From: Micropterix aruncella
Lineage: Eukaryota; Arthropoda; Insecta; Lepidoptera; Micropterigidae
Length of the DNA: 64,000 nucleotides
Assembly: GCA_944548615.1 (NCBI GenBank)
Contig: CALYMY010000064.1
Span: 1 to 64,000 of the forward strand
Direction of reading: 5' to 3'
Shown here: one piece after another, positions 1 through 64,000 of the stretch
Layout: every line of letters begins with the position of its first letter
Position numbering within the stretch: position 1 is the stretch's first letter
Notes under the pieces: model-generated
Told to the model about the DNA's origin: nothing
Seen by the model: the letters and a program-made list of their open reading frames with translations, nothing else
Database searches by the model: none
Made by a program: the position numbers and the translations under genes

Positions 1-3000
1 ATACATACACACTTACCGTCGTACATACATACACACTTACCGTCGTACGTACATACACACTTACCGTCGTACATACATACACACTTACCGTCGTACATAC
101 ATACACACTTACCGTCGTACATACATACACACTTACCGTCGTACATACATACACACTTACCGTCGTACATACATACACACTTACCGTCGTATACATACAC
201 ACTTACCGTCGTACATACATACACACTTACCGTCGTACATACATACACACTTACCGTCGTACATACATACACACTTACCGTCGTACATACATACACACTT
301 ACCGTCGTACATACATACACACTTACCGTCGTACAGTACATACACACTTACCGTCGTACATACATACACACTTACCGTCGTACATACATACACACTTACC
401 GTCGTACATACATACACACTTACCGTCGTACATACATACACACTTACCGTCGTACATACATACACACTTACCGTCGTACATACATACACACTTACCGTCG
501 TACATACATACACACTTACCGTCGTACATACATACACACTTACCGTCGTACATACATACACACTTACCGTCGTACATACATACACACTTACCGTCGTACA
601 TACATACACACTTACCGTCGTACATACATACACACTTACCGTCGTACATACATACACACTTACCGTCGTACATACATACACACTTACCGTCGTACATACA
701 TACACACTTACCGTCGTACATACATACACACTTACCGTCGTACATACATACACACTTACCGTCGTACATACATACACACTTACCGTCGTACATACATACA
801 CACTTACCGTCGTACATACATACACACTTACCGTCGTACATACATACACACTTACCGTCGTACATACATACACACTTACCGTCGTACATACATACACACT
901 TACCGTCGTACATACATACACACTTACCGTCGTACATACATACACACTTACCGTCGTACATACATACACACTTACCGTCGTACATACATACACACTTACC
1001 GTCGTACATACATACACACTTACCGTCGTACATACATACACACTTACCGTCGTACATACATACACACTTACCGTCGTACATACATACACACTTACCGTCG
1101 TACATACATACACACTTACCGTCGTACATACATACACACTTACCGTCGTACATACATACACACTTACCGTCGTACATACATACACACTTACCGTCGTACA
1201 TACATACACACTTACCGTCGTACATACATACACACTTACCGTCGTACATACATACACACTTACCGTCGTACATACATACACACTTACCGTCGTACATACA
1301 TACACACTTACCGTCGTACATACATACACACTTACCGTCGTACATACATACACACTTACCGTCGTACATACATACACACTTACCGTCGTACATACATACA
1401 CACTTACCGTCGTACATACATACACACTTACCGTCGTACATACATACACACTTACCGTCGTACATACATACACACTTACCGTCGTACATACATACACACT
1501 TACCGTCGTACATACATACACACTTACCGTCGTACATACATACACACTTACCGTCGTACATACATACACACTTACCGTCGTACATACATACACACTTACC
1601 GTCGTACATACATACACACTTACCGTCGTACATACATACACACTTACCGTCGTACATACATACACACTTACCGTCGTACATACATACACACTTACCGTCG
1701 TACATACATACACACTTACCGTCGTACATACATACACACTTACCGTCGTACATACATACACACTTACCGTCGTACATACATACACACTTACCGTCGTACA
1801 TACATACACACTTACCGTCGTACATACATACACACTTACCGTCGTACATACATACACACTTACCGTCGTACATACATACACACTTACCGTCGTACATACA
1901 TACACACTTACCGTCGTACATACATACACACTTACCGTCGTACATACATACACACTTACCGTCGTACATACATACACACTTACCGTCGTACATACATACA
2001 CACTTACCGTCGTACATACATACACACTTACCGTCGTACATACATACACACTTACCGTCGTACATACATACACACTTACCGTCGTACATACATACACACT
2101 TACCGTCGTACATACATACACACTTACCGTCGTACATACATACACACTTACCGTCGTACATACATACACACTTACCGTCGTACATACATACACACTTACC
2201 GTCGTACATACATACACACTTACCGTCGTACATACATACACACTTACCGTCGTACATACATACACACTTACCGTCGTACATACATACACACTTACCGTCG
2301 TACATACATACACACTTACCGTCGTACATACATACACACTTACCGTCGTACATACATACACACTTACCGTCGTACATACATACACACTTACCGTCGTACA
2401 TACATACACACTTACCGTCGTACATACATACACACTTACCGTCGTACATACATACACACTTACCGTCGTACATACATACACACTTACCGTCGTACATACA
2501 TACACACTTACCGTCGTACATACATACACACTTACCGTCGTACATACATACACACTTACCGTCGTACATACATACACACTTACCGTCGTACATACATACA
2601 CACTTACCGTCGTACATACAGTACACACTTACCGTCGTACATACGTACACACTTACCGTCGTACATACGTACACACTTACCGTCGTACATACGTACACAC
2701 TTACCGTCGTACATACGTACACACTTACCGTCGTACATACGTACACACTTACCGTCGTACATACGTACACACTTACCGTCGTACATACGTACACACTTAC
2801 CGTCGTACATACGTACACACTTACCGTCGTACATACGTACACACTTACCGTCGTACATACGTACACACTTACCGTCGTACATACGTACACACTTACCGTC
2901 GTACATACGTACACACTTACCGTCGTACATACGTACACACTTACCGTCGTACATACGTACACACTTACCGTCGTACATACGTACACACTTACCGTCGTAC

Positions 3001-3929
3001 ATACGTACACACTTACCGTCGTACATACGTACACACTTACCGTCGTACATACGTACACACTTACCGTCGTACATACGTACACACTTACCGTCGTACATAC
3101 GTACACACTTACCGTCGTACATACGTACATACTTACCGTCGTACATACGTACACACTTACCGTCGTACATACGTACACACTAACCGTCGTACATACGTAC
3201 ACACTTACCGTCGTACATACGTACACACTTACCGTCGTACATACGTACACACTTACCGTCGTACATACGTACACACTTACCGTCGTACATACGTACACAC
3301 TTACCGTCGTACATACGTACACACTTACCGTCGTACATACGTACACACTTACCGTCGTACATACGTACACACTTACCGTCGTACATACGTACACACTTAC
3401 CGTCGTACATACGTACACACTTACCGTCGTACATACGTACACACTTACCGTCGTACATACGTACACACTTACCGTCGTACATACGTACACACTTACCGTC
3501 GTACATACGTACACACTTACCGTCGTACATACGTACACACTTACCGTCGTACATACGTATACACTTACCGTCGTACATACGTACACACTTACCGTCGTAC
3601 ATACGTACACACTTACCGTCGTACATACGTACACACTTACCGTCGTACATACGTACACACTTACCGTCGTACATACGTACACACTTACCGTCGTACATAC
3701 ATACACACTTACCGTCGTACGTACATACACACTTACCGTCGTACATACATACACACTTACCGTCGTACGTACATACACACTTACCGTCGTACATACATAC
3801 ACACTTACCGTCCTACATACATACGCACTTACCGTCCTACATACATACACACTTACCGTCCTACATACATACACACTTACCGTCCTACATACATACACAC
3901 TTACCGTCCTACATACATACACACTTACC
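1..3929. repeat. 24-bp satellite array, segment 1
   Basis: Tandem 24-bp units made of an ACAY-type tract (ACATACATACACAC) followed by TTACCGTCGT; the sequence repeats exactly every 120 bases, which is five units. Sub-blocks are visible. Positions 1-340 are mixed, with phase-shifting units near 187 and 331. About 341-2610 is essentially invariant standard unit. A 25-base switch unit (CATACAGTACACAC) lies near 2614-2627. About 2638-3700 carries CATACGTACACAC instead of CATACATACACAC. About 3700-3810 alternates GTCGTACGTACAT with standard units. About 3811-3929 has GTCC instead of GTCG. It ends at the LINE insertion, after the bases CACTTACC. No credible gene lies inside; the long open frames follow from the unit length being divisible by three. 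Confidence 0.98.
3916..3929. repeat. Left target-site duplication of LINE copy 1
   Basis: The 14 bases CATACACACTTACC end exactly where the LINE sequence begins and are repeated at 5889-5902 directly after its poly(A) tail. The preceding base is A and cannot be separated from the tail, so the duplication is 14 or 15 bp. R1-type elements are known for target-site duplications of about this length. Confidence 0.8.
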
Positions 3930-3930
3930 A

Positions 3931-5649
3931 AACATTGCATTAAAGGAAGCCATCAAAGCAGCACCGTCACTGTTCTTGGAAGTTTACAACGCATGCCTTA
4001 AGGAGGGAACTGTACCTCTGAAATGGAAGCAACAGAGATTAGTACTTCTCCCTAAGGGTAAGCAACCACCAGATGATCCATCAGCCTACCGTCCGCTCTG
4101 CATGTTGGATACGGCAGGCAAAATACTAGAAAGTATAATTCATAGGAGGATAGAAGCGATAGTAGACCCGCAGCTTTCAAGCAACCAATATGGCTTCCGG
4201 AAGGGTCGCTCCACCCTGGATGCGATTGACCTTGTCGTCAACACAGCCAAAGAAGCGATCGCAGGGACCAGATGGAAGAGAGGTACGAAGAATTACTGCC
4301 TGGTGGCAACGCTGGATATAAAGAATGCGTTTAACTCCGCCAACTGGGACTGCATTATGAGTTCTCTCACCGCAATGAATGTACCAGGATATCTACGAAG
4401 GATGGTAGCAAGCTACTTCACTGATAGGGTCCTGAAATACGACACTGAGACGGGCCCGAAAGAATACAGGGTCACAGGGGGGGTGCCTCAGGGCTCGGTT
4501 CTGGGCCCACTTCTATGGAATGTCATGTACGACGGGCTACTGAGACTAGTACTACCAAGGGAAGTCAAACTCACGGCATATGCAGATGACGTGGCTCTGG
4601 TGATCGTCGCAAAACATCTCGAAGAGATAAATCTGGCTTTTGATACCACCTTTGAGATAATCAGTCAGTGGATGGACACAGTTGGCCTGAAGCTGGCAGA
4701 ACACAAGACTGAGGCAGTTCTCATTACCAGTAGGAAACAGCTAGAAACCATCACACTACGAGTTGGAGCCCATGAAATCACATCTCAGCCGTTTATTCGC
4801 TACTTAGGAGTGATGATCGATGCCCGACTCAATTTCAAGCAGCAGGCAGAGCATGTGGGTGCGAAAGCATCGGTGGTCAGAGCGGCCTTATCGCGATTGA
4901 TGCCCAACATAGGCGGCCCAAAGCAGACTAGAAGGTCACTCCTATCGTCAGTGGTCACGTCAGTGCTCACATATGGCATCTCCATATGGGGTGATACCCT
5001 TAGAATACAGGAGTCACGGAGAAAAGTCGCGCCAGTATATCGATTGAGTGCTCTGAGAGTAGCCAGCGCCTTCCGCACAGTATCTGAGGACGCAGTGTGC
5101 GTTATCTCTGGGATGCTGCCTATTGAAATACTCGCTGAAGAGCGAAAAGCCCTCTACCGGCGAAAAGGATCAAACACTAGGAGCCCCGAAGAACTGAAAA
5201 CTGAAGAACGGCGGAAAAGCATACGCCGATGGCAAACTATGTGGGACACCTCAGCAAATGGTAGGTGGACGCACCGTCTTATTCCGGAAGTAGATGTCTG
5301 GCTGAGCCGAGAGTATGGAGAGGTGAATTACTACCTGACCCAGATGATATCGGGGCACGGGTGCTTCCGAGAATACCTCTTCAAATTCAAACACGATACT
5401 TCTCCAGAGTGCCCGTCTTGTCCTGGAGCCAATGAAGATGCTGAGCACGTGTTCTTCATGTGCCCCCGTTTCGAATCATCACGCAGTACTTGGGAAACTG
5501 CTCTTACACAGAAAATCCGGCCGGAATCCTTAATGAGAGCAATGCTTTCGTCAAAGGATGCCTGGGAGACGACAAACTCATTCGTGACGGAAGTACTGCA
5601 AGAACTTCGTCGCCTAGAAAGAGACCGAGCTCAGAACCAGGAGCACTAA
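3931..5649 (+). CDS. LINE ORF2 C-terminal part: reverse transcriptase with CCHC motif (5'-truncated)
   Basis: An open frame of 572 residues runs from the first whole codon of the insertion to TAA at 5647-5649; there is no native start, because the N-terminal endonuclease half is missing. In R1-clade elements this protein nicks the target and primes reverse transcription from the nick. Numbered from 3931, the RT fingers/palm run from about residue 30. QYGFRKGRST is at 86-95, catalytic motif A (LDIKNAF) has Asp129, GVPQGSVLGPLLWN is at 184-197, and the YADD box has Asp219 and Asp220 (codons at 4585-4590). A C-terminal zinc motif C494-x2-C497-x8-H506-x4-C511 matches the C-terminal motif of R1-type ORF2. 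No stop or frameshift is present, so the copy is young, but without an endonuclease or promoter it should be immobile. Confidence 0.92.
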   Translation, partial: NIALKEAIKAAPSLFLEVYNACLKEGTVPLKWKQQRLVLLPKGKQPPDDPSAYRPLCMLDTAGKILESIIHRRIEAIVDPQLSSNQYGFRKGRSTLDAIDLVVNTAKEAIAGTRWKRGTKNYCLVATLDIKNAFNSANWDCIMSSLTAMNVPGYLRRMVASYFTDRVLKYDTETGPKEYRVTGGVPQGSVLGPLLWNVMYDGLLRLVLPREVKLTAYADDVALVIVAKHLEEINLAFDTTFEIISQWMDTVGLKLAEHKTEAVLITSRKQLETITLRVGAHEITSQPFIRYLGVMIDARLNFKQQAEHVGAKASVVRAALSRLMPNIGGPKQTRRSLLSSVVTSVLTYGISIWGDTLRIQESRRKVAPVYRLSALRVASAFRTVSEDAVCVISGMLPIEILAEERKALYRRKGSNTRSPEELKTEERRKSIRRWQTMWDTSANGRWTHRLIPEVDVWLSREYGEVNYYLTQMISGHGCFREYLFKFKHDTSPECPSCPGANEDAEHVFFMCPRFESSRSTWETALTQKIRPESLMRAMLSSKDAWETTNSFVTEVLQELRRLERDRAQNQEH

Positions 5650-5888
5650 ATAAAAGAAAGAGTGACTTGAACCGCCAGAAGAAGCAATAGCAAGACCCTC
5701 CCTCCGCGAAGTAATGCCTAACGGCGGGGCCGCGGAGGAAACAGAGGCAGAGACCAGAGGATGAGGTTTTTAGTCGGTAGGGGAAATAATCCGAGTCCGA
5801 CATACCCAGGCAGAATACTGTCCTGATGATACGTAAAAGTATTTTTCTCCAAACCTCTGAAAAAAAAAAAAAAAAAAAAAAAAAAAAA
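5650..5888 (+). other. LINE 3' UTR with hairpin and poly(A) tract, copy 1
   Basis: After the ORF2 stop come 210 bp of non-coding sequence and then an A-tract at 5860-5888 (29 A). A short stem is visible: GTCGG at 5773-5777 pairs with CCGAC at 5797-5801, preceded by GAGGTTTTTA. A GTTTTTAGT...GAGTCC arrangement near the 3' end is, to my knowledge, common in R1-clade 3' UTRs, where the ORF2 protein recognises its RNA; that role here is inferred. Confidence 0.75.
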
Positions 5889-8800
5889 CATACACACTTA
5901 CCGTCCTACATACATACACACTTACCGTCCTACATACATACACACTTACCGTCCTACATACATACACACTTACCGTCCTACATACATACGCACTTACCGT
6001 CCTACATACATACGCACTTACCGTCCTACATACATACGCACTTACCGTCCTACATACATACACACTTACCGTCCTACATACATACGCACTTACCGTCCTA
6101 CATACATACCCACTTACCGTCCTACATACATACACTTACCGTCCTACATACATACACACTTACCGTCCTACATACATACGCACTTACCGTCCTACATATA
6201 TACACACTTACCGTCCTACATACATACACACTTACCGTCCTACATACATACACACTTACCGTCCTACATACATACACACTTACCGTCCTACATACATACA
6301 CACTTACCGTCCTACATACATACACACTTACCGTCCTACATACATACACACTTACCGTCCTACATACATACACACTTACCGTCCTACATACATACACTTA
6401 CCGTCCTACATACATACACACTTACCGTCCTACATACATACGCACTTACCGTCCTACATATATACACACTTACCGTCCTACATACATACACACTTACCGT
6501 CGTACATACATACACACTTACCGTCGTACATACATACACACTTACCGTCGTACATACATACACACTTACCGTCGTACATACATACACACTTACCGTCGTA
6601 CATACATACACACTTACCGTCGTACATACATACACACTTACCGTCGTACATACATACACACTTACCGTCGTACATACATACACACTTACCGTCGTACATA
6701 CATACACACTTACCGTCGTACATACATACACACTTACCGTCGTACGTACATACACACTTACCGTCGTACATACATACACACTTACCGTCGTACGTACATA
6801 CACACTTACCGTCGTACATACATACACACTTACCGTCGTACGTACATACACACTTACCGTCGTACATACATACACAATTACCGTCGTACGTACATACACA
6901 CTTACCGTCGTACATACATACACACTTACCGTCGTACATACATACACACTTACCGTCGTACATACATACACACTTACCGTCGTACATACATACACACTTA
7001 CCGTCGTACATACATACACACTTACCGTCGTACATACATACACACTTACCGTCGTACATACATACACACTTACCGTCGTACATACATACACACTTACCGT
7101 CGTACATACATACACACTTACCGTCGTACATACATACACACTTACCGTCGTACATACATACACACTTACCGTCGTACATACATACACACTAACCGTCGTA
7201 CATACATACACACTTACCGTCGTACATACATACACACTTACCGTCGTACATACATACACACTTACCGTCGTACATACATACACACTTACCGTCGTACATA
7301 CATACACACTTACCGTCGTACATACATACACACTTACCGTCGTACATACATACACACTTACCGTCGTACATACATACACACTTACCGTCACACATACATA
7401 CACACTTACCGTCGTACATACATACACACTTACCGTCGTACATACATACACACTTACCGTCGTACATACATACACACTTACCGTCGTACATACATACACA
7501 CTTACCGTCGTACATACATACACACTTACCGTCGTACATACATACACACTTACCGTCGTACATACATACACACTTACCGTCGTACATACATACACACTTA
7601 CCGTCGTACATACATACACACTTACCGTCGTACATACATACACACTTACCGTCCTACATACATACACACTTACCGTCCTACATACATACGCACTTACCGT
7701 CCTACATACATACGCACTTACCGTCCTACATACATACGCACTTACCGTCCTACATACATACACATTTACCGTCCTACATACATACGCACTTACCGTCCTA
7801 CATACATACCCACTTACCGTCCTACATACATACACTTACCGTCCTACATACATACACACTTACCGTCCTACATACATACGCACTTACCGTCCTACATATA
7901 TACACACTTACCGTCCTACATACATACACACTTACCGTCCTACATACATACACACTTACCGTCCTACATACATACACACTTACCGTCCTACATACATACA
8001 CACTTACCGTCCTACATACATACACACTTACCGTCCTACATACATACACACTTACCGTCCTACATACATACATACTTACCGTCCTACATACATACACACT
8101 TACCGTCCTACATACATACACACTTACCGTCCTACATACATACACACTTACCGTCCTACATACATACACACTTACCGTCCTACATACATACACACTTACC
8201 GTCCTACATACATACACATTTACCGTCCTACATACATACACACTTACCGTCCTACATACATACACACTTACCGTCCTACATACATACACACTTACCGTCC
8301 TACATACATACACACTTACCGTCCTACATACATACACACTTACCGTCCTACATACATACACACTTACCGTCCTACATACATACACACTTACCGTCCTACA
8401 TACATACACACTTACCGTCCTACATACATACACACTTACCGTCCTACATACATACACACTTACCGTCCTACATACATACACACTTACCGTCCTACATACA
8501 TACACACTTACCGTCCTACATACATACACACTTACCGTCCTACATACATACACACTTACCGTCCTACATACATACACACTTACCGTCCTACATACATACA
8601 CACTTACCGTCCTACATACATACACACTTACCGTCCTACTTACATACACACTTACCGTCCTACATACACACACACTTACCGTCCTACATACATACACACT
8701 TACCGTCCTACATACACACACACTTACCGTCCTACATACATACACACTTACCGTCCTACATACATACACACTTACCGTCCTACATACATACACACTTACC

Positions 8801-11647
8801 GTCCTACATACATACACACTTACCGTCCTACATACATACACACTTACCGTCCTACACACATACACACTTACCGTCCTACATACATACACACTTACCGTCC
8901 TACATACATACACACTTACCGTCCTACATACATACACACTTACCGTCCTACATACATACACACTTACCGTCCTACATACATACACACTTACCGTCCTACA
9001 TACATACACACTTACCGTCCTACATACATACACACTTACCGTCCTACATACATACACACTTACCGTCCTACATACATACACACTTACCGTCCTACATACA
9101 TACACACTTACCGTCCTACATACATACACACTTACCGTCCTACATACATACACACTTACCGTCCTACATACATACACACTTACCGTCCTACATACATACA
9201 CACTTACCGTCGTACGTACATACACACTTACCGTCGTACATACATACACACTTACCGTCGTACGTACATACACACTTACCGTCGTACATACATACACACT
9301 TACCGTCGTACATACATACACACTTACCGTCGTACATACATACACACTTACCGTCGTACATACATACACACTTACCGTCGTACATACATACACACTTACC
9401 GTCGTACATACATACACACTTACCGTCGTACATACATACACACTTACCGTCGTACATACATACACACTTACCGTCGTACATACATACACACTTACCGTCG
9501 TACATACATACACACTTACCGTCGTACATACATACACACTTACCGTCGTACATACATACACACTTACCGTCGTACATACATACACACTTACCGTCGTACA
9601 TACATACACACTTACCGTCGTACATACATACACACTTACCGTCGTACATACATACACACTTACCGTCGTACATACATACACACTTACCGTCGTACATACA
9701 TACACACTTACCGTCGTACATACATACACACTTACCGTCGTACATACATACACACTTACCGTCGTACATACATACACACTTACCGTCGTACATACATACA
9801 CACTTACCGTCGTACATACATACACACTTACCGTCGTACATACATACACACTTACCGTCGTACATACATACACACTTACCGTCGTACATACATACACACT
9901 TACCGTCGTACATACATACACACTTACCGTCGTACATACATACACACTTACCGTCGTACATACATACACACTTACCGTCGTACATACATACACACTTACC
10001 GTCGTACATACATACACACTTACCGTCGTACATACATACACACTTACCGTCGTACATACATACACACTTACCGTCCTACATACATACACACTTACCGTCG
10101 TACATACATACACACTTACCGTCCTACATACATACACACTTACCGTCCTACATACATACACACTTACCGTCCTACATACATACACACTTACCGTCGTACA
10201 TACATACACACTTACCATCCTACATACATACACACTTACCGTCCTACATACATACACACTTACCGTCGTACATACATACACACTTACCGTCGTACATACA
10301 TACACACTTACCGTCGTACATACATACACACTTACCGTCGTACATACATACACACTTACCGTCGTACATACATACACACTTACCGTCGTACATACATACA
10401 CACTTACCGTCGTACATACATACACACTTACCGTCGTACATACATACACACTTACCGTCATACATACATACACACTTACCGTCGTACATACATACACACT
10501 TACCGTCGTACATACATACACACTTACCGTCGTACATACATACACACTTACCGTCGTACATACATACACACTTACCGTCGTACATACATACACACTTACC
10601 GTCGTACATACATACACGCTTACCGTCGTACATACATACACACTTACCGTCGTACATACATACACGCTTACCGTCGTACATACATACACACTGACCGTCG
10701 TACATACATACACGCTTACCGTCGTACATACATACACACTTACCGTCGTACATACATACACACTTACCGTCGTACATACATACACACTTACCGTCGTACA
10801 TACATACACACTTACCGTCGTACATACATACACACTTACCGTCGTACATACATACACACTTACCGTCGTACATACATACACACTTACCGTCGTACATACA
10901 TACACACTTACCGTCGTACATACATACACACTTACCGTCGTACATACATACACACTTACCGTCGTACATACATACACACTTACCGTCGTACATACATACA
11001 CACTTACCGTCGTACATACATACACACTTACCGTCGTACATACATACACACTTACCGTCGTACATACATACACACTTACCGTCGTACATACATACACACT
11101 TACCGTCGTACATACATACACACTTACCGTCGTACATACATACACACTTACCGTCGTACATACATACACACTTACCGTCGTACATACATACACACTTACC
11201 GTCGTACGTACATACACACTTACCGTCGTACATACATACACACTTACCGTCGTACATACATACACACTTACCGTCGTACATACATACACACTTACCGTCG
11301 TACATACATACACACTTACCGTCGTACATACATACACGCTTACCGTCGTACATACATACACACTTACCGTCATACATACATACACACTTACCGTCGTACA
11401 TACATACACACTTACCGTCGTACATACATACACACTTACCGTCGTACATACATACACACTTACCGTCGTACATACATACACACTTACCGTCGTACATACA
11501 TACACACTTACCGTCGTACATACATACACGCTTACCGTCGTACATACATACACACTTACCGTCGTACATACATACACGCTTACCGTCGTACATACATACA
11601 CACTGACCGTCGTACATACATACACGCTTACCGTCGTACATACATAC
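5889..11647. repeat. 24-bp satellite array, segment 2
   Basis: It resumes with the right copy of the LINE target duplication (5889-5902). From 5889 to about 6485 the units are GTCC type with sporadic CGCACTT, CCCACTT and TATATACACAC variants, and 22-base units end near 6138 and 6400 (spacing 262). About 6486-7645 is GTCG type, with GTACGTACAT at every second unit between 6745 and 6890. About 7646-9190 is GTCC type, 9191-10065 GTCG type, 10066-10260 mixed, and 10261-11647 GTCG type with CACGCTT and CACTGACC variants. A 912-bp (38-unit) internal duplication is marked by GTCATAC at 10460 and 11372 and by CACGCTT at 10618 and 11530. It ends in ATAC, the target-site duplication of the LTR element. 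Confidence 0.97.
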
Positions 11648-13127
11648 TGTAATGGTCATAAAACCATTACGGGTTTAACAAACAATATAATAAACAATTA
11701 TTGCCAAAATTAGTTAACAAAAATAAAATAACAATAATATAGGATACAAGCGAATTTTATCGCACAATAGGCATCACTAGCGATTAGATGGAACACGGGT
11801 GTAGAGAATCGCTAGTGAGAGTAGTTTTTTTTTTTGGCCCGAAGCACTCGAGGGGAAAGGTCGTCGTTTCAGCGCGGCGGTCGGTTTTTTGCCTCGCGGC
11901 GATTACCGGCCGCCGGAGCTCATTTCACGACTTCGAAGTGGCCTACCTACATCTACGAATAAAATATAAAAGTCAAAGTCATCTTTAGAAATTATAACTA
12001 GAATCAAGTGCGGCGCAGGCAAAGCATTCCAGCGTGATCTCCACATCCTATTTGGGGCAAGTAGATTATATTCTCATTTTCGGTTTTTTTTTAAAGTAAA
12101 ATTCGATTTCTTTTATTCTAACTTGCAATACCACAATCGTGCAATACTTTTTAGTCCTTCAGACCCGTCTTGCACGACATATACGTGCTAACCCGTTTTT
12201 CTGAATATAGGAATCCGTAGTTTCTAATATAGGATCAACGATAGACACCGCCAATAAATCTAAAATCATTTCGGCGATCTCTACTTAAAATGTAGGCTGT
12301 AAAAATATATAAATATAATTAAAATCCACGTTAGACAATCTTGGGATTAAAACGTGGCGAAGTCAGAGTGGCATTGAGTTCTTCCCGAGGCAATTAAAAA
12401 TCAGATAAATTAATAAAATAGCTTATGAAGTAAAATACCAAATTATAGATAAATATAAATGCAAGTCATCGTCAGGGAATACGTAACATTTCCAAATTTA
12501 AATATCAGGGAAAATGATAGAGCAAAAGACTACCGTCGTTTACGATAGTTGAAAGTGCAGCGTACCCGACACTAAAATTGCCAAATCATTGTAGGGCAAA
12601 AATAGGAAAAACCAGTTACGAATAATGCTCATCGAAACACGGGTAAAATGTAATAATTGTAACGTACGCTCGTAAAAATCTCGCAAGGCCTTCGACGATC
12701 GACGTATTAAAATTAAGTTTCATAAATAATATAAATATTCAATATCACACATATAGTTTCGGGAAATGTCTTCGCAACAGGTTATAGAAAAATAAATAGT
12801 AAATTTGGGTCGAAAAGGTATCTTTTATTTTACTCATAATCATCTCAATATCAGAATAATTTCAATTTTAATATCATCATATATCATATATTTCATTTTC
12901 ATTTTTTTATATAAATAAAATAGACTAAAAAAAACCATAAAAGGAAAGGATTGGTTGAGATATATTTATAAAATATTAAAATCAGTTTCCAGTATTATTT
13001 GGGAAAATTCATTAAATTCAGAATTCTTTATTAAGGAAAATAAAGCACACTTATTTATGTTACAAGTTAATTTTGCGCATATTCCAGCAAGATTTAAGTT
13101 AAATTAACCGAATCCGCCGTCGCGTCC

Positions 13128-13230
13128 GCGCCATCTAGCGGCGAAACGCGGGCATTAGTAGCACAATGCAGGTTGAGCAAAATGATGTCCATCTTTGCTA
13201 AGTAACTCGCCGCGCCACCGCTAGAGGGCG
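13128..13230. promoter_or_regulatory. Pair of CTCF-like motifs in the left LTR
   Basis: CCGCTAGATGGCGC reads on the minus strand at 13128-13141, and CCGCTAGAGGGCG on the plus strand at 13218-13230. Both resemble the CTCF core consensus (CC-NCTAG-RKGGCGC-like), and they point away from each other. The same pair is at 22290-22303 and 22380-22392 in the right LTR. Binding is inferred from the motif only. Confidence 0.4.
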
Positions 13231-13519
13231 TTCGAACGAGAATAATAATATATTATTTAGTAAGGGAAATGGTTCAATAATTTAGCAATTCAATATCCAT
13301 AAAAGGCCGTTCATCCCATAGGGATGGTCATCTTACCGTAGACTGGGTCACTAAGGGATTCTAAATACCCCCGTGCCTGAGATGGACTGAGCGAACCGAC
13401 GCAAATCCCGACGCAGCCTACATACCCCTGCCCCAGAAGAATTCTAAACGGTGGAAGGACTCTGGCACTTGTTCATAGATCCGAAATAAATCTACTTCTC
13501 CTTCCGGGCTGGCGCCCAC

Positions 13520-13526
13520 TATATAA
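13520..13526 (+). promoter_or_regulatory. Candidate TATA box of the left LTR
   Basis: TATATAA in the context CCACTATATAAACAAATC lies about 100 bp before the LTR end and would place transcription start near 13550, leaving a short R-U5. It is repeated at 22682-22688. An AATAAA at 13485-13490 lies just upstream, which is an awkward order for a polyadenylation signal, so U3/R/U5 boundaries stay uncertain. Confidence 0.45.
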
Positions 13527-13629
13527 ACAAATCTCTCCATATCGTCCGGAAGTATATTGGTAAAATAATAATATTGTAATCTATAAAATTAACTGATATA
13601 TTAAAAATTATTCGGGTCTCATGACAAAT

Positions 13630-13648
13630 TGGCGCCCAAAGTGGGTCT
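13630..13648 (+). other. Primer-binding site, lysine-tRNA type
   Basis: TGGCGCCCAAAGTGGGTC starts 3 bases after the left LTR. It closely matches the complement of the 3' end of a tRNA-Lys (TGGCGCCCAACGTGGGGC in the known Lys1,2-type primer sites), with two mismatches visible. Its position fixes the element's plus orientation. Confidence 0.75.
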
Positions 13649-13675
13649 ATTTTCTTTTCAAACTTTCAAACAAAT

Positions 13676-13916
13676 TGGCGAGCCAACGGGGGCTAATTTT
13701 TTTTTCAAACATTCCAAACAGTATTCTTTTTCAAAACAATTTTATCTTCTGTTTGACTAAATGACCAAGTTGGACGCATGACAAAATTGGCTTCCAACTT
13801 GGGGCTTATAGATCTTTTCATAATAATTTTTTTACAAACAATTTTTTTCAAAATAATTTATCTTTTGATTTAAAGCGATCACGCTGGTCGCCTACAAATT
13901 GGGCCCAACGCGGTGC
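13676..13916 (+). repeat. Three further degenerate copies of the primer-binding site
   Basis: Sequences resembling the primer site recur at 13676 (TGGCGAGCCAACGGGGGC), 13788 (TGGCTTCCAACTTGGGGC) and 13900 (TGGGCCCAACGCGGTGC), each preceded by ACAAA-type sequence and followed by T-rich sequence. The copy at 13788 is preceded by CATGACA, the last bases of the LTR. Between copies there is only T/A-rich filler. Confidence 0.6.
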
Positions 13917-15121
13917 AAAATTTTCTTTCCATAACTGTCAAACAAAATTTTTTTCAAACTAATACATACAATTTATTATTTAATTTTTTTTTCATATCAA
14001 CTATTTTTTACTACAACAATATTTCCCGCCCTCCCACCCTTTCTTTCTTATATATCGCAACTTTTCAAAATATTAATATATTACTGTTGCGAAACTATTA
14101 TTAAATATTTATTATTATTTTTATACAGGCAACGAACTTGGTACTAATTAATTTTTTAAAATATAAATTAAACACAACACACACGTACACGTTTACACAC
14201 CGGCACGCCCTTAAAAACACTTTAAAATTTTAATAAAATTTTCATAAAATATTTATAAATACAATTTTCATATAACATCTCTAATATATGATTCAGTTTT
14301 AGCTTCTATAAACGAAAGATAAACATTGCGTCAACTATAATAATAGCAAAAATTTCTCTGTTCTTATATAAAATTGCAAGCACTTATACATTGACATGGA
14401 ATACCTAGCGTCGCAAGTGAATCATAAGGAACTCTAACAAATGTGAAAACTAGAAATACGTACGAACACTACTGTGTGCGTCGAACAGTACATGGGCTTT
14501 AGGCACTTAGGAAAATTACGATTACAGGAAGTTTAATATATCTGATAGTGACAAAATAAGTAAATGAATGAGAAACAAAACACTGCAAACAAAAACGTAA
14601 AGAAAGGAATAAACTTTAGGAAAAACGAAACAAACAAATCTTGAAGAATAATAATATTAAATTATGGTAACAAGGAACTACACTTAGAGGTGCACACGAA
14701 TACAGGGTGTCAAAAAAATAATACACGCAGTAAAATTTAAAACGTACCTAACCTCATGCAAATTTAAATAACATATAATAACTTAGAATCAACACTTAGA
14801 AATATACCCTGATGTACAGGGTGGTTCAAAAAAAAAAATTTTTTTTCTTTTTAATAAATTTTAATTTTGTTTTTTTTTTCTCTTTAACTTGTATTTCTTT
14901 CATGTGAATCATCTTCTAGCTTTAACACTTAAATATGTACTAATAATTTTCAGCATTCACCTTACACACTTGAAATTTTTAAATTGTATCTAACACACGA
15001 CTTCACACTGTTCAACTATAACAAGATTTGAATTTAATTTCTTTTTTTCTTCTCAAAACACTTACACACATAAATTTGGTAAGTGGTTGACACATTGAGC
15101 ATATCGGGAAGCAATCGCAAA
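13917..15121 (+). other. AT-rich 5' leader of the LTR element, no gene seen
   Basis: About 1.2 kb of very AT-rich sequence between the primer-site repeats and gag. A 63-codon open frame at 13913-14104 is a low-complexity F/Y/I/N-rich product of the base composition. Homopolymer A/T runs occur near 14828-14880. Nothing else recognisable. Confidence 0.6.
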
Positions 15122-15652
15122 ATGGCACCCAGGAAAACAAAAACGGCAGCTAGATCACGACGTCAACAGTCACCGGAAAATATACGCGAGGAAACCAATA
15201 TGAAAAACAAAATTTCGGAACAACGGGGAAAACAAGACTTTGAAAATCCAACTCACGGTAATATATCAAGACTGGAAGAATCGATTCATTACGAAAAAAC
15301 GAATAATTCGAGGATCTACGCCACTTCGGAAATAAACAGCGAAGATGAGGATTTATATACCAGGAAAAACAGCAACAAAACGCCAGATGCAGCAGCGGAA
15401 TCGGGAATCTTCCAAACCTCGAACAGTGGAAAGCACAAGATTACACCCAGCTTATACAAATGGAATTTGAAGTTTGATGGCAGCACACCTGTCTTGGACT
15501 TCATCGACGCGATAGAGGACAAAGTTCAATCAAGGGGAGTTTGCTGTACATTTTGGCATTTTCAAAACCCTGAGAAAGTTACAAACATATTATTATTGGC
15601 CCGGAATGCAAAAGGAAGTCAAGGCACATGTCAAAAATTGCGATACTTGTAA
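15122..15652 (+). pseudogene. Truncated gag of the LTR element
   Basis: An open frame from ATG at 15122 (MAPRKTKTAARSRRQQ); upstream in-frame codons to 15083 offer only a GTG, unlikely as a eukaryotic start. The first 100 residues are hydrophilic, rich in basic and acidic residues, as in the N-terminal part of many gypsy gag proteins. About residues 105-135 (YKWNLKFDGSTPVLDFIDAI) resemble the start of a Ty3/gypsy capsid-type domain. After about residue 135 (near 15520-15535) the frame runs into sequence that encodes integrase in another frame, so the last 40 or so residues are out-of-frame nonsense ending at TAG 15650-15652. Normally gag would continue through capsid and zinc knuckle; these are deleted. 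Moderate confidence in the gag assignment. Confidence 0.65.
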
Positions 15653-16577
15653 AGCATACAAGATAAAGACAGGACCTGCACATGGGCTCATGGTGACTCC
15701 AAAAACAGTGAACACTCCAATGCATACGATCAGTATAGATCTGGTGGGACCCATGCCAAGATCACTGAGCGGCTTCACCTATATACTCTCTGTGATCGAT
15801 TTATTTACAAAATTTTGTTGGCTATTCCCGTTAAGAAAAGCCACCTCAGCCAATATTATCAAACACCTAGAAAATAACGTATTTCTGGCGTACGGAACAC
15901 CTGCGGTAATAACGTTAGACAACGCATCATATTTTAGGTCAAAAGCATTCAAAAATTTTACGGAAAAATATAAAATCCCAAAATTATTCTATGGATGCGT
16001 ATATGCTCCTCAATCGAACGCAGTCGAACGTTATAATCAAACTATAGAAACGAGTTTATCAATTCTAGCAGGAAAAGATCAAAGATCGTGGGATAAACAT
16101 TTATCTTTAATCCAAAACGCGTTAAATAATCATCAAAATCTGGCAACAGGCTTTACCCCATCATACCTTATGTACGCTCGTGAACCAATGGTTGATGGCC
16201 GCTACCATAAAATGTTTAGTTTCATTCCAAAAGAAAAATCCAAAATAGCAATAGACAGTCCACAGGAATTCGCAAAAGGACTCGAGACGCTCGCGGACGC
16301 ATATGACGTCGTGCGGGAAAGACTCATGGAAGCTTTCAAAAATAACGCCTCAAAATATAACCTGAGGAGAAAGCACGTCGAATTCTCAGTCGGTGATTTC
16401 GTATGGGCGAAAAATCACATGCAATCGCGAAAAGCAGAGTTTTTCTCAAACAAACTAGCGCCCAGATATTCAAAATGCAAAATCATCGCGAAAAAGTCCC
16501 CCATAGCCTATGTATTGGTTGACGAACACGGCAAAAATCGTGGGACGTACCACATAAAAGACCTGTGTAAAAATTAG
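15516..16577 (+). pseudogene. Integrase of the LTR element, detached from pol by deletion
   Basis: The frame is open from 15516 to TAG 16575-16577; its first ATG is 15606. It encodes retroviral-type integrase, which inserts the cDNA copy into chromosomes. Upstream of the ATG the frame reads the end of the HHCC zinc domain: a His codon at 15549, YYWPGM ending at the ATG, then C-x2-C (NCDTC). The expected first His is not visible, so the deletion junction probably falls at or just before it. Numbered from 15606, the catalytic triad is Asp45 (SIDLVGP), Asp105 (ITLDNAS) and Glu141 (NAVERYN); the D,D-35-E spacing is intact. A C-terminal SVGDFVW...LAPRYSKCKII segment matches the GPY/F-like module of Ty3/gypsy integrases. 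It overlaps the gag frame by 137 bp in a different phase, so translation would need reinitiation or frameshifting. No chromodomain seen. Confidence 0.88.
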
Positions 16578-18965
16578 GGTCACACAAAAAATACGCAGAA
16601 CATTTCACATTGCAAATAACATTCGCATAATATCCACATGTAATCCGGAATATGCAAAATCACAAAAAGCAACGACTATATTGGGTACACCGTGAGATAG
16701 TTGCAAGTGAAAAGTAAAAGAAAAAATATAAAAACAGAACAAAATACAAAATATTAAGTAAATAAATGTAACAGATAAAGTATATAAGTATTCGATACAA
16801 GTATTCAAGGCTAAAAAAAAAAAATAATAATCACACATAAAGAAAAAGTAACAGACACATAAGGGCGTAGCATGATAAAAATAAAAACACATACAACACT
16901 AAATTTTCAATAAGTAAAATAAATAAATATATAATTTCACATACACTAGATAACATCATCAAAAAAAATTTTTTTATTAAAAAAAAAAATTTTTTTTCTT
17001 AACATCTTATCCGGCTAAGAACCCGGATTGTCTAAAAAAAAATAGGGAGAAAGAATAGTACCAAGTTTCGCGTCAAAATATATTTATATAAAATATCATA
17101 TATATGTATATATTTAACATATAATATAGTAAAAAGGAGCCATGCGGATAAGTCTAAGGATTGAGATACTTCTATACCTATCATTTTATACTATATATTT
17201 GCATATAAGCAAAATCTGAAGGGTTCGGTGATCTAACCCTGCTCATGGAGTAAAAACACCTGGGTGCTTAATACCCGTCTATTGTAAACATCACCTGACA
17301 TGTAGAATTAAAATTTACTTTGATCAGCTCTGAAGGATACAAATTATTTTATATTATTATATATTAAATAGAGTATACCGGACGTTAAGCCGTTCGCGTT
17401 CAAATTAAAATTGTTCACGGACAGGTCCTAAAATTCATTTATGAATAAACTCTACTATTATTATTTATTTTTTTTACTATTATGTAATTACGTGGCGAAA
17501 CTGCTGACATTTCTAATTAGCGACTAGAATGTTCACGATAAAAAAACCATTGTATATTACAACATATAGCTACAGAAAGATCTCATCCGATCCTGAATTT
17601 ATCAGGACATGGAATATTTTTTCCATACCATGAATTGTTTTTATTGTCTTTTTTCTTCAAAAAAGACTTATAGATTTTCCGTTATGTCCCGCTGAAACGC
17701 TGCTCAAAATTAGTTTGTCCATAAACGCTCATAGTTAGTAGCGAATTAATCTTAGCTGAACACGTAATTTCTGATTAAATGTACAATACTGTAGAGAAGA
17801 ATCATTTTGTACTGTCAAGAATTGGTAAAAATAATAAATACAAGGCAACCACTTTTAGTATGAAAGATTGTATGTTAGGAAGACTTAGCATGTAGATGTA
17901 AGCACGTAGAATGAACAAGTCGCGAAAGAGAAAAACTTAAGCTAAATATTGAAAATTTTATCATTCACACTCAAGACAACAATAATAACATCTCAGTAAA
18001 ATATATGTTCAACACAAACATTAAATTCGGAAGGCTTAAAAACCTGATAAGTTAAATAAATTCTTGCCGAACAAGGTATATAAGATTTACTATTAACTTA
18101 CTACTACTAGAGTAAATTACGTAGTTAATATGCGCTTTAGATCGCAGAACAGTCACCATATATAGTATCATAAAAATTTTTTAAAAAATCTAAAGATTTC
18201 CCATATTTTTCTATTAAATTAAAGACTATAGTGTCCACGCTTCCGCATGAATTAAAATTATGTGGATCGACGTCTATTATTGTTTCAACAGAGACTGGTC
18301 ACCAATATATAGTTCATTTCTATACAACAAAAACTTATAAATATTTTTAAAAGGGAAATCTCATATATATATATATATCTTATATTTCACTCGGGGAGAC
18401 CAATACCACTGAGACGGTGAACAATCTATTATATGAAAAATTATCAATGTCATTGGAACCCTCACCATGACATATTATTAACAAAAATACTTGGTGTAAA
18501 TTATATAAATAATTTTTTTAATAAATTAAATATAAAATTGCGAGATACTGTCCACGTCTCACAACACATAAATTCCATATAATTATACACTCTTCAATTT
18601 TTCCATACTCTTAAAAAGATATCACGCTAGAAATCGGCCCATAATTTATTAAGCCAGCCACACATATAAATAAAGATCGACGTTGAGACATAATTTACTT
18701 TGTAACATTTGATTTTGTAGTAATTAAGATAAGCTCTCACAAGAAGTGGAGCGTTATCAAAATGTTTATTTTTCTTTTACTTAAATATTGAAATACGAAA
18801 AACCTCAACACTTGTTTGAAGAAGAAAATCTGAAAAATCGGAAGGTGTATCCATACGAACACCTAATAAAATATAGTCTTAAATTTAGTTACTGGAAGCT
18901 TATTTGAAAAGCAATGTGGGAGAATTTTTGTTTAAAAAAAAAAGTAAAATAAAAATGTTCTTTTA
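16578..18965. other. AT-rich internal region of the LTR element, no gene seen
   Basis: About 2.4 kb with stops in all frames, poly-A/T runs near 16970-17005 and an (AT)n stretch near 18363-18380. I recognise no envelope gene or RNA gene. It may be a decayed or captured segment. Confidence 0.6.
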
Positions 18966-18969
18966 TTAA

Positions 18970-19275
18970 CCCCTTGAGTATGATACGACCAAATCTGGTT
19001 CTGAAACAATTATCCGTTGAGTATGATACGACCAGATCTGGTTTCGCGTTTTTTTCACTTCTTTGACGTTCTCATATTTATTAATAATTATCTAATTGTT
19101 TTACAAAATGATATTTCAATATTCTGTATTCGAAATTTCAATGCAATCATTGTGCAGTTGTTCTTTTTATGATTGGTGTAGTAGTTTCGTAGTTATAGTA
19201 CTTTAAGGTCGATGTCGCCGAAAATCCTGCAAAAGAGACAGATGCATCCATGAAAATACCCATTTACTCCAAGGG
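18970..19275. mobile_element. piggyBac-like MITE nested in the LTR element
   Basis: A 306-bp segment flanked by TTAA at 18966-18969 and 19276-19279, the duplicated target typical of piggyBac-type transposons. The left end begins CCCCTTGAGTA; the right end read in reverse begins CCCTTGGAGTA, giving short imperfect terminal inverted repeats. Near the left end a roughly 27-bp motif (TTGAGTATGATACGACC...) occurs twice in direct orientation, at about 18973 and 19017. No transposase frame, so it is non-autonomous. Confidence 0.62.
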
Positions 19276-19424
19276 TTAAATAGTAAGAATAGATGTAGTA
19301 GTTTAAAAATTTCTGTAATTTGTAAAGAAAACGCAGAAGCACGTCTCTTTTGTTCCGTCAAAAATTTTTGAAATAAAAATAAAGTTGTATACGAGAATAT
19401 GCCCTTCCTGTCAAACCCTTCCTA

Positions 19425-19737
19425 ATGAATTGCCAGCCAACCGCAATCCTAGTAAAAAATAAGAGACCATATGATGCAGCAAAGAAAATTATACATTCCA
19501 GAAAGAGACAGAGCGACGAGAAAGAGGACGCCGATAATAAAAGGACAAAATGGAAACGCTATATGGCAGCTGGAAGAGCCACGACGCGGACGACAGAGAT
19601 CAGCAGCAATGGCTCACGACTCCTCGAAAGCGCAGCACACCCATAAAAATAGCAAAGGAAGATACCGAGGATCGACCGAAGTAAATAAGATCCAATCACG
19701 CTTATCCGACTCCAGACCACGCAGAAACCTAAGGTAA
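19425..19737 (+). other. Island with two overlapping small basic ORFs, function unknown
   Basis: In an otherwise very AT-rich region this stretch is visibly less AT-rich and open in two overlapping frames: 73 codons from ATG 19425 and 88 codons from ATG 19471. Both products are rich in Arg, Lys and Gln with few hydrophobic residues. I recognise neither. They could be a remnant of an accessory or gag-like nucleic-acid-binding protein, or simply a compositional effect of purine-rich sequence. Both lie between the MITE and the 3' LTR. Confidence 0.25.
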
Positions 19738-20809
19738 AAAGTCGAACTATTTCCTTTTTCACCGCAACAGGAAGGCCAGGAGGCACGTAAATAGACGAAA
19801 CTACCTATGACGTCAGCACCGGCAACATGCGACCTGCAGTATTACCAGGGACGGTATCGTGGACCGACCAGTAAAGCAAAACGGACAAGCGCGTGAACGA
19901 GACAATTCCCCCAAGATTGTGAGAGAAAATGCGGACTGCATTGTTTAGATAGAGACTAATATACCAATCGACAGTGCATTGATCTTCAATTCAGTGTAGC
20001 AACTTTTGAAAAAGTGCATTTGTGCAGTGAGGGGCAAAAATGGGAAAAACGGGATAAAGAGTTAGAAATTGGACAAAATTTTAAACATTTTTTTTGAAAC
20101 AGTACATCTACACTTCGATAGACTTTATAAAAGCATCTGATGATGTGTCCAGATTTACATGTATAAATTGACATTTTCGTGTTCAAGCTCCGAAGCAAAA
20201 AGCTTTGGGAGCGAACCTCTACTAATATGACTTTCTTCTCTACATCTCTTACCAAGGTGACGAGTTCCGGACGTAACGAGGCAAAGACGACAATTGAGCA
20301 TCATATGGGCTAATACAAACACAAATGAAGGAAAAATTCATAAAAGGAAATACGGCAAAACGGCAGACAATGACAAGACCCTGGACGGAGCGGAATAGAC
20401 GACACAGGCCACTGTATTCACTGTATCAAAATTGTAAAATGTAAGGTTATAAAGGACGTGTTTCGCAGAGCATTTTTTCTAACTTGGATAAATAGCGTTC
20501 TTTTAATAACTTAGTAGAAAATCGGAAAACCTCAAAAATTGCCAACTTCGGAAAATTTATTATAAAATATAATTTCTTTAAATAATAGGAGACTAGAAGC
20601 AGGGGTTATCTATTAATAATAATGTACTTTAAACTGTCAAGACAAAATATAATAAAACTTTTAGAAATTTTTATGTCGTAGCAAGCGTAGCACGGCAACT
20701 AAAGAACCGTAGCGATGGCTACGCTTTAGGTGGTAGATTCTTATAGTAGTTCGTTTAGTCTTTGGTGTTTAAGGTCTTCGTGGGCGAAGACTGAACATCT
20801 TTTCCGGCA
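19738..20809. other. Non-coding 3' part of the LTR element; no polypurine tract seen
   Basis: About 1.07 kb without a credible gene. The bases directly before the right LTR (GAACATCTTTTCCGGCA) are not purine-rich, so the polypurine tract expected at this position is not evident. A short minus-strand open frame at 19986-20255 shows no recognisable family. Confidence 0.5.
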
Positions 20810-22788
20810 TGTAATGGTCATAAAACCATTACGGGTTTAACAAACAATATAATAAACAATTATTGCCAAAATTAGTTAACAAAAATAAAATAACAATAAT
20901 ATAGGATACAAGCGAATTTTATCGCACAATAGGCATCACTAGCGATTAGATGGAACACGGGTGTAGAGAATCGCTAGTGAGAGTAGTTTTTTTTTTTGGC
21001 CCGAAGCACTCGAGGGGAAAGGTCGTCGTTTCAGCGCGGCGGTCGGTTTTTTGCCTCGCGGCGATTACCGGCCGCCGGAGCTCATTTCACGACTTCGAAG
21101 TGGCCTACCTACATCTACGAATAAAATATAAAAGTCAAAGTCATCTTTAGAAATTATAACTAGAATCAAGTGCGGCGCAGGCAAAGCATTCCAGCGTGAT
21201 CTCCACATCCTATTTGGGGCAAGTAGATTATATTCTCATTTTCGGTTTTTTTTTAAAGTAAAATTCGATTTCTTTTATTCTAACTTGCAATACCACAATC
21301 GTGCAATACTTTTTAGTCCTTCAGACCCGTCTTGCACGACATATACGTGCTAACCCGTTTTTCTGAATATAGGAATCCGTAGTTTCTAATATAGGATCAA
21401 CGATAGACACCGCCAATAAATCTAAAATCATTTCGGCGATCTCTACTTAAAATGTAGGCTGTAAAAATATATAAATATAATTAAAATCCACGTTAGACAA
21501 TCTTGGGATTAAAACGTGGCGAAGTCAGAGTGGCATTGAGTTCTTCCCGAGGCAATTAAAAATCAGATAAATTAATAAAATAGCTTATGAAGTAAAATAC
21601 CAAATTATAGATAAATATAAATGCAAGTCATCGTCAGGGAATACGTAACATTTCCAAATTTAAATATCAGGGAAAATGATAGAGCAAAAGACTACCGTCG
21701 TTTACGATAGTTGAAAGTGCAGCGTACCCGACACTAAAATTGCCAAATCATTGTAGGGCAAAAATAGGAAAAACCAGTTACGAATAATGCTCATCGAAAC
21801 ACGGGTAAAATGTAATAATTGTAACGTACGCTCGTAAAAATCTCGCAAGGCCTTCGACGATCGACGTATTAAAATTAAGTTTCATAAATAATATAAATAT
21901 TCAATATCACACATATAGTTTCGGGAAATGTCTTCGCAACAGGTTATAGAAAAATAAATAGTAAATTTGGGTCGAAAAGGTATCTTTTATTTTACTCATA
22001 ATCATCTCAATATCAGAATAATTTCAATTTTAATATCATCATATATCATATATTTCATTTTCATTTTTTTATATAAATAAAATAGACTAAAAAAAACCAT
22101 AAAAGGAAAGGATTGGTTGAGATATATTTATAAAATATTAAAATCAGTTTCCAGTATTATTTGGGAAAATTCATTAAATTCAGAATTCTTTATTAAGGAA
22201 AATAAAGCACACTTATTTATGTTACAAGTTAATTTTGCGCATATTCCAGCAAGATTTAAGTTAAATTAACCGAATCCGCCGTCGCGTCCGCGCCATCTAG
22301 CGGCGAAACGCGGGCATTAGTAGCACAATGCAGGTTGAGCAAAATGATGTCCATCTTTGCTAAGTAACTCGCCGCGCCACCGCTAGAGGGCGTTCGAACG
22401 AGAATAATAATATATTATTTAGTAAGGGAAATGGTTCAATAATTTAGCAATTCAATATCCATAAAAGGCCGTTCATCCCATAGGGATGGTCATCTTACCG
22501 TAGACTGGGTCACTAAGGGATTCTAAATACCCCCGTGCCTGAGATGGACTGAGCGAACCGACGCAAATCCCGACGCAGCCTACATACCCCTGCCCCAGAA
22601 GAATTCTAAACGGTGGAAGGACTCTGGCACTTGTTCATAGATCCGAAATAAATCTACTTCTCCTTCCGGGCTGGCGCCCACTATATAAACAAATCTCTCC
22701 ATATCGTCCGGAAGTATATTGGTAAAATAATAATATTGTAATCTATAAAATTAACTGATATATTAAAAATTATTCGGGTCTCATGACA
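20810..22788 (+). repeat. Right LTR (1,979 bp)
   Basis: Same sequence and length as 11648-13626, including an 11-T run, the CTCF-like pair (22290-22303 minus, 22380-22392 plus) and the TATATAA box (22682-22688). It ends CATGACA followed by ATAC and then satellite, fixing the 3' border. Confidence 0.92.
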
Positions 22789-23270
22789 ATACACACTTAC
22801 CGTCGTACATACATACACACTTACCGTCGTACATACATACACACTTACCGTCGTACATACATACACACTTACCGTCGTACATACATACACACTTACCGTC
22901 GTACATACATACACACTTACCGTCGTACATACATACACACTTACCGTCGTACATACATACACACTTACCGTCGTACATACATACACACTTACCGTCGTAC
23001 ATACATACACACTTACCGTCGTACATACATACACACTTACCGTCGTACATACATACACACTTACCGTCGTACATACATACACACTTACCGTCGTACATAC
23101 ATACACACTTACCGTCGTACATACATACACACTTACCGTCGTACATACATACACACTTACCGTCGTACATACATACACACTTACCGTCGTACATACATAC
23201 ACACTTACCGTCGTACATACATACACACTTACCGTCGTACATACATACACACTTACCGTCGTACATACAT
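22789..23270. repeat. 24-bp satellite array, segment 3
   Basis: 482 bp of uniform standard GTCG-type units between the LTR element and the solo LTR. It is the continuation of segment 2, split off by the LTR insertion, and ends in ACAT, the solo-LTR target duplication. Confidence 0.97.
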
Positions 23271-24971
23271 TGTAACGTTACCCGATTAAGGAAAAGCCTG
23301 TTGTTAGGTCATGGGGAAATATCTTTCATGGAATTTAGGATTACCGTGGAAAAAGAAGGTGTAATGCTTTAATGATGTGTGTATGTGGGCGCCACCACGG
23401 AAATCTAGGATGTTTGGGAATTCGGGTCGTTACGAGAAAAGGCAGGCGTGGTCGCTGCCTGACCTTGAACGCCGCAGAATTGGACACGCGACAGGATTTG
23501 GGACCGCGGTAGCTCAGTGGAAAGGGTCGTGGTGAACCCAAGGAATCCTGCGCGGAGAAAAAGGAGAGCTTCTGGAGGAGAAGGACAGCCTTGCTTCTAT
23601 TGTGAGAAAAAGGGGAAAACTATGGAAAGAAGAGTGGAGGAGTAATGAATAGGGATATAATACGTACTTACTGTGGGCTTATCGCCGAACCTGGAATAGA
23701 AAGTAGATGCTTGACCGCTGTGAAGTCGCGAGCGATCTGAGCTGTCAGATTCGCTGCGCGGGCGGTCTCTGCGCCGATGTATTGCGGCGGGCTTCGCGCC
23801 GATCCGGAACAGTTACTCTCGTATATTATCAATCTGAGTCTGTACCATTTATACCATAAATCAAGAATAGAATCCCTCTCTGTGTGCGAGAGATTAACCC
23901 TTTTAAGAGAAAAACTCAAAGTAGGATACAAGGTTTATTGCTCATAAATTACAGGATTTTATCTCATTCGATTTAAGTATATTAAAATATGTATTCGGGA
24001 GGACTTCTAGAACCTTCGCAAGCCCTTCGGAGCGGAGGAATCACCGGAGCGTGCGTGAAAAGTCACGGTAGGTAGGTCGCTAAACTCACGGTAGGTAGGT
24101 GCTTACGGGTATTATGGGGAATTTCGGGAGGAATTCTGGGATCACCTCTACGGATATGCTTTTATATTGTTATTATTTGTACAAAGGAGACTTTGAAAAG
24201 GGGGAGAACCTTCAACAACCGCCGGCGCGGGAACTTGCGTTACGTCGGTCTGGCGCGTTCTCTGAAACGTACCACGGTTTCACGGGAATTACGCGCCGAG
24301 CCCTTGGACTCTCTCTCTTGCGCTTGGCTGGGTTGAACAGTGCCTCTAATGACGATTAAACGGGAAAAATGCCCTAAGGCGAACTATAGAGAGCGCTCTT
24401 GCACTAGATTCGAATGATTGGATTCTTTAGTATGAAATATAATAATTATTATCTGAACTCTGGGGGGTTTTAAAGTTTGGGGAGTCAGAAAAACGTGAAC
24501 CCTAGAAACTCGCCTGATATGGAAGGTAGGTCCCTCGGAGGCTGGGGTTCGTTGCGGCTGACTGCGGGATTTGCGCACTGATGTCGCCCGTTGAAACTAT
24601 GGATTCTTGACGAACTTTAAAACGTGTCACTGCAGCTCCGTTTTGCGATAAAATGTGAGCCGCTGGGGACTTGACCCCCAGCGGCCACGGGCACTTCCGC
24701 TGCGTTCGGCGGTTCAAAAACTAAGCGAGGGTATCAAAATTGGGCGCTCGATCCGGTCGGTTTTTAATTTAGTATTCTGGCAATTTTTGCCGCCGAATCC
24801 GACTAGGGGTGTGCGATGTTATATCGCATGATGCGATTACGGCAACGATCGGAAGTCGAGATAATATATTTATGTGCCGATTGAATTGTGGCGAAGTGTA
24901 AAGTGAATTATATGAGAGTTTTGCTAATGTATTTTAAAGAGGTAAAATCTCGTGACGAGTAGTTCGTCACA
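23271..24971. mobile_element. Putative solo LTR, copy 1
   Basis: A 1,701-bp non-satellite block starting TGTAACGTTAC and ending GTTCGTCACA, flanked by a 4-bp duplication ACAT (23267-23270 and 24972-24975). TG...CA ends with short imperfect inverted termini (TGTAACG against TGTGACG) and a 4-bp duplication fit a solo LTR left by recombination of a gypsy-type element. No primer site, gag or pol lies beside it. Structures: a palindrome GTAACGTTAC at the start; a 7-bp hairpin (GTGACGA/TCGTCAC, 24952-24970) at the end; a perfect 10-bp GC stem (24659-24668 with 24676-24685); and a direct repeat TCACGGTAGGTAGGT at 24063 and 24086. Short open frames inside (64-87 codons) recur in all copies but look non-coding. 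Orientation is unresolved; it could also be another TG/CA-ended element. Confidence 0.6.
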
Positions 24972-27958
24972 ACATACACACTTACCGTCGTACATACATA
25001 CACACTTACCGTCGTACATACATACACACTTACCGTCGTACATACATACACACTTACCGTCCTACATACATACGCACTTACCGTCCTACATACATACACA
25101 CTTACCGTCCTACATACATACACACTTACCGTCCTACATACATACACACTTACCGTCCTACATACATACACACTTACCGTCCTACATACATACACACTTA
25201 CCGTCCTACATACATACACACTTACCGTCCTACATACATACACACTTACCGTCCTACATACATACGCACTTACCGTCCTACATACATACGCACTTACCGT
25301 CCTACATACATACGCACTTACCGTCCTACATACATACACACTTACCGTCCTACATACATACGCACTTACCGTCCTACATACATACCCACTTACCGTCCTA
25401 CATACATACACTTACCGTCCTACATACATACACACTTACCGTCCTACATACATACGCACTTACCGTCCTACATATATACACACTTACCGTCCTACATACA
25501 TACACACTTACCGTCCTACATACATACACACTTACCGTCCTACATACATACACACTTACCGTCCTACATACATACACACTTACCGTCCTACATACATACA
25601 CACTTACCGTCCTACATACATACACACTTACCGTCCTACATACATACACACTTACCGTCCTACATACATACACTTACCGTCCTACATACATACACACTTA
25701 CCGTCCTACATACATACGCACTTACCGTCCTACATATATACACACTTACCGTCCTACATACATACACACTTACCGTCGTACATACATACACACTTACCGT
25801 CGTACATACATACACACTTACCGTCGTACATACATACACACTTACCGTCGTACATACATACACACTTACCGTCGTACATACATACACACTTACCGTCGTA
25901 CATACATACACACTTACCGTCGTACATACATACACACTTACCGTCGTACATACATACACACTTACCGTCGTACATACATACACACTTACCGTCGTACATA
26001 CATACACACTTACCGTCGTACGTACATACACACTTACCGTCGTACATACATACACACTTACCGTCGTACGTACATACACACTTACCGTCGTACATACATA
26101 CACACTTACCGTCGTACGTACATACACACTTACCGTCGTACATACATACACAATTACCGTCGTACGTACATACACACTTACCGTCGTACATACATACACA
26201 CTTACCGTCGTACATACATACACACTTACCGTCGTACATACATACACACTTACCGTCGTACATACATACACACTTACCGTCGTACATACATACACACTTA
26301 CCGTCGTACATACATACACACTTACCGTCGTACATACATACACACTTACCGTCGTACATACATACACACTTACCGTCGTACATACATACACACTTACCGT
26401 CGTACATACATACACACTTACCGTCGTACATACATACACACTTACCGTCGTACATACATACACACTTACCGTCGTACATACATACACACTTACCGTCGTA
26501 CATACATACACACTTACCGTCGTACATACATACACACTTACCGTCGTACATACATACACACTTACCGTCGTACATACATACACACTTACCGTCGTACATA
26601 CATACACACTTACCGTCGTACATACATACACACTTACCGTCGTACATACATACACACTTACCGTCGTACATACGTACACACTTACCGTCGTACATACGTA
26701 CACACTTACCGTCGTACATACGTACACACTTACCGTCGTACATACGTACACACTTACCGTCGTACATACGTACACACTTACCGTCGTACATACGTACACA
26801 CTTACCGTCGTACATACGTACACACTTACCGTCGTACATACGTACACACTTACCTTCGTACATACGTACACACTTACCGTCGTACATACGTACACACTTA
26901 CCGTCGTACATACGTACACACTTACCGTCGTACATACGTACACACTTACCGTCGTACATACGTACACACTTACCGTCGTACATACGTACACACTTACCGT
27001 CGTACATACGTACACACTTACCGTCGTACATACGTACACACTTACCGTCGTACATACGTACACACTTACCGTCGTACATACGTACACACTTACCGTCGTA
27101 CATACGTACACACTTACCGTCGTACATACGTACACACTTACCGTCGTACATACGTACATACTTACCGTCGTACATACGTACACACTTACCGTCGTACATA
27201 CGTACACACTAACCGTCGTACATACGTACACACTTACCGTCGTACATACGTACACACTTACCGTCGTACATACGTACACACTTACCGTCGTACATACGTA
27301 CACACTTACCGTCGTACATACGTACACACTTACCGTCGTACATACGTACACACTTACCGTCGTACATACGTACACACTTACCGTCGTACATACGTACACA
27401 CTTACCGTCGTACATACGTACACACTTACCGTCGTACATACGTACACACTTACCGTCGTACATACGTACACACTTACCGTCGTACATACGTACACACTTA
27501 CCGTCGTACATACGTACACACTTACCGTCGTACATACGTACACACTTACCGTCGTACATACGTACACACTTACCGTCGTACATACGTATACACTTACCGT
27601 CGTACATACGTACACACTTACCGTCGTACATACGTACACACTTACCGTCGTACATACGTACACACTTACCGTCGTACATACGTACACACTTACCGTCGTA
27701 CATACGTACACACTTACCGTCGTACATACATACACACTTACCGTCGTACGTACATACACACTTACCGTCGTACATACATACACACTTACCGTCGTACGTA
27801 CATACACACTTACCGTCGTACATACATACACACTTACCGTCCTACATACATACGCACTTACCGTCCTACATACATACACACTTAACGTCCTACATACATA
27901 CACACTTACCGTCCTACATACATACACACTTACCGTCCTACATACATACACACTTACC
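24972..27958. repeat. 24-bp satellite array, segment 4
   Basis: Begins with three or four GTCG units, then GTCC units to about 25765 (with CGCACTT, CCCACTT, TATATACACAC and 22-base units as in segment 2). GTCG units run to about 26660, including alternating GTACGTACAT units at about 26030-26165. CATACGTACACAC units run to about 27720, then alternating units, then GTCC units to the LINE. The last kilobase matches segment 1 before LINE copy 1, apart from rare changes such as CTTAACGTCC near 27883, showing common descent by duplication. The left LINE target duplication is 27945-27958. Confidence 0.97.
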
Positions 27959-27959
27959 A

Positions 27960-29678
27960 AACATTGCATTAAAGGAAGCCATCAAAGCAGCACCGTCACT
28001 GTTCTTGGAAGTTTACAACGCATGCCTTAAGGAGGGAACTGTACCTCTGAAATGGAAGCAACAGAGATTAGTACTTCTCCCTAAGGGTAAGCAACCACCA
28101 GATGATCCATCAGCCTACCGTCCGCTCTGCATGTTGGATACGGCAGGCAAAATACTAGAAAGTATAATTCATAGGAGGATAGAAGCGATAGTAGACCCGC
28201 AGCTTTCAAGCAACCAATATGGCTTCCGGAAGGGTCGCTCCACCCTGGATGCGATTGACCTTGTCGTCAACACAGCCAAAGAAGCGATCGCAGGGACCAG
28301 ATGGAAGAGAGGTACGAAGAATTACTGCCTGGTGGCAACGCTGGATATAAAGAATGCGTTTAACTCCGCCAACTGGGACTGCATTATGAGTTCTCTCACC
28401 GCAATGAATGTACCAGGATATCTACGAAGGATGGTAGCAAGCTACTTCACTGATAGGGTCCTGAAATACGACACTGAGACGGGCCCGAAAGAATACAGGG
28501 TCACAGGGGGGGTGCCTCAGGGCTCGGTTCTGGGCCCACTTCTATGGAATGTCATGTACGACGGGCTACTGAGACTAGTACTACCAAGGGAAGTCAAACT
28601 CACGGCATATGCAGATGACGTGGCTCTGGTGATCGTCGCAAAACATCTCGAAGAGATAAATCTGGCTTTTGATACCACCTTTGAGATAATCAGTCAGTGG
28701 ATGGACACAGTTGGCCTGAAGCTGGCAGAACACAAGACTGAGGCAGTTCTCATTACCAGTAGGAAACAGCTAGAAACCATCACACTACGAGTTGGAGCCC
28801 ATGAAATCACATCTCAGCCGTTTATTCGCTACTTAGGAGTGATGATCGATGCCCGACTCAATTTCAAGCAGCAGGCAGAGCATGTGGGTGCGAAAGCATC
28901 GGTGGTCAGAGCGGCCTTATCGCGATTGATGCCCAACATAGGCGGCCCAAAGCAGACTAGAAGGTCACTCCTATCGTCAGTGGTCACGTCAGTGCTCACA
29001 TATGGCATCTCCATATGGGGTGATACCCTTAGAATACAGGAGTCACGGAGAAAAGTCGCGCCAGTATATCGATTGAGTGCTCTGAGAGTAGCCAGCGCCT
29101 TCCGCACAGTATCTGAGGACGCAGTGTGCGTTATCTCTGGGATGCTGCCTATTGAAATACTCGCTGAAGAGCGAAAAGCCCTCTACCGGCGAAAAGGATC
29201 AAACACTAGGAGCCCCGAAGAACTGAAAACTGAAGAACGGCGGAAAAGCATACGCCGATGGCAAACTATGTGGGACACCTCAGCAAATGGTAGGTGGACG
29301 CACCGTCTTATTCCGGAAGTAGATGTCTGGCTGAGCCGAGAGTATGGAGAGGTGAATTACTACCTGACCCAGATGATATCGGGGCACGGGTGCTTCCGAG
29401 AATACCTCTTCAAATTCAAACACGATACTTCTCCAGAGTGCCCGTCTTGTCCTGGAGCCAATGAAGATGCTGAGCACGTGTTCTTCATGTGCCCCCGTTT
29501 CGAATCATCACGCAGTACTTGGGAAACTGCTCTTACACAGAAAATCCGGCCGGAATCCTTAATGAGAGCAATGCTTTCGTCAAAGGATGCCTGGGAGACG
29601 ACAAACTCATTCGTGACGGAAGTACTGCAAGAACTTCGTCGCCTAGAAAGAGACCGAGCTCAGAACCAGGAGCACTAA
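27960..29678 (+). CDS. LINE ORF2 C-terminal part: reverse transcriptase with CCHC motif, copy 2 (5'-truncated)
   Basis: It encodes the same 572-residue partial protein as the first LINE copy, with the YADD box at codons 28605-28619 and stop TAA at 29676-29678. No disabling change separates the copies, so the duplication is recent. The endonuclease domain and start codon are missing here too, as the element was truncated on insertion. Confidence 0.92.
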   Translation, partial: NIALKEAIKAAPSLFLEVYNACLKEGTVPLKWKQQRLVLLPKGKQPPDDPSAYRPLCMLDTAGKILESIIHRRIEAIVDPQLSSNQYGFRKGRSTLDAIDLVVNTAKEAIAGTRWKRGTKNYCLVATLDIKNAFNSANWDCIMSSLTAMNVPGYLRRMVASYFTDRVLKYDTETGPKEYRVTGGVPQGSVLGPLLWNVMYDGLLRLVLPREVKLTAYADDVALVIVAKHLEEINLAFDTTFEIISQWMDTVGLKLAEHKTEAVLITSRKQLETITLRVGAHEITSQPFIRYLGVMIDARLNFKQQAEHVGAKASVVRAALSRLMPNIGGPKQTRRSLLSSVVTSVLTYGISIWGDTLRIQESRRKVAPVYRLSALRVASAFRTVSEDAVCVISGMLPIEILAEERKALYRRKGSNTRSPEELKTEERRKSIRRWQTMWDTSANGRWTHRLIPEVDVWLSREYGEVNYYLTQMISGHGCFREYLFKFKHDTSPECPSCPGANEDAEHVFFMCPRFESSRSTWETALTQKIRPESLMRAMLSSKDAWETTNSFVTEVLQELRRLERDRAQNQEH

Positions 29679-29888
29679 ATAAAAGAAAGAGTGACTTGAA
29701 CCGCCAGAAGAAGCAATAGCAAGACCCTCCCTCCGCGAAGTAATGCCTAACGGCGGGGCCGCGGAGGAAACAGAGGCAGAGACCAGAGGATGAGGTTTTT
29801 AGTCGGTAGGGGAAATAATCCGAGTCCGACATACCCAGGCAGAATACTGTCCTGATGATACGTAAAAGTATTTTTCTCCAAACCTCTG

Positions 29889-29918
<30 letters not shown>
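29679..29918 (+). other. LINE 3' UTR with hairpin and poly(A) tract, copy 2
   Basis: 210 bp of 3' UTR with the GTCGG/CCGAC stem at 29802-29806 and 29826-29830, then 30 A (29889-29918), one more than in copy 1. Confidence 0.75.
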
Positions 29919-29919
<1 letters not shown>

Positions 29920-32900
29920 ATACACACTTACCGTCCTACATACATACACACTTACCGTCCTACATACATACACACTTACCGTCCTACATACATACACACT
30001 TACCGTCCTACATACATACGCACTTACCGTCCTACATACATACGCACTTACCGTCCTACATACATACGCACTTACCGTCCTACATACATACACACTTACC
30101 GTCCTACATACATACGCACTTACCGTCCTACATACATACCCACTTACCGTCCTACATACATACACTTACCGTCCTACATACATACACACTTACCGTCCTA
30201 CATACATACGCACTTACCGTCCTACATATATACACACTTACCGTCCTACATACATACACACTTACCGTCCTACATACATACACACTTACCGTCCTACATA
30301 CATACACACTTACCGTCCTACATACATACACACTTACCGTCCTACATACATACACACTTACCGTCCTACATACATACACACTTACCGTCCTACATACATA
30401 CACACTTACCGTCCTACATACATACACTTACCGTCCTACATACATACACACTTACCGTCCTACATACATACGCACTTACCGTCCTACATATATACACACT
30501 TACCGTCCTACATACATACACACTTACCGTCGTACATACATACACACTTACCGTCGTACATACATACACACTTACCGTCGTACATACATACACACTTACC
30601 GTCGTACATACATACACACTTACCGTCGTACATAAATACACACTTACCGTCGTACATACATACACACTTACCGTCGTACATACATACACACTTACCGTCG
30701 TACATACATACACACTTACCGTCGTACATACATACACACTTACCGTCGTACATACATACACACTTACCGTCGTACGTACATACACACTTACCGTCGTACA
30801 TACATACACACTTACCGTCGTACGTACATACACACTTACCGTCGTACATACATACACACTTACCGTCGACGTACATACACACTTACCGTCGTACATACAT
30901 ACACAATTACCGTCGTACGTACATACACACTTACCGTCGTACATACATACACACTTACCGTCGTACATACATACACACTTACCGTCGTACATACATACAC
31001 ACTTACCGTCGTACATACATACACACTTACCGTCGTACATACATACACACTTACCGTCGTACATACATACACACTTACCGTCGTACATACATACACAATT
31101 ACCGTCGTACATACATACACACTTACCGTCGTACATACATACACACTTACCGTCGTACATACATACACACTTACCGTCGTACATACATACACACTTACCG
31201 TCGTACATACATACACACTTACCGTCGTACATACATACACACTTACCGTCGTACATACATACACACTTACCGTCGTACATACATACACACTTACCGTCGT
31301 ACATACATACACACTTACCGTCGTACATACATACACACTTACCGTCGTACATACATACACACTTACCGTCGTACATACATACACACTTACCGTCGTACAT
31401 ACATACACACTTACCGTCACACATACATACACACTTACCGTCGTACATACATACACACTTACCGTCGTACATACATACACACTTACCGTCGTACATACAT
31501 ACACACTTACCGTCGTACATACATACACACTTACGTCGTACATACATACACACTTACCGTCGTACATACATACACACTTACCGTCGTACATACATACACA
31601 CTTACCGTCGTACATACATACACACTTACCGTCGTACATACATACACACTTACCGTCGTACATACATACGCACTTACCGTCCTACATACATACACACTTA
31701 CCGTCCTACATACATACGCACTTACCGTCCTACATACATACGCACTTACCGTCCTACATACATACGCACTTACCGTCCTACATACATACACATTTACCGT
31801 CCTACATACATACGCCACTTACCGTCCTACATACATACCCACTTACCGTCCTACATACATACACTTACCGTCCTACATACATACACACTTACCGTCCTAC
31901 ATACATACGCACTTACCGTCCTACATATATACACACTTACCGTCCTACATACATACACACTTACCGTCCTACATACATACACACTTACCGTCCTACATAC
32001 ATACACACTTACCGTCCTACATACATACACACTTACCGTCCTACATACATACACACTTACCGTCCTACATACATACACACTTACCGTCCTACATACATAC
32101 ATACTTACCGTCCTACATACATACACACTTACCGTCCTACATACATACACACTTACCGTCCTACATACATACACACTTACCGTCCTACATACATACACAC
32201 TTACCGTCCTACATACATACACACTTACCGTCCTACATACATACACATTTACCGTCCTACATACATACACACTTACCGTCCTACATACATACACACTTAC
32301 CGTCCTACATACATACAACACTTACCGTCCTACATACATACACACTTACCGTCCTACATACATACACACTTACCGTCCTACATACATACACACTTACCGT
32401 CCTACATACATACACACTTACCGTCCTACATACATACACACTTACCGTCCTACATACATACACACTTACCGTCCTACATACATACACACTTACCGTCCTA
32501 CATACATACACACTTACCGTCCTACATACATACACACTTACCGTCCTACATACATACACACTTACCGTCCTACATACATACACACTTACCGTCCTACATA
32601 CATACACACTTACCGTCCTACATACATACACACTTACCGTCCTACATACATACACACTTACCGTCCTACTTACATACACACTTACCGTCCTACATACACA
32701 CACACTTACCGTCCTACATACATACACACTTACCGTCCTACATACACACACACTTACCGTCCTACATACATACACACTTACCGTCCTACATACATACACA
32801 CTTACCGTCCTACATACATACACACTTACCGTCCTACATACATACACACTTACCGTCCTACATACATACACACTTACCGTCCTACACACATACACACTTA

Positions 32901-35900
32901 CCGTCCTACTACATAACACTTACCGTTCCTACATACATACACACTTACCGTCCTACATACATACACACTTACCGTCCTACATACATACACACTTACCGTC
33001 CTACATACATACACACTTACCGTCCTACATACATACACACTTACCGTCCTACATACATACACACTTACCGTCCTACATACATACACACTTACCGTCCTAC
33101 ATACATACACACTTACCGTCCTACATACATACACACTTACCGTCCTACATACATACACACTTACCGTCCTACATACATACACACTTACCGTCGTACGTAC
33201 ATACACACTTACGTCGTACATACATACACACTTACCGTCGTACGTACATACACACTTACCGTCGTACATACATACACACTTACCGTCGTACATACATACA
33301 CACTTACCGTCGTACATACATACACACTTACCGTCGTACATATATACACACTTACCGTCGTACATACATACACACTTACCGTCGTACATACATACACACT
33401 TACCGTCGTACATACATACACACTTACCGTCGTACATACATACACACTTACCGTCGTACATACATACACACTTACCGTCGTACATACATACACACTTACC
33501 GTCGTACATACATACACACTTACCGTCGTACATACATACACACTTACCGTCGTACATACATACACACTTACCGTCGTACATACATACACACTTACCGTCG
33601 TACATACATACACACTTACCGTCGTACATACATACACACTTACCGTCGTACATACATACACACTTACCGTCGTACATACATACACACTTACCGTCGTACA
33701 TACATACACACTTACCGTCGTACATACATACACACTTACCGTCGTACATACATACACACTTACCGTCGTACATACATACACACTTACCGTCGTACATACA
33801 TACACACTTACCGTCGTACATACATACACACTTACCGTCGTACATACATACACACTTACCGTCGTACATACATACACACTTACCGTCGTACATACATACA
33901 CACTTACCGTCGTACATACATACACACTTACCGTCGTACATACATACACACTTACCGTCGTACATACATACACACTTACCGTCGTACATACATACACACT
34001 TACCGTCGTACATACATACACACTTACCGTCCTACATACATACACACTTACCGTCGTACATACATACACACTTACCGTCCTACATACATACACACTTACC
34101 GTCCTACATACATACACACTTACCGTCCTACATACATACACACTTACCGTCCTACATACATACACACTTACCGTCCTACATACATACACACTTACCGTCC
34201 TACATACATACACACTTACCGTCGTACATACATACACACTTACCGTCGTACATACATACACACTTACCGTCGTACATACATACACACTTACCGTCGTACA
34301 TACATACACACTTACCGTCGTACATACATACACACTTACCGTCGTACATACATACACACTTACCGTCGTACATACATACACACTTACCGTCGTACATACA
34401 TACACACTTACCGTCATACATACATACACACTTACCGTCGTACATACATACACACTTACCGTCGTACATACATACACACTTACCGTCGTACATACATACA
34501 CACTTACCGTCGTACATACATACACACTTACCGTCGTACATACATACACACTTACCGTCGTACATACATACACGCTTACCGTCGTACATACATACACACT
34601 TACCGTCGTACATACATACACGCTTACCGTCGTACATACATACACACTGACCGTCGTACATACATACACGCTTACCGTCGTACATACATACACACTTACC
34701 GTCGTACATACATACACACTTACCGTCGTACATACATACACACTTACCGTCGTACATACATACACACTTACCGTCGTACATACATACACACTTACCGTCG
34801 TACATACATACACACTTACCGTCGTACATACATACACACTTACCGTCGTACATACATACACACTTACCGTCGTACATACATACACACTTACCGTCGTACA
34901 TACATACACACTTACCGTCGTACATACATACACACTTACCGTCGTACATACATACACACTTACCGTCGTACATACATACACACTTACCGTCGTACATACA
35001 TACACACTTACCGTCGTACATACATACACACTTACCGTCGTACATACATACACACTTACCGTCGTACATACATACACACTTACCGTCGTACATACATACA
35101 CACTTACCGTCGTACATACATACACACTTACCGTCGTACATACATACACACTTACCGTCGTACGTACATACACACTTACCGTCGTACATACATACACACT
35201 TACCGTCGTACATACATACACACTTACCGTCGTACATACATACACACTTACCGTCGTACATACATACACACTTACCGTCGTACATACATACACGCTTACC
35301 GTCGTACATACATACACACTTACCGTCATACATACATACACACTTACCGTCGTACATACATACACACTTACCGTCGTACATACATACACACTTACCGTCG
35401 TACATACATACACACTTACCGTCGTACATACATACACACTTACCGTCGTACATACATACACACTTACCGTCGTACATACATACACGCTTACCGTCGTACA
35501 TACATACACACTTACCGTCGTACATACATACACGCTTACCGTCGTACATACATACACACTGACCGTCGTACATACATACACGCTTACCGTCGTACATACA
35601 TACACACTTACCGTCGTACATACATACACACTTACCGTCGTACATACATACACACTTACCGTCGTACATACATACACACTTACCGTCGTACATACATACA
35701 CACTTACCGTCGTACATACATACACACTTACCGTCGTACATACATACACACTTACCGTCGTACATACATACACACTTACCGTCGTACATACATACACACT
35801 TACCGTCGTACATACATACACACTTACCGTCGTACATACATACACACTTACCGTCGTACATACATACACACTTACCGTCGTACATACATACACACTTACC

Positions 35901-36081
35901 GTCGTACATACATACACACTTACCGTCGTACATACATACACACTTACCGTCGTACATACATACACACTTACCGTCGTACATACATACACACTTACCGTCG
36001 TACATACATACACACTTACCGTCGTACATACATACACACTTACCGTCGTACATACATACACACTTACCGTCGTACATACAT
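29919..36081. repeat. 24-bp satellite array, segment 5
   Basis: Same order of sub-blocks as segment 2: GTCC type to about 30525, GTCG type to about 31675, GTCC type to about 33185, GTCG type to about 34025, mixed to about 34225, then GTCG type with CACGCTT/CACTGACC units. The 912-bp internal duplication is marked by GTCATAC at 34416 and 35328. Unlike its relatives, it carries a cluster of one- or two-base indels between about 30868 and 33213. Ends at a solo LTR. Confidence 0.97.
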
Positions 36082-37782
36082 TGTAACGTTACCCGATTAA
36101 GGAAAAGCCTGTTGTTAGGTCATGGGGAAATATCTTTCATGGAATTTAGGATTACCGTGGAAAAAGAAGGTGTAATGCTTTAATGATGTGTGTATGTGGG
36201 CGCCACCACGGAAATCTAGGATGTTTGGGAATTCGGGTCGTTACGAGAAAAGGCAGGCGTGGTCGCTGCCTGACCTTGAACGCCGCAGAATTGGACACGC
36301 GACAGGATTTGGGACCGCGGTAGCTCAGTGGAAAGGGTCGTGGTGAACCCAAGGAATCCTGCGCGGAGAAAAAGGAGAGCTTCTGGAGGAGAAGGACAGC
36401 CTTGCTTCTATTGTGAGAAAAAGGGGAAAACTATGGAAAGAAGAGTGGAGGAGTAATGAATAGGGATATAATACGTACTTACTGTGGGCTTATCGCCGAA
36501 CCTGGAATAGAAAGTAGATGCTTGACCGCTGTGAAGTCGCGAGCGATCTGAGCTGTCAGATTCGCTGCGCGGGCGGTCTCTGCGCCGATGTATTGCGGCG
36601 GGCTTCGCGCCGATCCGGAACAGTTACTCTCGTATATTATCAATCTGAGTCTGTACCATTTATACCATAAATCAAGAATAGAATCCCTCTCTGTGTGCGA
36701 GAGATTAACCCTTTTAAGAGAAAAACTCAAAGTAGGATACAAGGTTTATTGCTCATAAATTACAGGATTTTATCTCATTCGATTTAAGTATATTAAAATA
36801 TGTATTCGGGAGGACTTCTAGAACCTTCGCAAGCCCTTCGGAGCGGAGGAATCACCGGAGCGTGCGTGAAAAGTCACGGTAGGTAGGTCGCTAAACTCAC
36901 GGTAGGTAGGTGCTTACGGGTATTATGGGGAATTTCGGGAGGAATTCTGGGATCACCTCTACGGATATGCTTTTATATTGTTATTATTTGTACAAAGGAG
37001 ACTTTGAAAAGGGGGAGAACCTTCAACAACCGCCGGCGCGGGAACTTGCGTTACGTCGGTCTGGCGCGTTCTCTGAAACGTACCACGGTTTCACGGGAAT
37101 TACGCGCCGAGCCCTTGGACTCTCTCTCTTGCGCTTGGCTGGGTTGAACAGTGCCTCTAATGACGATTAAACGGGAAAAATGCCCTAAGGCGAACTATAG
37201 AGAGCGCTCTTGCACTAGATTCGAATGATTGGATTCTTTAGTATGAAATATAATAATTATTATCTGAACTCTGGGGGGTTTTAAAGTTTGGGGAGTCAGA
37301 AAAACGTGAACCCTAGAAACTCGCCTGATATGGAAGGTAGGTCCCTCGGAGGCTGGGGTTCGTTGCGGCTGACTGCGGGATTTGCGCACTGATGTCGCCC
37401 GTTGAAACTATGGATTCTTGACGAACTTTAAAACGTGTCACTGCAGCTCCGTTTTGCGATAAAATGTGAGCCGCTGGGGACTTGACCCCCAGCGGCCACG
37501 GGCACTTCCGCTGCGTTCGGCGGTTCAAAAACTAAGCGAGGGTATCAAAATTGGGCGCTCGATCCGGTCGGTTTTTAATTTAGTATTCTGGCAATTTTTG
37601 CCGCCGAATCCGACTAGGGGTGTGCGATGTTATATCGCATGATGCGATTACGGCAACGATCGGAAGTCGAGATAATATATTTATGTGCCGATTGAATTGT
37701 GGCGAAGTGTAAAGTGAATTATATGAGAGTTTTGCTAATGTATTTTAAAGAGGTAAAATCTCGTGACGAGTAGTTCGTCACA
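36082..37782. mobile_element. Putative solo LTR, copy 2
   Basis: 1,701 bp, the same sequence as 23271-24971 by eye, with ACAT on both sides (36078-36081 and 37783-37786). It shares its insertion point within the satellite with the other copies, so it is a product of tandem duplication of the locus. The 10-bp GC hairpin is at 37470-37496. Confidence 0.6.
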
Positions 37783-40734
37783 ACATACACACTTACCGTC
37801 GTACATACATACACACTTACCGTCGTACATACATACACACTTACCGTCGTACATACATACACACTTACCGTCCTACATACATACGCACTTACCGTCCTAC
37901 ATACATACACACTTACCGTCCTACATACATACACACTTACCGTCCTACATACATACACACTTACCGTCCTACATACATACACACTTACCGTCCTACATAC
38001 ATACACACTTACCGTCCTACATACATACACACTTACCGTCCTACATACATACACACTTACCGTCCTACATACATACGCACTTACCGTCCTACATACATAC
38101 GCACTTACCGTCCTACATACATACGCACTTACCGTCCTACATACATACACACTTACCGTCCTACATACATACGCACTTACCGTCCTACATACATACCCAC
38201 TTACCGTCCTACATACATACACTTACCGTCCTACATACATACACACTTACCGTCCTACATACATACGCACTTACCGTCCTACATATATACACACTTACCG
38301 TCCTACATACATACACACTTACCGTCCTACATACATACACACTTACCGTCCTACATACATACACACTTACCGTCCTACATACATACACACTTACCGTCCT
38401 ACATACATACACACTTACCGTCCTACATACATACACACTTACCGTCCTACATACATACACACTTACCGTCCTACATACATACACTTACCGTCCTACATAC
38501 ATACACACTTACCGTCCTACATACATACGCACTTACCGTCCTACATATATACACACTTACCGTCGTACATACATACACACTTACCGTCGTACATACATAC
38601 ACACTTACCGTCGTACATACATACACACTTACCGTCGTACATACATACACACTTACCGTCGTACATACATACACACTTACCGTCCTACATACATACACAC
38701 TTACCGTCGTACATACATACACACTTACCGTCCTACATACATACACACTTACCGTCCTACATACATACACACTTACCGTCCTACATACATACACACTTAC
38801 CGTCCTACATACATACACACTTACCATCCTACATACATACACACTTACCGTCCTACATACATACACACTTACCGTCGTACATACATACACACTTACCGTC
38901 GTACATACATACACACTTACCGTCGTACATACATACACACTTACCGTCGTACATACATACACACTTACCGTCGTACATACATACACACTTACCGTCGTAC
39001 ATACATACACACTTACCGTCGTACATACATACACACTTACCGTCGTACATACATACACACTTACCGTCATACATACATACACACTTACCGTCGTACATAC
39101 ATACACACTTACCGTCGTACATACATACACACTTACCGTCGTACATACATACACACTTACCGTCGTACATACATACACACTTACCGTCGTACATACATAC
39201 ACACTTACCGTCGTACATACATACACGCTTACCGTCGTACATACATACACACTTACCGTCGTACATACATACACGCTTACCGTCGTACATACATACACAC
39301 TGACCGTCGTACATACATACACGCTTACCGTCGTACATACATACACACTTACCGTCGTACATACATACACACTTACCGTCGTACATACATACACACTTAC
39401 CGTCGTACATACATACACACTTACCGTCGTACATACATACACACTTACCGTCGTACATACATACACACTTACCGTCGTACATACATACACACTTACCGTC
39501 GTACATACATACACACTTACCGTCGTACATACATACACACTTACCGTCGTACATACATACACACTTACCGTCGTACATACATACACACTTACCGTCGTAC
39601 ATACATACACACTTACCGTCGTACATACATACACACTTACCGTCGTACATACATACACACTTACCGTCGTACATACATACACACTTACCGTCGTACATAC
39701 ATACACACTTACCGTCGTACATACATACACACTTACCGTCGTACATACATACACACTTACCGTCGTACATACATACACACTTACCGTCGTACATACATAC
39801 ACACTTACCGTCGTACGTACATACACACTTACCGTCGTACATACATACACACTTACCGTCGTACATACATACACACTTACCGTCGTACATACATACACAC
39901 TTACCGTCGTACATACATACACACTTACCGTCGTACATACATACACGCTTACCGTCGTACATACATACACACTTACCGTCATACATACATACACACTTAC
40001 CGTCGTACATACATACACACTTACCGTCGTACATACATACACACTTACCGTCGTACATACATACACACTTACCGTCGTACATACATACACACTTACCGTC
40101 GTACATACATACACACTTACCGTCGTACATACATACACGCTTACCGTCGTACATACATACACACTTACCGTCGTACATACATACACGCTTACCGTCGTAC
40201 ATACATACACACTGACCGTCGTACATACATACACGCTTACCGTCGTACATACATACACACTTACCGTCGTACATACATACACACTTACCGTCGTACATAC
40301 ATACACACTTACCGTCGTACATACATACACACTTACCGTCGTACATACATACACACTTACCGTCGTACATACATACACACTTACCGTCGTACATACATAC
40401 ACACTTACCGTCGTACATACATACACACTTACCGTCGTACATACATACACACTTACCGTCGTACATACATACACACTTACCGTCGTACATACATACACAC
40501 TTACCGTCGTACATACATACACACTTACCGTCGTACATACATACACACTTACCGTCGTACATACATACACACTTACCGTCGTACATACATACACACTTAC
40601 CGTCGTACATACATACACACTTACCGTCGTACATACATACACACTTACCGTCGTACATACATACACACTTACCGTCGTACATACATACACACTTACCGTC
40701 GTACATACATACACACTTACCGTCGTACATACAT
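37783..40734. repeat. 24-bp satellite array, segment 6
   Basis: The first 750 bp or so match the starts of segments 4 and 7 and the last 2 kb match the ends of segments 2, 5 and 7, but the middle (about 3.4 kb relative to segment 7) is missing: GTCC units with TATATACACAC near 38547 pass directly into the late GTCG block. The 912-bp duplication is marked by GTCATAC at 39069 and 39981. This looks like an unequal-exchange deletion product. Confidence 0.97.
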
Positions 40735-42435
40735 TGTAACGTTACCCGATTAAGGAAAAGCCTGTTGTTAGGTCATGGGGAAATATCTTTCATGGAATTT
40801 AGGATTACCGTGGAAAAAGAAGGTGTAATGCTTTAATGATGTGTGTATGTGGGCGCCACCACGGAAATCTAGGATGTTTGGGAATTCGGGTCGTTACGAG
40901 AAAAGGCAGGCGTGGTCGCTGCCTGACCTTGAACGCCGCAGAATTGGACACGCGACAGGATTTGGGACCGCGGTAGCTCAGTGGAAAGGGTCGTGGTGAA
41001 CCCAAGGAATCCTGCGCGGAGAAAAAGGAGAGCTTCTGGAGGAGAAGGACAGCCTTGCTTCTATTGTGAGAAAAAGGGGAAAACTATGGAAAGAAGAGTG
41101 GAGGAGTAATGAATAGGGATATAATACGTACTTACTGTGGGCTTATCGCCGAACCTGGAATAGAAAGTAGATGCTTGACCGCTGTGAAGTCGCGAGCGAT
41201 CTGAGCTGTCAGATTCGCTGCGCGGGCGGTCTCTGCGCCGATGTATTGCGGCGGGCTTCGCGCCGATCCGGAACAGTTACTCTCGTATATTATCAATCTG
41301 AGTCTGTACCATTTATACCATAAATCAAGAATAGAATCCCTCTCTGTGTGCGAGAGATTAACCCTTTTAAGAGAAAAACTCAAAGTAGGATACAAGGTTT
41401 ATTGCTCATAAATTACAGGATTTTATCTCATTCGATTTAAGTATATTAAAATATGTATTCGGGAGGACTTCTAGAACCTTCGCAAGCCCTTCGGAGCGGA
41501 GGAATCACCGGAGCGTGCGTGAAAAGTCACGGTAGGTAGGTCGCTAAACTCACGGTAGGTAGGTGCTTACGGGTATTATGGGGAATTTCGGGAGGAATTC
41601 TGGGATCACCTCTACGGATATGCTTTTATATTGTTATTATTTGTACAAAGGAGACTTTGAAAAGGGGGAGAACCTTCAACAACCGCCGGCGCGGGAACTT
41701 GCGTTACGTCGGTCTGGCGCGTTCTCTGAAACGTACCACGGTTTCACGGGAATTACGCGCCGAGCCCTTGGACTCTCTCTCTTGCGCTTGGCTGGGTTGA
41801 ACAGTGCCTCTAATGACGATTAAACGGGAAAAATGCCCTAAGGCGAACTATAGAGAGCGCTCTTGCACTAGATTCGAATGATTGGATTCTTTAGTATGAA
41901 ATATAATAATTATTATCTGAACTCTGGGGGGTTTTAAAGTTTGGGGAGTCAGAAAAACGTGAACCCTAGAAACTCGCCTGATATGGAAGGTAGGTCCCTC
42001 GGAGGCTGGGGTTCGTTGCGGCTGACTGCGGGATTTGCGCACTGATGTCGCCCGTTGAAACTATGGATTCTTGACGAACTTTAAAACGTGTCACTGCAGC
42101 TCCGTTTTGCGATAAAATGTGAGCCGCTGGGGACTTGACCCCCAGCGGCCACGGGCACTTCCGCTGCGTTCGGCGGTTCAAAAACTAAGCGAGGGTATCA
42201 AAATTGGGCGCTCGATCCGGTCGGTTTTTAATTTAGTATTCTGGCAATTTTTGCCGCCGAATCCGACTAGGGGTGTGCGATGTTATATCGCATGATGCGA
42301 TTACGGCAACGATCGGAAGTCGAGATAATATATTTATGTGCCGATTGAATTGTGGCGAAGTGTAAAGTGAATTATATGAGAGTTTTGCTAATGTATTTTA
42401 AAGAGGTAAAATCTCGTGACGAGTAGTTCGTCACA
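40735..42435. mobile_element. Putative solo LTR, copy 3
   Basis: 1,701 bp, the same sequence as the other copies, flanked by ACAT (40731-40734 and 42436-42439). GC hairpin at 42123-42149. Orientation unresolved. Confidence 0.6.
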
Positions 42436-45400
42436 ACATACACACTTACCGTCGTACATACATACACACTTACCGTCGTACATACATACACACTTACCGT
42501 CGTACATACATACACACTTACCGTCCTACATACATACGCACTTACCGTCCTACATACATACACACTTACCGTCCTACATACATACACACTTACCGTCCTA
42601 CATACATACACACTTACCGTCCTACATACATACACACTTACCGTCCTACATACATACACACTTACCGTCCTACATACATACACACTTACCGTCCTACATA
42701 CATACACACTTACCGTCCTACATACATACGCACTTACCGTCCTACATACATACGCACTTACCGTCCTACATACATACGCACTTACCGTCCTACATACATA
42801 CACACTTACCGTCCTACATACATACGCACTTACCGTCCTACATACATACCCACTTACCGTCCTACATACATACACTTACCGTCCTACATACATACACACT
42901 TACCGTCCTACATACATACGCACTTACCGTCCTACATATATACACACTTACCGTCCTACATACATACACACTTACCGTCCTACATACATACACACTTACC
43001 GTCCTACATACATACACACTTACCGTCCTACATACATACACACTTACCGTCCTACATACATACACACTTACCGTCCTACATACATACACACTTACCGTCC
43101 TACATACATACACACTTACCGTCCTACATACATACACTTACCGTCCTACATACATACACACTTACCGTCCTACATACATACGCACTTACCGTCCTACATA
43201 TATACACACTTACCGTCCTACATACATACACACTTACCGTCGTACATACATACACACTTACCGTCGTACATACATACACACTTACCGTCGTACATACATA
43301 CACACTTACCGTCGTACATACATACACACTTACCGTCGTACATACATACACACTTACCGTCGTACATACATACACACTTACCGTCGTACATACATACACA
43401 CTTACCGTCGTACATACATACACACTTACCGTCGTACATACATACACACTTACCGTCGTACATACATACACACTTACCGTCGTACGTACATACACACTTA
43501 CCGTCGTACATACATACACACTTACCGTCGTACGTACATACACACTTACCGTCGTACATACATACACACTTACCGTCGTACGTACATACACACTTACCGT
43601 CGTACATACATACACAATTACCGTCGTACGTACATACACACTTACCGTCGTACATACATACACACTTACCGTCGTACATACATACACACTTACCGTCGTA
43701 CATACATACACACTTACCGTCGTACATACATACACACTTACCGTCGTACATACATACACACTTACCGTCGTACATACATACACACTTACCGTCGTACATA
43801 CATACACACTTACCGTCGTACATACATACACACTTACCGTCGTACATACATACACACTTACCGTCGTACATACATACACACTTACCGTCGTACATACATA
43901 CACACTTACCGTCGTACATACATACACACTTACCGTCGTACATACATACACACTTACCGTCGTACATACATACACACTTACCGTCGTACATACATACACA
44001 CTTACCGTCGTACATACATACACACTTACCGTCGTACATACATACACACTTACCGTCGTACATACATACACACTTACCGTCGTACATACATACACACTTA
44101 CCGTCGTACATACATACACACTTACCGTCACACATACATACACACTTACCGTCGTACATACATACACACTTACCGTCGTACATACATACACACTTACCGT
44201 CGTACATACATACACACTTACCGTCGTACATACATACACACTTACCGTCGTACATACATACACACTTACCGTCGTACATACATACACACTTACCGTCGTA
44301 CATACATACACACTTACCGTCGTACATACATACACACTTACCGTCGTACATACATACACACTTACCGTCGTACATACATACGCACTTACCGTCCTACATA
44401 CATACACACTTACCGTCCTACATACATACGCACTTACCGTCCTACATACATACGCACTTACCGTCCTACATACATACGCACTTACCGTCCTACATACATA
44501 CACATTTACCGTCCTACATACATACGCACTTACCGTCCTACATACATACCCACTTACCGTCCTACATACATACACTTACCGTCCTACATACATACACACT
44601 TACCGTCCTACATACATACGCACTTACCGTCCTACATATATACACACTTACCGTCCTACATACATACACACTTACCGTCCTACATACATACACACTTACC
44701 GTCCTACATACATACACACTTACCGTCCTACATACATACACACTTACCGTCCTACATACATACACACTTACCGTCCTACATACATACACACTTACCGTCC
44801 TACATACATACATACTTACCGTCCTACATACATACACACTTACCGTCCTACATACATACACACTTACCGTCCTACATACATACACACTTACCGTCCTACA
44901 TACATACACACTTACCGTCCTACATACATACACACTTACCGTCCTACATACATACACATTTACCGTCCTACATACATACACACTTACCGTCCTACATACA
45001 TACACACTTACCGTCCTACATACATACACACTTACCGTCCTACATACATACACACTTACCGTCCTACATACATACACACTTACCGTCCTACATACATACA
45101 CACTTACCGTCCTACATACATACACACTTACCGTCCTACATACATACACACTTACCGTCCTACATACATACACACTTACCGTCCTACATACATACACACT
45201 TACCGTCCTACATACATACACACTTACCGTCCTACATACATACACACTTACCGTCCTACATACATACACACTTACCGTCCTACATACATACACACTTACC
45301 GTCCTACATACATACACACTTACCGTCCTACATACATACACACTTACCGTCCTACATACATACACACTTACCGTCCTACTTACATACACACTTACCGTCC

Positions 45401-48400
45401 TACATACACACACACTTACCGTCCTACATACATACACACTTACCGTCCTACATACACACACACTTACCGTCCTACATACATACACACTTACCGTCCTACA
45501 TACATACACACTTACCGTCCTACATACATACACACTTACCGTCCTACATACATACACACTTACCGTCCTACATACATACACACTTACCGTCCTACACACA
45601 TACACACTTACCGTCCTACATACATACACACTTACCGTCCTACATACATACACACTTACCGTCCTACATACATACACACTTACCGTCCTACATACATACA
45701 CACTTACCGTCCTACATACATACACACTTACCGTCCTACATACATACACACTTACCGTCCTACATACATACACACTTACCGTCCTACATACATACACACT
45801 TACCGTCCTACATACATACACACTTACCGTCCTACATACATACACACTTACCGTCCTACATACATACACACTTACCGTCCTACATACATACACACTTACC
45901 GTCCTACATACATACACACTTACCGTCCTACATACATACACACTTACCGTCGTACGTACATACACACTTACCGTCGTACATACATACACACTTACCGTCG
46001 TACGTACATACACACTTACCGTCGTACATACATACACACTTACCGTCGTACATACATACACACTTACCGTCGTACATACATACACACTTACCGTCGTACA
46101 TATATACACACTTACCGTCGTACATACATACACACTTACCGTCGTACATACATACACACTTACCGTCGTACATACATACACACTTACCGTCGTACATACA
46201 TACACACTTACCGTCGTACATACATACACACTTACCGTCGTACATACATACACACTTACCGTCGTACATACATACACACTTACCGTCGTACATACATACA
46301 CACTTACCGTCGTACATACATACACAATTACCGTCGTACATACATACACACTTACCGTCGTACATACATACACACTTACCGTCGTACATACATACACACT
46401 TACCGTCGTACATACATACACACTTACCGTCGTACATACATACACACTTACCGTCGTACATACATACACACTTACCGTCGTACATACATACACACTTACC
46501 GTCGTACATACATACACACTTACCGTCGTACATACATACACACTTACCGTCGTACATACATACACACTTACCGTCGTACATACATACACACTTACCGTCG
46601 TACATACATACACACTTACCGTCGTACATACATACACACTTACCGTCGTACATACATACACACTTACCGTCGTACATACATACACACTTACCGTCGTACA
46701 TACATACACACTTACCGTCGTACATACATACACACTTACCGTCGTACATACATACACACTTACCGTCGTACATACATACACACTTACCGTCGTACATACA
46801 TACACACTTACCGTCCTACATACATACACACTTACCGTCGTACATACATACACACTTACCGTCCTACATACATACACACTTACCGTCCTACATACATACA
46901 CACTTACCGTCCTACATACATACACACTTACCGTCCTACATACATACACACTTACCATCCTACATACATACACACTTACCGTCCTACATACATACACACT
47001 TACCGTCGTACATACATACACACTTACCGTCGTACATACATACACACTTACCGTCGTACATACATACACACTTACCGTCGTACATACATACACACTTACC
47101 GTCGTACATACATACACACTTACCGTCGTACATACATACACACTTACCGTCGTACATACATACACACTTACCGTCGTACATACATACACACTTACCGTCA
47201 TACATACATACACACTTAGCGTCGTACATACATACACACTTACCGTCGTACATACATACACACTTACCGTCGTACATACATACACACTTACCGTCGTACA
47301 TACATACACACTTACCGTCGTACATACATACACACTTACCGTCGTACATACATACACGCTTACCGTCGTACATACATACACACTTACCGTCGTACATACA
47401 TACACGCTTACCGTCGTACATACATACACACTGACCGTCGTACATACATACACGCTTACCGTCGTACATACATACACACTTACCGTCGTACATACATACA
47501 CACTTACCGTCGTACATACATACACACTTACCGTCGTACATACATACACACTTACCGTCGTACATACATACACACTTACCGTCGTACATACATACACACT
47601 TACCGTCGTACATACATACACACTTACCGTCGTACATACATACACACTTACCGTCGTACATACATACACACTTACCGTCGTACATACATACACACTTACC
47701 GTCGTACATACATACACACTTACCGTCGTACATACATACACACTTACCGTCGTACATACATACACACTTACCGTCGTACATACATACACACTTACCGTCG
47801 TACATACATACACACTTACCGTCGTACATACATACACACTTACCGTCGTACATACATACACACTTACCGTCGTACATACATACACACTTACCGTCGTACA
47901 TACATACACACTTACCGTCGTACATACATACACACTTACCGTCGTACGTACATACACACTTACCGTCGTACATACATACACACTTACCGTCGTACATACA
48001 TACACACTTACCGTCGTACATACATACACACTTACCGTCGTACATACATACACACTTACCGTCGTACATACATACACGCTTACCGTCGTACATACATACA
48101 CACTTACCGTCATACATACATACACACTTACCGTCGTACATACATACACACTTACCGTCGTACATACATACACACTTACCGTCGTACATACATACACACT
48201 TACCGTCGTACATACATACACACTTACCGTCGTACATACATACACACTTACCGTCGTACATACATACACGCTTACCGTCGTACATACATACACACTTACC
48301 GTCGTACATACATACACGCTTACCGTCGTACATACATACACACTGACCGTCGTACATACATACACGCTTACCGTCGTACATACATACACACTTACCGTCG

Positions 48401-48841
48401 TACATACATACACACTTACCGTCGTACATACATACACACTTACCGTCGTACATACATACACACTTACCGTCGTACATACATACACACTTACCGTCGTACA
48501 TACATACACACTTACCGTCGTACATACATACACACTTACCGTCGTACATACATACACACTTACCGTCGTACATACATACACACTTACCGTCGTACATACA
48601 TACACACTTACCGTCGTACATACATACACACTTACCGTCGTACATACATACACACTTACCGTCGTACATACATACACACTTACCGTCGTACATACATACA
48701 CACTTACCGTCGTACATACATACACACTTACCGTCGTACATACATACACACTTACCGTCGTACATACATACACACTTACCGTCGTACATACATACACACT
48801 TACCGTCGTACATACATACACACTTACCGTCGTACATACAT
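42436..48841. repeat. 24-bp satellite array, segment 7
   Basis: The fullest uninterrupted version of the array between two solo LTRs (6,406 bp). Starts as segments 4 and 6, continues as segment 2: GTCC to about 43225, GTCG to about 44390 with alternating GTACGTACAT units at about 43490-43630, GTCC to about 45945, GTCG to about 46805, mixed to about 46995, then GTCG with CACGCTT/CACTGACC units and the 912-bp duplication (GTCATAC near 47200 and 48112). It contains neither LINE nor LTR insertion, so it shows the pre-insertion state. Confidence 0.97.
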
Positions 48842-50542
48842 TGTAACGTTACCCGATTAAGGAAAAGCCTGTTGTTAGGTCATGGGGAAATATCTTTCAT
48901 GGAATTTAGGATTACCGTGGAAAAAGAAGGTGTAATGCTTTAATGATGTGTGTATGTGGGCGCCACCACGGAAATCTAGGATGTTTGGGAATTCGGGTCG
49001 TTACGAGAAAAGGCAGGCGTGGTCGCTGCCTGACCTTGAACGCCGCAGAATTGGACACGCGACAGGATTTGGGACCGCGGTAGCTCAGTGGAAAGGGTCG
49101 TGGTGAACCCAAGGAATCCTGCGCGGAGAAAAAGGAGAGCTTCTGGAGGAGAAGGACAGCCTTGCTTCTATTGTGAGAAAAAGGGGAAAACTATGGAAAG
49201 AAGAGTGGAGGAGTAATGAATAGGGATATAATACGTACTTACTGTGGGCTTATCGCCGAACCTGGAATAGAAAGTAGATGCTTGACCGCTGTGAAGTCGC
49301 GAGCGATCTGAGCTGTCAGATTCGCTGCGCGGGCGGTCTCTGCGCCGATGTATTGCGGCGGGCTTCGCGCCGATCCGGAACAGTTACTCTCGTATATTAT
49401 CAATCTGAGTCTGTACCATTTATACCATAAATCAAGAATAGAATCCCTCTCTGTGTGCGAGAGATTAACCCTTTTAAGAGAAAAACTCAAAGTAGGATAC
49501 AAGGTTTATTGCTCATAAATTACAGGATTTTATCTCATTCGATTTAAGTATATTAAAATATGTATTCGGGAGGACTTCTAGAACCTTCGCAAGCCCTTCG
49601 GAGCGGAGGAATCACCGGAGCGTGCGTGAAAAGTCACGGTAGGTAGGTCGCTAAACTCACGGTAGGTAGGTGCTTACGGGTATTATGGGGAATTTCGGGA
49701 GGAATTCTGGGATCACCTCTACGGATATGCTTTTATATTGTTATTATTTGTACAAAGGAGACTTTGAAAAGGGGGAGAACCTTCAACAACCGCCGGCGCG
49801 GGAACTTGCGTTACGTCGGTCTGGCGCGTTCTCTGAAACGTACCACGGTTTCACGGGAATTACGCGCCGAGCCCTTGGACTCTCTCTCTTGCGCTTGGCT
49901 GGGTTGAACAGTGCCTCTAATGACGATTAAACGGGAAAAATGCCCTAAGGCGAACTATAGAGAGCGCTCTTGCACTAGATTCGAATGATTGGATTCTTTA
50001 GTATGAAATATAATAATTATTATCTGAACTCTGGGGGGTTTTAAAGTTTGGGGAGTCAGAAAAACGTGAACCCTAGAAACTCGCCTGATATGGAAGGTAG
50101 GTCCCTCGGAGGCTGGGGTTCGTTGCGGCTGACTGCGGGATTTGCGCACTGATGTCGCCCGTTGAAACTATGGATTCTTGACGAACTTTAAAACGTGTCA
50201 CTGCAGCTCCGTTTTGCGATAAAATGTGAGCCGCTGGGGACTTGACCCCCAGCGGCCACGGGCACTTCCGCTGCGTTCGGCGGTTCAAAAACTAAGCGAG
50301 GGTATCAAAATTGGGCGCTCGATCCGGTCGGTTTTTAATTTAGTATTCTGGCAATTTTTGCCGCCGAATCCGACTAGGGGTGTGCGATGTTATATCGCAT
50401 GATGCGATTACGGCAACGATCGGAAGTCGAGATAATATATTTATGTGCCGATTGAATTGTGGCGAAGTGTAAAGTGAATTATATGAGAGTTTTGCTAATG
50501 TATTTTAAAGAGGTAAAATCTCGTGACGAGTAGTTCGTCACA
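48842..50542. mobile_element. Putative solo LTR, copy 4
   Basis: 1,701 bp, the same sequence as the other copies, flanked by ACAT (48838-48841 and 50543-50546). The left flank matches the other copies, but the right flank is followed by GTCG-type units only, so one duplication breakpoint lies just downstream. GC hairpin at 50230-50256. Confidence 0.6.
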
Positions 50543-53500
50543 ACATACACACTTACCGTCGTACATACATACACACTTACCGTCGTACATACATACACAC
50601 TTACCGTCGTACATACATACACACTTACCGTCGTACATACATACACACTTACCGTCGTACATACATACACACTTACCGTCGTACATACATACACACTTAC
50701 CATCGTACATACATACACACTTACCGTCGTACATACATACACACTTACCGTCGTACATACATACACACTTACCGTCGTACATACATACACACTTACCGTC
50801 GTACATACATACACACTTACCGTCGTACATACATACACACTTACCGTCGTACATACATACACACTTACCGTCGTACGTACATACACACTTACCGTCGTAC
50901 ATACATACACACTTACCGTCGTACGTACATACACACTTACCGTCGTACATACATACACACTTACCGTCGTACATACATACACACTTACCGTCGTACGTAC
51001 GTACACACTTACCGTCGTACATACATACACACTTACCGTCGTACGTACATACACACTTACCGTCGTACGTACATACACACTTACCGTCGTACATACATAC
51101 ACACTTACCGTCGTACATACATACACACTTACCGTCGTACATACATACACACTTACCGTCGTACATACATACACACTTACCGTCGTACATACATACACAC
51201 TTACCGTCGTACATACATACACACTTACCGTCGTACATACATACACACTTACCGTCGTACATACATACACACTTACCGTCGTACATACATACACACTTAC
51301 CGTCGTACATACATACACACTTACCGTCGTACATACATACACACTTACCGTCGTACATACATACACACTTACCGTCGTACATACATACACACTTACCGTC
51401 GTACATACATACACACTTACCGTCGTACATACATACACACTTACCGTCGTACATACATACACACTTACCGTCGTACATACATACACACTTACCGTCGTAC
51501 ATACATACACACTTACCGTCGTACATACATACACACTTACCGTCGTACGTACATACACACTTACCGTCGTACATACATACACACTTACCGTCGTACATAC
51601 ATACACACTTACCGTCGTACATACATACACACTTACCGTCGTACATACATACACACTTACCGTCGTACATACATACACACTTACCGTCGTACATACATAC
51701 ACACTTACCGTCGTACATACATACACACTTACCGTCGTACATACATACACACTTACCGTCGTACATACATACACACTTACCGTCGTACATACATACACAC
51801 TTACCGTCGTACATACATACACACTTACCGTCGTACATACATACACACTTACCGTCGTACATACATACACACTTACCGTCGTACATACATACACACTTAC
51901 CGTCGTACATACATACACACTTACCGTCGTACATACATACACACTTACCGTCGTACATACATACACACTTACCGTCGTACATACATACACACTTACCGTC
52001 GTACATACATACACACTTACCGTCGTACATACATACACACTTACCGTCGTACATACATACACACTTACCGTCGTACATACATACACACTTACCGTCGTAC
52101 ATACATACACACTTACCGTCGTACATACATACACACTTACCGTCGTACATACATACACACTTACCGTCGTACATACATACACACTTACCGTCGTACATAC
52201 ATACACACTTACCGTCGTACATACATACACACTTACCGTCGTACATACATACACACTTACCGTCGTACATACATACACACTTACCGTCGTACATACATAC
52301 ACACTTACCGTCGTACATACATACACACTTACCGTCGTACATACATACACACTTACCGTCGTACATACATACACACTTACCGTCGTACATACATACACAC
52401 TTACCGTCGTACATACATACACACTTACCGTCGTACATACATACACACTTACCGTCGTACATACATACACACTTACCGTCGTACATACATACACACTTAC
52501 CGTCGTACATACATACACACTTACCGTCGTACATACATACACACTTACCGTCGTACATACATACACACTTACCGTCGTACATACATACACACTTACCGTC
52601 GTACATACATACACACTTACCGTCGTACATACATACACACTTACCGTCGTACATACATACACACTTACCGTCGTACATACATACACACTTACCGTCGTAC
52701 ATACATACACACTTACCGTCGTACATACATACACACTTACCGTCGTACATACATACACACTTACCGTCGTACATACATACACACTTACCGTCGTACATAC
52801 ATACACACTTACCGTCGTACATACATACACACTTACCGTCGTACATACATACACACTTACCGTCGTACATACATACACACTTACCGTCGTACATACATAC
52901 ACACTTACCGTCGTACATACATACACACTTACCGTCGTACATACATACACACTTACCGTCGTACATACATACACACTTACCGTCGTACATACATACACAC
53001 TTACCGTCGTACATACATACACACTTACCGTCGTACATACATACACACTTACCGTCGTACATACATACACACTTACCGTCGTACATACATACACACTTAC
53101 CGTCGTACGTACATACACACTTACCGTCGTACATACATACACACTTACCGTCGTACGTACATACACACTTACCGTCGTACATACATACACACTTACCGTC
53201 GTACGTACATACACACTTACCGTCGTACATACATACACACTTACCGTCGTACGTACATACACACTTACCGTCGTACATACATACACACTTACCGTCGTAC
53301 ATACATACACACTTACCGTCGTACATACATACACACTTACCGTCGTACATACATACACACTTACCGTCGTACATACATACACACTTACCGTCGTACATAC
53401 ATACACACTTACCGTCGTACATACATACACACTTACCGTCGTACATACATACACACTTACCGTCGTACATACATACACACTTACCGTCGTACATACATAC

Positions 53501-56500
53501 ACACTTACCGTCGTACATACATACACACTTACCGTCGTACATACATACACACTTACCGTCGTACATACATACACACTTACCGTCGTACATACATACACAC
53601 TTACCGTCGTACATACATACACACTTACCGTCGTACATACATACACACTTACCGTCGTACATACATACACACTTACCGTCGTACATACATACACACTTAC
53701 CGTCGTACATACATACACACTTACCGTCGTACATACATACACACTTACCGTCGTACATACATACACACTTACCGTCGTACATACATACACACTTACCGTC
53801 GTACATACATACACACTTACCGTCGTACATACATACACACTTACCGTCGTACATACATACACACTTACCGTCGTACATACATACACACTTACCGTCGTAC
53901 ATACATACACACTTACCGTCGTACATACATACACACTTACCGTCGTACATACATACACACTTACCGTCGTACATACATACACACTTACCGTCGTACATAC
54001 ATACACACTTACCGTCGTACATACATACACACTTACCGTCGTACATACATACACACTTACCGTCGTACATACATACACACTTACCGTCGTACATACATAC
54101 ACACTTACCGTCGTACATACATACACACTTACCGTCGTACATACATACACACTTACCGTCGTACATACATACACACTTACCGTCGTACATACATACACAC
54201 TTACCGTCGTACATACATACACACTTACCGTCGTACATACATACACACTTACCGTCGTACATACATACACACTTACCGTCGTACATACATACACACTTAC
54301 CGTCGTACATACATACACACTTACCGTCGTACATACATACACACTTACCGTCGTACATACATACACACTTACCGTCGTACATACATACACACTTACCGTC
54401 GTACATACATACACACTTACCGTCGTACATACATACACACTTACCGTCGTACATACATACACACTTACCGTCGTACATACATACACACTTACCGTCGTAC
54501 ATACATACACACTTACCGTCGTACATACATACACACTTACCGTCGTACATACATACACACTTACCGTCGTACATACATACACACTTACCGTCGTACATAC
54601 ATACACACTTACCGTCGTACATACATACACACTTACCGTCGTACATACATACACACTTACCGTCGTACATACATACACACTTACCGTCGTACATACATAC
54701 ACACTTACCGTCGTACATACATACACACTTACCGTCGTACATACATACACACTTACCGTCGTACATACATACACACTTACCGTCGTACATACATACACAC
54801 TTACCGTCGTACATACATACACACTTACCGTCGTACATACAGTACACACTTACCGTCGTACATACAGTACACACTTACCGTCGTACATACGTACACACTT
54901 ACCGTCGTACATACGTACACACTTACCGTCGTACATACGTACACACTTACCGTCGTACATACGTACACACTTACCGTCGTACATACGTACACACTTACCG
55001 TCGTACATACGTACACACTTACCGTCGTACATACGTACACACTTACCGTCGTACATACGTACACACTTACCGTCGTACATACGTACACACTTACCGTCGT
55101 ACATACGTACACACTTACCGTCGTACATACGTACACACTTACCGTCGTACATACGTACACACTTACCGTCGTACATACGTACACACTTACCGTCGTACAT
55201 ACGTACACACTTACCGTCGTACATACGTACACACTTACCGTCGTACATACGTACACACTTACCGTCGTACATACGTACACACTTACCGTCGTACATACGT
55301 ACACACTTACCGTCGTACATACGTACACACTTACCGTCGTACATACGTACACACTTACCGTCGTACATACGTACACACTTACCGTCGTACATACGTACAC
55401 ACTTACCGTCGTACATACGTACACACTTACCGTCGTACATACGTACACACTTACCGTCGTACATACGTACACACTTACCGTCGTACATACGTACACACTT
55501 ACCGTCGTACATACGTACACACTTACCGTCGTACATACGTACACACTTACCGTCGTACATACGTACACACTTACCGTCGTACATACGTACACACTTACCG
55601 TCGTACATACGTACACACTTACCGTCGTACATACGTACACACTTACCGTCGTACATACGTACACACTTACCGTCGTACATACGTACACACTTACCGTCGT
55701 ACATACGTACACACTTACCGTCGTACATACGTACACACTTACCGTCGTACATACGTACACACTTACCGTCGTACATACGTACACACTTACCGTCGTACAT
55801 ACGTACACACTTACCGTCGTACATACGTACACACTTACCGTCGTACATACGTACACACTTACCGTCGTACATACGTACACACTTACCGTCGTACATACGT
55901 ACACACTTACCGTCGTACATACGTACACACTTACCGTCGTACATACGTACACACTTACCGTCGTACATACGTACACACTTACCGTCGTACATACGTACAC
56001 ACTTACCGTCGTACATACGTACACACTTACCGTCGTACATACGTACACACTTACCGTCGTACATACGTACACACTTACCGTCGTACATACGTACACACTT
56101 ACCGTCGTACATACGTACACACTTACCGTCGTACATACGTACACACTTACCGTCGTACATACGTACACACTTACCGTCGTACATACGTACACACTTACCG
56201 TCGTACATACGTACACACTTACCGTCGTACATACGTACACACTTACCGTCGTACATACGTACACACTTACCGTCGTACATACGTACACACTTACCGTCGT
56301 ACATACGTACACACTTACCGTCGTACATACGTACACACTTACCGTCGTACATACGTACACACTTACCGTCGTACATACGTACACACTTACCGTCGTACAT
56401 ACGTACACACTTACCGTCGTACATACGTACACACTTACCGTCGTACATACGTACACACTTACCGTCGTACATACGTACACACTTACCGTCGTACATACGT

Positions 56501-59500
56501 ACACACTTACCGTCGTACATACGTACACACTTACCGTCGTACATACGTACACACTTACCGTCGTACATACGTACACACTTACCGTCGTACATACGTACAC
56601 ACTTACCGTCGTACATACGTACACACTTACCGTCGTACATACGTACACACTTACCGTCGTACATACGTACACACTTACCGTCGTACATACGTACACACTT
56701 ACCGTCGTACATACGTACACACTTACCGTCGTACATACGTACACACTTACCGTCGTACATACGTACACACTTACCGTCGTACATACGTACACACTTACCG
56801 TCGTACATACGTACACACTTACCGTCGTACATACGTACACACTTACCGTCGTACATACGTACACACTTACCGTCGTACATACGTACACACTTACCGTCGT
56901 ACATACGTACACACTTACCGTCGTACATACGTACACACTTACCGTCGTACATACGTACACACTTACCGTCGTACATACGTACACACTTACCGTCGTACAT
57001 ACGTACACACTTACCGTCGTACATACGTACACACTTACCGTCGTACATACGTACACACTTACCGTCGTACATACGTACACACTTACCGTCGTACATACGT
57101 ACACACTTACCGTCGTACATACGTACACACTTACCGTCGTACATACGTACACACTTACCGTCGTACATACGTACACACTTACCGTCGTACATACGTACAC
57201 ACTTACCGTCGTACATACGTACACACTTACCGTCGTACATACGTACACACTTACCGTCGTACATACGTACACACTTACCGTCGTACATACGTACACACTT
57301 ACCGTCGTACATACGTACACACTTACCGTCGTACATACGTACACACTTACCGTCGTACATACGTACACACTTACCGTCGTACATACGTACACTTACCGTC
57401 GTACATACGTACACACTTACCGTCGTACATACGTACACACTTACCGTCGTACATACGTACACACTTACCGTCGTACATACGTACACACTTACCGTCGTAC
57501 ATACGTACACACTTACCGTCGTACATACGTACACACTTACCGTCGTACATACGTACACACTTACCGTCGTACATACGTACACACTTACCGTCGTACATAC
57601 GTACACACTTACCGTCGTACATACGTACACACTTACCGTCGTACATACGTACACACTTACCGTCGTACATACGTACACACTTACCGTCGTACATACGTAC
57701 ACACTTACCGTCGTACATACGTACACACTTACCGTCGTACATACGTACACACTTACCGTCGTACATACGTACACACTTACCGTCGTACATACGTACACAC
57801 TTACCGTCGTACATACGTACACACTTACCGTCGTACATACGTACACACTTACCGTCGTACATACGTACACACTTACCGTCGTACATACGTACACACTTAC
57901 CGTCGTACATACGTACACACTTACCGTCGTACATACGTACACACTTACCGTCGTACATACGTACACACTTACCGTCGTACATACGTACACACTTACCGTC
58001 GTACATACGTACACACTTACCGTCGTACATACGTACACACTTACCGTCGTACATACGTACACACTTACCGTCGTACATACGTACACACTTACCGTCGTAC
58101 ATACGTACACACTTACCGTCGTACATACGTACACACTTACCGTCGTACATACGTACACACTTACCGTCGTACATACGTACACACTTACCGTCGTACATAC
58201 GTACACACTTACCGTCGTACATACGTACACACTTACCGTCGTACATACGTACACACTTACCGTCGTACATACGTACACACTTACCGTCGTACATACGTAC
58301 ACACTTACCGTCGTACATACGTACACACTTACCGTCGTACATACGTACACACTTACCGTCGTACATACGTACACACTTACCGTCGTACATACGTACACAC
58401 TTACCGTCGTACATACGTACACACTTACCGTCGTACATACGTACACACTTACCGTCGTACATACGTACACACTTACCGTCGTACATACGTACACACTTAC
58501 CGTCGTACATACGTACACACTTACCGTCGTACATACGTACACACTTACCGTCGTACATACGTACACACTTACCGTCGTACATACGTACACACTTACCGTC
58601 GTACATACGTACACACTTACCGTCGTACATACGTACACACTTACCGTCGTACATACGTACACACTTACCGTCGTACATACGTACACACTTACCGTCGTAC
58701 ATACGTACACACTTACCGTCGTACATACGTACACACTTACCGTCGTACATACGTACACACTTACCGTCGTACATACGTACACACTTACCGTCGTACATAC
58801 GTACACACTTACCGTCGTACATACGTACACACTTACCGTCGTACATACGTACACACTTACCGTCGTACATACGTACACACTTACCGTCGTACATACGTAC
58901 ACACTTACCGTCGTACATACGTACACACTTACCGTCGTACATACGTACACACTTACCGTCGTACATACGTACACACTTACCGTCGTACATACGTACACAC
59001 TTACCGTCGTACATACGTACACACTTACCGTCGTACATACGTACACACTTACCGTCGTACATACGTACACACTTACCGTCGTACATACGTACACACTTAC
59101 CGTCGTACATACGTACACACTTACCGTCGTACATACGTACACACTTACCGTCGTACATACGTACACACTTACCGTCGTACATACGTACACACTTACCGTC
59201 GTACATACGTACACACTTACCGTCGTACATACGTACACACTTACCGTCGTACATACGTACACACTTACCGTCGTACATACGTACACACTTACCGTCGTAC
59301 ATACGTACACACTTACCGTCGTACATACGTACACACTTACCGTCGTACATACGTACACACTTACCGTCGTACATACGTACACACTTACCGTCGTACATAC
59401 GTACACACTTACCGTCGTACATACGTACACACTTACCGTCGTACATACGTACACACTTACCGTCGTACATACGTACACACTTACCGTCGTACATACGTAC

Positions 59501-62500
59501 ACACTTACCGTCGTACATACGTACACACTTACCGTCGTACATACGTACACACTTACCGTCGTACATACGTACACACTTACCGTCGTACATACGTACACAC
59601 TTACCGTCGTACATACGTACACACTTACCGTCGTACATACGTACACACTTACCGTCGTACATACGTACACACTTACCGTCGTACATACGTACACACTTAC
59701 CGTCGTACATACGTACACACTTACCGTCGTACATACGTACACACTTACCGTCGTACATACGTACACACTTACCGTCGTACATACGTACACACTTACCGTC
59801 GTACATACGTACACACTTACCGTCGTACATACGTACACACTTACCGTCGTACATACGTACACACTTACCGTCGTACATACGTACACACTTACCGTCGTAC
59901 ATACGTACACACTTACCGTCGTACATACGTACACACTTACCGTCGTACATACGTACACACTTACCGTCGTACATACGTACACACTTACCGTCGTACATAC
60001 GTACACACTTACCGTCGTACATACGTACACACTTACCGTCGTACATACGTACACACTTACCGTCGTACATACGTACACACTTACCGTCGTACATACGTAC
60101 ACACTTACCGTCGTACATACGTACACACTTACCGTCGTACATACGTACACACTTACCGTCGTACATACGTACACACTTACCGTCGTACATACGTACACAC
60201 TTACCGTCGTACATACGTACACACTTACCGTCGTACATACGTACACACTTACCGTCGTACATACGTACACACTTACCGTCGTACATACGTACACACTTAC
60301 CGTCGTACATACGTACACACTTACCGTCGTACATACGTACACACTTACCGTCGTACATACGTACACACTTACCGTCGTACATACGTACACACTTACCGTC
60401 GTACATACGTACACACTTACCGTCGTACATACGTACACACTTACCGTCGTACATACGTACACACTTACCGTCGTACATACGTACACACTTACCGTCGTAC
60501 ATACGTACACACTTACCGTCGTACATACGTACACACTTACCGTCGTACATACGTACACACTTACCGTCGTACATACGTACACACTTACCGTCGTACATAC
60601 GTACACACTTACCGTCGTACATACGTACACACTTACCGTCGTACATACGTACACACTTACCGTCGTACATACGTACACACTTACCGTCGTACATACGTAC
60701 ACACTTACCGTCGTACATACGTACACACTTACCGTCGTACATACGTACACACTTACCGTCGTACATACGTACACACTTACCGTCGTACATACGTACACAC
60801 TTACCGTCGTACATACGTACACACTTACCGTCGTACATACGTACACACTTACCGTCGTACATACGTACACACTTACCGTCGTACATACGTACACACTTAC
60901 CGTCGTACATACGTACACACTTACCGTCGTACATACGTACACACTTACCGTCGTACATACGTACACACTTACCGTCGTACATACGTACACACTTACCGTC
61001 GTACATACGTACACACTTACCGTCGTACATACGTACACACTTACCGTCGTACATACGTACACACTTACCGTCGTACATACGTACACACTTACCGTCGTAC
61101 ATACGTACACACTTACCGTCGTACATACGTACACACTTACCGTCGTACATACGTACACACTTACCGTCGTACATACGTACACACTTACCGTCGTACATAC
61201 GTACACACTTACCGTCGTACATACGTACACACTTACCGTCGTACATACGTACACACTTACCGTCGTACATACGTACACACTTACCGTCGTACATACGTAC
61301 ACACTTACCGTCGTACATACGTACACACTTACCGTCGTACATACGTACACACTTACCGTCGTACATACGTACACACTTACCGTCGTACATACGTACACAC
61401 TTACCGTCGTACATACGTACACACTTACCGTCGTACATACGTACACACTTACCGTCGTACATACGTACACACTTACCGTCGTACATACGTACACACTTAC
61501 CGTCGTACATACGTACACACTTACCGTCGTACATACGTACACACTTACCGTCGTACATACGTACACACTTACCGTCGTACATACGTACACACTTACCGTC
61601 GTACATACGTACACACTTACCGTCGTACATACGTACACACTTACCGTCGTACATACGTACACACTTACCGTCGTACATACGTACACACTTACCGTCGTAC
61701 ATACGTACACACTTACCGTCGTACATACGTACACACTTACCGTCGTACATACGTACACACTTACCGTCGTACATACGTACACACTTACCGTCGTACATAC
61801 GTACACACTTACCGTCGTACATACGTACACACTTACCGTCGTACATACGTACACACTTACCGTCGTACATACGTACACACTTACCGTCGTACATACGTAC
61901 ACACTTACCGTCGTACATACGTACACACTTACCGTCGTACATACGTACACACTTACCGTCGTACATACGTACACACTTACCGTCGTACATACGTACACAC
62001 TTACCGTCGTACATACGTACACACTTACCGTCGTACATACGTACACACTTACCGTCGTACATACGTACACACTTACCGTCGTACATACGTACACACTTAC
62101 CGTCGTACATACGTACACACTTACCGTCGTACATACGTACACACTTACCGTCGTACATACGTACACACTTACCGTCGTACATACGTACACACTTACCGTC
62201 GTACATACGTACACACTTACCGTCGTACATACGTACACACTTACCGTCGTACATACGTACACAATTACCGTCGTACATACGTACACACTTACCGTCGTAC
62301 ATACGTACACACTTACCGTCGTACATACGTACACACTTACCGTCGTACATACGTACACACTTACCGTCGTACATACGTACACACTTACCGTCGTACATAC
62401 GTACACACTTACCGTCGTACATACGTACACACTTACCGTCGTACATACCTACACACTTACCGTCGTACATTCATACACACTTACCGTCGTACATACATAC

Positions 62501-63277
62501 ACACTTACCGTCGTACATACATACACACTTACCGTCGTACATACATACACACTTACCGTCGTACATACATACACTTTTACCGTCGTACATACATACACAC
62601 TTACCGTCGTACATACATACACACTTACCGTCGTACATACATACACACTTACCGTCGTACATACATACACACTTACCGTCGTACATACATACACACTTAC
62701 CGTCGTACATACATACACACTTACCGTCGTACATACATACACACTTACCGTCGTACATACATACACACTTACCGTCGTACATACATACACACTTACCGTC
62801 GTACATACATACACACTTACCGTCGTACATACATACACACTTACCGTCGTACATACATACACACTTACCGTCGTACATACATACACACTTACCGTCGTAC
62901 ATACATACACACTTACCGTCGTACATACATACACACTTACCGTCGTACATACATACACACTTACCGTCGTACATACATACACACTTACCGTCGTACATAC
63001 ATACACACTTACCGTCGTACATACATACACACTTACCGTCGTACATACATACACACTTACCGTCGTACATACATACACACTTACCGTCGTACATACATAC
63101 ACACTTACCGTCGTACATACATACACACTTACCGTCGTACATACATACACACTTATCGTCGTACATACATACACACTTACCGTCGTACATACATACACAC
63201 TTACCGTCGTACATACATACACACTTACCGTCGTACATACATACACACTTACCGTCGTACATACATACACACTTACC
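50543..63277. repeat. 24-bp satellite array, segment 8
   Basis: 12.7 kb of satellite. From 50543 to about 54838 it is GTCG/CATACAT type, very uniform, with groups of alternating GTACGTACAT units near 50875-51070 and 53105-53255. Two 25-base switch units (CATACAGTACACAC) lie near 54838 and 54864. About 54886-62440 is CATACGTACACAC type. About 62445-63277 is standard type again. It ends in CACTTACC at the next LINE. No gene. Confidence 0.98.
54886..62440. repeat. Nearly invariant ACGT-variant sub-array
   Basis: About 315 consecutive units share CATACGTACACAC. The only departures I see are one 22-base unit near 57385-57394 and CACAATTACC near 62264. The adjoining 24-mers on both sides are CATACATACACAC type, so the variant has been amplified as a block. 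Confidence 0.9.
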
Positions 63278-64000
63278 CCACAGGCAGAGGTGATACTGCT
63301 ACGTGGCGCGTCCCCGGGTGGCGGATAGGGGAATGCCCGCTGTTTGCGTAGTGCGACGGAGGGTAGGAGTGAAATAAAATAGCTCCCGCGGACCTAAACA
63401 CCCCAAGCCAAGGAGGTGAGACATCGTGCCGAGGGCTGGATGGTACTAGGGTTATGGTGCCGCAAGCGATTCCCCTGGGGCACCTGGTCCAACCCCGGGT
63501 GTATTTAAGTGGCCTTACTCCTGGAGAGCTATCGTAAAGGGAGCGGACCTTTTAGTTCGGGCGTACTCGTGGGAACCAAAATTGAAGAAAACAAATTAAA
63601 TACTCTGAAGATCGGGCAGCACGCCCAACAAGCAGCGCTTGATGCAAGCGCGGGGATGAAAAAGATGGAAGCATGGGATCGGCTGGAAAAGCTGATAACT
63701 GGGCTTTACGATTTTGCTAATCCTAAGCCAAACGTCCATAAGGAGATTAAGTCGAAGGTGGTGGCCATTGGCAACGCCTTCAGACGACTCAAGGAGATGG
63801 AGGCAGTTAAGCCGAGGTTAACTCAGCCCCAGCCGAGTCTCATACCGCCGATTATGCAGACGCCACCGACACCGTTGCGCACTCGGACCTATTCCGAGAC
63901 GACGGCTAAAGATACGGAAGCAGAAGAAGGCGAGGAAATGTTGACGCCAAATTCCCGGGACCTAGTTACAGGGAAAAGGCGGAAGCGCACCTCACCTGAG
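63278..64000 (+). mobile_element. 5' end of an R1-clade retrotransposon, probably full length
   Basis: Satellite stops after CACTTACC and a GC-richer sequence starts (CCACAGGCAGAGG...), continuing to the window edge. The join falls at the same base of the 24-mer as the LINE at 3930. About 230-380 bp without a long frame look like a 5' UTR; the phrase GGGTGGCGGATAGGGGAATG is of a type I associate with R1-clade 5' ends. An ORF1-like frame follows. The exact start is ambiguous by one or two C residues. Membership in the same family as the truncated LINE is inferred from the shared site, since the two fragments do not overlap. Confidence 0.75.
63509..64000 (+). CDS. R1-clade ORF1 (gag-like) N-terminal part, runs off the window
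   Basis: The frame is open from 63509 (after TAA 63506-63508) to the end of the window; the first in-frame ATG is 63656. Sequence upstream of it (from about 63570, GTKIEENKLNTLKIGQHAQQ) already looks protein-like, so translation may start at a non-AUG codon or upstream in another way. The visible product is hydrophilic: a probable helical, Lys/Glu-rich segment (EIKSKVVAIGNAFRRLKEME, codons near 63746-63805), then a Pro/Thr-rich stretch (about 63830-63895), an acidic patch and a basic GKRRKR segment near the edge, which could serve in nuclear targeting. In R1-clade elements ORF1 is an RNA-binding protein forming the ribonucleoprotein; its three C-terminal CCHC knuckles would lie beyond this window. 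Assigned by position and general resemblance. Confidence 0.6.
   Translation, partial: MALLLESYRKGSGPFSSGVLVGTKIEENKLNTLKIGQHAQQAALDASAGMKKMEAWDRLEKLITGLYDFANPKPNVHKEIKSKVVAIGNAFRRLKEMEAVKPRLTQPQPSLIPPIMQTPPTPLRTRTYSETTAKDTEAEEGEEMLTPNSRDLVTGKRRKRTSPE

What the first reader, a model, noticed from the sequence alone, without database searches (positions are those of the whole stretch)
3916..5902. Retrotransposon that targets the satellite: Waldo-like LINE in an ACAY tract with a 14-bp target duplication
Seen: the LINE is bounded by a 14-bp direct repeat CATACACACTTACC on both sides, in phase with the 24-mer. Known: R1-clade elements are site-specific; R1 makes target duplications of about 14 bp, and Waldo elements insert into (ACAY)n. 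Inference: this 24-bp satellite is a dedicated landing pad for a Waldo-like element.
Basis: partly seen in the sequence, partly recalled or inferred. Interest (0 to 1): 0.75.

Follow-up and report, generated by a model that had tools for sequence, protein, structure and literature searches.

The report
R1-type jumping gene in insect satellite
A truncated R1-type retrotransposon sits at one exact position of a 24-base repeat in what looks like an insect genome, and the start of a second such element sits at the same position and orientation, which suggests that the repeat is a preferred insertion site; this is a new example of a known kind of behaviour.

Summary
LINE A (3930-5888) is flanked by an exact 14-bp direct repeat, CATACACACTTACC (3916-3929 and 5889-5902), in phase with the 24-bp satellite. 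In a tandem array, though, a 14-bp duplication cannot be told from a 10-bp deletion, and both junctions are ambiguous by a base or two. A 14-bp duplication is the ancestral R1 value in print (PMC2718515, passages).

LINE A is a 5'-truncated reverse-transcriptase fragment with an open frame and a C-terminal CCHC motif. A second copy (27959-29918) shares its flanks: one insertion duplicated with the array, not independent support.

The window ends in the 5' end of a different LINE (63278-64000), whose ORF1 matches two LINE-type ORF1 proteins. It is joined at the same base of the repeat, in the same orientation. Two independent events favour site preference, but two is few.

R1-clade membership is likely. 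Waldo affinity could not be tested. 'Dedicated landing pad' is unproven, because the genome search did not complete (13 tries).

The parts
3916..3929 (+). left copy of the 14-bp direct repeat CATACACACTTACC (end of satellite; unit index 19 would be next)
3930..5888 (+). LINE A: 5'-truncated R1-type LINE with poly(A) tail 5860-5888
3931..5649 (+). ORF2 remainder, 572 codons and stop, RVT_1 domain, YADD motif, C-terminal CX2CX8HX4C motif
5889..5902 (+). right copy of the 14-bp direct repeat
27959..29918 (+). LINE B: duplicate of LINE A together with its satellite flanks; differs by one A in the tail
63264..63277 (+). satellite end CATACACACTTACC before element C; same unit index (19) as left of LINE A
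63278..64000 (+). element C: 5' end of another LINE, cut by the window end; open ORF1 frame 63509-64000, first ATG of that frame at 63656
1..3929 (+). 24-bp satellite array ACATACATACACACTTACCGTCST (left of LINE A)
5889..11647 (+). 24-bp satellite array (right of LINE A); further arrays at 22789-23270, about 24972-27958, 29919-36081, about 37783-40734, about 42436-48841 and about 50543-63277

Best explanation
LINE A and element C are two independent insertions of R1-clade non-LTR retrotransposons that use the 24-bp satellite as a preferred target. Inferred mechanism: the element's APE-type endonuclease nicks the bottom strand in the ACATACATACAC part of the unit (top-strand coordinate ACATA|CATACAC, one base uncertain); the freed 3' end primes reverse transcription on the poly(A) tail; the top strand is cut about 14 bp downstream, after CACTTACC; second-strand synthesis from there gives the 14-15 bp duplication. 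In LINE A reverse transcription stopped inside the RT gene (5' truncation, joined at a CC that satellite and element probably share); in element C it reached the region ahead of ORF1. Later the array, LINE A included, was duplicated. Shown: junctions, phase, orientation, truncation, the duplicated block, protein relationship. Inferred: endonuclease specificity, order of steps, duplication rather than deletion, and that element C is of the same clade. Whether the endonuclease reads the satellite as such or only a short motif in it is left to the first rival.
For: Exact 14-bp repeat in phase. Element C is joined at the same unit index 19 and in the same orientation; its satellite flank is a different variant from LINE A's (GTCG against GTCC in the nearest units) and its sequence does not match LINE A, so the events are independent; if insertions fell at random in phase and strand, the second would agree 1 time in 48, more often if joins may slide by a few bases (inference). 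ORF1 of element C matches 2 of 1075 candidates at E <= 0.01, with 6.6e-20 and 4.4e-17; both relatives show C-terminal zinc-knuckle-like motifs, with Pfam scores below cut-off. RT: 2974 proteins at E <= 1e-10 among 7957 scored candidates, best 83% identity. A full-length relative's endonuclease matches TRAS1 EN (49.8 bits) and R1Bm EN (21.4 bits). Ancestral-type R1 insertions, full-length and 5'-truncated, have 14-bp duplications, with microhomologies of 1-5 nt in part of them (PMC2718515, passages).
Against: Only two independent events and only one complete set of junctions. The 3' junction of element C, which would show the first nick, lies outside the window. Element C and LINE A do not overlap in sequence, so that they are one family, or even one clade, is not shown; ORF1 searched alone found nothing. 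The satellite fills about 41 of the 64 kb (sum of the stretches), so an element landing in this window will often land in it. Duplication length is ambiguous modulo 24. Two LTR-type insertions also lie in the same arrays, at other phases, so the arrays accept other insertions too.
Confidence: 0.65

Rival explanations
1. The endonuclease recognises a short simple motif (ACAY tracts, or TACATACACAC) anywhere, as recalled for Waldo; the satellite is hit only because each unit holds one such tract and the arrays are long.
For: Each unit holds ACATACATACACAC and the 3' junction of LINE A lies inside it. R1-clade members with microsatellite targets are in print (Mino in AC repeats, PMC3124438, passage).
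Against: The tract offers several registers 4 bp apart, yet both 5' junctions fall at one index, and the inferred top-strand cut lies outside the tract; with two events this is weak. No copy outside the satellite could be examined.
Confidence: 0.35
2. No target specificity: ordinary LINE insertions in a very abundant satellite, with the shared phase a coincidence.
For: Satellite makes up about two thirds of the window (sum of the stretches), and two LTR-type sequences also insert in it, at other phases (indices 10 and 8).
Against: Same phase and orientation in two independent events (1 in 48 if random, inference), a stagger equal to the printed R1 value, and likely membership in a clade known for target specificity.
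Confidence: 0.15
3. The direct repeat is not a duplication but the trace of a 9-10 bp target deletion, or of recombination between satellite units.
For: Both fit the same junctions because the target is a 24-bp tandem array; deletions of 9 bp are printed for melanogaster-group R1 (PMC2718515, passages).
Against: The printed precise 9-bp deletions are of full-length copies, while LINE A is truncated, and the paper calls similar-length (14-bp) duplications the case in most other arthropods.
Confidence: 0.15

Closest known systems
R1 elements of arthropods (28S rDNA; Drosophila R1 junctions, PMC2718515, passages)
   Same: RT relatives that carry automatic names R1 or R1DM, 14-bp stagger, 5'-truncated copies with the same duplication and microhomologies of a few bases
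   Different: target here is a 24-bp satellite, not 28S rDNA; a relative's endonuclease matches R1Bm EN only weakly (21.4 bits)
TRAS and SART (R1 clade, telomeric repeats of insects)
   Same: insertion into a short tandem array; a relative's endonuclease matches TRAS1 EN best in the PDB (49.8 bits)
   Different: target is not TTAGG-like: the window holds 17 and 15 TTAGG on the two strands and no TTAGGTTAGG on either; chromosomal place of the array unknown
Waldo and Mino (R1 clade; Waldo in ACAY repeats is recalled, Mino in AC repeats is in PMC3124438)
   Same: satellite unit holds an ACAT-ACAT-ACAC tract and the 3' junction falls in it
   Different: no Waldo or Mino sequence could be compared; the target is a complex 24-bp unit rather than a pure microsatellite

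Membership tests
R1 clade of non-LTR retrotransposons | ORF2 with reverse transcriptase of LINE type | tested here: met
   RVT_1 E 5.7e-38; YADD; 2974 of 7957 scored candidates at E <= 1e-10
R1 clade of non-LTR retrotransposons | APE-type endonuclease upstream of RT | tested here: inconclusive
   missing from LINE A (truncated); present in full-length relatives P0001 and P0011 (Exo_endo_phos_2); that of P0001 matches TRAS1 and R1Bm EN
R1 clade of non-LTR retrotransposons | C-terminal CCHC motif in ORF2, no RNase H | tested here: met
   CX2CX8HX4C present; Pfam at E <= 0.001 shows RVT_1 and a zf-RVT match below its cut-off, nothing else
R1 clade of non-LTR retrotransposons | separate ORF1 with zinc knuckles | tested here: inconclusive
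   element C has an ORF1 start; its relatives P0122 and P0123 have C-terminal knuckle-like motifs, with Pfam scores below cut-off; the knuckle part of element C is outside the window, and LINE A has no ORF1 (truncated)
R1 clade of non-LTR retrotransposons | RT groups with named R1-clade elements in a tree with other clades | not tested
   no reference R1, TRAS, SART, Waldo or jockey RT was obtained; the tree holds LINE A and 39 of the 120 hits listed
R1 clade of non-LTR retrotransposons | target duplication of about 14 bp | tested here: inconclusive
   14-15 bp direct repeat exact, but a 9-10 bp deletion fits as well in a tandem array
Waldo | RT nearest to Waldo-A and Waldo-B | not testable with these tools
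   no Waldo sequence was found to compare; the Kojima and Fujiwara papers are not held
Waldo | insertion in ACAY repeats (recalled) | tested here: inconclusive
   one 3' junction lies in an ACAT-ACAT-ACAC tract; copies elsewhere could not be searched

The most novel reading that the evidence does not exclude
The 24-bp satellite is the chromosome-end (or subtelomeric) repeat of this insect, and these LINEs are its TRAS/SART counterparts, targeted to one register of a repeat of a length not among the insect telomere repeats that one review gives (1-11 nt, or 173-381 bp in Diptera; PMC12036569, passages). The unit is strand-biased (16 or 17 of its 24 bases are A or C on one strand), as telomere repeats are.
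Probability: 0.07. Interest if true: 0.75.

Novelty: new member of a known kind. Interest (0 to 1): 0.4.

Why it matters
R1-clade LINEs are a main model for how an endonuclease acquires a new safe target. A family fixed on one register of a complex satellite would add a target type between microsatellites and telomeric repeats, and long assemblies with tens of kilobases of such arrays make the specificity countable. With two events the case is suggestive, not settled.

Tried and rejected
Counting LINE A and LINE B as two insertions: rejected, because the flanks are shared.

Copies of the LINE or satellite in other collections: genome contigs gave 14 pattern matches and no confirmed relative, viral contigs none; the satellite pattern gave 0 matches in viral contigs and 0 in genome contigs. 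These are prokaryote and virus collections, so this says little.

Rfam on 63200-64000: two matches, both far below their gathering scores, and no known ribozyme at the 5' end of element C. A 163-residue ORF1 query alone found nothing at E <= 0.01 among 128 candidates. The satellite letters in print: 4 papers hold one of four short strings; judged by title and start of abstract, none is about a satellite (search listing only). Waldo and ACAY searches. A claim that this satellite or this pairing is unprinted would rest only in an open-access library, so it is not made.

That P0123 (ORF1) and P0011 (ORF2, 66% to LINE A) come from one element rests only on both having a longest contig of 4941 bases; used as a hint, not as evidence.

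Rows dropped: the tree used 39 of the 120 listed RT hits; P0009, a rearranged protein, was left out by hand and the others by choice of rank.

Full report
What is there. About 41 of the 64 kb (sum of the stretches) are a 24-bp satellite, ACATACATACACACTTACCGTCST, in several arrays; of 1721 pieces cut at its ACCGTC motif, 1672 are 24 bases long. The arrays are broken by a LINE at 3930-5888 (LINE A), a second LINE copy at 27959-29918 (LINE B), an LTR element at 11648-22788, a 1701-bp LTR-like sequence present four times, and a sequence that starts at 63278 and runs off the window (element C).

The observation. The 14-bp direct repeat CATACACACTTACC stands at 3916-3929 and 5889-5902 and is exact. 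In register, the left satellite stops before unit index 19 and the right resumes at index 5. Counting the last A of the tail makes the repeat 15 bp. Because the target is periodic, the same junctions would follow from loss of 9-10 bp. A motif covering the junction codon matched 60 of the 123 protein records held (120 RT hits and three ORF1 records); 58 of the 60 have proline there, so the LINE itself probably supplies CC at the join. That is a microhomology of at least 2 bases or a precise join; which one cannot be settled.

One insertion, two copies. LINE A and LINE B are identical over 1958 bases and differ by one A in the tail. Their left flanks agree over 1308 nt with 2 mismatches and their right flanks over 950 nt with 1, although satellite variants differ along the arrays. 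They are one insertion, copied with its array.

What the LINE is. The open frame 3931-5649 holds 572 codons of ORF2, starting at the edge of the RT region: RVT_1 (E 5.7e-38), YADD and a C-terminal CX2CX8HX4C motif. The protein search gave 2974 proteins at E <= 1e-10 among the 7957 candidates scored (those sharing most words), best 120 shown. The best is an unnamed protein at 83% identity; named ones in the list include Neodiprion lecontei (74%), Lasius niger (70% over 76% of the query), Eumeta japonica (69% and 65%), Bactrocera tryoni (51%) and Trichogramma (47-50%). In a tree of LINE A and 39 of these hits, LINE A pairs with P0001 (support 100/96) inside a group that also holds the sawfly and moth proteins. 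Full-length relatives have an APE-type endonuclease ahead of the RT (P0001 and P0011). In the PDB the endonuclease of P0001 finds TRAS1 EN (49.8 bits, E 2.7e-12) and R1Bm EN (21.4 bits, E 0.0013), and nothing else below E 0.1. This speaks for the R1 clade, nearer to TRAS1 than to R1Bm in that domain of that relative; a tree with reference elements could not be made. The host is probably an insect, perhaps a hymenopteran, judged only from the named hits, which also include a moth.

The second, independent insertion. Element C begins at 63278 right after ...CATACACACTTACC, that is at unit index 19, the same base of the unit as LINE A's 5' junction, and on the same strand. It does not match LINE A (blastn, E <= 1), as expected of a 5' end against a 3' part, and its flanking units are of the GTCG kind where LINE A's nearest units are GTCC. 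The frame 63512-64000, searched as part of a longer stretch, found 2 proteins at E <= 0.01 among 1075 candidates: P0122 (E 6.6e-20, 44%) and P0123 (E 4.4e-17, 47%), 452 and 543 residues long, with C-terminal knuckle-like motifs. So element C reads best as the 5' end of a LINE with an ORF1. Searched alone, the same piece found nothing. P0123 and P0011 (an ORF2 66% identical to LINE A) have the same longest-contig length, 4941 bases, a hint that this ORF1 belongs to LINE A's kin.

How it probably works. [quoted passage not shown] in the melanogaster group 75% of full-length copies have 9-bp deletions instead (PMC2718515, passages read). Applied here: bottom-strand nick opposite ACATA|CATACAC in the ACAT-ACAT-ACAC tract, reverse transcription from the tail, top-strand cut after CACTTACC. 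A truncated and an apparently 5'-complete element sharing the top-strand join is what a fixed top-strand cut predicts. If phase and strand were random, the second event would agree 1 time in 48 (inference, not corrected for looking, and weaker if joins may slide by a few bases).

Limits. Two independent events are few. Waldo could not be compared, and its ACAY target is recalled, not seen. The arrays also took LTR-type insertions at other phases, so they tolerate insertion in general.

Verdict. A real and probably site-preferring R1-type insertion in a complex satellite: a new member of a known kind.

Noticed in passing
11648-22788: LTR retroelement inserted in the satellite: two identical 1979-bp terminal repeats (11648-13626, 20810-22788), TG...CA ends, 4-bp duplication ATAC, and an integrase frame (15606-16574, rve); the only other ORF of 100 aa or more listed inside it (15083-15652) has no Pfam match, so no reverse transcriptase was seen. 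Apparently recent and internally deleted.
   Followed up: partly
23271-24971, 36082-37782, 40735-42435, 48842-50542: 1701-bp sequence with TGT...ACA ends and ACAT on both sides, like a solo LTR; four copies 100% identical, each pair sharing at least 475 nt of left and 90 nt of right satellite flank: most simply one insertion multiplied with the array.
   Followed up: partly
11647/22789 and 23270/24972: Both LTR-type insertions fall in the ACATACATAC part of the unit (next index 10 and 8), so this alternating tract may attract other integrases too.
   Followed up: no
63509-63656: In element C the ORF1 frame shows no ATG ahead of 63656, although similarity to the ORF1 relative P0122 begins upstream of it.
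   Followed up: no
2620-3690: Homogeneous block of a satellite variant with ACATACGTAC in place of ACATACATAC (393 such units in all arrays together), a sign of local amplification of single variants.
   Followed up: no
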